DNA from: Priapulus caudatus
Taxonomy: Eukaryota; Priapulida; Priapulimorpha; Priapulimorphida; Priapulidae
DNA: 64,000 nucleotides
Direction of reading: 5' to 3'
Assembly: GCF_000485595.1 (NCBI RefSeq)
Contig: NW_014577414.1
Coordinates: 49,703-113,702, forward strand
In this document: in pieces, positions 1 to 64,000 of the stretch
Layout: each line of letters opens with the position of its first letter
How positions within the stretch are numbered: the first letter of the stretch is position 1
Notes under the pieces: generated by a model
What the model was told of the DNA's origin: nothing
The model's database searches: none
What the model saw: the letters and a program-made list of their open reading frames with translations, nothing else
Position numbers and translations under genes: made by a program

Positions 1-846
1 TTCCTCTCTCTGTCTAACCTTCATGGCTTCCTCTCTCTTCCTCTAACCATCACAGCTTCCTCTCTCCCTCTAACCATTACGGCTCCCTCTCTCTCTATAA
101 CCATCACGGCTTCCTCTCTCCTTCTAACGATCGCAGCTTCCTCTCTCCCTCTAGCCATTACAGCTTCCTCTCTCCCTCTAACCATCACTGCTTCCTCTCC
201 CTCTAACCATCACAGCTTTCTCTCTCCCTCTAACCATCATGGCTTCTTCTCTTCTCTCCCTCTAACCATCACGGCTTCTTCTCTCTCTAACCATCATGGC
301 TTCCTCTCTCCTTCTAACCCTCATGGCTTCCNCTCTAACCATCACGGCTTCCTCTCTTCATCTAACCATCATGGCTTCCTCTGTCCCTCTAACCGTTACG
401 GCTTCCTCTCTCCCTCTAACAATCATGGCTTCCTCTCTCCCTCTAACCATCACGGCTTCCTCTCTCCCTCTAACCATCACGGCTTCCTCTCTTCATCTAA
501 CCATCATGGCTTCCTCTCTCCCTCTAACTGTTACGGCTTCCTCTCTCCCTCTAACAATCATGGCTTCCTCTCTCCCTCTAACCATCACGGCTTCCTCTCT
601 CCCTCTAACCATCACGGCTTCCTCTCTCCCTCTAACAATCATGGCTTCCTCTCTCCCTCTAACCATCATGGCTTCCTCTCTCCCTCTAACCATCACGGCT
701 TCCTCTCTCCCTCTAACCATCATGGCTTCCTCTCTCCCTCTAACCATCATGGCTTCCTCTCTCTCTCTAACCATCACGGCTTCCTCTCTCCCTCTAACCA
801 TCACGGCTTCCTCTTTTCCTCTAACCATCATGGCTTCCTCTTCCTC
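1..846. repeat. 27-bp minisatellite
   Basis: About 30 tandem copies of a 27-bp unit beginning ggcttcctctctccctctaa and ending ccatcac or ccatcat. Copies before about position 300 vary in length; later ones are very regular. Because 27 is a multiple of three, the array is open in both directions and translates as a nonapeptide repeat (MASSLPLTI / TASSLPLTI on plus, charged VRGREEAMM-type on minus). There is no promoter, unique flank or non-repetitive domain, so I treat it as a satellite and not as a gene. The left end lies outside the window. Confidence 0.93.
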
Positions 847-966
847 TCTCGTAATTAATAGTTTAATTAGTAATTAGTAATTAATAGTGTAATTAGTAAT
901 TAATAGTTTACTTAATAAACAATAGTGTAATTGGTAATTAGTAATTAATAGTTTAATTAATAATAA
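847..966. repeat. AT-rich tandem repeat
   Basis: A short degenerate array of units such as gtaattagtaattaatagtt abuts the minisatellite directly. It is nearly all A and T, with no coding potential. Confidence 0.8.
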
Positions 967-1835
967 ATCATATAATAAAAATAAAAATACACAACATAAT
1001 TTTTAGTGATATAATAGTAGTATTTTTGTCTGATAGGTGGCACTTTTTAGCATAGCTATGTGCAAACTGCATGCAGCGCCCCCTTCCCACACTCAGGATA
1101 TACCACTGCCACAATGCTAGCACTATTTTTAAAGTGGGCGGAGCTCCGGGGAAATCCAACAAATGGCAATCCAATGGCCGCGAAGTTGCCGCCGAACAAA
1201 ACATTAGAAATTTCTATGATTTGCATGTTTGTTGGTGGACAAATTTAGATGTTTTAAGTTGAATACGCAAAAATGTATCAAAGACAATGTTCGAGAATTA
1301 GGTATATTGGCAAGCATCCCAAAAATTCATGATAAATACGTGAACTTAATTTAGTAAACAGCGTAATGATTTGAAAGTAGTAAATGGGCGCATTATTTCG
1401 TATCCCTATTTTATCAAATTGCTCATAAAATAATGGTCGGATTTTTAATATCTTTGAAACTTTTAATAGTACACACCGTATTACATAGGATACGAGTAAC
1501 GTGGCTGCTGTAAAACTTGTAGTAAAAAAGCGTTACAAATTGTAACCGAAATCCACTTGTGGCAGTGGTAGATTGAGCCTATGAGCGAGAACGCCATCTG
1601 TCGTGGAGTTTGGGCTATGTGGGCAGTTAAACATTTATGCATCAATCCTTGATATAAGGAAAGTCTGTGCATCAGTGGGTGATACACACAAATCTGTGCA
1701 TCACTTCGTGATACCTAAGGTGCCTAAAGTGGATTTGCACCTATAGTTTTTCATTGGTGATTAAAAATAACTTTAGTGGCTCAAGTCTTGGCTCAAGCTT
1801 TGAATCATCTGGGCGCCCTGATCAGATGGACTGCT
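967..1835. other. Unassigned non-coding stretch
   Basis: No gene is recognisable. The only structure is three imperfect direct repeats of about 22 bp (tgcatca...tgatac) at 1633-1655, 1663-1685 and 1693-1714. Short open frames here overlap on both strands and match nothing I recognise. Confidence 0.5.
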
Positions 1836-1886
1836 ACCATATATAATATTATATATATTACCATATATTATATAATATATAATATT
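1836..1886. repeat. AT palindromic tract
   Basis: A run of ata/tat words (accatatataatattatata and its near mirror) makes an imperfect AT palindrome of about 50 bp. A second, shorter AT palindrome lies at 2198-2232 (attatatatattatc / tactatataatag). Such tracts are prone to hairpins. Confidence 0.6.
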
Positions 1887-1994
1887 CGTGTGCCTGTCAC
1901 AATGCTGAGGTGTGACGTCACAATATTATTACCTCCGCGTTGCAAACGGAGGTCATGCAATCGCTCGCGTGTGTGTGTTCGTGTGTGTGTGTGT

Positions 1995-2139
1995 AGCCAG
2001 CAGCGAGCCAGCTGTTATACACACGCTCAACCGATCGATCGATTCAGCACCAGCTTGCCTTAGGCCGTCCAGTCAGCAGCAGCTCGCCTTAAGGCGTCCA
2101 GCCAGCAGCAGCCAGCAGCGAGCCAGCTGTTATACACAT
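1995..2139. repeat. Direct repeat pair
   Basis: The segment agccagcagcgagccagctg followed by ttatacaca occurs at 1995-2024 and again at 2110-2139. Between the copies lie two further related units (cagcagctcgccttaaggcg and a ggccgtccagtcagcag variant). It looks like a small decayed tandem array. Confidence 0.65.
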
Positions 2140-2689
2140 GTATACATGTTACACGCTCGCGGAAGTATGCACTCTTTTTGAGTGCCCTCTGTCTAGTATT
2201 ATATATATTATCTACTATATAATAGTAGAAAGAGCCGAAGTGTCGTTTTCCGTATCTCCCCTGAAACCGTGCCACTTGTGCTCACGCGAATCGAGCTGGG
2301 CGTCGCGAATACATTCCGCTACGTTAGAACGCGATTTTTCCATCGTAAAGTGAATTTTGGAGGCAATTTTCTAAAAAGTTATGTGACCGAAGAAACTTCG
2401 GCATTCATCGGCGGAAACCCGCACCAACTTTTAAGATTGGCACCGCTGCTTGCCATGACGGACGTACGCACTAGCGGCAGGCGCGGTACACGTTGGCTAT
2501 CTGTAACACCCGCTGTTGACTTCGCTGTCAGTCTACTGTCAGGTACTGTTCAAGATATAATTTCAATTTTTACATTCTTACTCCCCCCCCCCAATTTTCT
2601 CAACGAATTTCACGTTTCACAAAATTGACCCATGCGACTGTCAAATTTGCCGATTTCCGCGGATCCGCCGAAAAATCTCATCCCGGAGT
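2140..2689. other. Unassigned stretch with one anonymous open frame
   Basis: A 119-codon plus-strand frame runs 2269-2628 without any domain I recognise. An internal ATG at 2455 followed by a CAG|GTACTG junction at about 2540 would allow a short first exon, but nothing downstream continues it. I would not annotate a gene on this basis. Confidence 0.3.
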
Positions 2690-2846
2690 CAGTATGTATG
2701 CGTGTGTGTGCGTGTGCATGCGCGTGTGCGTGTGCGTGTGCGTGTATGTGTGTGCGCGCCCGTGTGTGTGTAAATGTGGTATGTGTGTGCGTGCGTGCGC
2801 GCGTGTGTGCAAATATTTGACAACGGGAGGTGTAACCGTGCCCGCG
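2690..2846. repeat. GT microsatellite, copy 1
   Basis: Impure GT/GC alternation (gtgtgcgtgtgc words) runs 2696-2810 and ends in the unique-looking flank caaatatttgacaacgggag at 2810. The same array-plus-flank arrangement recurs at 3224-3481, so array and flank were duplicated together. The frames called through it are low complexity. Confidence 0.88.
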
Positions 2847-3223
2847 CTTACCCTGGCTCCCAATGTGCTGACATTTTTAGACGCCGTTTCGATTTTCTAA
2901 GAGCACACACATACCACACTATATATATATCATAACCTTTTGAAATTGTGTTAAACTATTAATTTGTTTTCTCACGGGTTTTAATGATAATATAGCTGTA
3001 CTAAATGTACATTAAAGGTATAATAATAAGCATTTAATTAGGTGGAGCCTTCACCTAGCATAGCAAGCCACACTAAACGCACGCACGAAGGCACGCACGC
3101 ACGCACACGCACACGCACACACCAAAGACATTGCGGATGCGGTGTATAAACAGCCAATCACTGCCGCGCACAGCTTTGAGACGAAAATTTAAGACAAACC
3201 CCAACGAGATACGTCTGCAGTTG
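2847..3223. other. Spacer between GT arrays
   Basis: No gene seen. It includes a short CA array (acgcacgcac, about 3079-3122) and an AT-rich stretch around 2920-3040. Confidence 0.5.
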
Positions 3224-3228
3224 TATGT

Positions 3229-3259
<31 letters not shown>

Positions 3260-3481
3260 CGTGTGTGTGTGTATGTATGTATGCGTGTGTGTGAGTGTGC
3301 ATGTGCGTAGATGTGTGTGTGTAAATTGGTATGTGTGTGCGTGGGTGCACATGTGATTGTGCCTGCGCATGCCCGTGTGTGTGTGAATGCAGTGTGTGCG
3401 TGCGTGCGCGCGTGTGTGTGATGCGTGTGTGTGCGCGCGTGTGTGCAAATATTTGACAACGGGAGGTGTAACCCTGCCCGC
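3224..3481. repeat. GT microsatellite, copy 2
   Basis: A second, longer GT/GC array ends in the same flank as copy 1 (caaatatttgacaacgggag at 3446, followed by gtgtaaccctgcccgc). One base differs from copy 1 in the last part (ccg versus ccc). Minus-strand frames rich in His-Thr are artefacts of the dinucleotide. Confidence 0.88.
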
Positions 3482-3928
3482 CGCCGTCCACTGACTTTCA
3501 AGAACATATATCTTCAAAACTACTCAATTTCACTTATTAATGATGCTTCGTACCAGAATGAGAATGATATTTTCAAAAATAATATCTAAATAAGTGAAAT
3601 TGTACTATGAAATCACCCCATTTCCCTTTTTTTGAAAAATTGTATGTAATTTTAAGGTAAAATTTCAGATTTTATATATATTTAGATACAATTTTTTTAA
3701 ACAAATATTGATATATGACTCGAGTCTACATATCAGTATTTACTGTAAATACATCCTCAACTAAAAGTGAGAGATAAATGGTTAAACCGCCATCCTCAAA
3801 TCAGGCCCCACTCAAACCCGTCTGGAGGACGGGTAAAAGCTAGTTATATATAATTAAGACAAAACATTATTCAATGCCGATTCTGAGAGTAGACAAAATG
3901 GGAGTAGGCGAAATGGGTGTAGGCAAAA
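3482..3928. other. AT-rich spacer
   Basis: No gene seen. Near the end the word gggagtaggcgaaatgggtg is repeated in variants (3886-3932), leading into the inverted-repeat element that follows. Confidence 0.45.
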
Positions 3929-4316
3929 TGGGAGTGGGCCTGTACCGTGGTATTTGGACGCTCGCCCGAAACTGGACGCTTCTAAGTGCGCATGCGTAAT
4001 CATCTGCGCAAGTAGTCATCTGCGCATCTTGCCCTTCGACACGGTTGCAATAAACAAACATGGCGGACTTCCCGGTCACTGATGGAAACATTTGATTGAA
4101 ACAATTTGTAATATGTAGTAAATTAGTAAGACTGTGCTATGTGTACGTCAGGTTACAAGGCGAAAAAAAAGAAAACAAAAGAGCATGGCTACTATTTCCT
4201 ACGGCCGTGCAAAACAAGATTCAAACAAAAAGAAAACAAGAGAAAAACAAAAAGCATGCCTACGGAGCGTCCAAATACTACGAGCGTCCAAATACTACGG
4301 TACAGGCCAACTGGGA
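3929..4316. mobile_element. MITE with ~36-bp terminal inverted repeats
   Basis: The left end (3929-3964, starting tgggagtgggcctgtaccgt and including tatttggacgctcg) is repeated inverted at 4281-4316 with few differences. A further copy of the word gcgtccaaatactac lies at 4267-4281, just inside the right arm. At 388 bp with no coding capacity it fits a miniature inverted-repeat element. No clear target-site duplication is visible. It contains an ATGGCGGAC start context at 4058, preceded by several tgcgca words, but the frame closes after 11 codons. Confidence 0.7.
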
Positions 4317-4695
4317 TGTTACCAGTTAAACATAGGTGACATTTCTTGCTGATCAAGCAGTCGACTCTAGGGCTTTGTTAGAGGTACGGTCAGGTCAGCT
4401 GGCCCAAACAGCCAACCTATAGTATTTTAACCTTTTTTACGACAGGTTATTCACGGGAAAATAGTTGAGCGTTGAGGTTTTAAGTTAAAGGGATCGTTTA
4501 CTTTAGGTTCTAGGGTTCTTTTCAGTTAATTTAGGTTAAAATTACGCTACATAAAAAGTTTCATGGTTCAATCACCATTAGAAATATTATTAAAAAATGT
4601 TTTAAAACTAATGACTACAGTTTGATTACAACGACGGTGGAGCCACTCAAAGCGCACGATCTGATAAGTTGCGCAAAACCACTTTTCAGCCAAGG
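4317..4695. other. Unassigned non-coding stretch
   Basis: Nothing recognisable on either strand; AT-rich with no long open frame. Confidence 0.45.
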
Positions 4696-4878
4696 GCTAC
4701 AGACCGAGGGTGTTTCTTATTTATTTTTGTAAAAGCAAAAGGATTGTAATATCTTAAAAACGACATATAGTTTCAGTTATAATATGGATAAATTTGCCCT
4801 AAAATCAATATTGTTTGGTTAAATAGCATTTATGTATAAACATAATTGCACTTTTGTGATTAGCCCTCGGTCTGTAAC
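4696..4878. repeat. Short inverted repeat pair
   Basis: The 15-bp word gctacagaccgaggg (4696-4710) is repeated inverted at 4864-4878 (ccctcggtctgtaac, one difference). The loop of about 150 bp is AT-rich. This may be the remnant of a small MITE. Confidence 0.45.
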
Positions 4879-5107
4879 GTGCAAAATAAATTGTCAAATA
4901 CGCAACTTTGATAGCGTTGCGTTAGTTAAGCGTTGACTTACTAACGCGTGTTGCGAATGATAAATATCTGGCAATGCTTACACTATCCCAGTACCCCACT
5001 CGCAACTTGCAACTCGTAGGTTACCAACGCTGATATTGATATGAGGCTCAGGTAGTGTTGTAAATCGGTTGCAATCGGTTACTCGGGGTGTTGAATGCCT
5101 GTGTGTG

Positions 5108-5449
5108 CATACATGCCAACATTTTTTGAATGAAAAGTGGTAGATCCGCGTGCGACGCAGTCGCGCGCGCCGCTAGGGGGGTCTGGGGGCATGCCCCCCC
5201 CAGGAAAATTTTCAAAAAATGGTGCTAAATGGTGCCTTCTCCTGCATTCTGGGGAGTAATTGGACTGCAATAGAATACATTAGAGATACATTACATACAT
5301 TTATTAGAGATAAAATGAAAAAAATGAAAAAAAAGAAGTTTTTTCAAAATATTTTGCAATGCGGTAGGAATAGTATTAAAAGCGGTAGGCGGTAGAAGTC
5401 TTCAAAAAGCGGTAGTCTACCGCGTAAAGCGGTAGGGTTGGCATGTATG
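5108..5449. mobile_element. MITE with catacatgccaac ends
   Basis: The 13-bp word catacatgccaac at 5108-5120 is repeated inverted at 5437-5449 (gttggcatgtatg). Just inside each end the gcggtag / gtggtag words also mirror each other. The interior has a GC-rich patch (gcgccgctaggggggtctgg) and no open frame of note. 342 bp with no coding capacity fits a MITE. A duplication at the ends is masked by the surrounding tgtgtg words. Confidence 0.65.
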
Positions 5450-6072
5450 TGTGTGTGCAACGTCGTGTGCATGTACGTGTGTGCATGTATTTGCTTGTTT
5501 AGCCCTGTTTACTGTTTGTTTTGCACTGTTTACTACTGTGTGTATAATACATGTATGTTAATAAAGGATAACTTGTATAGTAGCAATGATATCTCTGATT
5601 CTCATCACTTTCCCAAGGTTTCTTGTTCAAGTTTTACATTTATTTCGATTACTTATTTTTTTTATGAAATCGATTATGGATTTTGATAACAAAGCGCTTG
5701 GTTCGAGCCACTGTTAAACCGATGATCGAGTATAATCGATGATCGTGACATCACTAGGCTCAGGACAAGGGAATGTCTATGTCAGACAAGTTATTCGTTT
5801 GGCTAGTTGCCTAATTGGACAACTAACAATCTTCTAGTTGTGTAATATTCCTAACATTGTTTGAGCCAGGGCGCTATCGTACGACATTCTCACATTATCT
5901 TTTCAAAGGTCGCCGAAAAAAGCAGCCCGCGAGGCACCCGTCTGGCTGTACACATCGACGCTGCATACGTGCCTGCTGGCCGGGGGCGGCATTGATTGAA
6001 GTAGGGGGGGGGGGCGCACGATTGTTTCAGTCGCAGGGTGCTAATCACTACTGAAATGTAGGTGGTGGGCCT
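5450..6072. other. Left flank of the nested retrotransposon block
   Basis: No gene seen. It contains short tgtgtg runs near 5450, a G-run (ggggggggggg) near 6003 and no repeated partner elsewhere in the window that I can find. Confidence 0.45.
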
Positions 6073-6151
6073 TGTTGCGTGAAGACAAAATACATGTAAT
6101 ATGTTTGATGATTTATGTCGCTTATAGGTCGAGCCACTGTCGCTCTCTCTG
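6073..6151 (+). repeat. Gypsy A 5' LTR, left part
   Basis: Begins tgttgcgtgaagacaaaata and matches 19533-19611 of the 3' LTR almost base for base up to ctctctctg, where the BEL element begins. The last five bases, ctctg, are the BEL target site and recur at 11272-11276. Confidence 0.9.
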
Positions 6152-6421
6152 TGTTGTGAAGTGTTACCTGTTTAAGTTATGTTTGGCCTCGCTAGGTGCC
6201 GTTAGGTTTTCCCCAGGGTTTGTGTGTGAAACCCCGAATGAGAGGTTTTGTGTAGATTGTGCACTTAGCGTGGTGCGCGCAGACTGGCCAGTCGTGCTAA
6301 GGTATCATGCTTATAAGTATAAGTATCAATAATAATCATTTTGATTGAACATGTTACCTATGCTTGTTAAGGTTGTTTTTGCTACGGTTTTTGTTATTCA
6401 CCCGACAGGGTCGACATAACA
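6152..6421 (+). repeat. BEL 5' LTR
   Basis: 270 bp, from tgttgtgaagtgttacctg to gtcgacataaca. Compared with the 3' LTR it lacks about 95 bp after gtgctta (the segment present at about 11062-11160), so it has suffered an internal deletion; elsewhere the two are nearly identical. Confidence 0.92.
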
Positions 6422-6423
6422 TA

Positions 6424-6440
6424 TGGGTCCTTCGAGCCGG
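6424..6440 (+). other. BEL primer binding site
   Basis: tgggtccttcgagccgg starts two bases after the 5' LTR. TGG followed by the complement of a tRNA T-arm is the expected layout, and this word resembles primer sites I associate with BEL/Pao elements. Which tRNA it pairs with I cannot settle. Confidence 0.75.
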
Positions 6441-6559
6441 AGATTATTAGTTGCCGGAAGAATGCTGTAGCATTAATTAGTGTAGCATTGTTCAAAAGGT
6501 ATATCGCGGTTGTGTGTTGGAGCGCGCTGTAGCCTAGTGCGCCGCGCCGCGGTGCTGCG

Positions 6560-7354
6560 TTGTTTGAGCATTTGACCTTGGAATTGAATCACGCGCTAAC
6601 AGTCGTTATGTCGTACGATGCGTTATGTGATAATTTAGAGAGAAGGCGGGTGAACCGTATTAAGTTTACTAAGCTTTACAAAACATTGATACGTCATTGT
6701 GAGCGAGCCGAGTCAAGTGTGGTGGGAGCTCGAGATGAGTTAGAAATAGCTGTACGAACGAGTGTAGCGGATCTAGGCGAGCTGCGCAAGCAATATGAAA
6801 GGTTGATGGAAATTCAGGACGCTATAGAATTTGATCCGGAAAATGATAAACGTTTGAGCGGCTTGGATGCGAATGCGCGACAAGCAGATGAAGACAATGA
6901 AGAGAAGTACAGAGAGCAGTATTCTACAGTCGATGCGCGAGTGCAACATCTTGAGAGCAAATGGTTGACAGGTGCGAGAGCCCATAGCCATAGTGATTCG
7001 GTGGGAAGTAAAGCGGGCACCAGTAGAGCTAGTGAGGTTAGCATAGCGCAACATATCACTGAGGAACTGAAGGAAGTTGTCAGGAGTATGAATTCGGGTA
7101 TCAACGCAGAGCAACTCGCAAAGATATTGGAAACGTTAACATATAGGAGGCGAGAAATAATGGTCCCTGTATTTAACGGTGATCCGAATATGTTTGATCA
7201 GTGGCGTTCGCTGGTCGAGGAAGAGTTCAAGAAGCCTGGCTATAGTGAGGCGGAGAAAGCTAACTATGTTCTGTCGGTATTGGAGGGTGAGCCAATGAAA
7301 ATAGCTGCATCGCTGTGTGCATCCTACACACAGCGAAATAATCATGGCCCTTGA
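6560..7354 (+). pseudogene. BEL gag, N-terminal part
   Basis: 264-codon frame; the likely native start is the internal Met at 6608 (MSYDALCDNLERRR), since the first residues read like leader. Residues about 30-150 are charged and helical, as in the N-terminal part of BEL Gag. Around residues 203-245 comes VPVFNGDPNMFDQWRSLVEE, the hallmark of the DUF1759-type capsid segment of BEL Gag. The frame breaks near 7330 and the protein continues in another frame (MALESKYGDVLARILKAVED, to 7574). Gag would form the particle that packages element RNA in the cytoplasm. Confidence 0.8.
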
Positions 7355-7574
7355 ATCGAAATACGGTGATGTGCTGGCTAGAATATTGAAAGCGGTTGAA
7401 GACATGGCCACAGCGAAGGCGACAAGTGCTCCAACCGTTAGAGAGATAGATCCTTTGTATGCTAAATTAGTTTCGAGCTGGAACTACTTGCTGAAGAAAG
7501 CTGGCAATAATGTAAGTCTGATTGAAAGCAGTTGGCTATTGACGGCACTCGTGCGTACAAAGATGCCAAATTAA
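7317..7574 (+). pseudogene. BEL gag continuation, frameshifted
   Basis: Continues the gag segment after a frameshift: ALESKYGDVLARI and the following helical residues fit the second half of the BEL capsid. It then stops. The zinc knuckles and protease that should follow are absent and reverse-transcriptase sequence begins within 50 bp, so an internal deletion of perhaps a kilobase has joined gag to pol. Confidence 0.7.
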
Positions 7575-8615
7575 ATCCAGATTATCTGGATGGAAACGTG
7601 GAGCTAAAATCGAATCGGCATGTGGCTGAAAAAAGGCTGTATGGTATTGAACGAAGGATGGAAAAGGATCCTGAGTTGGCTGCAACGTATCAAGATATCC
7701 ACCAAGATGACCAAGATATCGTACCAAGATGACCAGATATCCGAGCTCCTGGAGACTTGGAGAGCAGAGTTGGTTGGGAAAGAATATACTAAGAATCCCG
7801 TGTGGTATTTGCCCCACCACCCAGTGGTCAAAGCGGACAGGGTCACTACAAAGTGTAGGATAGTGTATGATGGGTCAGCAAACGGGCCAAGTGGGATATC
7901 ACTTAATAGTGTGCTGTTACCAGGGCCTGCTCTCCAACCGGACATATTGGCTGTTTTACTCAGGTTTAGAAGACATGCTGTTACTATAATAGCCGACATA
8001 GAAAAAATGTTTCATCAGGTTAAGATCAATGATATTGACAGAGATTTGCAACGGTTTCTGTGGCGTGACATGGATAAGCACAGACTGCTCGATGTCTACA
8101 GATTAACTGGAGTAACGTTCGGATTGAAAGCGTCTCCATTCAGCAGCATGCAGACAGTCCAGGATCACGTGAAATCCCAAGAGAAGGAGTTTCTGGACGC
8201 ATCGAATGAGCTCCTGGAAAATATGTATGTTGATGATGTCATCTCTAGAGCTAGTAACGTTACAAGTGCCAAGCAATTGGCGTTGGATATGAAGTCTATG
8301 ATAAAGTCGGGAGGATTCCCGCTACGAAGGTATGCATCTAACAAGCGTGGTGCTCTCGATCTTTTAGAGAGGGAGGATTTGGCTGCATGTCACGAGAAAA
8401 CGTTTGTCGAAAAAGAATACGCAATAAAAATCTTAGGGGTAATGTACATACCCTATGAAGACGTTTTGATGTTCCCGTTCTATGAGAAAATGGAAAATGT
8501 GAAACATGAAACTAGACGAACAGTGTTACAGCAGCTGCACAGGGTGTACGATCCCATGGGAGTACTTTCGCCATTTGTATTCGATATTTCAGAAGGCTTG
8601 GGTAACAACAGGTAG
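7532..8615 (+). pseudogene. BEL reverse transcriptase
   Basis: Starts with SNRHVAEKRLYGIERRMEKD (about 7608-7668), the lead-in to BEL RT, then shifts frame within a short repeat of the word ccaagat at 7692-7745 and continues to 8615. Recognisable RT features are KNPVWYLPHHPVVK, CRIVYDGSA, the first palm aspartate in ADIEKMFHQV (about 7993) and the catalytic box YVDDV at 8226-8240. RYASNKRG and YDPMGVLSPF follow, the typical BEL approach to RNase H. RT copies element RNA into DNA. The palm residues survive, but the lost start and frameshift prevent a full product. Confidence 0.88.
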
Positions 8616-9418
8616 TTGGGACGGCGCTCTACCGGAAGATTTAGCAGCGGTTTGGTTAGCTTGGAAGGCAGATGTGGAGAAACTGAGTAAAATAAAGCAC
8701 CGAAGACATTTGGTACCAGAAAACTTCAAAGCTCTAAAATTCTCGCTGCATGCTTTTGGTGATGCGTGCGAGGCATCGTATGGAGGACCTACTTGCTTGT
8801 TACGGACCCCGAAGTCAAAGAGAACCACGTCACGATATTATGCTCAAAGACTAGGGTGTCCCCTATTGCCAAGCAAAGGACACTGCCAGAACTAGAGTTG
8901 ATGGCTGCTCTGATTACAGCAAGATTAGTAGAATACGTGAAGACTCAGTTGAAGCTGCCACTTGTGTCAACATACTGTTGGACAGACTCAAAGGTTATAT
9001 TGCACTGGATTAGTCAGCCTGCTTATAAATGGCAGGTGTTTGTAGGAAATAGAGTGACTACATTACAATCACTAGTAGAGCCAGAAAAATAGAGGTTTGT
9101 ACCAGGAAGGTTAAACCCAGCGGACGTTTGTTCTCGTGGCTGTAATGCTTCAGCTTTGGCAAACAATGAACATTGGTGGCAAGGTCCAAAGTTTCTGAAA
9201 GGGGACGAAGCGGAATGGCCTAAACAAACAGAGCTTGGTACAAAGACGTCGTATGATGAAGCTAACAGAAAGCTTAGACGGATCATTGTTGGCAACGTGA
9301 AATCAGAAGCAGACCATGATGACCCGCTAACAGCATATATGGGGAGATTTGAATCGTACTCAAAGTTCTTGAATGTCTTTACAATGACAACAGGATGCCG
9401 ATGGTTGAAATGACATAG
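8564..9418 (+). pseudogene. BEL RNase H region, broken
   Basis: The reading frame is spread over several frames. WDGALPEDLAAVWLAWKADV and LHAFGDACEASYGG (about 8618-8780) carry the first acidic position of a BEL RNase H; TLPELELMAALITARL and YCWTDSKVILHWI (about 8875-9015) carry the second and third; RFVPGRLNPADVCSRG (about 9091-9140) is the conserved end, after a stop at 9090. At least two frameshifts and one in-frame stop separate these pieces. Confidence 0.8.
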
Positions 9419-9464
9419 ACGCAAAGGCTTCCCGAACGAGGGGAGTGATGATGCTCTTCTGAAT

Positions 9465-10262
9465 TTGACAGAGTATCAGAATGAAGAGATGTTCTGGATA
9501 AACTGCGTTCAGCGGAAGGCATTTCGTGACGAAATGAGACTATTGGAAGCTGGAAAACCGGTTGCAAAGACTAGCAGATTGTTGCCGTTGTCGCCTGTGT
9601 GGGATGAAAGTAAGCGTGTAATTCGTGTTGGGGGTAGGCTATGTCGATCGTTGCTTCCTGATGAGGCACGGCGGTCAATCATATTGCCGAATCACGATGT
9701 ATTAGTCGAGAGGATAGTTTTGCATTATCACAAATTGCATAGTCACACTGGAATCGCACAAACGTTGGCTAACCTGAGATGTAAATTTTGGCTGCTAAAA
9801 GGTCGGTTAGAAGTAAGAAGGATATTAAACAAGTGTATGAAATGTCGAGAGCCCACCATTATGAAGCAGAAAATGGGCTCATTACCAGCCGAGAGAGTAA
9901 CAGAGGCGCCACCGTTTTTGTATGTGGGAACTGACTTTGCCGGTCCACTTTACGTAAAGACATCGAGAGGCGATAACACAAAGAAAGTCTGCATTGTAAT
10001 ATTTACTTGTATGACAAAAAGAGCTGTACATCTTGAGCTGGTTGAGAACATGTCAGCCGGGGAGTTCTTACAGGCGTTTGAAAGGATGACAAACAGGCGA
10101 GGAAAATGTGGTGTCCTGTACTCAGATAATGCGAAGTTATTCAAAAAGGCAGCTAATGTGCTGGAGTTATTGTATAAAGCCAAGAAGGACAATCAAAAGA
10201 TCCAGGATTGCTTGCGGCATAATGGAACAGAATGGAAGTTCATTACAGTAAAGGCTCCATAG
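9465..10262 (+). pseudogene. BEL integrase, zinc-binding and core domains
   Basis: The 265-codon frame holds an H2C2 zinc-binding segment (HYHKLHSHTGIAQTL ... CMKC, about residues 87-128) and the DDE core: first Asp in VGTDFAGP, second in YSDNAK. The expected catalytic Glu (GGFYERL) follows immediately after the stop at 10260-10262, so a point change has truncated the protein just before its third active-site residue. Integrase would join the DNA copy to the chromosome. RVIRVGGRL upstream is the usual BEL linker. Confidence 0.87.
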
Positions 10263-10850
10263 CAGGGAGGTTTCTATGAACGGCTTATACGAAGCATTAA
10301 GATTCCACTACGAAAGCTCCTGGGAAAAGCACAATTGACGTTTAATGAGCTAGTGACTGTTTTAACTGACGTGGAGGCTTAGTTAAATTCAAGACCATTG
10401 ACGATGGTATCCGCTGATAAGGAAGACCCGTTGCCATTAACGCCAGGTCACCTGCTGATTGGATAAAACTTGCAAGTTATGCCCGATCTTGAAATAAGAA
10501 CAAGGGTTTCCAGTATTGGGAAAAGATGACAATTTCGTCAGCGTATTAGCAAGTTATTCTGGAACAGATGGCAAAAGGAGTATTTATCGGAGTTATTAAT
10601 GTACGTAAAAAATGGTTTGAAGGTTGTGATAACGCCAAGATTGGGGATATAGTTCTAATAGCGGAGGACAATACGAGGAAACGAGTGGATTCTGGGTAAG
10701 ATTGAGGAAGTTTATCCAGGTCGTGATTGACTCGTACGGTCAGTGGCAGTCAAAACGCCAAGAGCGGAAATACGTCGGCCAATAGCACGTTTGCGGCTAT
10801 TAGAAAGTTCTGAGGACACTTCATAAATGTACGTTTGAATAATGGAAAAT
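10263..10850 (+). pseudogene. BEL integrase C-terminal relic
   Basis: Beyond the stop the reading continues with FYERLIRSIKIPLRK, LNSRPLT and LTPGHLLIG, all typical of BEL integrase ends (the DUF5641-like tail), but with several stops and at least one frameshift. Confidence 0.75.
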
Positions 10851-10897
10851 CTATTTCATTTGAGAGACCATAGTTGAGTTGTTTAATAATTTTCAAT

Positions 10898-11271
10898 AGG
10901 GGAGGATGTTGTGAAGTGTTACCTGTTTAAGTTATGTTTGGCCTCGCTAGGTGCCGTTAGGTTTTCCCCAGGGTTTAAGTGTCGGAAACCCCGAATGAGA
11001 GGTTTTGTGTAGATCGTGCACTTAGCATGGTGCGCACAAGACTGGCCAGTCGTGCTAAGGTATCGTGCTTATGTTTTATTATGTAACGTGCATATAGGCC
11101 TAATTATGTAACTTGTTGTATGATTGAAATGTATTGTATTTGTTTTGTGCTCGACAATGACTTTGTTAATAAGTATCAATAATAATCATTTTGATTGAAC
11201 ATGTTACCTATGTTTGTTAAGGTTGTTTTTGCTACGGTTTTCGTTATTCACCCGACAGGGTCGACATAACA
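10898..11271 (+). repeat. BEL polypurine tract and 3' LTR
   Basis: The purine run taggggagga (10897-10906) primes plus-strand synthesis. The 365-bp LTR follows from 10907 to 11271. It is longer than its 5' partner because it keeps the ~95-bp segment around 11062-11160. Confidence 0.9.
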
Positions 11272-11350
11272 CTCTGTACCTTATTGCGTTGTAATAAAGT
11301 TGTCTGATACTTAGCTCTGTGTTATATCGTCCATACTGGTTCTGCTAACA
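11272..11350 (+). repeat. BEL target duplication and gypsy A 5' LTR, right part
   Basis: ctctg at 11272-11276 is the duplicated target; 11277-11350 resumes the gypsy A LTR (tacc ttattg ... ctgctaaca) and matches 19612-19686. A candidate polyadenylation signal aataaa lies at 11291-11296. Confidence 0.88.
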
Positions 11351-11374
11351 AAAGACAGAAACAACGAAACATTG

Positions 11375-11390
11375 TGGCAGCGAAGCTAAA
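11375..11390 (+). other. Candidate gypsy A primer binding site
   Basis: tggcagcgaagctaaa is the first TGG-initiated word downstream of the LTR (24 bases away), inside attgtggcagcg, a context seen in gypsy leaders. The tRNA is not identified. Confidence 0.45.
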
Positions 11391-11636
11391 GGACCCGACA
11401 CGGATGTGACAGCCAGTGATTTCTGAGTGTTCGTAAACTGCCCGTAAAAACGACAGTTTGGGAGTGCACTGACCGTCTACTAACGTGACTACTGCTTGGA
11501 CTAAGGATGAGTCACTGACCATGCCGGCGCCAACTTTCCCGCGCAAAACTGCGGTGGATATTCTGTACTGTGAACTGTGGTGCCCGACTGTGTGAGCAAT
11601 ACTGTACTAAACTGTAGTACGTGCTCTACTAGGAAC

Positions 11637-12413
11637 ATGGCAAATGAATCTATGGCACCGGCTATATCAGGGATCAGGCCACCACAACCACCAGTTCTAG
11701 AAGGCACTGACAACAGCGCAGAGAACTGGAGACTGTTCAAGCAGAAATGGATCAAATATACCATAATTACAAAACTAGAGAAGCAAGACCGTTCATATCA
11801 GGTAGCGTTACTATGTTACACTCTAGGTGACCAGGTACTCAAAATTGATAATGGATTCACCTTTGCGACTGAAGAAACTGAGCGCACATCCCAAGATATT
11901 CTAGGTAAGTTCGACGAATTCGCTATAGGAGAAGTGAATGAGACCTATGAGAGGTTCATCTTCAACCGTAGAGATCAAAAACCTGATGAACAGTTTGAAA
12001 GTTTCCTGGCTTCAATACGCTCTCTAGTGAAATCCTGTAACTACCACGCAGAGACAGTAGACTCGATCTTGCGTAATATAATTGTGCTCGGATTACGAGA
12101 CAAAGATACTCAGAAACTCCTCCTAAGGGAAAGAAAACTAACACTTGGCAACTGTATCGATACGTGCAGAGCAGCAGAGCATGCGCGTGTCAAGGGAAAA
12201 GCAATGCATGAGACGATCACAGTCAACAAAGTGTTCGATTGAAACCCTAACCAAGGCAAACTCAATCCTCGTAAGATGAAGCCGAAAGGAAGCAGTACTG
12301 CCAATAGTCCTAGCTCGGAAATGAAGGAATGTAATTACTGTGGAAAACGACATGCTATGAGAAAGTCAGAGTGCCCAGCCGGGGGCAAAACATGCTCGTC
12401 CTGTTCCTACAAG
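11637..12413 (+). pseudogene. Gypsy A gag
   Basis: I choose the ATG at 11637 (MANESMAPAISGIRPPQPP) because the 20 codons before it read as leader. The capsid-like part (WRLFKQKWIKYTII ... QFESFLASIRSLVKSCNY ... LLLRERKLTLGNCIDTCRA) is typical of Mag-like gypsy Gag. A TGA at 12241 ends the frame, but the same frame continues after it to a zinc knuckle: C-x2-C-x3-H (CNYCGKRH) and CPAGGKTCSSC, which is cut at 12413 by a 1.07-kb insertion. The zinc knuckle would bind element RNA. Confidence 0.86.
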
Positions 12414-12580
12414 TGAAATGGCATGTAAGCGTTTAAGTATAGTATAGTGAGTCTTGTATAGTGATGTTGTTTCTTGCGATGTGTTCTTGTAACCCGAAGA
12501 TTCTTTTTTGCGCTAGCTAAAAAGCTACTTGGAGAATCACGCACATAGCAAAATCATGGAGAGTCGAAGCTGGTGTTAAC

Positions 12581-12733
12581 GTACTGGAGGTTTACTTCAC
12601 AACATAAACACCTCACTATAACTCACACTACTGGAGGCTCGTTTCACATATATAAATGCCTCATTAATATTCACACACTAGAGGCTGGTTTCATGTAAAC
12701 ATAAGCGCCTCATTAAGTATTCACACACTAAAC
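12581..12733 (+). repeat. Three ~50-bp direct repeats in the solo LTR
   Basis: Three imperfect units, each tactggaggttt... cctcattaa... cacac, start at about 12581, 12631 and 12681. Repeats upstream of the TATA box in an LTR often act as enhancers; here that role is inferred from position only. Confidence 0.6.
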
Positions 12734-12886
12734 CGTTATACGCACACACACTAAAACCATGCGTAGAACCGGTAGGTTTGCCCTTCTAAAAACTACACGT
12801 ATCTAGTCACTACAAACAATACTCGCACACACGCACACGTTAGCACAAAAAGTCGGGAACTGTCCCTTTTTGAGATGCGCGCCCGC

Positions 12887-12893
12887 TTATAAA
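12887..12893 (+). promoter_or_regulatory. TATA-like box in the solo LTR
   Basis: ttataaa sits in an otherwise GC-rich patch (gcgcgcccgcttataaatgg), about 550 bp before the aataaa signal. It is the best promoter candidate of this LTR. Confidence 0.45.
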
Positions 12894-13484
12894 TGGCGCG
12901 TGCCCGTGACGCCTCCTAGGGGCACCACCGACTAAAATACCTTTAATAGCTTTATTCGACTCCGCCAGATGTCACCACTCTGTCGTATTGCGTTATTTCT
13001 TACACCAGGCATTGCCACTTAACTAGAAATACTCTAAACTAGTGGCCTTCGTCTTCTTGTCAACACTTCTGCTAATCATATCCTATGCCTGGCAAACCCT
13101 GCAATCTAACACTTTGCATCCGCTCTTTACATCCGTTTTTACACGTCCGGTAAAAGCTGTCAACACAGATAGGCGCAAGGCCTTCTCGAAGCGTCTCCCC
13201 ATAGGGCTAGTATAGTGTGTCTTGTTTAATTTATTCACCAGTGCGGTGACATATATACGCGACATATATACGAGTCGTAGCGTACATGTCTCTAGGGAGA
13301 GTTACAGGCAAGGGTGCGCCCGCTAGCGTACTATGCTAAACAGGCAATGACAAGTTTATACGTAGGTCGCATGTTCTTGCGCTGGCGTGACATGTAGGCC
13401 ATGGCGAAAATGTGTGCGGGTCGTCTGAGGGAATTATTCTAAATAAACAATTTTTAATTGAAATATTCCAGCACACTCGTTACA

Positions 13485-13738
13485 CAAGAATCACTTTGCT
13501 TGTAAATCCCGAGAAAACATACGCAAAAGGTTCACCGGCTCACTGAGAAGAATGAATCAGAGGACGAATGCGAGACGTGGATCAACGTATTAAGAACACA
13601 ATCAAAACCTACACCTAAGGATATTTGCTGTATAATGATCGTTACTTGTGCGAATAAGGCACTAACCTTTCAAGTTGACCAGGAGCTTCAGTCATCATAC
13701 TTCCACCTTGTTATGCAGTACATGATGAGATAATACCA
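13485..13738 (+). pseudogene. Gypsy A end of gag and protease relic
   Basis: The knuckle resumes as NHFACKSR right after the duplicated caag. A degraded linker follows, then CANKALTFQVD at about 13648-13680, the usual lead-in to the aspartic protease. The active-site D-T-G triplet is destroyed by what looks like the loss of one base at about 13680, after which reading continues in a different frame into 13739. A protease of this kind would cleave Gag-Pol. Confidence 0.75.
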
Positions 13739-14507
13739 ATGACTAAACAGCTGAAAATGTGGAATGGCACAGATCTAGATCCAGTAGGAACCTGTCGTAC
13801 TGTGATCCAAAACCCTAAGAACCGCAATAGGTATTCTGTAGAGTTTGTAGTAGTAAAAGATGATTTCACTCATTTACTAGGACTGAAAACTGCTCAAGCC
13901 ATGAAGTTAGTGTTGATTAACCATTCAGCTATGGAGAGCGTGTCGCTAGTTACTGTGACTGGTCGCTACGCTGATGTATTTGATGGTCAACTAGGATGCC
14001 TTCCGGGATCGGTGCATCTAGAACTTGTTGAAGGAGTCCACCCTGTAATAACACCTGCTAGGCGTATACCAGTCTCAATACGTGAAAAATTCAGAAAGGA
14101 GCTGGACCAACTTGTGGATACAGGAGTTCTGGCCCCAGTGAATGAGCCGACTCCATGGGTTAGCCAGATGGTGATAGCAGACAAAAAATCTGGCGAACTG
14201 AGAATCTGTCTTGATCCTCGCGAACTGAATCGTGCGTTAAGACGTGAAAATGTTCAACTGCCAGTACTAGAAGACACTGCACAATTTGGCTGAGTCATGC
14301 GTATTCTCCAAGTTAGACCTGTGTTCAGACTGTTGGCATTAGATGAAGACTCTAGTCACCTGACGACATTTCAGACATTCTATGGTAGATACCGGTGGCG
14401 ACGTTTGCCATTTGGTCTCTTTGTCTCATCTGAGATATTCTAGAAGAAACTCCTAGAAGCCATTGAAGGTTTGCCAGGCGTGAAATGCATAGCGGACGAT
14501 GTCGTAG
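13739..14507 (+). pseudogene. Gypsy A protease end and reverse transcriptase, N-terminal half
   Basis: The frame from 13739 carries FTHLLGLKTAQAMKL (end of protease) and then RT: VHLELVEGVHPVITPARR, LDQLVDTGVLAPVNEPTPWV, MVIADKKSGELRICLDPREL. It stops at 14293. In the next frame are DEDSSHLTTF, YGRYRWRRLPFGL and CIADDVVV (about 14487-14507), the catalytic box with both aspartates. The insertion of the non-autonomous element lies within one codon of this box. Confidence 0.86.
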
Positions 14508-15015
14508 TGTAACGTCTCTTTTACACATGTTGTACAGATGTTACATTGAATTAGTAATCGTAGATAGTTTGGTTGTACGTAACATAGAGAAGTGTTGGGC
14601 GTTTAGCACATAGGTTAGAAATAGTTAGGCTGGGGGAACTTCAGACTAGTAGACGCCGTTTATACATCTGCTGGTCAGATGTGCTTTCACGCGCAATTAT
14701 TTGAATAAAGAGAGAGTGGGTGTGTGTGATTGGTTAGGGTAGAGTGAAACTGGGCTGTGATTGGACAAGAGAGTCATATATAAGACTCTGGCGCGCATTT
14801 GAAGGAAGGGTAAATGTAAGATCGTGGATTGTCCGAAAGGGGAGAATTCGGGTTCTGGTCGCGAGAGTACGCGCACGCGCGACCGCGCGTGTGCACGGGT
14901 CTTTGTCTGTGTGTAAGGAGATGTGATGTGTGTAAGATATTAAAGATTGTACAGTTTACCACACAAGTTTGGATCTACTTCATCATTTCTACATGAACGC
15001 TCATTCCTGTTTACA
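14508..15015 (+). repeat. LARD-like element 5' LTR
   Basis: 508 bp. U3 runs to about 14838 and includes the TATA-like catatataag near 14775. The shared R/U5 part runs 14839-15015 with attaaa near 14938 as a likely polyadenylation signal. Confidence 0.85.
14775..14784 (+). promoter_or_regulatory. TATA-like box of the LARD 5' LTR
   Basis: catatataag lies about 60 bp before the block shared by both LTRs, the expected spacing for a promoter in U3. The 3' LTR has no match to it. Confidence 0.5.
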
Positions 15016-16764
15016 TTTTGGTGCTCGTGACAGTCCAAAACCTGGGTATCCTTTTGCGGACACAACGCAAGTTACTTCATATCGATCTACGGGCCAGCAA
15101 CGAAACAGAGAAAGAATGACGGAGAGCGAGAGAGGGAGAGAAGGACGGAAAGAGCGGGTTCTGATGATGAGATTGGAGCCATGCAGACTGCGCTAGCGCT
15201 GACGACGATGACGATGGCGACGAGGATCGGCTGGAGATCGTGGAGATTGCGAAGGACCTTATACTACAAACGATTCACGAGCCACGGAGCCACGGAAGAA
15301 AACTGAAGAAGGAAGAAGAAGATTGGAGCGAGATAAAAGGAGAGCGGACGAGAGAGCAAGAGAGACAGAAGAAGAGAGAGAGGGAGAGTCAGAAGGAAAG
15401 AATGCAATGCCGAGACGCCGGGGCAGACAGCACCGGAAGCCGAGAGAAGAAGCTGGAAGAAAGAAGAGGAAGATATATAATGACGTGGTAAGTGTTGCAA
15501 TTTTCCTAGTATACATTTCGCTGTGCTCACGCTGTTTACTGTCGCCTGACTGCTGAGTATACTGACGATATTGCTTGTGCGGACGGTTTGTGCCACAATA
15601 GAGCGTTATAGGGTGCATACAGTATAAAGTCGCGTATACACGGTCCGAGAGAAGGACTACGGGGATTTTTGTCACAGCATATATACGCTGGGAATCCTCC
15701 ACATAACGTGTCAGGGAGCACGGAATATAGATACGCTAGATGTGTAAGCACCCTAAGATACTGTACTGTACTGTACTGTAAGATAAGAAGGCACAGTAGA
15801 TAACCGTATGATATAATATAGTTACGCACAGGTGTATAGTTGGATACCATAGAAGGCTGGCGACGCGGTAATGGCAAGCACAGATGATGTTATTTTGGGA
15901 AAAGTGTGACGCTGAGTAGGCCTACGGCAGGGTATATTTAGTATGTATGTATGTATGTATGTAGGTTTATGGTTGTTCTATGAACGCGGTATTTTCTTCA
16001 TGATATATGCTTCTAACCGTTTTTTTTTGTGGAAAATCTTTTTCGTTAAACTTTGTTTAGAAATTTGTGATCGTTTTCTTGAATTTGTGCTAACCAGTGA
16101 CGGTACGTTTCCACTATATCGTCAGACCGCTAAACACATTCTTCAATTAGAGTTTGATTATAGGCCAAAAACATTTCATCGAAAATATGAAATCAGTTTT
16201 GCGTATTTTTGTTGGCTGTATATGATGTATGATGTATGATGGATGATATATGATGATTTTTGTTGGCCGTATGATGTGTGGAAGTGACAAAGTACCACAT
16301 CAGTGCCGTGTTTATTAATGCCTGTGTGCATGGGCCCTGTGTGCCCTGGGATTATGAGAATATAATCCAGATACAACGTGGTTTCGGTAATGCATGTCTG
16401 TATACGCATACGCCACGTACGTTACAGCCATAAAAATACGCAAGAGTGAGAGTAATTGCAGCGATATCAGAATGTTCATGCCAAATGTGTTGAGTTTCTG
16501 ACTTATATTGTGATCGAACTTTATCGTTACTTGTTTTCTACGCTTCATATGTGTTTTCTTATTGTATTTTGATTGTTGTTATGGTTGTGTGTATTGATTG
16601 TGGGTGTTTAATCGGACAGAAAGACGTTCCTCGTTGGATTGAGTTAGGAAGATATTAGGGTAGTATTTTTTTTGGAATTGGTTAGGTTCAGGTTAAAGTG
16701 TAGAGCAGCGAGGACGCTGAGTCGATGACTACCCTAGTCATCGTTTTTGGGAAAAGGGAGATAA
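15016..16764 (+). other. Interior of the LARD-like element
   Basis: No retroviral domain. The first 480 bp are purine-rich and code for Lys/Glu/Arg-rich peptides in several frames (for example around 15118-15196, 15240-15491 and 15323-15556), which I regard as compositional. The rest is AT-rich with short tandem words (actgt at 15762-15780, gtat at 15940-15962, gatgtat at 16220-16245). The polypurine tract closes the segment. Confidence 0.6.
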
Positions 16765-17148
16765 TGTAACATCTGTTTTACACGTGTGACATGGCTAGCT
16801 AGACAGAGCGTCATTGCAACATTGTTGTATTAGAGAGAATGGTAAACGTGGTTAGGTTACAGATTAGAGGTTCACTGTGAAATTGGTGTAGGACGTAGTC
16901 TGTGAGAACGGGTACATGTGCGGGCAGTATGTTTGTAGGAGTTTGGGGGAAATAGATAGGACAGAGATGTAGGGGAGAATTCGGGCTCTGGTCGCGAGAG
17001 TACGCGCATGCGCGACCGCGCGTGTGCACGGGTCTTTGTCTGTGTGTAAGGAGATGTGATGTGTGTAAGATATTAAAGGTTGTACAGTTTACCACACAAG
17101 TTTGGATCTACTTCATCATTTCTACATGAACGCTCATTCCTGTTTACA
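16765..17148 (+). repeat. LARD-like element 3' LTR
   Basis: 384 bp. It shares the first ~25 bp (tgtaac...ttttacac) and the last 177 bp (16972-17148) with the 5' LTR, but the intervening ~185 bp do not align with the 5' U3. Confidence 0.85.
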
Positions 17149-17711
17149 GTAGTTCATGGTAGAGACATCGAAGAGCATGATCGGAGGCTCGAAGCATTTC
17201 TTTCCCGGTGTAGAGAGAAAGGAATCAAGCTCAATCGTGACAAACTGAGTCTTAGAACAGCAGAGAATACGTTCATTGGTCATCGCATTACAGATCGTGG
17301 CCTGCAGGTCGATCCTGAAAAAGTGCGTGCTATCAATGATATGCCAGCCCTGACTGATCTCGAAGGGGTGATACGATTCTTAGGATTCAGCAACTACTTG
17401 GCAAAGTTCTTGCCCCATCTGACCTCAGTCACTGTACCGTTGCAAAACCTAACCAAGAAGGAGGTACCCTTTGTGTGGGCATCATCACAACAGAAAGCTT
17501 TTGAAAAAGTAAAACAGATGGCCTCAGAGGCCCCTGTGTTAGCGTTCTACGATCAACATATGGGACTAACGCTAGATAAACGATGCCTGCGAGCATGGGT
17601 TAGGATCGGTATTGATGCAGGAGGGACGTCCGATTGCCTACGCAAGCCGATCCCTAACAGATACTGAGAAAAGATGGGCACAAATAGAGAAGGAGATGTT
17701 GGCTGTGGTGT
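17149..17711 (+). pseudogene. Gypsy A RT end and RNase H
   Basis: Resumes after gtag with VVHGRDIEEHDRRLEAFLSR, KLNRDKLSL and IGHRITDRGLQVDPEKV, the RT connection and thumb, then FLGFSNYLAKFLPHL and FVWASSQQKAFEKVK. The RNase H start is reached at about 17560, where the frame shifts. The next conserved parts ([22 protein letters not shown]) can be read only by moving between frames up to 17710. Confidence 0.85.
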
Positions 17712-18272
17712 ATGCATGGACTTGAAAAGTTTCACAACTATACTTATGGGAGAAAGGTTAATGTAACCACAGACCACAAGCCCCTTGACGCTATTGCTAC
17801 AAAACCGCTATTCCCTGCACCCAAGAGGTTACAAGCATTGCTGCTGGGGACTCAAAAATACCAGATCACACTAACGCACAAACCTGGAGTAGATATTCCG
17901 GTCGCAGATGCACTCTCACGTGCTCCTCTTTCAGATAAGCCACACACTGATGCTGCAGTAGTGAGTAACGTATCATTCTCACCTATCAAGCCAGGAAGGC
18001 TGGACCAGATTCGTGCACCTACAGAGAGAGATGGTACCCTCATGTCTTTCAAAGATACGATTCTTAGAGGGTGGCCGGAAAACAAGAACTCTGTGCTCAA
18101 GGAACTCATTCCTTTCTTTAACTACCGAGATGAGTTACAAGATGGTATCCTACTGCGTGGTGAGCGATTCATAGTCCTAACAGAACTGCGTCGGGAAATA
18201 AAAGAAAATCTGCATGCAGGACATCTAGGTATTAACGCGTGTCTTAGACGAGCACGTGAGCTCATATATTGA
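17712..18272 (+). pseudogene. Gypsy A RNase H end and integrase zinc-binding domain
   Basis: TTDHKPLDAI and KPGVDIPVADALSRAPL are the end of RNase H. INACLRRARELIY (about 18231-18271), preceded by HAGHLG, is the start of the H2C2 integrase domain. A stop at 18270 and a shift follow; the Cys pair (CDVCN) is readable in another frame at about 18312. Confidence 0.84.
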
Positions 18273-19338
18273 CCTAGAATGTTGGCTGAGATACGTGCCT
18301 TCGTGGAAGCATGCGATGTCTGCAACCTATACTGATCGCCAACCACCAGAGACATTGTCTTTACACAAAGTACCTGACAGACCATGGGTGAAAGTAGCAA
18401 CAGATTTGTTCTCATATAAGGCGAGACAATACTTGATACCTATCGACTACTATAGCTTTTTCTTTGAACTGGATTAATTGCCAGATACCCTCTCCAAGAC
18501 AGTTATTAACAAACTGAAACATCACTTTGCCAGACATGGAATGTCTGACTGTGTCATTAGTGATGGAGGTCCTCAGTATGCCTCTGAGGAATTATCAAAA
18601 TTTGCGAAGAAATGGGGTTTTACTCATAAGCAATCCAGCCCTGGAAACAGCAAGGCAAATGGAGCCGCAGAGGCAGCAGTAATGAACGCCAAAAAGATTA
18701 AGAAAAAATCTGCAGTCTCCAATGATGATCCATACCTTGGCCTGTTGAATGTGCGTAATACTCCAACTGAGAGTCTACAAACTAGTCCATGCCAGCGACT
18801 GTTTGGAAGGCAGACCAAAACCCTTGTCCCATCAACGCTGAAACAGTTACTACCAGAAACAACTTTAAGAGACAAGAAATCCCAAATGGAGGACGGACGG
18901 ATACATATGGCAAATCAGAAAAATGCAAACCGTCATGATCTCAAACCACTCAAGCCAGTTGACCGTGTATGGAATTAACCAATCCAAAGAGGACAGTCAG
19001 AGTGGCAGCCTGCCAAAGTCACAAAACAGCTACAGCCATGGACATATGAAGTTGTCACTCATGAAGGAACAGTAACGAGACGTAATCGTCGACAGTTGCG
19101 CCTCAATACTCCACAGTCAGAAGCACCTGTGATGCAGACTGCAGATAGTGTCACAGACTCTGCAAGTGAGGTGAGCGAGGAGAATGTACCAAAACCCACA
19201 GGAAATGTGACGTGTACACAAAAGGTACGAACACCAGCCGACACTGGATGCGACCGTGTGCCACAGGGATCCATGCAAAGTCCTTATCGGATGAGGTCTG
19301 GTAGGACTGTGAAACCGACCGCCCATTTCAACGTATAG
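18256..19338 (+). pseudogene. Gypsy A integrase core and tail
   Basis: The first catalytic Asp is in VATDLFSY (about 18395); a TAA at 18475 interrupts; the second Asp is in VISDGGPQY (about 18562); the Glu lies 35 residues later in NGAAEAAV (about 18672), so the D-35-E spacing is intact. Fixed landmarks follow: TSPCQRLFGRQTKT, a stop at 18976, a WQPAKV beta-strand and a basic tail ending SGRTVKPTAHFNV at 19338. No chromodomain is visible. Confidence 0.86.
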
Positions 19339-19520
19339 TGGGCGATGATACGAGTGCATTGAGAACTGTTAGAGCAGATAATTTTGAATAAGTTCTGATC
19401 GTTACAAGTTCATTGTAATGTTCCCTGAATGTTAGAATCTTTGAAGTTTAAGATAATTCTGTGTTTCTTGGTAAAGTAGACAACAGTGTGAATTCTAAAA
19501 TGTGTCGATTATTTTTCTTT

Positions 19521-19686
19521 AAAGAGGGAAGGTGTTGCGTGAAGACAAAATACATGTAATATGTTTGATGATTTATGTCGCTCGTAGGTGGAGCCACTGT
19601 CGCTCTCTCTGTACCTTATGGTGTCGTAATAAAGTTGTCTGATACTTAACCTCTGTGTTCTATCGTCCATACTGGTTCTGCTAGCA
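19521..19686 (+). repeat. Gypsy A polypurine tract and 3' LTR
   Basis: aaagagggaagg (19521-19532) is the polypurine tract; the LTR runs 19533-19686, 154 bp, with aataaa near 19628. This intact copy proved that the BEL element sits in the 5' partner. Confidence 0.9.
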
Positions 19687-19739
19687 AGACTCGCTGGACT
19701 ATGAGAGAGCGACAGCAAAACTCTTTCCTGGAAGTGAGG

Positions 19740-20090
19740 AAAAAGCTACAATCGGGAATGACACATGAGTAATACATCTACGAGACGAATTACGCAAAGA
19801 GTTTGATGGTATGGAGCAGATGGGCGTAATCGCAAAAGTTACGGAGCCGACCGACTGGATCAGCAGCCTGGCATTTAGCCGCATGTCAAATGGGCAACTA
19901 CGCGTGTGCTTAGACCCCAAGGATCATAACACGGCAATTCAAGTGTCCATACTACAAGACTCCCACGTTGGAGTAGATCACACATAGATTTGCCGGGGCA
20001 AGTACCTTCTCGAAACTTGATGCCCATCATGGGTAACTGGTCGATATCCTTGGATAAGCCATCGAGCCGGCTCACAATGTTCAACAGAGT
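19740..20090 (+). pseudogene. RT fragment related to gypsy B
   Basis: From about 19765 to 20085 the sequence is nearly the same as 29025-29340 in gypsy B (shared stretch includes cgagacgaattacgcaaaga and gggcaactacgcgtgtgctt). It codes for the RT segment RMSNGQLRVCLDPKDHNTAI and shares gypsy B's later stop. There is no LTR or other domain, so it is a truncated second copy of that family. Confidence 0.87.
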
Positions 20091-20159
20091 GTGCCGGCAC
20101 GCAAAAATAAACGTGAATTTTATTACGATTTTCCATGGATCACTGTTCTATAATCATAC

Positions 20160-20275
20160 GTGGCTACGTAGGCACACCCGCAGGCATACACGCACACACA
20201 GGCACGCACCCACGCACACACGCGTGCAGGCACGTACACGTGCAGGCACGCACGCACGCACACAGGCATGCGCGC
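20160..20275. repeat. CA/GC-rich microsatellite
   Basis: cacgcacacacaggcacgca words with interspersed gcaggcac; impure dinucleotide array. Confidence 0.8.
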
Positions 20276-20486
20276 ATGAATCAGAGCAAGTAGATCAGAA
20301 GACGTAGACGCATTGTATGAGTCGACTGCCCGACAAGTGGGAGCCCGTGCACAGAGTAAAACAGTGTAATAGACTGTAATAGTGTATGCTACAAGCGCGC
20401 GCTGTGACTACGCATACGTCGTCCCGTTCGACAGTGCAGTACAGATGCATTTTGCTTTGTTTGTGTTGTTTCTTGCTTTGATATTT

Positions 20487-20566
20487 CAAACCTGTCAGCC
20501 TGGAATCCAAACCTGTCGGCGATTTTCAAACTTGTCGGCCCAAAAACTCAAACCTGTCGGCCTTGC
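20487..20566. repeat. Four short tandem units (aaacctgtcggc)
   Basis: The word caaacctgtcggc or a one-base variant occurs four times at spacings of 20-26 bp (20488, 20508, 20527, 20549). A decayed minisatellite. Confidence 0.65.
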
Positions 20567-21355
20567 ATGTTAAAACCCCTCGTGGACCACACTGCTGTAT
20601 GATAATTATTTAATACCTGGTGATTAGAGTAAGATCCTCACAACTTATGTAGAAATTTATGTGTTACCATGTTATAAAATTGCCCTAAAATTCAGCTGTT
20701 TTGCTGTGGTTATCTCTATTGCATATTACAGGTCGCAAGTTGTAGTAACCTCATATCATCTTATGATGAAGGTTTGCTATGTCATGCCTGATTGGATTAT
20801 GTACTTTTTTCTTTTTAGATAATGAAGAAGATCCATCTACACATCCAACTGCGGGACCACTTTTCGTTAGTCGATCCAAGCCTGATCTTCTGAATGCCAA
20901 ATGTATGTCAGTAATAATGTTTTGATCATCGTGAATAGAATTCACATGTTAATTTCACTGATACTCAAGGTACTTTTTCAACTCATATATTTTCATACAC
21001 GTGTAACTCATTAGACCTTTTTGTCATAATGACCACCATAAGTTTGTTGCACTTTTCTTTGATCATATTTCTTCACCTAATTTCACCCAAAAAAAGGTTT
21101 TAGTGTGGTTGTAAATGCTCTGCCATGATTTTACCTTTTCGATTGAAAATTGTCAAGTTAGTGAGATTAGGTAATTACAGCATAGCCTATATTTGCTTAT
21201 TTACAAATTAACCACAGCATAAATAGGAAATACATTATTTGTCAATATATCCACGTCGAATTAAGTATGATTTTTGAGTAATATTAAATTATTTCTTTGA
21301 TATTCGGGACTTACAAATCTTAAAGCCTATGCGAACCCCCCAAAATAAGTCTGTA
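20567..21355. other. AT-rich stretch without gene
   Basis: No open frame, repeat partner or domain seen. It precedes the TIR element directly. Confidence 0.45.
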
Positions 21356-22253
21356 AAGGTGCGCTTAGGTTGGATTGCGATTGAATGCAATGCGACTCGA
21401 CACGTTGCAACTCACTATGACTGAGTGCTCATGTCAACAGTGATACAACTAACAGTGATGAACAGCGACAATCTGAAAACTGAGACTGGCAGTCGCAAAA
21501 GGCATTGGGGTTGATACGACGATCTCCTATAGAGCACACAACTATATGATTGTGTGATCGTTCGAAATGGCGACGTCAATGTTACAGGTTTGTTGACGGT
21601 TAATGTACCATGAAAATATTGAGTTTTGAGTGTAAATCAACATCTCCTCATTTAAGTATTTGTAAAATGTTTTCACATATTTATACCGTTGCCATTATGT
21701 CATTAATTGGATCCCAGGAGAGCCGATAATTCCATTATTACTGTACCATACTGAATTCCTTTTGCACTTGCAGTAGTAGGCCTAACAAACTGCATATATG
21801 TATTATGTCTTCGGAAAAAGCTACTAGATAGTTTCTGGTTATTCTTACAGCAATGAATATAATGAATTCACAAAATTTTTCTTTAGCTGCTTCTGACCAC
21901 ACCTCGGTCGCCATTTTGAACAGTCTCATGACTTATTCACATGACACATGACAGTCACATGGCATTTATGCATTCGAAGGTCGTTGCAGCGATCGCAAGG
22001 CAGCTTATGTCAGGCAAAACTGCAAGCGACGGGTGGAAACTAGTCTAATCGCGTCGCAAAAGTAGAACATGCGCAACTCGAAGCGACTGGCCATTTTTCA
22101 GACGCTAAGCGTCGCTGACCAGTCTAGCAGTTGCAGGAGTCCTCAGGTCAAACTGTTCCTGCGACGAGATCGTCGCTGTGAGTTGCATCCATTTGCAGAA
22201 GATGTCGTCGCTGGCAATCACGTCACGTCGCAAGGCCGACCTAAGCGCACCTT
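21356..22253. mobile_element. DNA element with aaggtgcgcttaggt inverted ends
   Basis: The 15-bp word aaggtgcgcttaggt at 21356-21370 is repeated inverted exactly at 22239-22253. Further in, words with gcaactcac and cgtcgca recur in inverted order near both ends (for example 21407-21417 and 22177-22187), suggesting longer but decayed inverted repeats. 898 bp without a transposase frame. I find no convincing duplication of the flanks and cannot assign a superfamily. Confidence 0.68.
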
Positions 22254-22628
22254 CAAACCTTGTAATGTGTAGAGCTCTGTGTTGTTTTTCAACTATATGT
22301 ATTAGTAAAAAAATTATCAAGCACTAAACCTATTTTTAACGCGAGTTCGTGAAGGAACTATGTGAAAATCGTGTCTCGTGTGACGTCACATGAATGATGT
22401 ATATTTGGGAATCTATTCTCCAAACACGAGCCAGCTCGTGGTAGCATTGTAGACTGATCCACCACTATTGACTAAACATAATTGATCGCAGTAGTAATTA
22501 TAGTATTACTCAATGGGTGGGACTGCTTACGCACACATAAAATGAGGAGACCCAGTTCATACTCAACCCAGTCAGAGAATTATATATTTGACCTGTATTT
22601 TCCCTTCAAAATAATACTAAGATGAGGG
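22254..22628. other. Spacer
   Basis: No gene seen. A cAMP-response-like tgacgtca word is at 22381-22388, without supporting context. Confidence 0.4.
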
Positions 22629-22850
22629 TTAAGCTGGGTTCACACGACCGACTTTATGCCATCAAATTGATGAATTGGATCAATTTCGCAATTATACAAC
22701 CAGTAATCGGCAGTGTAAACGCAAATGTCGTGCGAACCACTGGTGTCACTGGTTAATAACAACTAGTGGGTAGATTAGAACATATTCTATTTTCGCCAAC
22801 TCTGTTGCGAAATTGAAAAATTTCTCCAGCTTTGAGCTGGGTTTACACTA
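22629..22850. mobile_element. 'agctgggttcacac' MITE, copy 1
   Basis: Starts aagctgggttcacacgaccg and matches, in reverse, the right end of the element at 54684-54880 (words such as atacaacca, atcggcagtgtaaacg and tattttcgccaactct are shared). The right end at 22850 meets another inverted-repeat start. About 220 bp, non-coding. Confidence 0.7.
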
Positions 22851-23040
22851 CTGACTTCATTGTGTCACATTATGTAACCAAATCATATTGCACATGACAT
22901 TGGTACATGGAAGATGGCAGTACCGTCCCGCATAATGATTGAGATCGAGCCTAGATTGGAGCCACCATTACCATGCGGTGTGGCTGTGTCAAGTTAACAA
23001 TAAGCGGCTGTGTTTAAGTTGGACTAGAAAACATTACATG
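22851..23040. mobile_element. Partial element of the same family
   Basis: Starts gagctgggtttacactactg and continues with a body (tatgtaaccaaatcatattg ... gtgtggctgtgtcaagttaa ... ttaagttggact) that is found again at 47278-47366 and 54584-54655. In the other copy a 7-kb element splits this body, so this copy gives the uninterrupted target sequence. The right side is lost at about 23040. Confidence 0.72.
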
Positions 23041-23193
23041 GTGGCGGCCGATCCAACGAAGATGAATGATGCACGATAGATGCATGATAGGCATAGGTGA
23101 TAGACGCATGATAGACGCACGAACATGGTAGAAGGTGTAATGAAAAAACGTAATGAAAACCGGCAGCGATAAATAATTGAGGGAAAATATTTT

Positions 23194-23266
23194 GCCAATG
23201 CGGGGATTGAACCCGCGACGTTTGCGCCATTACCATGACGCTTTAACAGCTGCGGCTACTTCAAAA
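23194..23266 (-). pseudogene. tRNA-like relic
   Basis: On the minus strand an A-box-like tagccgcagctg is followed by a perfect T-arm gcggg-ttcaatc-cccgc with the B box ggttcaatcc. An anticodon-like stem (gcgtc / ggcgc) is present with an oversized loop. The acceptor halves do not pair, so it is not a working tRNA; a tRNA-derived SINE head is the likeliest origin. Confidence 0.45.
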
Positions 23267-23741
23267 TCGCTACATTTCGCACATTTTTCCGCGTATTTTT
23301 CCTACACACATCACACAAATTTCGGACATTCGTACATTCGTAAATTTCGTACATTCACGCTAAATTTCGTACATACATCACAGAACGGATGCCGGGATGG
23401 AAATAAATCATTGTTGGTACGCCATCAATGGCTGACCAATGTACAACAAATATAAACAAACACCGTATGTTCCAGCGGGTGATGGATCGGACACGGGGCA
23501 GTACTAGATAAAATAATTAGCTCTAGTACTAGTATCCTAGAGCTAAACTAACCTCGTAGCAAATAGTTTTCAAAATCTAAAGTGTACTGGCTGGTAAACT
23601 CCAAGACTCAAATAAACACAATTGTCAATGCGTATCCCGGTGAAGGTGTTTTGATACGATTTACTGAAGCACACAAATAAACGGAATATAAGTATATGCA
23701 GTTCCTTTCCACATAACGACTAGTAATACACACAGTAATAC

Positions 23742-26218
23742 CAGGCTTTCATTTTTAAGGGGCGCGATCGCGCTCGCGCTCCACCGCGCACCCGAAATCG
23801 TGCCATGGTGCGTGCATCATCGCGCCTCATAAAATTGGTTGAAATCGCGCACCAAAAGTATGTGTATTATGTTGAAATAGCGCTCCATAGAGTTGTCATT
23901 TGTCAATGTAGGGGGGTACAAAAAGGTTAGCAACACACAACAATTTGTGGTGTGTAAGTAACTGAACGTATGGCAGAGGTACAGGTTACTAATACTACCC
24001 CCTGGTTTATACAACTAGACAACAGCATCCAAATACAGGTACCTACACGGTAGCCACAAGTTACCTGCTCGTTTTCCACTATACGTGGCGAGAAGTGGTT
24101 TTCTGCCGACGTGAAACAGTCGTAGGGCTGGAGGGGCTACATACGTGGCTACTACGTACAAGTAATTTGGCTAGTTAGCTCATCTGACATAGTCAGATGC
24201 AGCTTGTAGAATCGCATGATCGTCCGTCCGTCCGTCCGTGCGAGCGTCCGTCCGTCAACAGTTGGGCACAAATCTTAACCGCTTGACGTACGGTCACGAT
24301 ATTCGGCACATCGGGGGGGGGGGATCGTCAATTATACGGGGTCACAGATCGGGCGGAGCGGGGGAGGGGAGCGTCAGATAAAAAGCGGTAGTTTGTGGGT
24401 GATGTGTGTGTAAGCAGAGCGGACTGGGGGTCATAAGGTCATAGTACACGCGGTCACAAAAGGTGTCAAAATAAGAAGGGGAACATTCACATGATCGCCT
24501 TAAAGCTATAATGAGGTAATTCACGGGACGAGGCAGAACGCTTGCAGGAATTGGCTGACGCACACAACTAGTAGCTGGGTAAGTCTAAACGCGTCCCTCT
24601 GACTGATTAGTGGTCTCAGGGCTCGCGTGAATAAGTCGGTGTATCACCATGCGAGTGTGAGGTGTAAAAACGGCCAATTCACTCGAGTGTGTGCGCTAGG
24701 AACCAGGTCTGGGAGTACAACGAAGGTCAACAAGGTGCAAGAAGCAATGGGCGAGCTACCAGGCCATCGGACTTTAGACACATTCTTGCTATTGAGGTGA
24801 GGCACACAATGGGTGGTCTAAGCTGAGTGGGAGCACTGGTGCCAGCACTGTTATAGAAAAACTTTACTCATTATTGTTTATTCAGTCGTCGGGAGCGTAC
24901 GTCGATTTTTATTGGCACCTAACTATGAACATTATAGAACCATCGGAGCAAACAGTTACTTAACTTTCTCTGACATGCTAGAAGAGTAAGTGTCAAAATA
25001 CAACAATTTTTGTATTAAGTCCCATGCACAAACAAGGAGGGTATAAACATGGAAATTTGTTGAGCCTGTCTTGTTAGACTAGACGATTGACTCCGGGTTT
25101 GTCTTAAGTGAGAGAATACTATAACATGCCCTGGATGTATTAGGTATACTACAAATGTGGCAGGCAGTGAAATGGTTCAAAATAGCCTAAACTTATGGGA
25201 TTAAAGACAGGTTATCATCCTCCTTAAATCTATAATATTCTCTTAATGGCAATTCTGTACTGTCAGGTATGTTACATGTAAAGTATTGACCACTACTCGC
25301 GCAGTGCTACTGCCAGTAGCATATGTTTGTGGTACTGTGACGAGGTTTTTTTGGCCTTGGTGACGTCTTAAATGTGTTACAGGTGGTCTGCAGCTCTCAC
25401 CGATAATGGCAGGCTGGTAGGCTTGCGTACGGTAATCTTATTGATTGCTTTTAACTATTACTTTACTGCAGAGTAGTTTTGGGCTAACACTGGACACAAT
25501 ACGATGGGAAGCTCTCATCTTTAATCTGAAGACACTTAAACGTACGCGCCCAATCCCGTCCGTGGCCACAACTTTCGAGTAACATGATCCCAAACGAACA
25601 TTCTTTTGAGAGGTTTCCGTGATACCATCCCAGTGCATTCCGACTGTTTCGGGCGCTGAGGTTATGTGAAAGCACATTGCGGAGACCAAACAGGGTTTTT
25701 ACTAGAATTCCAACACCAACTACAGTATATATACCACGGCAAAAGGAGTCACGGCCGCAGTACAACGTAGATGAGGCGCTGTCGAGCTCCTGCGCACTTA
25801 TTTAATTATATTCGGGAGTCGTGCAAGTGTTGGGAGTTGTTGGATGCAGAAAGAGATGCTAACATAGACACGCCATATGAGATGATGATAATGGGGAAGA
25901 ATATGAGAATGAATAATCAGGTGAGGATCTGACATGACATCCCAAATTTTCGTCACTTGGATTCTCACCTCCTCTAGACCTGAAGGAATTGGTCATGATT
26001 CCATCACACCCACACCCCAAGAGCATGATGAGAGCCCTCACGACACGGAGCTCTACATGCATCCCTTTTCAGAGGGTGTGATTTTTAAGTGGAGCTCCCC
26101 ATCATGCCCTCTTAAAGGCGTGTGATTATGGAGCGGCGAAAAGTCCCGCCTAATGGAAGTGTCGCTAAGGGACGTCATTAGAGTCCCTCCTGTACTGTTT
26201 CAAGTCTGACAAGGCCTG
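23742..26218. mobile_element. hAT-like element, long copy
   Basis: Begins CAGGCTTTCA (23742-23751) followed by a striking gcgatcgcgctcgcgc palindrome. Its first ~430 bp and its last ~360 bp match, inverted, the two halves of the 962-bp element at 38866-39827. The right end reads tctgacaaggcctg, a decayed version of the expected TGAAAGCCTG. About 1.5 kb (24180-25860) is unique to this copy and holds tccg tandem words (24228-24256) but no transposase frame. No duplication of flanks is clear. Confidence 0.7.
24180..25858. other. Copy-specific middle of the long hAT-like element
   Basis: No recognised coding sequence. It begins with an inverted word pair around catctgacatagtcagatg, then gtccgtccgtccgtccgt, a run of G at 24311-24321 and a segment (actgggggtca ... 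aagaaggggaacattcac, 24425-24500) that recurs at 27066-27113. Confidence 0.5.
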
Positions 26219-27574
26219 ATGAAATGACTGCTTTCCTTTATCGGGACATAGTACTTCGCACCATAATAAAGTGATAGTTATATGGCAGCCCTCCGATTGC
26301 GAATCGAACAGAAGTTACATGTATGCAGTCACTTGCCTTAAAGTCTATCTAAGCAATAAAGTCAAGAGCTAAGATTTAATATCAGCTCCACAGTTACAAT
26401 AACCAGCAACTACTGCAAAACAACGCGTTAAAAACAAACATAGCTATAAATGGAAATTACTCCAAACAGCGATAGTATAGCACACCACATAGCCAGATAC
26501 GCTAGAATGAGACAACGTACAGCCTGCTTGGCAGGTATACACTCCTCAAAAGACTATAAGTTAGTATAAATAACCCCACACAAATATGAAACACCCCATT
26601 TAGTATACAAGACATCACACTATATTCGCTTAACCACCAAGAACCACGTGATGACAGCAGTACCTGCTACAGTATGGCACAGTATAGGGACATAGCTATA
26701 ATCGTACAGACTAAAGAGCGCTGCCACGTACACACGAATGCGCTGTATCATAAACTATACTCCCAATATTGTAGCAGTTACGTTATGTGACTCACATATG
26801 AAGTCAAACGTTGCTCGGTATTATTTTGAAGCACGAGCATATCGTAGCGTGGAACCATTTTTCCACACAATCAGTATCATGTTCAGCAGTTTAATACGCA
26901 TTAACGCATTACACTCGCTTACAAACGATGACGTGTCTTAAAAGTGGCCAAATCATACATACACGTGATCTCAAATAGGTCATCACCCATCTTGCCTGGC
27001 GTTGTGACNNNNNNNNNNNNNNNNNNNNNNNNNGAGTCGTCAAAACGAGTGTGGATGTAGAACTGGGGGTCAAAGGTCAAAGGTCAAGAGGTGTAAAGAA
27101 GGGGAACATTCACTCTTAACTTAAGGTATAGGGAGGAAATGCAGAATTGCGAGCACAAATCTAAAACGGCTCGACCTAGGCTCGTGATAGTCGGTGTAGT
27201 AGCATCATGGTAGGAAAAGCATCACTGTGGAAATTGGAGGTCACAGGTCAAAGGCGTCAATGGGCACAGGGCAGATTTTAGACATTTTCTGAGGACATGG
27301 TCTGACGAGCGATTGAAAAACTTTTTTGTTTTCAGCGGTGACTAGCATTTTTATGGCATTACCAAACTGTGAGTATCTCCTAGTAAATTCAGTACAGTGA
27401 TTAAGTTTGAACAGAAACGCCGTGCGAGACACAAGCCCGCCATCATGAATGTTGCCACAGCCTCGATTTCAGTTCACGGCAATATGACGTCACTCGCTGG
27501 AAATGCAGATGGTTAATTTGGCACCTACATAAAGGATTATACCGAAGACTAACTATAAATAAATCGAATGTAAC
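26219..27574. other. Non-coding stretch with a 25-base gap
   Basis: No gene recognised. 27009-27033 are N. After the gap the words ggtcaaaggtcaaaggtcaa (27068-27090) and ggggaacattcac repeat material from 24425-24500. Confidence 0.5.
27009..27033. other. Assembly gap (25 N)
   Basis: Twenty-five undetermined bases. Confidence 0.99.
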
Positions 27575-27778
27575 TTGATTTTTAACCCTGAGTTAATACT
27601 TTAATCTAGGTTCTACCAGAGTTGAATTTTAACACAGAGTTAGGCATATTTAACTCAGAGTTAAAGTTAATCCACGACTGTGGAATACAATTTAACTCTG
27701 AGTTAACTTTTAACTCAGAGTTAAAAAATTTAAATCAGAGTTAAGAGTTATCCACGTCTGTGGAACCGGGTCCAGAAG
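27575..27778. repeat. Array of ttaactcagagttaa palindromes
   Basis: The self-complementary word ttaactctgagttaa or ttaactcagagttaa (and decayed forms) occurs about seven times, with two copies of atccacg-a/t-ctgtggaa (about 27671 and 27751) that are themselves dyads. Very AT-rich otherwise. It ends exactly where gypsy B coding sequence begins, so it may be one end of a foldback MITE that interrupted gypsy B. Confidence 0.65.
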
Positions 27779-28330
27779 TTCAGACGGGCACCGACGGAAT
27801 CCATTGATGAATTCATGACAAGCTGTAAAATTCAGGCGAAGAAATGCAACTTCAGAGATGAGCGCAAAACAAGCGAATGCCTAGTGGAACAACTGATCAT
27901 TGGCACACGCCACAAGAAGGTCCATGAGATCCTGCTTTCCAAGGATGAAGCAGTTGACCTCGATGTTGCAATGGACATTGCCAGGACGCGTGAAGGAACC
28001 ATGTCGCACATGGAACAGTTGACAAGCAGTGATGGGGGCTGGAGCTGCCATACACGCTGTCAGGCAAGGTCACTACAGTCGACACAACAAACAGTACCCG
28101 GGCAAATTATACGGGAAATGCAATCGCTGTGGAGGTGGCCATGCCGCTAAGCGACATGGCAAATGTCCAGCCTATGGCACAAAGTGTAAATCATGTGGAA
28201 AAAGACAATCACTGGGAAAAAGTCTGCAGGATGAGACTGGACATTCAGGTCGGTCCAGCTGAGAGAAGACCAAGGTCAAGTTCACGTCGAAGGTGGAACC
28301 AAAGAGGTAAATCAGCGAACAACAGGCAGT
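27779..28330 (+). pseudogene. Gypsy B gag, C-terminal part
   Basis: IDEFMTSCKIQAKKCNFRDE and LVEQLIIGTRHKKVHEILLS are the end of the capsid-like domain. A frameshift near 28030 leads to the 28029-28262 frame with GKCNRCGGGHAAKRHGKCPA and TKCKSCGKRQ, a C-x2-C-x3-H plus C-x2-C zinc knuckle with the last Cys lost by another shift. Confidence 0.84.
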
Positions 28331-28333
28331 TCT

Positions 28334-28909
28334 ATGCAGTCTTTGAGAAGCCGAATGACATACGTCAACAAGGCAAGTGGCAGTGGGCCATCCTTGGAGG
28401 AGAGTTTTGAAGCACTGTCATTTGAGTCGATAAACTCTGACAGTATCGCAAGGGAAACTGATACATGGGATGAGGTATTTGTGTTCGTCGATATCGCCCT
28501 AGAAAACAAACCACATGCCACATCCAACCTCAAGGTGAAAGTGGATACCAGTTACCGGTATAATCTTATAATCTACAGAAGGATGTTCCCTGAGAGGTTG
28601 GACTATGATGGTTTCCCACGAAAGGGAGTCACAAAGCCGCAGAGCACCGTGCTGACCGTATACAGTGGCACGATGATCCCCCAGCATGGGTCCATTGATA
28701 TCCCTTGTAGGTACCGCGAGTACCACAATGTGGCAGAGTTTTATGTGACTGACTTAGAAGCCCCGGCCATCATGGGATTGCCAACGCTGCGTGAGTTACA
28801 TGTGGTCAAGCTAAACTGCGAAATAACAACCAACGCAGTCGTTAAACAAGGACAAGACACAGTACAGCGTACCTATGGGGCCTGGCCAACTCACACATGT
28901 AGACTATAA
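28334..28909 (+). pseudogene. Gypsy B protease
   Basis: 191 codons. NLKVKVDTSYRYNLI at about residue 65 is the protease active-site segment, with D-T-S where D-T-G is expected, so the flap-side glycine is lost. IMGLPTLRELHVV near residue 150 matches the G-L-x-x-L end of gypsy proteases. The frame ends as RT begins in another frame. Confidence 0.8.
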
Positions 28910-29800
28910 GGATGACTTGATCGAGCTATACCCAGACAGATTCGAGGGCATTGGTAACTTTAAAGGTACGTTCCACATAACAGTAGACCCCTCTGTACAA
29001 CTGGTGGTCCATACCCCTAGATGCTGCCCAATACATCTACGAGACGAATTACGCAAAGAGTTGGATAGTATGGAGCAGATGGGCGTAATCGCAAAAGTTA
29101 TGGAGCCGACCGTCTGGGTCAGCAGCCTGGCATTTAGCCGCATGTCAAATGGGCAACTACGCGTGTGCTTAGACCCCAAGGATCATAACACAGCAATTCA
29201 AGCGTCCATACTACAAGACTCCCACGTTGGAGTAGATCACACATAGATTTGCCGGGGCAAGTACCTTCTCGAAACTTGATGCCCATCATGGGTACTGGTC
29301 GATATCCTTGGATGAGCCATCGAGCTGGCTCGCAATGTTTAACAGCCCGTTTGGAAGATATCATTTCCAAAGGCTCCCGTTCGGATTCAATGTGAGCCAA
29401 GATGTGTTCCAGGAACGAATGGATCACATTCTGGAGCAGTGTCCAGGCGCCACTGGTATCGCCGACGATGTTGCAGTATTCGGTAAATCAAAGGAAGACC
29501 ACGACCAGAACCTACACAACCTTATGAAAGTAGCATGAGAACACGGCCTGGTATTCAACATTGATAAATGTGAGGGCAATAAGCGAAGCATGACGTTTTT
29601 CGGTCTTGTGTTAGACCCCGATGGAGTCCACCCGGACACGGACAAAGTCAGAGACATTACGAATCTAGTGGTGCCCAGTGACCCCAAGCAGTTGCAGGAA
29701 TTCCTAGGCATCGTTATATATATGTCTCCGTTCATCCCGAACCTATTGCAAATGACTGCTCTTCTGTGACAGCTCATGAAGGGATGAATAGAGTTCCAGT
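28875..29800 (+). pseudogene. Gypsy B reverse transcriptase
   Basis: Frame 28875-29246 holds the RT fingers (HLRDELRKELDSMEQMGVIA, NGQLRVCLDPKDHNTAI). A stop and shift follow; the palm Asp segment is damaged. Frame 29308-29538 has RYHFQRLPFGFNVSQDVFQE and GIADDVAVFGKS, the catalytic box with both aspartates. The thumb (NIDKCEGNKRSMTFFGLVLD, QLQEFLGIVIYMSPFIPNL) continues after a TGA at 29536. Confidence 0.86.
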
Positions 29801-29819
29801 GGTCCCAGTCACACACTAA

Positions 29820-30421
29820 TCGAGCTGATCTGCCGAGAGGTCACCCTCAGCTACTTCGACCCGCAGCAAGATTCTGTACTGCAGGTCGATTCATCCAGCA
29901 AGGGCCTCGGCGACGTATTACTACAACATGACAGACCAGTGGCATTTGCATCAAAGTCATTGAATGACTGCGAACATAGGTATGCTAATATTGAATGCGA
30001 GCTACTAGCCGTTGTATTCGGGTGTGAGAAATTCAACACATATTTGTACGGCAAGCACTTCACAGCCGAATCGAACCACAAGCCCCTTGAAATTATCCAC
30101 TTGAAAAACTTGGCGGCTGCAGCGCAGCGACTGCAACGAATGTTACTACGCATTCAACCATGCGACATCACAATCCGATACCAGTCAGGAAGGGAGGTGC
30201 TGATAGCTGACGCACTCTCGAGATCACCTGGAGCTGACTGCGCTGCGATTGACCTGGAAATAAGAGTGGATTATGCACAGTGGTCGACCCAAAAGCAGCA
30301 AATACTGGGCAACAGCACACGCAGTGATTCAGAACTTAACGCGTTAATGAATATTGTCGTCACAGGGTGGCCGGAACGGCAAAAACAGCTTCCGCTCCCG
30401 CTGCGTCCTTATTGGTCATAG
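29820..30421 (+). pseudogene. Gypsy B RNase H
   Basis: FASKSLNDCEHRYANIECEL carries the conserved Glu of RNase H, followed by FTAESNHKPLEIIHLKN, where the usual Thr-Asp-His is Ser-Asn-His, removing a catalytic Asp. The end is IADALSRSPGADC. The first Asp (QVDSSSKGLG, about 29883) is in another frame. Confidence 0.82.
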
Positions 30422-31420
30422 AGGGACGAGCTCACCGTAGACGATGGTGTCATCATGAAAGGTGATTGTGTCATAGTTCCAGCAAACATGCAGACAGACA
30501 TTCTGGCTCGGCTACATGAGTCGCACCGAGGTATCGAGAAAACGAAGCTGAGAGCGCGAACATGTGTGTATTGGAACATTATAAATTCGGATATAGAGAA
30601 CCTGGTTCGACAGTGCAGCATATGCCAGCAAGCTCAGAAGACGCAGGGCCACGAGCCGCTACTGTAGCATGAGCTTCCAACCCGGTCCTGGCAAGTCCTG
30701 GGAACGGACCTATTCTACCTGGCTGGCGATGAATACCTAATCATCAGTGTCTATTACTTAAAGTTCCCATTCGTCAAGAAAATTAGTGGCAGAGAAATGA
30801 GTCAGGCCATTGTGAACACAACTAAGAGTATCTTTGCAGAACAAGGGATACATGAGACCATAATAAGCAATAATGGTCCACAGTCTGATGGCGAAGCCTA
30901 CAAGGTTTTTGCTGAGAAGTGGGGGTTTCACCATGTATCAGCGAGCTCTCATTATCTGCAGTTAAACGGACTGATTGAGTGCCAGGTACAGACCGTCAAA
31001 ACGTCCTGACTAAAGCCAGAGCAGCAGGAATTGACGTAGATATGGCAATGTTAATACTCAGGTCTACACCGATAGACCATCACCTCCCTTCACCAGCTGA
31101 ACTTTTGAACGCGAGGAGAATGAAAGCAAACCTTCCCATGAGGATATACAACAACGCACCCAATAAGGATGGCACCATGCGGAGGCTTCTACAGCGGCAG
31201 GCATCTCAAATGGTATATAATGACGATAAGGCCGGAGGAAGCCTGGCCCCGCTTATCAAAGGCCAACCCATTTGGGTACAAGACCAGGCATCAGGCCAGT
31301 GACGTCCAGGAATAGTCACTGGGATCCGTCCAGAACAACACTTGTATGAGGTACACACGCCATCTGGCGTCACATTGAGGATGAACTGGTGTCACATTAG
31401 GGAGACATGTGAGGAGGCGA
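30422..31420 (+). pseudogene. Gypsy B integrase
   Basis: The H2C2 domain is complete (LHESHRGIEKTK ... CSICQQ, 30505-30640). A stop at 30665 precedes the core: first Asp in GTDLFYL; the second catalytic position is Asn (ISNNGPQ, about 30868); Glu is in GLIECQVQ exactly 35 residues later. The tail (30979-31302: SPAELLNARRMK, GQPIWVQDQ) is frameshifted. Loss of the second Asp alone would abolish integration. Confidence 0.85.
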
Positions 31421-31602
31421 ACACCTGCACAAGCTGACACCCCCATGGAACCTACCAGCGACCCTGGGACAGCAGCCAGAATGGAAACACTGAGCACACC
31501 ACCACATCTAGTGAAATGCGTCCATTTCCTATAGGATGCTGGAACCAATCGGGACCCAGTGGGTGATGCCAATAGTGCTTCAAGCGAGGCTGTCGCTAAC
31601 AC

Positions 31603-32147
31603 TTAGGCCTAATAAAAAAGATGTTTGTTTCAGCTAACGAGCTGAAAAAAATGGACACGGTAGGCCGGCAAAACTTTTTTTTATCAAATATATATATTTT
31701 TTTGTATTCTAACAATACTTGTTTTATACTTACTAGCTGATATTCCCATACAACCACCAAATCTTGCCTTAAAATATAAATTTCATGTAAGTGACACAGT
31801 TGAAGTTAAATATTTCATGCAACTAAAAAGAAAACAGAAACAAAAAAACATTTTTAGAAGAAACAAAGAGCGCAATTCAAAGTGAGCAGGGAAAAAAGGT
31901 AATGAAAATATCACAACAAAAAATGTATGACTGAGAGTTGTATCATGTTCCTCATGTGTTATACAAACAAAAATAGAACAAAACACCAAATTGCATAGGG
32001 TACTTGCAATTGCGTTTTACCAGCGTTGCTTGGGAAAAAAAACGCGTAGAAATAACTTGGAGCAAATTCAACCACATTTATTTACTTGATGCTAAGGATA
32101 GATTCGTAACAGAAAAACAAACAATAAACAATATTAAGACAAAAACG
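31603..32147. other. AT-rich spacer
   Basis: No gene seen; A-runs and T-runs dominate, for example at 31669-31705. Confidence 0.5.
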
Positions 32148-32183
32148 ATGATCTATCTATCTATCTATCTATCTCTATCTATC

Positions 32184-32231
<48 letters not shown>

Positions 32232-32262
32232 ACTATGTATCTATCTATCTATCTATCTATGT
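32148..32262. repeat. CTAT tetranucleotide microsatellite
   Basis: About 28 copies of ctat with few interruptions (ctctat, aactatgtat). It directly abuts the gypsy D LTR and may have swallowed that element's target duplication. Confidence 0.95.
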
Positions 32263-32265
32263 ATA

Positions 32266-32648
32266 TGTAATAACGTAGAGTTCTCGTGTAATGACGCAGG
32301 CACTAGTTTAATGATGACGCTGCAGAGTAATGATGACAAAGTCTCTCTCGTATAACGTATAGTAACTGAGATTATTAAGAACGACCACCAACGGTACGAC
32401 AACACTTCATAACGCCGTCAGCTCACAACTGTTACTCACAGAGCGTATCTCTCCCGCTCTGGTTATCCCACTCTGGTTCTCCCGCCAAATATATATCTAT
32501 GGCGCCGCTATCAGCCAATTTTCATACAATGGAATGCCCATATGACATCTCTTCCGAACACTATATAAAACGTTAAATTTTCCACAACGCTCGAGATACA
32601 CATAACACATGATACATACACATATTTAACTCCAATATACTGTCTACA
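32266..32648 (-). repeat. Gypsy D 3' LTR
   Basis: 383 bp from tgtaataacgtagag to ctgtctaca on the plus strand. Matches 37428-37527 and 38343-38690 of the other LTR, with scattered substitutions and small indels. Confidence 0.85.
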
Positions 32649-32708
32649 AACATTAACGTGATTATCAGTGATATATGTACTACGCTAGCTAATGTATCTG
32701 TGCTATTC

Positions 32709-33440
32709 TCAGTGACCATAATAATTTGGTTTTCTAGATATGCGGCCTGATCTTGTAACGTTTTCATTGGCTCTATTTTGATCCCTGTCCCTCTGATTAG
32801 GATCTACTATCACATCGTCCCTTTGCTCTCTTTCTACCACTTCTTTCTCTTCTACGACTTCTCTCTCTTCTTGTACCACTTCGAAGGTACTTAACACTCT
32901 CTCATTTGGCTCAAGTACCGTGTCATTCTCGTAGAACAACAATGGATCAGTTACTTTGACACATTCCGTATCTCTCTGTATTTTTGGCTGACTGTAAGAC
33001 ACTTTCAAATGTCTACGATGCACTGTTACGATTTTGATTCCCAGATCAATCTGATAAGCCAAGTCTGATTTTCTTTCTAACACTTTATAAGGACCATTCC
33101 ACTTATACTCCAGCTTGAAGTTTCTTCCAGGTTTCGGTTTGTTTCTTACAAAGACATTGCTACCAACTGTCAATGGCGCTTCCTCCATTGTTTTTTTGCA
33201 GTGCGAATGAAACTGTCTCTCTATCTCCTTCTCTGTGCTGCTGACAACTTCCATTCTTGTACGTCTGAGAGCAGTTATCAGTCTGTTTCCATACGCTGAA
33301 TTTGTTTTTGTTTGCAGCTTTCTGCTAGGGGATGGATATAGAACGTCGACAGGCAATTTTGGCTCCTGACCGAATAGCACGTAATACGGGGATTTTATTA
33401 GACGCGTGGATTGCTGTGTTATAATTGAAGAGCGCAACAT
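32709..33440 (-). pseudogene. Gypsy D integrase C-terminal part
   Basis: 243 codons. KSPYYVLFGQEPKLPVDVLY is the end of the core; LTVGSNVFVRNKPKPG and YKWNGPYKVLERKSD form the GPY/F-like module; VHRRHLKVSY follows. The tail is Glu/Arg-rich and ends GRISRKPNYYGH. The frame overlaps the preceding core frame, a shift near 33400. Confidence 0.86.
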
Positions 33441-33690
33441 TTATCCACTCCTGCCAGTTTGATCCTTCTGAGTTCACACAAGCTCTGAGCAGTTGCAAGA
33501 TGGATTGATTCGTGCGTTCCAACATGCCATTACTCGCTGGGTTCCATGGTAGCGTATATGTTTTGCGTATTCCTGGCAAACTATACACGTCCGTCATGAG
33601 TGCAGACGTAAAGTTTGCACCTCGATCCGAGTGTAGCTTCATGGGTACTGAGTACTTGCATATCCAATTGTTCACGAAAACGTTTGCCAC
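33325..33690 (-). pseudogene. Gypsy D integrase core, second half
   Basis: LHSDRGANF holds the second catalytic Asp (residue 22) and NGMLERTNQS the Glu (residue 58), with the standard 35 residues between. NYNTAIHASNKIPV ends the conserved part. Confidence 0.87.
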
Positions 33691-34020
33691 TCTTAATGCT
33701 GTACAGTCTTTTATTGGGTACGCTTCTGCATACTTGGAGAATGCATCTTGTACTACTAGCAGATACCTATTTCCTGCTCCGGGGAACCCACATTAAAAGA
33801 CAATATATCAAAAGCTACTCTGTCAAACGGCTTTGACTCTGATCTAGTGGCCTCACTCGCATGTGGGTTTGGGTTTGTCGTACTCTTAGTCATGGCGCAA
33901 ATTGCACACTTCTTTAGCATGTTTTTGATATCTGTATACATGCATTACCAGACAAATCTGCTCGTTACCTGATCTCTCGTTTTTTCTACCCCAAAATGGC
34001 AACACAAATCATGTACTTGA
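33691..34020 (-). pseudogene. Gypsy D integrase zinc-binding end and core start
   Basis: On the minus strand CAICAMTKS (about 33896) is the Cys pair of the H2C2 domain, and PFDRVAFDILSFNVG (about 33815) contains the first catalytic Asp. The His pair is in a different frame to the right, so at least one shift is present. Confidence 0.8.
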
Positions 34021-34743
34021 CTAATGATTGTTTCGCTGACTTTGTCCACTGCTGGGACCAATATACGCCATTGACCGTCTTGTTCCAGATACAACACTTC
34101 TGCGAACATTATCTCTGTACCAATTTGTCTCCCTTACTGGATCACACTGAATACTATTCACAGATGCGGTGCTCTCTACTACGTACTTCAGCTGCTGAAA
34201 CAGCAGGTCCCCGTGCTGCGCACCTTTAACGACAGTAAGATATTGGTTGTATTCAACGTTTTGAGTAGCAGACGACTTCAGATTGTGACAGCTTTTCACA
34301 CAGCATTCTTGTTGATCGCCTTCTGGTATCCGACTTGGTGTATCAGCTATGACATTTTCTTGGCCGCGAATATAGCTAATAATAAAACTATAGGGCTGCA
34401 ACGCTAACCACCAACGTGCTATTTTTGAATTCGTCTGACTCAAGTATCGTATATACTGTAGTGGTTTATGATCACACTTCAAGGTGAATTTCTCTGCACC
34501 CAACAGATAATATCGAAACGAGTAGATGGCATATGCTTCCTTCTCCATCGTAGACCATCTCCTTTCTGTGTCACTCAGCTTCTTCGAGATGAATGCAACT
34601 GGCTTCGTAATGTCATCTCCATCAGCCTCGTACTGTGCCAACACACCCGCTAGGGCACGATCAGATGCGTCTGTGTGTACTATAAATGGTCGCCTGAAGT
34701 TAGGAAAGCTCAATACCTTGTCTGTACATAATACTTCCCTCAA
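34021..34743 (-). pseudogene. Gypsy D RNase H
   Basis: RRPFIVHTDASDRALAGVLA (first Asp), RWSTMEKEAYAIYSFRYYL (Glu), LKCDHKPLQYIRYLSQ (Asp-His) and IADTPSRIP in order, all expected residues present within one frame. The last 70 residues form the linker to integrase. Confidence 0.88.
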
Positions 34744-35037
34744 TTTATCAAACTGTAAGCAGTGCCTCTCGTCCCATTGCCACTTAGCATTATTTCTTGT
34801 CAGGTCAAACAGTGATGCCGTCTACTCGGTAAACTCTGGAACGAATTTCCTATAGTAATTCGCAAAGGCCAAAAATTTCTTCAACTCTGCCTTGCTCACA
34901 GGTTCGGGATATTTGCGAATCTTCACTAACTTCCCCACATATATTTGTACTCCTCGCTCTGAAATTCGGTGACCCAAGTAACACACTTCAGGTTGAGCAA
35001 AATAACATTTTTTCAGTTTTAGAATTATTCACGAGTC

Positions 35038-35697
35038 TCACATTTTCTGTAGTGTTTTCTGCAATCGTGTTAACAATAACTCTAAAGTCGGTGCTCCAAT
35101 AATGATGTCATCTAGGTATCCTGCCACCTGTTCCTTACATAAGTCATTGAGCAAGCGATTCACAAACATTTTATATGTGTACGGTGCCCCACTTAACCCA
35201 TAAGGCATTTTGTCGTAACAATATTGCTCTCCCGTATATTCAACAAACACTGTTTTCTTCTGGTCTTCTGTTGCGACTGTTATCTGATGATAACCTTGAG
35301 CCGCATCTAAAACTGCAAAGCACTTGAAACCTCGTAATGTATCGAACAACTCTTCCGGTTTCGGCATTATGCAATCACCCACTGACTTCGTCTCTGCATG
35401 TAACTGCCTGCAATCTATTACTAGGCGTTTCCTGCCACATTTCTTATCTATTAACATGCACAGCGCGCTGAACTGTAACTTGCACGGACGTATGACGTTT
35501 TTCTTCAATAAACTCTGGATTTGATTACCCATCTTCTTACGCTCGTGCCATGCGCCCTTATAGGGCTTGCGTTTAACAGACTTAACATCTGACTTTAACT
35601 CGATTTTTTGCGTTACTAACTCGCGATTCACCTCTTCCAAACGATCCTCTGTACCATAGGTAAATACATCCTCGTAACGCGATAGAACATTCAACAC
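35038..35697 (-). pseudogene. Gypsy D reverse transcriptase
   Basis: 219 codons from the lead-in YEDVFTYGTEDRLEEVNREL through KNVIRPCKLQFSALCMLIDK, LVIDCRQLH, palm Asp in FAVLDAAQGYHQI, MPYGLSGAPYTYKMFVNRLL and the catalytic box GYLDDIIIGA. The thumb (about 34750-35037) is in other frames. Both active-site aspartate clusters are intact. Confidence 0.9.
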
Positions 35698-36453
35698 TTA
35701 CCGCCAGAGCATTAACTTCTGGGTTTAACTCGGGGTTTAACGTAAAATCCGACTTGCAAAATGCATAACTTACCCCTTTTACAACCGCAGTGCCAGACGC
35801 GAAGTTAAACTGCACATCATGTTCGCTTAGAAAATCCTAACCGACTAAACATACACCATTGGGACTAATAACGTGGAACTTATGGTGAACACTCAAACCT
35901 TCAAGCTGTAACGTAGCCACAACTGTAACGATTAGGTTGAGCTTCATGCCATCAATGGTACAAGCCGAAGAGACAGCGCTAGGCTTTATCTCTAAGTTAC
36001 TGATAAACTGTCGACTAACAAGCGAGATGGACGCCCCTGAATCGAATGTCACTTGTGTAGACTGTCCGTTTACACATCCCGTCATGCAGCTATCTCTGGC
36101 CGTCGTTGTTCTGACATTGTGTTCTTCCGTTTCCACTGACGGTCCTACTGGTGGTACGGGGTTTTCGGGTGGATCTTCTCCTGAACACCACTTTGGTTTT
36201 CCTGTTACTGCAGTCTCCGTGGACAAGAGCGACGTGAATGCATTCCCTGCTTACACAACCAGCATATATGGCATTGCTGCTTTGTATGTCCGTGTTTACC
36301 GCATCCTTGACACGTGGCTCCCTTGATGTAATTACTCTTCTGGGTGTAAAGCTGTGCCACTACTTCTGGATCAGCATTGGTCGCATTCTCGGTGTAACTG
36401 GAAACCGTCGACAGTTCCACTCTGCATGCCATAGTAGGCTGACTCGTAGCCAT
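35582..36453 (-). pseudogene. Gypsy D zinc knuckle and protease
   Basis: The right frame (36453-36205) has a canonical C-x2-C-x4-H-x4-C knuckle (CQGCGKHGHTKQQC) and a second Cys cluster (CWLCKQGMHSRRSC). The next frame (36226-35837) has VTFDSGASISLVSRQF, the protease active site with D-S-G, and ends in SPNGVCLVG. The segment 35815-35582 holds the protease-RT linker. Shifts separate the frames. Confidence 0.86.
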
Positions 36454-36543
36454 TTTGCTGCTACACTGTCTGACCAGTCATTTAACTCCTTGTACGTATT
36501 GAAAAGGTCTAAAAAAAATTACAAAATTTGGTTGACTTGGTAT

Positions 36544-37335
36544 TAGGGGTGTAACGATATACCGGTATATCGGTATATTGCAATATATTTTGAAAACTCG
36601 ATATATCGCGATACAACTTCCGGATATCGATATTTTACGATACGGTGGTATAACAAGAAATAAATTACTTGACACTTGCCTTTATGTCTATATTGTTAAT
36701 GGGCTCGAAAATATATGGGCACTGGCGGTGTATATTTACGAAAGCACGAATGCGTGCACGAGCATACAGTATTACTGGTAAGCGGCCACTTGCATGAAGA
36801 CATGCGGCGGTACTACTGCGCGGGCAGGAGTGGGCACGAGTCGTGCGCGAAGGCACGAGCACGTGCAACCAGGGAGGTGCTATATATAGGCCTATGCTCA
36901 GCCTGAGTGGACTTGCGCGCCGGGGCGATACAAAGCTGAAGCGAGCACCACTGTTTCGTTTCAGTTTCAGTTTTCAGTATCAAGTATTAGCAACAGATAA
37001 TGCAGCAGGGGTATTGTGTATATTCAGCTAGCGTCAGTGCCTTCCGGAGAAGGGTATCAGATACAGCGGGTGATCTGTTAGCGGCACAGAGGGCTTTGCA
37101 CTCGTAGCCAGGAAGAACATTGCGTGCTTCTGTTTCTCAAGAAAAACATTGAGAAAATTTAAATCATGTCATATGAATACAATTAATAATGACTGATTAT
37201 TAAAACATAAATTTTGATTAGTATATCATGCATGTATTACACTTCCAAATCACGTATTGGAAAATATTGCCAATACGGTTTTGTGCGATTGCGAATATAT
37301 TGCAATACGGTTTTTGGTTGGCAATATCACTACTA
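36544..37335. mobile_element. hAT-type MITE in the gypsy D leader
   Basis: 792 bp starting taggggtgtaacgatatacc and ending ggcaatatcactacta. The flank cttggtat is duplicated exactly (36536-36543 and 37336-37343), the 8-bp duplication of hAT transposons. The ends start TAG-x-x-GTG inverted on both sides, followed by AT palindromes (accggtatatcggtatattg). No transposase frame, so it is non-autonomous. Confidence 0.83.
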
Positions 37336-37343
37336 CTTGGTAT

Positions 37344-37427
37344 CGTGTTGGACTTACGACTTGCACTGTCGGCTCTGCAGTGGTATCTAGAGTGAGCATG
37401 GATTCGCATGAGAATCTGCTGCACCAG
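37344..37427 (-). other. Gypsy D leader and primer binding site
   Basis: On the minus strand tggtgcagcagattc (37426 down to 37412) starts one or two bases after the LTR end, the right place for a primer site. The remaining ~70 bp up to the MITE is all that is left of the leader on this side. Confidence 0.7.
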
Positions 37428-37527
37428 TGTAATAACGTAGAGTGTCCCGTCTAATGACGTATGGCCACTAGTTTAATGATGCGCTGCGAGTAATGACGAC
37501 AAGTTCCTGCTCGTATAACGTATTGTA

Positions 37528-38350
37528 GTCGGTGTTATTCGCATACGGTAGGTGAAGTTCTGTAATAGACTTAAGAGAAGATAATACAAGACAAGAAGTA
37601 ACGTTCACTAGTGTTGTTTACTAGCATCATCACAAACAGTGAAGTCCTGCGTGTATTACCAAATACGAAGAGGTACGTATTGGATAGTGTGTTATTCGCA
37701 CATACCGCTAAGATAGAAGTTCTGTAATAGACTAGAGTAGAAGCATAATACAAGAAAGAAAGTAACGTTCCGTAGATGGTTCTTAGCTACATCATACAAC
37801 ATGAAGTCTCAGTGTACTACCAAATAGAAAGAGCGTTCGACATCACACACGATCGACACACTCGTATCACGCAACTTACACCTTTCTCAGCGGGTGTCTT
37901 GTACAAAGAGCCTCGAGAAGTGGCGGCTTCCACTATTTATACGGCGTTCCTTCCCTAAGTCACCATCCTTATTTTAGTTCCCCTTTCTGGCCGGCCATAC
38001 TAAATAAGGTGTGGTGAGCCTTGCAACTGCTATATTACACTACCGAATAAGGTGGGGGTTCGTATTTCCCCTTGGCTCGGATCCATAGTCCGACTCTGGC
38101 CAATGGTGGTCAGCAAAGTCATATACAGGTCAGCACTTCCGCGGCACGCCTGTCACAATCCGCAAGGAGTCGGGGATTCATGGACCGGCCTTCCAGCTTG
38201 GCGGCGCATCTGGAGTCACGGCTCTCTTTGATCTCTGTCCGGCCGCCTGACTGCTCTCACTTCTATTTATGCATTCCCTGACACCGATTGCTTTCCCGCA
38301 TCGCCATGACTTCCATTGGCGTGTGGGATTTACCGGCTTACAGTATTGTA
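37528..38350. mobile_element. 823-bp extra segment in the gypsy D LTR
   Basis: Bounded by the direct repeat gtattgta (8 bp). Its left part is a tandem duplication of about 145 bp: gttattcgca...gttctgtaatagact...taccaaata at about 37534-37672 and again at 37691-37833. No terminal inverted repeat and no open frame. It may be an insertion with an 8-bp duplication, or the ancestral LTR content deleted from the other copy between short repeats. Confidence 0.55.
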
Positions 38351-38630
38351 ACTGAGTTTATTAAGAACGACCAGGCAACGGTACGACAACACGTCATAAC
38401 GTCGTCAGCTCACAACTGTTTCTAACAAAGCATATCTCTCCCGCTCTGGTTATCCGCTCTGGTTCTTCGCCGCCGAATATATATCTATGCGGCGGAATAT
38501 ATGGCGGCCCGCTATCAGCCAACTTACGAATGGAATGCCATATGACATCTCCTCCGAACACTATATAAAACGTTAAATTTTCCACAACGCTCGAGATAGA
38601 CATAACACATGATACGTACACATATTTAAC

Positions 38631-38633
<3 letters not shown>

Positions 38634-38682
<49 letters not shown>
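38634..38682. repeat. TA microsatellite
   Basis: About 24 uninterrupted TA units inside the expanded LTR. Confidence 0.95.
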
Positions 38683-38684
<2 letters not shown>

Positions 38685-38865
38685 ACTGCATGTTTAGTAA
38701 CGCAATGTAAAAGCGCACTGTTTCAGTACATATGTGAACACATTGAGGCCTAACAAACGGGTCGCTATGCACGACTGAAGTGACCACGCAAGAGTCACCA
38801 CAGTAGGCGGCAGATGAGCGCTGTAAGCTCTGCGGCACTACGGCTCTGCGCTGTGTAGATTATCA

Positions 38866-39827
38866 CAGGCTTTCAGATTTGAAAAGTACAGGAGGACTAC
38901 TAATGACTCCCCTAGGACACCATAGGGGGACTTTTCACGCTCCATAATCACACCCTTAAGAGGCATGATGGAAAGCTCCACTAAAAAATCACACCCGTAA
39001 GAGGCATGATGGGGAGCTCCACTAAAAATCACACCTTTAAAAGGGATGATGGAGAGCTCCTTGAGGGCTCTCCATCATGCCTCTTGGGGTGTGATGATGG
39101 AATCATGATCAATCCTCAGTCTAGAGTGAAATCCAAAACGAAAATTGGGATGTCATGTCAATCTACTGATTTAAGATTATCATTCATCTTCACCTTCATT
39201 CATTCAATGGCTTCGTCAGGATTACATTCTTTTCATCCAACCACCCAACACTAGCACACAGATTAATAAAAGAGTTGATCGGATGTAAAAATAAACTTGT
39301 TTTATTTATTCTGATTTCCATCCTTAGAGATTCTAATCCATGTACCTGCATATTTCGGCACAAAATATCATCACAATCCATCAACAAACTAGCCAAATTA
39401 CTTGTACGTAGTAGCCACGTATGTAGCCCCTCCAGCCCTACGACTGTTTCACGTCCGCAGAAAACCACTTCTCGCCACGTATAGTAGAAAACGAGCAGGT
39501 AACTTGTGGCTACCGTATAGGTACCTGTATTTGGATGCTGTTGTTTAGTTGTATTTATATATATATATAAACCAGAGGGTAGTAACCAGACCTGTACCTC
39601 TGCCATACGTTCAGTCACTTACAAACCACAAATTGTTGTGTGTTGCTAACCTTTTTGTACCCCCCTACATTGAGAACTCTATGGAGCGCTATTTCAACAT
39701 AATAGACATACTTTTGGTGCGCGATTTCAACCACTTTTATGAGGCGAGATGATGCGCGCACCATGGCACAATTTCGGGTGCGCGGTGGAGCGCGAGCGCG
39801 ATCGCGCCCCTTAAAAATGAAAGCCTG
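38866..39827. mobile_element. hAT-like element, short copy
   Basis: 962 bp with perfect 10-bp inverted ends CAGGCTTTCA / TGAAAGCCTG and a 6-bp direct repeat ttatca on both flanks (38860-38865, 39828-39833). The interior has a ~47-bp tandem repeat (cacacc-aagaggcatgatgg words, 38945-39055) followed by its own inverted form (ccatcatgcctcttgggg), and the gcgcgagcgcgatcgcgc palindrome near the right end. It is the inverted, internally deleted relative of 23742-26218. No transposase. Confidence 0.8.
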
Positions 39828-39952
39828 TTATCATCTACCATACATAGCTTATTCTGGCTTTTTACTAAACTTTTAAATGTAGTAAAAAAATTGTTAAAGT
39901 TAAAAGTGAAGAAGTACATAGGAAACAGTCAAAAAATAAAGAAAGAAAATAT

Positions 39953-40026
39953 TCCACCAACTGGTACTCGAACCCAGAATCCCCGGTTTAGGAGACCGAT
40001 GGCTAATCTAACTGGGCCACTGGAGA
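39953..40026 (-). tRNA. tRNA-Arg(CCT)-like sequence, probably a relic
   Basis: On the minus strand: acceptor tctccag pairing 6 of 7 with ttggtgg, an A-box-like tggcccagttag, anticodon arm ggtctcctaaacc with loop ctcctaa (anticodon CCT, arginine), and T-arm ctgggttcgagtaccag. A T-run follows four bases after the discriminator, as for a pol III terminator. Against function: one acceptor mismatch, a T-arm mismatch and no GG pair in the D-loop. A tRNA-derived repeat or decayed gene is as likely as a working one. Confidence 0.5.
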
Positions 40027-40071
40027 GTTATGCGTTAGTTGTGTAACACTTTCAATCTGAGATGTTCAGCT

Positions 40072-40190
40072 GCACGCACCGCCATCTATTGAGGAAAATA
40101 ATTTTTTTTTTTTCTTTTTAATTATTTTAAATTTTTGTTTCTGCCAGAACCACCTGCAAGACGTGGTGATTCTGAATATATCTTCAGTTA
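40072..40190. repeat. Interspersed repeat 'ccgccatctattga', copy 1
   Basis: gcaccgccatctattgagga, a T-rich tract, then agacgtggtgattctgaa and atatctt-agtt recur in the same order at 45757-45900. The family is unknown to me. Confidence 0.65.
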
Positions 40191-40775
40191 CCGCGATGGA
40201 GTGAAAAGTCACGGAGAAAAGCGATGTCAAAAACACGCACACACACACAAGATTAGCCTCTTTATAGTAAGAATAACAGCCCATAGAATGACTATAAAAT
40301 CAAATCAATGCATTCACCGATCGATATCACGTTGGGATTTTTTTTATTAAGACAAATGTTTTTTGATTTTTTTTTTTTTGCCGATTACAATAAAAAGTTT
40401 CGACACGGCGCTTTAAAATGGACTCGGTTGGCTTAGCGGAAGCAAACGTCTTTTTTAGGCCTCATCATATGCAATCAGGTAGAGCAGTTATTCCACCGAA
40501 AGGGTTTGACATATGACGATCAGAGAAAGAATCCAGTAGACACCGAGGCGATTGTGTAGTTAATTTTGTGTTAATGTTAATACTTTTGTGTAATCTTACT
40601 TGTATCCTTATGTAGTGAGTTACGTGTATTCATACCCATTATGTTTGATGGATTTATAGGTCGTATGTTTACATCTTGTATAACGTAAAATCCGCAACTT
40701 ATCTTCCGTAGCGGAACAAGCAGACATATATCGTGAATCTATAGTCACTGAACTGTACCTCATGATTAGCAGTAT

Positions 40776-41510
40776 CACTAGTAGACCGGCAGCCCAGAGG
40801 CTTCAGGGTAGACGAACTAGGTACCAATATCTACGTATTGGAGTATACAGGGTGTCACCTAAGACTTATAGAAATGCTATTCTGGCGGGTACCCCCCGTT
40901 GCGTAGAGCCAGGGGACCCCCCAAAAGGGTGTAAAAAACGGGTCTGAAATAGATGAGCATGGTACCAATTGCAATAAGTACCATGGTGAGGTAACTGCTA
41001 AATATACATCAAAAACATATACGACAGAAATTTCGCTGTTGTTTAAAGGCCCGCCAGACCCCCAAAAGGGCCCAAATATTTTAGGCTAGAATAGCGAGAC
41101 AGGTACCAAAGTGAAAGTGATGCCAAATATCAGGTTCATTCCATAGAGACAAAACAGCTACGCCATAATTTGCCTGTTGTACAAGGGTGCCAGACACCAT
41201 CAAAATATTGTACCCCTGGAGCACTGTGGTACATCTAGGCTGGCCTAGATGTTATAGGTACACATTGAAATAGGTTTAAGTGACAAAGCAACTCCTCTGG
41301 GAATACAAAATGGCAATGACAGAAAATGTATTCCAATGTGTTGGTCCTGCAGACCCCAAAATAGACCCTTGGCCCATCTAGGCTAGTCTAGATGTTATAG
41401 TGTACCACTTGAAACTAGGTTTAAGTGACAAAGCACTTCTCAGGTAATACAAAATGGGCAATGACAGAAATATATTCCATGGTTTTGGTCCTGCCAGACC
41501 CCCAAAATAA
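40776..41510 (+). repeat. Left terminal inverted repeat
   Basis: About 735 bp. Subrepeats end in ggtcctgccagaccccc-like words (about 41045, 41200, 41346, 41500). The last two units contain the dyad catctaggctagtctagatg or its near copy. Matches the right arm at roughly 85-90 percent by eye. Confidence 0.85.
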
Positions 41511-42302
41511 CGGACGCTACATTCGGGAAGATCAAGGTTCATCGGCCGCGGGTTTCTGTGAGAATAGACAGCACAGCATCATGATCCAGGGAGGAAAAAC
41601 AGAGGAACATGACCCTTGCTCCTCCACAGAGAGCTTTAACAAAGACTAATATGAATACTAATTTTAAACTTTGATATTAAACTTATTGACAAGATTTTAT
41701 TTCAAAAATGCAAATTAAACTGAGTTAAAAACGGACTCAAGAATGGGGCAAGTTTTGCCATCCACATCGTACATACAAAAATATCTCTACGTTTCAACCA
41801 CGAATATCAAACAACTCATAATTGCAAATCCTAGAGATTAGGAACAAGATATAAAAAAATAAAATCTGGATGAAAAAATACAATGATTCAGGAAAACGAA
41901 TAGTAGCAAGTAAGTACATGTAGTATCCTTAAGAATCGAGCCGTTGGCTCGTTGATGCGGACATCTCAGACTGCTAATATTTGGATTCAAATCAGAAGCC
42001 ACAACAATGACATTTCTCACAGAGAATCTAGGGTATACAGTATCGTTTTATGCTTTCAACCTAATATATAGTATATCCTTAAATTCTAACTTTGTGATAG
42101 AGAATTTTAAAAGTAATTTATACTACTGTCATCATTCGCTGAGACAAGACTAGAATGAGGTAGTATTCTCATGTGAAGCACCATCACAACCAGTACTTGC
42201 AGCAGTATTTACAAAACAACATCACTTCCGATAATGCAAGGAATATAGGTCCTATAGCGTAAAATGCACTTGTCAGTTGGCTAAGCAACTTCAGGCCTCC
42301 TC
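41511..42302. other. Region downstream of the element's gene
   Basis: No open frame recognised. AT-rich; presumably 3' flank of the minus-strand gene. Confidence 0.45.
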
Positions 42303-43080
42303 TCAACTATCCGAATCGTCACTCCATTCTGGTCCAGAGTCTGTGCCAGAATCATCCGTTGGGATGTCATCAATGTCCTCATTTTCCTGTATCTCTATCG
42401 GTTCCTCCTCGTGATCATTGCAGAAAGATTGTCTGGTTCAGCAGGCCCAGGAAAACCAATCTGGTACAATAACTGGCCGTTTTCATTCTCCATCCATACT
42501 GGAGAGGCGTCACAGATCTGGTCTGTTGTGGGGAGTCTGCATTACCCCATATGATGCTCACATAATGCGCACGCTGTACTTTATTCCAATGGTCTTTCCA
42601 CATGGGGTAGCAGGCACAATCCACTTCTTGACTTTTGCCATTGGTTTTCCTGAAACGACAAGAGGAATGAATTCAGGAGGTACCGTACAATATATTATAG
42701 GTCAGTTGTGTAAAGGTGCCTCTCCACTTATTCCATCATTCACTTTAGCTCATTCCATATAGGAGCACACGTACACTTCTGCGATCTTTCTCTTTGTTCC
42801 CCTCTCGACGACATGCTGCTGAAGAACTGGATCAAACTTTCCGTCCATTGTCATCTTCTAGTAGCTCGTACGGCTTGATTTTCCCTTTTCTGTAGAATGC
42901 CGCTGTAAAGTCACAGCGCTGAAAGCATGTAGGCCTGGGCAAAGCGGCTGCTAGACCTGCTTTGTTTCGTCTCTAAAGCCCTGGCAATGCCTGTTACATC
43001 AATGTATCTTCTACTGTGCCAGAACCACAATCCTGATGATCATCTTCAATGGTATCCCAGCACCAGTTCCGCTCCGAATG
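42303..43080 (-). pseudogene. C-terminal part of the element-encoded protein
   Basis: Read right to left after the gap: at 42927-42879 CFQRCDFTAAFYRKGK followed by IKPYELLEDDNGRKFDPVLQ, then (42660-42480) KWIVPATPCGKTIGIKYSVR, QTPHNRPDLCDASPVWMENE and NGQLLYQIGFPGPAEPDNL, and a last frame RQSFCNDHEEEPIEIQENED running on through a very acidic stretch to the TGA at 42303. I recall this pattern from large uncharacterised metazoan proteins with an H-A-x-T-G-C-D motif; here that motif is degraded (RCD). At least two frameshifts and one stop interrupt it. No function is assigned. Confidence 0.6.
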
Positions 43081-43483
43081 NNNNNNNNNNNNNNNNNNNN
43101 NNNNNNNNNNNNNNNNNNNNNNNNNNNNNNNNNNNNNNNNNNNNNNNNNNNNNNNNNNNNNNNNNNNNNNNNNNNNNNNNNNNNNNNNNNNNNNNNNNNN
43201 NNNNNNNNNNNNNNNNNNNNNNNNNNNNNNNNNNNNNNNNNNNNNNNNNNNNNNNNNNNNNNNNNNNNNNNNNNNNNNNNNNNNNNNNNNNNNNNNNNNN
43301 NNNNNNNNNNNNNNNNNNNNNNNNNNNNNNNNNNNNNNNNNNNNNNNNNNNNNNNNNNNNNNNNNNNNNNNNNNNNNNNNNNNNNNNNNNNNNNNNNNNN
43401 NNNNNNNNNNNNNNNNNNNNNNNNNNNNNNNNNNNNNNNNNNNNNNNNNNNNNNNNNNNNNNNNNNNNNNNNNNNNNNNNNNN
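43081..43483. other. Assembly gap (403 N)
   Basis: The gap falls in the middle of the element's gene. Frames called through it are artefacts. Confidence 0.99.
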
Positions 43484-43925
43484 GTGAGCAAGTTTTCAAT
43501 GTTTCAACAGAGGTAGGAGTTGGTGTTTCCCATTTAGGCATCTCCTGGATTTCTTTCCTTAAGTAAAAGGCAGCACTTCGTATGATGGTGTGGCGTTCCT
43601 CTTTTTCATTCTGCAGGCTAGCTCTTGCAACATCTTCAGATAAAGCCGAACTGTACAGGAAATTCCCTTTACGGTGGTCAAAAAGAGCTGTAGATATTCT
43701 TTCTTCAAATCTGTCCTGAATTTTTCGCACCAATGCCTGGGGTGTGTAACTCGCGATGTCCTCCTCTGTTCCACCATTTCCCATATATTCTGCTTTGTAC
43801 ATGTTAAATAATGATGAAACCAGTATTGCCTGACCATTTTCAATCACTTCTGTCGTAATAAATGTGGCAAAAGTTCCGAAGGTCTCTGCATGTAACTGCC
43901 TGTTCGTAGCATGTGTTGCCTGCAT
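43484..43925 (-). pseudogene. Middle part of the element-encoded protein
   Basis: A 147-codon open stretch from MQATHATNRQLHAETFGTFA down to the gap: helical, with ENGQAILVSSLFNMYKAEYM and YTPQALVRKIQDRFEERIST. No domain name can be given. It follows the Cys/His module after a frameshift near 43940 caused by a partial duplication. Confidence 0.65.
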
Positions 43926-43968
43926 CTTTTGGGGTCCCTCAATCTCCTTTTACGACGACAGGACACGG

Positions 43969-44537
43969 TATCAAAAATTACGACGACAGGACTTGTGATA
44001 CTGTGCCTCTTTCGCGATTAGATCAATACGGACTAAACCTTTGATCCTCTCATTGGTACTGTGAGGGGCTGCCGCAATGATTTTATCGCAACCTTCTATC
44101 GTAAGACAATCTGAAAGTGTCTCTTGTTTCTGTTTTACAGTTTTCCTCACTTTCCCACAGAAGATACAGGATCCTTTAAGCAAACCTGCTGCATCGTCTT
44201 GAGGAATTAAACTCCTTCGTCTTGTATCCGGCTTTTTCACTGGGGGTTCATCCTTGCTCAGATATGTTGGTCGTTTTGCAGCTGTGAAATTCTTATAGCA
44301 TGGTGTTGAATGATAAACAGCAGTGCCATGGCCTGTTTGTAAGTTGATCTCTATAGTCACATCTCTGTATTTATCTGTCTTAAACTGTAGTCTTAACTCT
44401 GCTGCTTTCTTCAGACGCGCCCAAGTTCCATCATCAAACTCTTTCAGCCCAGTCCCATCACTGGTTTTGCATATGATGCACGATCTCTGGGGCTCATCTT
44501 GTAAGGTCTGGATACTGCTACCCCCAGCATCAGTTTC
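43969..44537 (-). pseudogene. Exon with two Cys/His modules
   Basis: The exon starts after a splice acceptor (tttcag, cag = 44540-44538) and reads ETDAGGSSIQTLQDEPQRSC. Module 1: C-x2-C (CIIC) ... Y-H-x3-C-Y-K-N-F. Module 2: C-x2-C (CIFC) ... Y-H-x2-C-R-R-N-F. The two modules share spacing and the terminal aromatic motif, so they look like an internal duplication of one zinc-binding fold of about 65 residues. The frame ends at a stop (43966-43968) next to a 14-bp repeat tcctgtcgtcgtaa that occurs twice within 28 bp. Nucleic-acid binding is a guess from the Cys/His pattern. Confidence 0.7.
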
Positions 44538-44721
44538 CTGAAACAATGTAAAGGTTCAACCCAATTGCTTCCAACCTACCTTGATTCATCATTGCTATAA
44601 TAATTAAATGTGATACTCCTACTGATCACAAGTAAAGTATCATGCCAGTCATCCAAGTACCGGGATCAACGCTGTTGCCATTGCATCGTTTTGACTTGAA
44701 CAAGTGTAAAGTGGGACTCAC

Positions 44722-44804
44722 CATTTCAGGTAGAATGTCTGAATTTTCATCTTCCATTTTTTCAACCAAGTTGGGTTTCAAAACATTTGTGACATGTTTT
44801 ACAT
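44722..44804 (-). pseudogene. Upstream coding exon of the element gene
   Basis: 83 bp between acceptor ctttcag (44811-44805) and donor gtgagt (44721-44716). It reads VKHVTNVLKPNLVEKMEDEN and SDILPEM, and ends in phase 0, which matches the phase-0 start of the next exon at 44537. The 184-bp intron between them has canonical ends. Frame match and sites agree, so the splice is credible without transcripts. Earlier exons are not identified. Confidence 0.6.
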
Positions 44805-44830
44805 CTGAAAGAATGGACCCAAACTTGTAG

Positions 44831-45302
44831 TAGACTCGCTAGTAGGGGAGCCACACCACAAATAGGCCTGGTAGTTGAAAGTTCAGTGGGTGTGGATACT
44901 GTCATATAGTATGCTGAATTGGGATACTGAGCATTTTGAACGGCAAGGAGCTCAAAGGGGTGTCAAAATTTATAACCATATTGTATTTTATAATGTACTA
45001 GCTGAATACCCGGCGTTGCCCAGGGTAAAGTGAGAATGAAAGAGGGCTACATATATATTTTACATTTGTTGCCAGTGTTTGGTATCAGTGGTGCAGGGCC
45101 TCAGGGTAGACGACGTTGCGCGTATGATTGTTTGGTGCGAGGATGCTGAGATGCAGTGCGCTGCCGGTGCAAGAGGCAGCCACATACAGCTGGCCGTGGG
45201 AGAAGCACGGGACAGAGAGGTCGAGACCAATCGCTTTGAATGTTTGTCCTTAGGCCTTGAGCCTTTTCGCATGCATTCTCGGAATGAGGCTGTATAATGT
45301 TA
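44831..45302. other. Non-coding stretch with a common 3'-end word
   Basis: No exon recognised. 44999-45026 reads tagctgaatacccggcgttg cccaggg, a word I have seen near ends of interspersed repeats in other animals. ggcctcagggtagacgacgt at 45097 echoes the element's TIR. Confidence 0.4.
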
Positions 45303-45431
45303 CAGTGGAACTTTAGCCGGCTCAAGGATAGAGAGCATGTCCAGTCCTATCCTATCAACTAACACCATCCTATCCAATCACCACCCTGGACATCATCTCT
45401 ATCCTTGAACCCTCTAGCCTACGTTCCACTG
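45303..45431. repeat. 129-bp hairpin element
   Basis: cagtggaac at the left and gttccactg at the right, with tcaaggatagaga...atgtccag mirrored by ctggacat...tctctatccttga inside. Almost the whole unit folds on itself around a loop of tcctatcc words. A mini foldback repeat; a precursor-like hairpin RNA is conceivable but unsupported. Confidence 0.68.
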
Positions 45432-45756
45432 GAGGAACAGGACGTCCAGGAACAGATCGAACAGGAGGAACAGAAGCTAATGTTAGTTACTGTACGTGCA
45501 ATATTTATGCTGCTGAAACTGCGTTGCTTGCGTTAATGAATGAGCTAGCTGAGTTGAGCAATAAGTTGAGTAGAGTTATAGCTTCAGTACTGAGTTCAGT
45601 GAGTAGCTTTCAGTACATTTAGCTTCAGTACTAATATTAATAAGTCAGCCTAGCCAATACTTCAGCCTGTACGCTTCCTAGATCGAGTTCTCACCTGCTC
45701 ACGATGTTGACTGTGTTCACGTGTACTGTGTAGCGCACCAACAACAATCTCGCACG

Positions 45757-45900
45757 TTGCCGCCATCTATTGACGAATAGTAAAGTATTAACTACATTTT
45801 AGTAAGTTAGTTATTAATTTTTAACTTTTTAATTTTTGTAATTTTGGTTTCGCGCAGTACCATTTCCCAGACGTGGTGATTCTGAAAATATCTTTAGTTT
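45757..45900. repeat. Interspersed repeat 'ccgccatctattga', copy 2
   Basis: Same order of words as 40072-40190 (ttgccgccatctattgacga, AT tract, agacgtggtgattctgaaaa), same orientation. It lies inside the CACTA-ended element, copy 1 outside it. Confidence 0.65.
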
Positions 45901-46450
45901 TCCTCTAGGCTGCAGGGTTCTCTAGTTCTCGGAGTACGAACTAATTGGGCTGAACAACTTACCTACAATTATTATGTATTAGCCTACCTACAAGGAAAGT
46001 CCTCCTGCAAAAAGATCCAGATCTATGCACATCTGACATGTCTTGCACACATTAAAACAGATAACCTATAAGATACATGAACCGTAGGGCTTATCCTATT
46101 TTCACATTAGATATCATGGATTTAGGTATAGGCAAGGTATGGTGTACACCCGGGGGTGTACAGGCCTATATAGGCCTAATATAGCCTACCATGCATCGCT
46201 TGATGATGGGGTATGGCCGGGTGATGGGTCCTAGCTATATTCATACATGTACACACAAGGGGTCTGTTATATTTTGAACAACACTTTTCTTTTTGATCTA
46301 ATTAAATACCTTAACTCTTTAGAATTTTCAAAAAAGCATTGACAATATCTGAAAAATTATCTGATAACACGTGCGTTCCTGCGTTGTTGTTGTTACGTTG
46401 TTGTTGTTGTTGTTGAGGGACGGCGATTCCAACTGGGCCTGGGGTAGGCC
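45901..46450. other. Non-coding stretch up to the right TIR
   Basis: No gene. Contains taggcctatataggcctaat words (46160-46185) and a gtt trinucleotide run (46383-46417). Confidence 0.5.
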
Positions 46451-46454
46451 TAGA

Positions 46455-47207
46455 TGTACGGTTGGGGGTTCTGGAGGCGCCAATGCATTGGGAATAATTT
46501 CTGTCATTGCCCATTTTGTATTCCCTGAGAAGTGCTTTGTCAATTAAACCTAGTTTCAAGTGGTACCTATAACATCTAGACTAGCCTAGATGGGCCAAGG
46601 GGTCTATTTTGGGGGTCTGGCAGGACCAACACATTGGAATACATTTCTGTCATTGCCCATTTTGTATTCCCAGAGGAGTGCTTTGTCACTTAAACCTAGT
46701 TTCAAGTGGTACCTATAACATCTAGGCCAGCCTAGATGTACACAGTCCGCGCCAGCGGGTAACAATATTTGAGGGGTGTCTGGCACCCCCTTGTACACAC
46801 AGCGCAAAGCATTTCTGGCGTAGGCGTTTTGTGCTCTTATGGAATGAACCTGATCATTTGGCATCACTTTCACTTGGTACCTGTCTCGTCTATTCTAGCC
46901 TAAATATTTGGGCCCTTTTGGGGGGTCTGGCGGGCCTTTAACAACAGCGAAAATTTCTGTCGTATATGTTTTTGATGTATATTTAGCAGTTACCTCACCA
47001 TGGTACTTATTGCAATTGGTACCATGCTCATCTATTTCAGACCCGTTTTTTACACCCTTTTGGAGGGTCCCCTGGCTCTACGCAACGGGGGGTACCCGCC
47101 AGAATAGCATTTCTATAAGTCTTAGGTGATACCCTGTATACTCCAATACGTAGATATTGGTACCTAGTTCGTCTACCCTGAAGCCTCTGGGCTGCCGGTC
47201 TATAGTG
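46455..47207 (-). repeat. Right terminal inverted repeat
   Basis: About 750 bp, the inverted counterpart of 40776-41510 from ttctgtcattgcccattttg to gggctgccggtctatagtg. It carries one extra partial subrepeat at the inner side (ggggtaggcctagatgtacg). Confidence 0.85.
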
Positions 47208-48519
47208 GTTACCCTCAATATTTTATTCAATCACACTATCATTAAGGCTTCTAAAAGAAAGGGGATATCACCTTATGTAACCAAATCATATTGTGCATTG
47301 TTATATGGGAGATGGCAGCATCGTCCAGCATCATGATTGAAGCCACCATTACCATGAGGTGTGGCTGGGCAATTCCATGGTTAGTAACGTTACATTTTTA
47401 GCATATTTTCTTACCCTTTTCTACTGCAACATCACCATCTATTCATTTCAAGTCCTAATCATGTTACAACATGTTCACCCACCCTAGATCTATAATACAG
47501 AAAATAATGAAAACAATTAAAAAAATATTAGAGTTGCCATGGTAACTTTTAATATCAGTTAGTAACGTTACAAAAAAGGACATGGGAAAAAATTCAATGT
47601 ATTCAGACAAAAAGTTTCCTAAAATGTGAGATACCTCAAACAAAGTGCCATATTCATTTTACTCTAGTTTGATGACAAATGTTTCAGCCAATAATTTTAG
47701 CAGCTTGATTCTTCATTTTTTAATTAGACCAAAAAATCATGGTTAGTCACGTTACGGTTAGTAACGTTACAGTTTGTCCGTGCAAAGGTACGAGTTACAA
47801 AACATCATGTTTGACCCTCCCCCTTCCTTAAAATCACAAGATACATTTAGGAATTACATGTATGTAAAGTAACATACTTATAAATCCATATTATTATTAT
47901 TTAAACTTGCCACATTCAAAACATATAAAATTACAACATATTTTATCCACTACATTCCACAGTTCAACCTTTGCCAATGGATATGTTTATAATGCATGTC
48001 ATTAAAATGACAATGTATTTCCACCAAGTAACTTAAAGCATTTAAATTGAATTCATATTATAACAGACAAATTTTGAGTAGAGATTAATTCCATAATACA
48101 AAACAATGGTCATTTGTTGACTTGTACAATAATCCAATACATGTTCCAATTTATAACTTTATAAAAACTTAAAAAGTACTTTGGCCTTAGTTTCAACTTC
48201 CCTTTTTAAATCAAATGATATCCTGAGCTCTTTTTTACTACAAACCTCTTCAGAGAAATCTATTAAGAAATCTTAATAATTTTTATTCTTTTTTTGTCAG
48301 AAATACAGTTTGTGCACATACTGTATATGATGCAAATTCATGTTCTTAGTGTCATATTGTATCCTGAATGATGCAGTCTAATTACATAGTAATAAAAATG
48401 TCATTGCAGTTCTTTTGCATTCTTTTAAGGGCAATGTCTTTTTTCCCAGTGATTAAAAGAGAGAAACTTGAACAGTCAGTTGCAGTCTTATGCATTGATC
48501 CTTGATAAAATTCAACTGG

Positions 48520-48615
48520 CTGTAAGGATTGTAACGTTACTAACCATAACATTAGTGAAAGAGATTACATTATGAGCAGGTCCTAATCAGAATTGAGTGA
48601 AAAGATATATATATA
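48520..48615. repeat. Left arm of internal inverted repeat
   Basis: From caactggctgtaaggattgt to gtgaaaagatatatata. It is the inverse of 53926-54020 with few differences, so the two arms once faced each other across a loop of about 40 bp, into which gypsy C inserted. Confidence 0.8.
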
Positions 48616-48658
48616 ATATCAACCATTGTTCTATACTGCCCTCTTTTGTCTTAGTTTA

Positions 48659-48780
48659 TCAATAAGTTCAACTCTTTAGCTGATGTTCGTACTAGTTTTA
48701 TTCATCATCAACCAATGATAACAGCGTCTAAAACACGTAAGACAAAAGAAACGAAATAAGTGTGAGGACATAGTCCTATA
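48659..48780 (-). repeat. Gypsy C 3' LTR
   Basis: 122 bp; plus-strand text runs from tcaataagttcaac to catagtcctata. Ends are not the usual TG...CA. Confidence 0.92.
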
Positions 48781-48955
48781 TGCCCCCCCCCCAGTCTTTG
48801 GGAACGACAAAGACGAAATAATGTACGGCATCCCCGACTACAAAAACATGAAAAAGTATGAACACTTATCGTAAGTATAACATCCGCGCACAAAGTCTAA
48901 AGTATATGTGTGCAACGATATGCCAAAGGTCTATGAAGCCCGAGAGGGTCAAATA

Positions 48956-50074
48956 CTAAGTGTCATCCCGACCCATCCGGCGGTCATCCCGGCGGTGGCG
49001 CAGGGGAGATGGGGGCGCCACAGCAGGGGCTAGCGGTTCCTTCAGGCCTGGGGCGTTGTGAGGCATCAGGGCACGAAGGGCTCGGGGGACTCGGCCGTTG
49101 GCTGCTAGGCTCGGTGGTGATGGTAGAGCCGTTGATGGAGAAGCCATGGCGGGAGATCGAGGTGTCGAGGCCAAGTCGGTCCGAATAGGGGGCAGGCTGG
49201 TACCAGTAGGGCGAGACTCAGCCGTTGGTGTGGCTGGGGTGGCGGGTAGCAGCTGGCCAGCCACTCGTGCAGGTGCAGTAGGTCCCCGGCCCGGAGTAGG
49301 GAGGGGTGCAGGTACCGGCGGTGTTGGTGGGCCAGGTGCCATCAGGAGTGGTGCACGTGGGATGACTGGGATGTATTGCCGCAGGAACTTCCTGTTCCGG
49401 AGAGTAACTCTACCAGAGCCATCAACCCACACGACGTATTGGTCGAATTGCCTCACCTCCACTACGATCCCGGTTTTGTCCCACTTTGTCGGGTTGGGGC
49501 CAGTTTGATTCTGGATCCTAACGTAGTCTCCGATGGTCAGTGGTGGGAGAGGGCGGGTGTGCTCTGATAGGCGCTCGGCAGAGCGCATGTGCCTGTTACG
49601 CAGAGCCTCTTCCCGGGATGTGAATGTCTCGCGCCACGTGCTGTGCGGTTGGTACTTCCCCGGGTGAATGGGAATGAAATCACGGATGGGGCGTCCGAAG
49701 ACACACATGGCGGGGGAGAGATGTGTATCACGGTCAGGCGTGTTGCGGTACTGGAGGATGGCGCGTTGGAACTCATTCGTGTTGAGAGAGCCCTCAGCGT
49801 CAGTGTTGTCAGTGAGGAGGCGCTTGACAGTCTTGACCCCCACCTCTGCGCGGCAGTTGCTGTGGGGGAAAGCAACGGATGACGTTCGGTGATTCACACC
49901 CCAGTCACGTAGAAAATTGCGGGTGGCGCCTGCCGCAAATTCGGGGCCACCATCCGATGACAGCTCGTCGTTGATGCTGAAAGTCACGAAGACGCGGCGC
50001 AGGGCAGCAATTAGTCCTTTGGCACCATTGGCGGCCTGCTCAACGATCGGCCAGTTGCTGTGCCGATCCAACAC
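48956..50074 (-). CDS. Gypsy C integrase core end and proline-rich tail
   Basis: 372 codons. [17 protein letters not shown] belongs to the first core strand pair; SSDGGPEF (residue about 40) holds the second catalytic Asp and [15 protein letters not shown] the Glu; [20 protein letters not shown] follows. [20 protein letters not shown] and [20 protein letters not shown] form the SH3-like DNA-binding module. The last 130 residues are Pro/Ala/Ser-rich and end [12 protein letters not shown]. Separated from the previous frame by one shift near 50040, which falls close to the first catalytic Asp. Confidence 0.88.
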
Positions 50075-51498
50075 AACCAGGTAGTTCCGACCACGGTAGA
50101 TGAAGTAGTCAGCGGCGATGCATTGAAATGGATAGTCCGGCTGTACAGGCCGTGCTGTGAAGGTGCCATGCGGTTGCAGGGAGAGCAGCGTGCCCGTATC
50201 TCAGTGATGGCAGGAGTCATGCCCGGCCAGAAGAATGAGGACTCTGCCCGTGAGCACATCATGGTGACACTCTGGTGGGCTGAATGCAATGCCTGGAGTA
50301 CCCGGTCACGGAGTGATGGAGGAATGATGATGCGGTCCTTGTAGAGGCATACCCCATCAAATTCTGTGAGGTTTACGCGAAACTGGGGGGATAGTTGGAG
50401 TTCGTGAGGGAGATCACTAGGCAGCTCGGGGAAGCCCTCCTGGATGAACCCAGCCAATCTGCACATGGTTGGGTCACTGGACGTGGCGACACGGACATCG
50501 TCCCATGTGATGGACTTGATCACCTCCGTGGGCCGTAATGTCGACTGACTGCAGATTTGGACAGGGTCCGGGTCGTGGGTACGGATAGCAGCGATGAAGT
50601 CACGGGGCAGCTCAGGTGGTTGGTAGCAGTCGATGACCACTCCGACAGGTGCCACATCGTCCGGGAGATTGAGTAGGGTGGCCTCTCCAACTGGGTGTCG
50701 TGAAACTCCGTCAGCTGCAGCGTGGCGTATGCCAGATATGTGAACCATCCGGAAGAGGTAGCGTAGTGACTTCTCCTTCAGGTTGCGGAGTCGGGGGTTC
50801 GGAATTTCGTCAAGCGATCGGTCGCCAATCTTCAGGAGGGGCTTGTGGTCCACTGCGACGATGAGGTCCGAGCAGCCGAGGAAAAAATGGCTGGTTTTGT
50901 CAAGGGCATCGACAACTGCGAGAGCCACTCCCTCCACCGGGGCATAGCGGGACTCCGCGCCTGAGGTGAATCGGCTCCCGACAAGTGTGATCCTCCAGCC
51001 GGTCTTGCAGCAAAAAGGGTTGGTGGAGGGGCAGGCACAATGCTTCTGGAAAAGCCAAAATCCGATGCCATCTTTGCTCCAGTCTGTTGCGAGGCAGGTC
51101 GGTTTGTTCTTGTCAAATATTTCCACCCCTTTATGAATCTCGCCGATGATGATGGATTTTGACTCCTCAAACAGGCGGTTCAGCTGGTCGGTCCACTGGA
51201 AGGGTGTGCCAGGTTTGAGGAGGGTGCGGAAGGGGAGCAAGCGTTCGGTCGAGGCGAAGGCATATGAGACCTGGTTGATGAGGCCGAACCAGCTACGCAC
51301 ATCTGTGATGTTGCGAGGGGTGGGGAAGTCCTGGATGGCCTCGAGGTAGCGAGAGCAGGGGCGCACGGAAGTCGGTGTGACCTCAAAGCCGGCAAACTCC
51401 GTAGTCATCATGGCAACCGAGAACTTCGCAGGGTTTAGTGTGATGCCATTGTGGCCGCAGGTGTCGAGCCACCTAACGCTGGAAGAATGCGTCCTCAA
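50011..51498 (-). CDS. Gypsy C RT thumb, RNase H and integrase N-terminus
   Basis: 495 codons. [20 protein letters not shown] and [13 protein letters not shown] are the RT connection; [20 protein letters not shown] the thumb. RNase [17 protein letters not shown] (Asp), [18 protein letters not shown] (Glu), [16 protein letters not shown] (Asp-His), [14 protein letters not shown]. Integrase H2C2: [16 protein letters not shown] ... CSPCNRM. The frame leaves the true reading near 50045. Together with the other two frames this is a complete Pol. Confidence 0.89.
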
Positions 51499-53785
51499 TG
51501 GTGTCTGCCCACATCAGCGTGTCGTCCACACACTTGGTCTTCTGTGGGATCTCAGAGACAACCTCATCAAATCGGCGGCTGTATCCGTCGCCTGAAGCCA
51601 CATAGCCTTGAGGGGCAACGCGGTAGCAGTAGCGACCCCAGGGTGTGATGAATGTGGTGAGATGGCGGTCGTCCTCGTGCAGCGCGACGCTGTGGTACCC
51701 ATTCCATGCATCAAAGACAGTCTTGCGAACATTTGGTGGTACTGCACGCGCCTGGGGGAAGGGGGACTGTGTGTGGTGGGTCTCACGAACCGCGTGGTGG
51801 TTGAGTGGCTGGAGGTCCACGGTCCGCCTTGGCTTGCCAGACTTCTTCGGGCAGATCACCATTTTGTGGCACCATGTGACTGGGGTGCCGACTGGGACTG
51901 GTTCAATGACACCGAGTCGTACATCTTGGTCGAGGCCTGCCTTCACGTCACCCTGCCAGTGTATGGGGACGGGGATGGGAGTGTGGAAAGCGACAGGTCG
52001 AGCGTCAGGGTCAACCATGAGCCGAAACGGGGGACCAGCCATCATTGGGAGTGGTTGGTGCTCGCAAACGTTGAAGGTGCTCGAATTGTAGTGTTCGAGC
52101 AACCACTTCTCAAGTTTCTCTCGGTTCTCCTCAGTAGCTGGGAAGGGGAGTGACGTGGGTGTAGTGGGTGGCATCTGGCGTCGAGGGCAGTCGCAAGAGG
52201 GTGTGAGGCAGGATGTAGGTTTGAGCGATGCTATCGTGGCAGAGGCTGCAATGCTGGGACTGCTGGGTTTGGCTGCCTCACCGATAGTGGGTAACCTGCT
52301 AGAGATCATGCCAAGAGCGACACACGCTTGCTTCAATAGGTATAGCCTGTCGGATGAATCAGTAAAGTATGTTATCTGCCGTGTTTCCAGAGTCTCTCCT
52401 GATGGGGAAGTGCCGGCGATGCGGAGGACCAGAGCACCTGCTATACGAATACCGCTTTTATTGGCAGCAGTCATTCTCATTGTGACAGGGATGAGATGTC
52501 TCCTCTCCAGCCCCAGTTTGGACAATAGTTTTGTGCTGGCTAAGCATGACTGGCAGCCAGTATCAGCCATGGCAGGGTAGGAGGCTGATGGTGTTGGGCC
52601 GTGGGTGGGGGTAGGGAGGCCAAGGTCTTGGGCATCAAGCGGGTTTGCCGTGACGGAGACGTTGATAAAGGGTTGGGGGTCAGATGCGCGCCGCTCCCAT
52701 GCATTGCAGAACTCATTGTAAATGTGGTGCCCGAGCGTGATAGCATGGGTGCCCATAGGTGAGGCATCATTGACCGAGCACAAAGATTGGAAGATAGCGG
52801 TAGCATCGACGTGTGACACCTGTGCATTGGTCACTGGTGGCGGTTGTCTCCGCTGTGACTGACGGCACACACTCTCATGATGGTGGAGCAGTCCGCACTT
52901 CACGCAAGTGTGATTGTACGCAGTGCACTTCCTCATGCGTTCCTGTTTGGCGCTTGTGTGGCCTGGCTTGCCGCAGTGGCCGCACAATGGGTACTTGGTG
53001 TCACGGGGCTGTGTCTTGTCCTTCTCCCGACGTTTGTAGGAGCTGGTAACGGCTGCAGTCGTAGCGGTGCCGCCCTCCAGGAGACGACCTGCGGAGCGCC
53101 GACCACTCTCTTTGGCCTCCACATTTTGTAGCACCCTCTCCAAACACATGTCCTGTTGGGATTGTCCAAGGATGTCCAGGCGGATCTCTTCATCCTCTAG
53201 TCCACGGATGAGCGCATCCCTAATCATGATGTCACTGAAATCAACAACTAGGGTGCATGGACAGTCCTTCCTGTAGTTGCAGACACTGGCCTGGCCGCGA
53301 AGGCGAGCGGCGAAGGCCCTCACTGGCTCATCGCGGTCCTGGCGCATTTGCTGGAGCTGCATCCGGGCCACCATAATGTTCTCTTGGCGGACTGCCAAGC
53401 TTTTGATGTTCGTGAGGATAGTCTGCTCATCCCTAGATGTCAGGGCTCCAAAAGTTCTGGTCAGATCTCTCCTGAGTCCTTCATCGCAGCATTCAAGCAG
53501 CTGGTAAGCGATGTCAGGTCCCGTGAGGTGGGTGGCCGCTTTGTATTCTGACCACCTTAGTTCGAAGTAAGACCATTCCTCACTTGTTCCTGCAGCCGTG
53601 ACCACTGGTCGTTTAACCTTCTCCACTTTGGCGGCGCATGAGGCGGGAGCAGGTGTCGAGGCAGAGGTGGTCGGATGGGCAGTGCGGGCATGGAGGTTGA
53701 TCAAGCTTAGGAGGATCTCCGGGGGCGTTGTGCTAGGCCATGATGTTTCGCAACCAGGGGCTGAGCAGTCGATGCGGTCCATCAC
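51473..53785 (-). CDS. Gypsy C Gag, protease and RT palm
   Basis: 770 codons from MMDRIDCSAPGCETSW, a start next to the 5' LTR (leader of about 13 bp). Residues 60-230 are the capsid-like region; C268-x2-C271-x4-H276-x10-C287 and C294-x2-C297 ... C307 are two zinc-binding clusters; D408-T-G is the protease site; RT begins near 560, with the palm Asp at 692 (FDAWNGYHSV) and the catalytic V-D-D at 753-755. Gag and Pol are in one frame. The frame ends by a one-base shift at about 51480 beside the RT box. Confidence 0.9.
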   Translation of the reverse strand: MMDRIDCSAPGCETSWPSTTPPEILLSLINLHARTAHPTTSASTPAPASCAAKVEKVKRPVVTAAGTSEEWSYFELRWSEYKAATHLTGPDIAYQLLECCDEGLRRDLTRTFGALTSRDEQTILTNIKSLAVRQENIMVARMQLQQMRQDRDEPVRAFAARLRGQASVCNYRKDCPCTLVVDFSDIMIRDALIRGLEDEEIRLDILGQSQQDMCLERVLQNVEAKESGRRSAGRLLEGGTATTAAVTSSYKRREKDKTQPRDTKYPLCGHCGKPGHTSAKQERMRKCTAYNHTCVKCGLLHHHESVCRQSQRRQPPPVTNAQVSHVDATAIFQSLCSVNDASPMGTHAITLGHHIYNEFCNAWERRASDPQPFINVSVTANPLDAQDLGLPTPTHGPTPSASYPAMADTGCQSCLASTKLLSKLGLERRHLIPVTMRMTAANKSGIRIAGALVLRIAGTSPSGETLETRQITYFTDSSDRLYLLKQACVALGMISSRLPTIGEAAKPSSPSIAASATIASLKPTSCLTPSCDCPRRQMPPTTPTSLPFPATEENREKLEKWLLEHYNSSTFNVCEHQPLPMMAGPPFRLMVDPDARPVAFHTPIPVPIHWQGDVKAGLDQDVRLGVIEPVPVGTPVTWCHKMVICPKKSGKPRRTVDLQPLNHHAVRETHHTQSPFPQARAVPPNVRKTVFDAWNGYHSVALHEDDRHLTTFITPWGRYCYRVAPQGYVASGDGYSRRFDEVVSEIPQKTKCVDDTLMWADTIEDAFFQR

Positions 53786-53798
53786 GACGCTGTTATCA

Positions 53799-53920
53799 TC
53801 AATAAGTTCAACTCTTTAGCTGATGTTCGTACTAGTTTTATTCATCATCAACCAATGATAACAGCGTCTAAAACACGTAAGACAAAAGAAACGAAATAAG
53901 TGTGAGGACATAGTCCTATA
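53799..53920 (-). repeat. Gypsy C 5' LTR
   Basis: 122 bp, same sequence as 48659-48780. On the minus strand it is followed at once by tgataacagcgtcgtgatgg, the place of a primer site; the word does not start with the usual TGG, and tgataacagcgtc also occurs inside the LTR on the opposite strand. Confidence 0.9.
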
Positions 53921-53925
53921 GTTTA

Positions 53926-54020
53926 TATATCTTTTCACTCACTTCTGATTAGGACCTGCTCATAATGTATCTCTTTCACTAATGTTATGGTTAGTAACGT
54001 TACAATCCTTACAGTCAGGT
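53926..54020. repeat. Right arm of internal inverted repeat
   Basis: tatatatcttttcactcac through gttacaatccttacagtcag, partner of 48520-48615. Confidence 0.8.
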
Positions 54021-54885
54021 TAGTAACGTTACATGGTTAGTAACGTTACAGATTTTGACTGCTTATACTTTACACATCATAGAATATTTGTAATACTTGT
54101 TCCTAAATTTTAATACAGCATTGCATAGAATAGGAAAATTTGAAATATTACAATTCATAGCCATATATTGCTTTTTCTCTGTAGAAAAATAAATTCATGT
54201 TTTGGTTAGTAACGTTACATGGCTTACCAAGGGTTTTGAATTTCACAATCTGTTGACTAAATCAATTTTTATCCTAAATTTTGTATGACAAATCTATCAG
54301 AGCATTGTACTCACTAAATAATTTTGATGAGTTTGTGTGGATATATAGTTATTTTAATGCTTATAATGGCTTGATTAACTTTTTCTTATCTTACATGAGA
54401 AATTACACAGGAAAACATCACCAATATAAATTCGCTATTTTTACATTCTTATACCAAAGACACACCAAGATAAATGTTTTTTCCAGAAACTTTGAAGTGG
54501 CTTTAGTCACGTACAAGGAAAATATGCATGAAAAAGACCATTTGAAATTTTAGGGTCATGTCCTCCTAATTATGGAATTGCCCGGATGTGTCAAGTTAAC
54601 AGTAAACGGCTGTGTTTAAGTTGGACTTTCGTTTTATATATCATGACTAGAAAACATTACACATGGTGTCACATTCATGGTGTGAATTCGACCAATTTCG
54701 CAATTCGGCAATAGAGTTGGCGAAAATAGAACAAGTTCCAATCTCCCAACTAGTTGCTATGGACCAGTTGCTCGCGCAGCTTTTACGTTTACACTGCCGA
54801 TTGTTGGTTGTATAATTGCGAAGTTGGTCCAATTCGCCAATTTGTCTGCATAAAGTCGGTAGTGTAAACCCAGCTTTGATAAGAC

Positions 54886-55109
54886 TCTGGTAAAGCAGCA
54901 CATATTGAGCCCACGCAGAACAAACGGTGTGTAATTTTTATGCTATAATATTACCGTAATTAAAGGGGGTGCAAATACAGTTTATGACGTCCAGTATGGC
55001 GGCGCAGTTTTACACTACCGCCATCTACCGCCCGATCTAAGAAACTATGGGAATGTATCGGAGCGTATCGTATTGACCGTATCGTATTACTGCGCCTATA
55101 GGCGATCTG
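54886..55109. other. Short spacer before the satellite array
   Basis: No gene. Contains atggcggcgcag and several gtatcg words. Confidence 0.4.
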
Positions 55110-56517
55110 CACACATAAAGTGTATTCAGCTTAATAACGATTAATAATAATTATTATTCGGTTTAATTACTATATGTACATTAACCTGCACGTGTTTACG
55201 TTTATCTGTGTGCGTGGTAGGTTTAGCAAACCATATTTAGTATGAATTCGAAGCGTGTTTATAAACCGCCGGTCATACGCGGGGCTCATAAAATGAGCCT
55301 CACGAATAGCAGCGCTACATGGCGGCGTACGTCACAAAGTGTATTTCGCATAATATTTTGCTAACGATTAAGGTGACAATAAAATTTCCTATATCTACAT
55401 TGACCTACACGTGTTGTCGTTCATCTGTGTGCGTGACAGGTTTAGCAAACCATATTTAGTATGAATTCGAAGCGTGTTTATCGACCCAGCGCTAGGCTAA
55501 GGTTATAGCGCTATGGCTGGGGTCATAAAGTGTATTCGGTTAAGTATTTCGCTAACGATTGAGGTGACAATAAAATTTACTTGATGTACATTAACCTACA
55601 CGTGTTTACGTTCATCTGTGTGCGTGGTAGGTTTAGCAAACCATATTTAGTATGAATTCGAAGCGTGTTAATCGACCGCTGGTCAAACGCGGGCTCAATT
55701 TCTGAGCCTCATAGCGATATAGGGACGTCACCAAGTGTATTGACGTTCACAGTTCGATAACAAATACTTGGAAGAATAAATTAACGTTATGTACATTAAC
55801 CTACACGTGTTTACGTTCATCTGTGAGCTTGATAGCGTTAGTAAATTATATTTACTATGTAAACGAAGCATGTTAATCGACCGCCGGTCAAACGCGGGCT
55901 CAATTTCTGAGCCTCGTAGCGATATAGGGACGTCACCAAGTGTATTGACATTCATAGTTCGATAACGAATACTTGGAAGAATAAATTAACGTTATGTACA
56001 CGTGTTTACGTTCATCTGTGTGCGTGACAGGTTTAGTAAAGCATATTTAGTATGTAAACGAAGCATGTTAATCGACCGCCGGTCAAACGCGGGGCTCATA
56101 AAATGAGCCTCACGAATAGCGCTACATGGCGGCGTACGTCACAAAGTGTATTTTGCATAATATTTTGCTAACGATTAAGGTGACAATAAAATTTCCTATA
56201 TCTACATTGACCTACACGTGTTGTCGTTCATCTGTGTGCGTGGTATGTTTAGCAAACCATATTTAGTATGAATTCGAAGCGTGTTTATCGACCAAACGCT
56301 AGGCTAAGATTATAGCGCTATGGCTGGGGTCATAAAGTGTATTCGGTTAAGTATTTCACTAACGATTGAGGTGACAATAAAATTTACTTGATGTACATTA
56401 ACCTACACGTGTTTACGTTCATCTGTGTGCGTGGTAGGTTTAGCAAATCATATTTAGTATGAATTCGAAGCGTGTTTATAAACCGCCGGTCATACGCGGG
56501 GCTCATAAAATGTATAA
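55110..56517 (+). repeat. ~200-bp satellite array
   Basis: Seven tandem units of about 190-220 bp, marked by cacgtgtttacgttcatctg at 55189, 55409, 55599, 55804, 55999, 56215 and 56405. Two unit types alternate: one with ggctcataaaatgagcct and gctacatggcggcg, one with ggctcaatttctgagcct and gggacgtcacc. Each unit holds aaaccatatttagtatgaat. The same family appears inverted at 61435-61562 and in both orientations at 62690-63630. Confidence 0.9.
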
Positions 56518-56534
56518 TGTATATACATGTCATA

Positions 56535-56765
56535 AGGTAGTCACTATATTATAGGGTGATATGCCTAGTAGTCATATTAAAACTTGATAGTCATTCTTTA
56601 TAGGTAGTCACTATATTATAGGGTGATATGCCTGGTAGTCATCTTACAACTTGATAGTCATTCTTTATAGGTAGTCACTATATTCTAGGGTGATATATGC
56701 CTGGTAGTCATCTTACAACTTGATAGTCATTCTTTATAGGTAGTCACTATACTTAACTTACATAA
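56535..56765 (+). repeat. 67-bp tandem array, block 1
   Basis: About 3.3 units of 67-69 bp starting aggtagtcactatattatag and containing ggtgatatgcctagtagtca. The array runs into the assembly gap. Block 2 is at 61563-62150. Confidence 0.9.
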
Positions 56766-56775
56766 NNNNNNNNNN
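56766..56775. other. Assembly gap (10 N)
   Basis: Ten undetermined bases join a satellite directly to the inside of a gypsy gag gene, so the true distance is probably much longer. Confidence 0.98.
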
Positions 56776-56795
56776 GGGAACTTTTTCTACAAAGT

Positions 56796-57251
56796 TTGCC
56801 CGCGAACGTTCGTTTGATTCTTGCCTCAACAAGCGACTCGCTCTCATTGAGTGACCTGGCCGAACTCGCGGACAAAATTATTGACGTCTACGTCCCAGCC
56901 ATAGGGATGGTTTCGGCCGAAGCAACCGCCCTGTCTTTTGCCGCGCCGATGGAAAACCCGGTTGTCGCACCGGTTGCCACAGCAACAGTCCCCGATTCAA
57001 ACGAAGACTTACGAGGAGACATCCGTAAGCTTTTCAAGATGGTGCGCGACTTACAAGTACAGGTCGGCCGATCACAGCGCAACTATAGTCGTGGTCGCGG
57101 TAGGTCACCATTGCGCGCCAGTGGGACTGCACATGCTGATCCCAATGCGTTGTGTTACTACCATGAACGATTTGGAGATAGGTCCAACCGATGCCGATCT
57201 ACATGCGCGCGATCGTCCGAATTTTTGGAAAACGGCAAGGCCAGTCGGTAG
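56796..57251 (+). pseudogene. Gypsy E gag, C-terminal part
   Basis: LPANVRLILASTSDSLSLSD continues the helical capsid; DLAELADKIIDV is the conserved end of this capsid type. After a basic Ser/Arg linker (YSRGRGRSPLRASG) comes [18 protein letters not shown], a Cys/His cluster in place of a classical zinc knuckle. The frame closes at 57251 by a shift; it reads open to the left up to the gap. Confidence 0.86.
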
Positions 57252-58237
57252 GCGCGACGACCCGCACTGGTGCGCACAGCAGTCGCCTATTTTACATCAC
57301 TGATGTTAATTCTCGCAGGCAATTCCGGGTCGATACTGGCGCTGCAGTGAGCGTTTTTCCACCTTCTAAGCAAGAAAGGGGGAATGCTTGCGCGCTTAAC
57401 TTGCAAGCTGCGAATGGTACGCCCATTCCCACATACGACCAACGCTCTTTGACCCTGGATTTAGGCCTGCGTCGAACATGCCGCTGGATTTTCACCATCG
57501 CGAATGTCCCTACACCGATCATAGGCGCGGATTTCTTGCACCATTTTCATTTCTTGGTCGATGTCAACAGACGTCGACTCGTCGACCCGCTGACCAGCTT
57601 GTCAGTCATGGGCACGCCGTCCGATTGTCCCGCCGTCAGCCCGGTCTACGGAGACCGAGATTCCGACAACACGTTTGAGCACATACTCAAGCGCGAATTC
57701 GTAGATATAACCCGTCCGGTATATCATTCCGACGACGTAAAGCACGATGTAACACATCACATCGAAACGAACGGACCCCCTGTTGCAGCACGTCCGCGCA
57801 GGCTAGTTGGGGACAAACTTCAAATCGCACGCGACGAATTTAACCATATGCTGGACCTAGGCATTATTCGGCCGTCTAACAGTAACTGGTCCTCGCCGTT
57901 GCATATGGTGCCGAAGAAGTCCCCGGGTGAATGGCGTCCGTGTGGTGATTACCGCGCACTGAACCGAGTGACCGTAAACGACCGTTATCCCGTTCCGCAT
58001 ATACAGGATTTCGCATCTGGACTTCACAGCAAGAAAATTTTTGCCAAAATAGATCTTGTCAGGGCGTATCATCAGATACCCGTGGAGCCCGGTGATGTGC
58101 ACAAGACGGCCATCACAACCCCGTTCGGTTTATTCGAGTTAACCGAATGCCTTTCGGTTTGTGCTGCGCCACGCAGACATTCCAGCGCTTTATCGACAAG
58201 GTATTGCGCGGATTGCCGTTTGTCTACGCGTATATAG
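57191..58237 (+). pseudogene. Gypsy E protease and RT, first part
   Basis: 348 codons; the first ~20 are out of the true frame. [13 protein letters not shown] (Asp at residue 48) is the protease active site and [11 protein letters not shown] its end. [42 protein letters not shown] and palm Asp 288 in [12 protein letters not shown], then TPFGLFE. A shift near 58140 ends the reading. Confidence 0.9.
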
Positions 58238-59463
58238 ACGACTTGCTGGTCGCATCAGACAACATGCAGCAGCACGAGCAGCATTTGCGCTTGCTGTTCA
58301 CCCGCTTACAACAATACGGTGTCGTGGTGAACCCGAATAAGTGCTCATTCGGTTTGACTGAACTCGATTTCCTCGGCCACCACATTGATCAGGACGGCAT
58401 TAGCCCTCTGCCGGATAAGGTAGACGCTATCCGCGATTGCGAGGTTCCCACATCCCTCAAGCGCCTAAGAGGATTCTTGGGCCTCGTCAATTTCTATCGG
58501 AGATTTATCCCCGACTGCGCCAAGACGCTTATGCCTCTCACGGATCTCCTCGGTAAGCACAGCAAGCGTTCGAGGAAAGCTCTCGATTGGACACCGGAAT
58601 GCGACGCAGCATTCCATGCGATCAAAGAGCAGTTGGCGCGCGCCACTCTACTCGCATACCCCAACACTAACGCGCCGCTCAGTCTCATGGTAGACGCATC
58701 TGATCGGGCTATAGGCGGAGTTGTGCAACAACTCACGGATAACGCTTGGCAGCCGATCGCGTTCTTTTCACGCAAATTGTTGCCCGCTGAGACGCGCTAC
58801 AGTACATTTGGCCGCGAACTTCTTGCCGTGTACTTAACTATCAAGCATTTCCGGTACATGCTTGATGGACGCATATTCTGTGTATACACGGACCACAAGC
58901 CGCTGATCCACTCATTTCGCGCTAGGCCCGATTGCCACAGCCCCCGCGAAATCCGGCATCTCGATTACATATCACAGTTTACGACTGATTTACGTCATGT
59001 AAAGGGCACCGACAATGTCGTTGCTGATATCCTATCGAGACCCGAACTGAACACCTTGCATGCATTGCATACCGACACTCGAGTCGATTTCGGGGAGATT
59101 GCCATCGCTCAGCAAGACGATGCTGAATTGCAGTCTCTGCTTGATTCTGACCGACCCACTGGTTTGGTGCTCCGCAAAGTACCATTGATTTCTACCGGTG
59201 GTGATATTTTTTGTGACGTATCAGGCGATACAACCCGGCCTGTCATACCGTCTGCACACCGTCGCGCCGTGTTCAACTCAGTACATGGGTTATCACACCC
59301 TGGTGTACGCGCGTCCGTGAAAGCCATCACCTCTCGTTTCGTGTGGCCCGGCATGAACAAAGATGTCCGGAGATGGGCCCAACAATGCACGTCATGCCAG
59401 CACGAAGGCACCGCTGGGCACATTCAGTGCGCCCGATGCGCGATTTGCGCATGTGCACATTGA
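58147..59463 (+). pseudogene. Gypsy E RT end, RNase H and integrase zinc-binding domain
   Basis: 438 codons. [20 protein letters not shown] and [13 protein letters not shown] carry the RT catalytic Asp pair (31-32). RRLRGFLGLVNFYRRFIPDC-type thumb follows; RNase H has MVDASDRAIGG, STFGRELLAVYLTIKHFRYM, YTDHKPLIHSF and VVADILSRPE. The H2C2 domain is complete (HGLSHPGVRASVKAI ... CTSCQ, residues about 378-417). The last ~20 residues are out of frame. Confidence 0.9.
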
Positions 59464-60457
59464 CCTAGTTGGTCCGCTGCCCACATCAAACGGTAGCACT
59501 TACCTGTTGACCTGTGTGGACCGATACACACGATGGCCGGAAGCTATTCCGATACCCGACCAGACTGCTGAAACAGTCGCGCGAGCGTTCGTTGATAGGT
59601 GGATAGCCGTGTTTGGAGCACCCGACACCATCACCACCGACCGTGGCCGTCAATTTGAGTCTCGCCTATTTCACGAGCTAACCAAACTCTTGGGGACCAC
59701 TCGTGTCCGGACTACGTCTTATCATCCTGCCGCAAACGGGATGGTAGAGAGATTTCACCGACAATTGAAATCGGCTCTCAAAGCGCATGAAGACCCGCAA
59801 CACTGGAGTGAGCACTTGCCGCTAACGCTCCTTGGTGTACGCACCACGGTAAAGGAGGATTTAGACTGCTCCCCAGCTGAACTTGTCTTTGGCACAACTC
59901 TGCGCCTGCCGGGACAATTCATTGCTCCAGTACAAACTGACCTTGATCCTTGTGATTATGTTTCCCGCTTGAGACACCACATGGGAAAATGCAAGCTCAC
60001 CCCAACAAGGGCTGACCAAGGGGCCACTTACATCCCGAAGGATCTCTTTCAAAGTTCGCACGTCTTCATCCGCGATGACACGGTACGCAAACCGTTACAG
60101 CAACCGTACAAAGGACCGTTCAAAGTCCTAAAGCGGAACAAAAAGTTTTTCACCCTCGAAATACGTGGAAAACGCGAGCAAGTCAGTGTGGACCGACTAA
60201 AGGTCGCGCACAGGGAAGAGCGCGTTGAGAGCGATATGACCCCTGTGGGCAACGCGCCTGCAAGTCATAATCCGCCGGCAGTCGATGTGGGGCCTCAACC
60301 GCCTGCAGGCGATGCAGGGACGAAACTGCCCGCTAGCGCTGCGGGAACGCAATCTAACGCTGCATCAGCGCTGCGTTCTGACACTACCACTCCGGTCCGA
60401 CAAATTAGGTCAGGCCGACAGGTCCACTGGCCTAGCAAATTCAAAGATTGTCGATAG
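59363..60457 (+). pseudogene. Gypsy E integrase core and tail
   Basis: 364 codons; the true frame starts near residue 20. D34 (HIDLVGP), D93 (TTDRGRQF) and E129 (NGMVERF) form an intact D-D-35-E site. [18 protein letters not shown] ends the core; [16 protein letters not shown] is the GPY/F module. The tail has Pro/Ala repeats ([20 protein letters not shown]) and ends [20 protein letters not shown]. No chromodomain. Confidence 0.91.
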
Positions 60458-60543
60458 TACTCTTAAACTTTCGAATACGTATGTATTTGTGTTGTTCTCA
60501 ATTAATTATTGCTCGATTACTTGCTCACTAGGAGGGGGTTAAA

Positions 60544-61014
60544 TGTAGCGTCTCAGGATGTTTCTCATTAAATGTCATGTTTGTTTTGTTCCTAAATTTG
60601 TGGATGGATAAATCTGTGTATTTGTTCCTGTTCCGGGATAATGTTATGTATATTCATGATGTGTTTTATATGTTGTCGAATCATGCACTATATTATATGC
60701 ATGTCATTAGTCACGTGATGTAAACGACCAATGAGAAAAAAAGTGGAGTGGACGAGTAGGTGGCTGGACATTTTGGTTTTTGGGACACGTCAAGTGTGAG
60801 TGGGATAGTGTCAGTTGAACCACGTAGCTGTCCAACGAATTCAACTTAAATGCTGCGCCGAAACTACGGACTAACAGATAGCTGCAACCGCTGGTGGCAC
60901 GCAACAGTGTGTCAGGAGTGAATAGCCTGGCTTATGAAGAGGATTCGATTTGAGCGACAAACCCGGGCATAAAGGATTTGTGCCTGTCTTCTCGACGCCC
61001 GGCAGCTTACAGGT
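60544..61014 (+). repeat. Gypsy E 3' LTR, right end uncertain
   Basis: Starts tgtagcgtctcaggatg right after the polypurine tract. A possible end is cagcttaca at 61014 (TG...CA, 471 bp), but with no 5' LTR to compare this is a guess. Confidence 0.55.
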
Positions 61015-61040
61015 ACCGCTCACCTCCACGCCGCTCAGCC

Positions 61041-61562
61041 CTGTTCCTGGTCGACGGCCGTGTAAATCGTTTTGTGGAGGGCTGTGTTTTCATCCCGGTC
61101 ATTCTACTCGTCGTGACCGGCGTCAACCGCATCGTCACAGACGATGCCAACGACTTTGGACTAGTTACGCCGTGGCATATTCGCTCAAACTGCGGCGGCC
61201 TTCCGCATTATAAACAGAGCCATTTTTGTTCTGGGGTTTACATTGCTTTGTGATTTGTGTTTTTTTATACAAAAGTAATTTCTGAATAGGTGAGGTCACT
61301 CCAAAAAAGGTGAGGAGGTTGTAGAACACGCACGTGCAGATGTGGGTTGGTGCATGATCTTTGTGTTTGGATAAACAAAATATAAGCAAATATATCCAAC
61401 CAAAAAAAAAGAAAAAAGAACCTACATTCTCCCACAATACTAAATATGGTTTGCTAAACCTACCACGCACACAGATGAACGTAAACACGTGTAGGTTAAT
61501 GTACATAACGTTAATTTATTCTTCCAAGTATTCGTTATCGAACTATGAATGTCAATACACTT
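61041..61562. repeat. Left arm of a large inverted repeat
   Basis: From ctcagccctgttcctggtcg through attataaacagagccatttt, ctgcacgtgcagatgtgggt-like words and into a reversed ~200-bp satellite unit ending gtcaatacacttg. The whole arm is matched inverted by 63509-64000. Short frames on both strands in it are not conserved between the arms. Confidence 0.85.
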
Positions 61563-62150
61563 GGATAGTCATTCTTTATAGGTAGTCACTATATTATAGG
61601 GTGATATGCCTAGTAGTCATATTACAACTTGGCAGTCATTTATAGATTTTACTAGATATAGATACTAGATAGTCTCTGTTATATTAAAATGATATGCCTA
61701 GTATATGTACTATGCATATTACAACTTATTAGTAATTCCATATAAGGCTGTAAAGTTAGTCTCTGTTATTGGAGTAGTAGAGGGTGATATGCCTCGTAGT
61801 CATATTACTAGTAATTTGATATTATTATTAGGTAGTTTTATTATAGGGTGATATGATCGATCTAGTAGTCATATTAAAACTTGGTACTGTGGTACATGTA
61901 TTTATTTTCTATAAGTGGTCTCTGTTATAGAGTGATATACCTAGTAACCTTAGTCATATTACAACTTGGTATTCATTTTCTATAACTTATAAGTTGTTCT
62001 GTTATAGCGATATACCTAGTATACTAGTAGTCATATTACAACTTGGTACTAAGTCACTGCATATTTAAATAGTCTCTTATTTGATGATATGCCTAGTAGT
62101 CATTCCAAATACATGTAGGTATATATATACATATAGGGCTTATAACTTGG
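61563..62150 (+). repeat. 67-bp tandem array, block 2
   Basis: First unit nearly the same as block 1 (gatagtcattctttataggt and agggtgatatgcctagtagt); further units decay to the right, with spacings up to about 100 bp, over about eight repeats. Confidence 0.82.
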
Positions 62151-62689
62151 CTAGGTAGTCTCTGTTATATCGCTGTCACCTTGCCATCACACCGCTAATT
62201 TTATTTGTAATGCCTGAATTAGGCACAGACTTTCTACGATATAGAGTAGCCTAGTATCATTATAGTCCATTATGTATTATGTCGGCATTCATCACGACAC
62301 TAGGGCCTAACATAAACGTTGATATTTAAGATGCGGGGCTACTAATATTGCTATTGGGCTACATGACAGACAGATGTAAAATGATTGACGATCAATGACT
62401 GGAACCATAACTTGTCATTCACAACAAACCTCGATATCCTGGCTTCAATACGCTCCAGCAACTCTTAGATCTGCTAAATTACCGACTTGCAGTAACGACA
62501 ACGATAACAACAATGAACAACAGCCAGTTGAACACTTGGTGTACACTTGGCTCTCGTGCGTGTTGGTGGATAATGTATACGTGCGCCGCTGGGAACTAAA
62601 ATTAGAAGTGCCTAGTAAACATATCCTATCGCACCTTTCAGCCGGCTGCCTTTGTGACGTACGCCGCCCTGTAGCGCTATTCGTGAGGC
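62151..62689. other. Centre of the large inverted repeat
   Basis: No repeat partner or recognised coding sequence; a 101-codon frame at 62395-62700 has no domain and runs into the satellite. Confidence 0.45.
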
Positions 62690-63630
62690 TCATTTTATGA
62701 GCCCCGCGTATGACCGGCGGTTTATAAACACGCTTCGAATTCATACTAAATATGGTTTGCTGAACCTGCCACGCACACAGATGAACGTAAACACGTGTAG
62801 GTTAATGTACATCAAGTAAATTTTATTGTCACCTCAATCGTTAGCGAAATACTTAACCGAATACACTTTATGACCCCAGCCATAGCGCTATAACCTTAAG
62901 GGACTTCACCAAGTATGGACATTCATAGTTTTCGATAACGAATACTTGAGAGAAAAAAAACGTATGTACATTACCACACGTTTTACGTTCACTGTGAGCT
63001 TGCTAACGTAAAACAATATTAGTATGAAACGTAAATTTACTCGACCCCCGGTCAAACGTGGGCTCAATTTCTAAGCCCGTAGCGATATACGGACGTCACA
63101 AGTGTTAGACATTCAAAGTTCGCTAACGATGACTGGAAAGAACAAAATTAACGTTAGATACATCAACCTACACTGTGTTACGTTCATCTGTGTAGCTTGA
63201 ATAGCGTTTATAAAGCAATTAGTATTAAACGAAGCATGTTAAATCGCCGTCGGTCCAAACGGCGGGGCTCGAATTGTCTGAGCCTCGTAGCGATACTAGG
63301 ACTCACCAAAGTGTATGACATTCGCATAGTCATAACCGAATCACTGATAGCAATAAATAACGTTAGTACAATAACCTACACGTTTACTTCATCTGACCTT
63401 GATAACGGTAGTAAAACGCATATTAGTATGTAACGAATCATAACGACCGCCGGCAAACAAGCGGGTTGCAATTTCAGGCCTTGTAGCTCGATAAGGGACG
63501 TCACCAAGTGTGAATTGACATTCATCATTCGATAACGAAATACTTGAAGTAATAAATTAACGTTAGCTAACATTAACCTCACACGTGTTACGTTCATCTC
63601 GTGTGCGCTAGGTTTAGCAAACCATATTAG
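62690..63630. repeat. ~200-bp satellite units in both orientations
   Basis: 62690-62900 is a reversed unit (cattttatgagccccgcgta ... aggttaatgtac); from about 62905 to 63630 three to four forward units follow. The forward units carry many one-base insertions and deletions compared with 55110-56517. Confidence 0.82.
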
Positions 63631-64000
63631 ATGGGAGAATAGGTCTTTTCTTTTTTTCTTGGTTGGATATCATTGCTATAATTTGTTCATCCAAAACAAA
63701 CGATCATGACCAACCCACATCTGCACGTGCGTGTCTCAACCCCTCACCTTTTTGGATGACCTTCACCTATCTAGAAATTATTTGTATAAAAAAACACAAA
63801 TCACAAAGCATAAACCCTCAGAACAAAAATGGCTCTGTTTATAAGCGAATGGCGCCGCAGTTGACGCGAATCGCAACGCGTAACTAGTCCAAACGTTGCA
63901 TCGCTGTGACGAGCGGTTGACCGCGTCAGACGATAAAACCCGCGATGAAACACACGCGCCTCCACAAACGATTCATACGCCGCGACCAGAACAGGCTGAG
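63509..64000. repeat. Right arm of the large inverted repeat
   Basis: Inverted match of 61041-61562, including the reversed words acccacatctgcacgtgcgt, aaatggctctgtttataagc and cgcgaccagaacaggctgag at the window edge. The arm may continue beyond the window. Confidence 0.85.

Follow-up and report, generated by a model that had tools for sequence, protein, structure and literature searches.

The window analysed here comprises 64,000 nt of the Priapulus caudatus contig NW_014577414.1. Within 40776..47207 it contains an element in which two long inverted arms enclose a gene on the minus strand. The features of this element are listed below in the coordinates of the window; P0030 and P0053 are relatives of the encoded protein.

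40779..40781, no strand: TAG, proposed left copy of the target site duplication (TSD), sequence identical to 47203-47205, one locus
40782..41505, plus strand: left terminal inverted repeat (TIR), 724 bp, starting with TAGACCGGCAGCCC
41232..41509, plus strand: inner left arm, 1.9 tandem copies of a 144-bp unit (Tandem Repeats Finder)
42303..42437, minus strand: acidic C-terminal open stretch, presumably joined to the rest of the gene; frames differ
42889..43032, minus strand: C-terminal nuclease-like piece with frame changes, placed by tblastn to P0053 residues 923-970
43081..43483, no strand: gap of N, 403 bases; ~969 residues lie between its sides in relatives
43487..43949, minus strand: open stretch after the zinc modules, winged-helix-like in the P0030 model (frame, tblastn, model)
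43950..43973, minus strand: short stretch in a tandem duplication, with two in-frame stops (sequence)
43974..44537, minus strand: exon with two zinc modules (open frame and alignment; AG at its 5' side)
44722..44757, minus strand: proposed first exon, 12 codons from ATG, then a GT donor (deduced from sequence)
46462..46738, minus strand: inner right arm, 1.9 tandem copies of a 146-bp unit (Tandem Repeats Finder)
46462..47202, minus strand: right TIR, 741 bp, with six GGTACC sites
47203..47205, no strand: TAG, proposed right copy of the TSD (sequence, one locus)

Remnants of LTR-retrotransposon genes are found in the window at 6533-18978, 28235-35697 and 48956-60457. Reverse transcriptase, RNase H, integrase zinc-binding or integrase core domains were assigned by Pfam in all ten ORFs scanned, one of which (17080-17664) was below the cut-off. 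Positions 1-957 are occupied by a tandem array of a 27-bp repeat that is open in one frame as a repetitive ORF. At 55167-56744 and 61437-62898, a Gypsy-type gene region is surrounded by clustered direct repeats of ~190-205 bp on one side and their inverted partners ~6 kb off. An 82-bp repeat (77%) occurs inside the element at 45818-45899 and just outside at 40108-40189, which suggests a nested dispersed repeat.

Arms and termini of the element

The arms, for which a length of ~740 bp had been predicted, are identical in 699 of 713 columns of a gapped alignment. Their outermost 249 bp differ by two substitutions, and a separate comparison gave 99% complementarity for the outer 252 nt. The 14-base end TAGACCGGCAGCCC is found exactly at both termini and at no other place in the window. 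Differences between the inner left arm (41030-41505) and the right arm are mainly one-base gaps, which could reflect sequencing error rather than age.

The original prediction had placed CACTA at the ends of the TIRs. This placement requires a one-base indel within six bases of the end and leaves the flanks GTAT and GTTA, which contain no 2-4 bp duplication; for these two reasons, CACTA was judged unlikely to be the terminus. The alignment of the arms is free of indels only from TAGACCGG inwards, and with this placement the arms are perfect, and each has TAG next to its outer end: The left end reads CAC-TAG followed by TAGACCGG, the right end CCGGTCTA followed by TAG-TGG. The 3-bp TSD is deduced from one copy, and three matching bases are expected by chance in 1 of 64 cases. 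TAGACCGG is thus probably the true terminus, and CACTA probably belongs to the target sequence. The empty site would be CACTAGTGG with the palindromic core CACTAGTG, and it is this palindrome that would place CACTA on both sides without its being part of the element. The locus may therefore serve as an example of a palindromic target CACTAGTG that imitates CACTA ends.

These findings bear on the assignment to known groups. That the element belongs to the CMC group (CACTA/Mirage/Chapaev) and encodes an unusual protein is suggested by the CACTA adjoining both arms, which resembles CMC elements in sequence but not in position and has no matching TSD there. Moreover, neither a CMC family nor a transposase was matched by Pfam in the pieces or relatives scanned. 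CMC membership, which was rejected on the basis of termini and TSD, is accordingly very improbable. Members of hAT generate an 8-bp TSD; here, ATCACTAG and TAGTGGTT differ, and no such duplication is present. Kolobok was likewise rejected, because the flanks CTAG and TAGT do not fit the TTAA TSD needed according to the accessible text of PMC9587614.

The hexamer GGTACC occurs four times in the left arm and six times in the right arm, compared with ten times in the 57,579 nt that remain of the window without the element. In shuffled arms, the mean was 0.35 (left) and 0.34 (right), and the observed count was reached in 1 of 2000 and 0 of 2000 cases, respectively, values that overstate the evidence because the motif was picked after inspection. 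Sites in the right arm are located at 39, 180 and 322 and at 490 and 636, that is, 141-146 apart within each group. The GGTACC-containing units are candidate binding sites of the transposase.

The minus-strand gene and its relatives

A proposed GT...AG intron separates the first exon (44757-44722) from the exon 44537-43974, in which the two predicted zinc modules were found as open stretches of the form C-x2-C...H-x3-C and C-x2-C...H-x2-C. The stretch 43949-43487 carries on the protein in the frame of this exon, across the duplication with its two stops. The predicted 403-base gap corresponds to a run of N at 43081-43483, and beyond it residues 923-970 of P0053 match 42889..43032 (tblastn, E 3e-5, 42% over 48 aa). 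The acidic C-terminus was located as an acidic open stretch at 42303-42437. The gene is real but broken: Stops interrupt it downstream of the second zinc module, and its frame changes past the gap. Sequencing or assembly error could be a partial source of the broken frames. In a count that follows P0030 as far as the point where P0053 begins, and P0053 thereafter, 969 residues (2907 nt) separate the two sides of the gap. About 2.9 kb of the coding sequence of relatives is hence unaccounted for in the window copy; given a gap of 403 bases, either the copy has lost internal sequence or the gap is in reality much longer.

Three protein searches yielded 55 different proteins as relatives. When compared to the window by means of tblastn, 49 of them matched the element, 48 of these matches lying before the gap and that of P0053 after it, while six gave no match; none of the 55 matched the window outside the element. 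Judged by these sequences, the N-terminal ~350 residues of the window gene belong to a multi-phylum protein family. The organisms named for six of the relatives are Anneissia japonica, Meganyctiphanes norvegica, Myxine glutinosa, Palaemon carinicauda, Brienomyrus brachyistius, and Petrolisthes cinctipes. A 10-row alignment that includes the window exon shows the second C-x2-C and both His/Cys pairs to be invariant, with the first C-x2-C almost as well conserved. The x-x-N-F sequence that had been taken to end each module is not a family motif, because its Asn varies in this alignment. The second N-F of the window gene directly precedes the in-frame stops and lies within the short tandem duplication.

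None of the relatives scanned matched Pfam above cut-off, and NCBIfam and PHROGs gave no match in the relatives scanned. A search of viral contigs for relatives was negative, and two pattern matches from a motif search turned out on follow-up not to be relatives. A PDB sequence search with P0053 gave no match; the corresponding search with A2 gave two engineered proteins with E-values of 0.1 and 0.57.

The arms and the gene need not form one unit: A non-autonomous TIR element might have captured, or received by insertion, a fragment of an unrelated transposon gene. The broken and incomplete state of the copy, the linkage of arms and gene at one locus, and the presence of other repeats inside the element, such as 45818-45899 with its resemblance to 40108-40189, are in line with this. 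However, both the start and the end of the gene lie between the arms, pieces of the two protein ends are in order on one strand, and none of the 55 proteins matches the window beyond the element. We therefore regard this reading as improbable.

Predicted domains of the full-length protein

The original prediction saw no standard transposase triad. This holds for the window copy, because the part that would bear the core is absent or hidden by the gap; in the relatives, however, the equivalent of the missing part has, by its sequence, a conserved core rich in D/D/GxxH/E. Residues D471, D633, H662 and E664 (P0030 numbering) are shared by 12-13 of the 13 alignment rows covering them. Among the 55 proteins, many of which are fragments, the motif WDN-D was found in 28, YDL in 19, GNFHxE in 18, and all three in 16. 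Matches to DUF6589 (PF20231), a Pfam family of unstated function, cover the core in 7 out of 29 members; the best E-value is 0.0027, and all lie below the 27-bit cut-off. A literature search for DUF6589 yielded an unrelated physics paper and nothing relevant.

Structure prediction gave a mean pLDDT of 65.6 for P0030 and of 52.6 for P0053, and the models are unreliable in the catalytic parts. The zinc modules mostly exceed a pLDDT of 89 in blocks of ten residues, and the C-terminal domain of the P0053 model is below 50. As to the helical middle seen in the original prediction, residues 210-309 of the P0030 model resemble winged-helix domains, and the 50 rows of the fold search are mostly winged helices. 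A hidden nuclease or transposase fold had been considered at the outset; what these low-confidence models offered was the predicted winged helix, and the fold searches returned neither of the two folds for the catalytic parts.

The C-terminus of P0053 contains the motifs VYDGG (727), CLDKY (769), EADT (873), SDTD (895) and GCDFT (961), the order of which we take to be that of the acidic motifs of FEN1/XPG flap nucleases; their spacing is similar as well. P0053 is the sole relative among the 55 found to reach the GCD motif. For comparison, archaeal FEN1 sequences were collected, and a usable ORF was obtained from 25 of the 27 loci, the exceptions being L001 and L002. A pattern of the last three motifs fits 24 of the 25 archaeal ORFs and, among the 55 proteins, P0053 alone. 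It also fits 2 of 20,000 shuffles of P0053, a count that overstates the evidence because the pattern was written after both sequences had been seen. The likeness does not extend to significant profile similarity: P0053 was absent from the output of an archaeal FEN1 HMM, also under --max, 1051 of 2000 shuffles being scored, and hhalign of P0053 versus FEN1 gave a probability of 0.07 percent, with a short alignment that pairs SDTDVL with QDFDSL. A Pfam scan of the C-terminal piece gave no match.

Affiliation and proposed mechanism

The Academ superfamily and its AcademX lineage are reportedly the subject of Kapitonov and Jurka 2010 and of Kojima 2020, the latter being the defining paper. An XPG nuclease is the partner of the Academ transposase; our literature search found neither a statement of XPG as the Academ nuclease nor a description of the mechanism of a transposase-nuclease fusion. 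According to the accessible text of PMC10045372, AcademX makes TSDs of 3 or 4 bp and AcademH of 9 or 10 bp, and these lengths are tied to the encoded nuclease and helicase. The TAG duplication of the TAGACCGG arms, as seen in one copy, has 3 bp and lies within the range given there for AcademX. Academ is abundant in bivalves with a mean length of 5565 bp (PMC10294476, accessible part); the length of our 6.4-kb copy is of the same order. In the portion of PMC3424704 that was accessible, only "Academy" matched, with no mention of Academ.

Because of the AcademX link between TSD and nuclease, the length of Academ elements and the XPG partner, the element was filed as a probable relative of Academ. 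We thus consider it fairly probable that it is a decayed cut-and-paste TIR DNA transposon, most likely of the Academ superfamily and the AcademX lineage, a link that we infer from published descriptions of Academ and not from its sequences. Compared by such descriptions, the proposed 3-bp TSD, the predicted nuclease-like domain and the animal host range match AcademX; the window copy differs in being devoid of the core, and its nuclease-like domain is recognized by motif order. AcademH would belong to the same superfamily if the assignment holds. However, it encodes a helicase and makes the longer TSDs (PMC10045372, accessible text), whereas here a 3-bp TAG and no Pfam match to a helicase were found.

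The same combination of zinc modules, winged helix, DDE-like core and XPG-like tail might instead characterize a transposon outside the named superfamilies and distinct from Academ. The failure of Pfam (above cut-off), NCBIfam and PHROGs to match the relatives scanned is consistent with this. Yet a nuclease-encoding lineage with TSDs of 3 or 4 bp already exists in AcademX (PMC10045372, accessible text), and we deem such an origin unlikely.

For the favoured Academ-like transposon, the following mechanism is conceivable. The two zinc modules and the winged helix would bind the arms, perhaps at the subterminal repeats that contain GGTACC. Cutting and joining of the DNA would fall to a DDE-type RNase H core, which is missing in the window copy, and the FEN1/XPG-like nuclease fused at the C-terminus would trim DNA intermediates. 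Insertion would duplicate 3 bp. Being broken and incomplete, the window copy cannot encode the whole protein, and its mobilization would depend on protein from an intact copy.

The original view of a poorly described animal DNA transposon gains support from the wide occurrence of the protein, the lack of Pfam matches above cut-off in the relatives scanned and the TIRs with a 3-bp TSD; its CMC alternative does not. Most likely, the locus represents a transposon family that is ordinary but poorly annotated, in a window rich in retrotransposons. It is a rather doubtful prospect that the double zinc module, winged helix, DDE-like core and FEN1/XPG-like nuclease in one polypeptide define an unnamed superfamily. 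If true, this polypeptide would act on ~740-bp arms with GGTACC sites ~140 bp apart, roughly a helical-array distance, and its fused nuclease would handle an excision or flap intermediate. A protein family that has no Pfam entry and is present in crinoid, crustacean, hagfish and teleost records thereby gains a likely name and a domain plan, and the proposed termini, the TSD, the candidate binding sites and the predicted transposase-nuclease fusion are each open to test.
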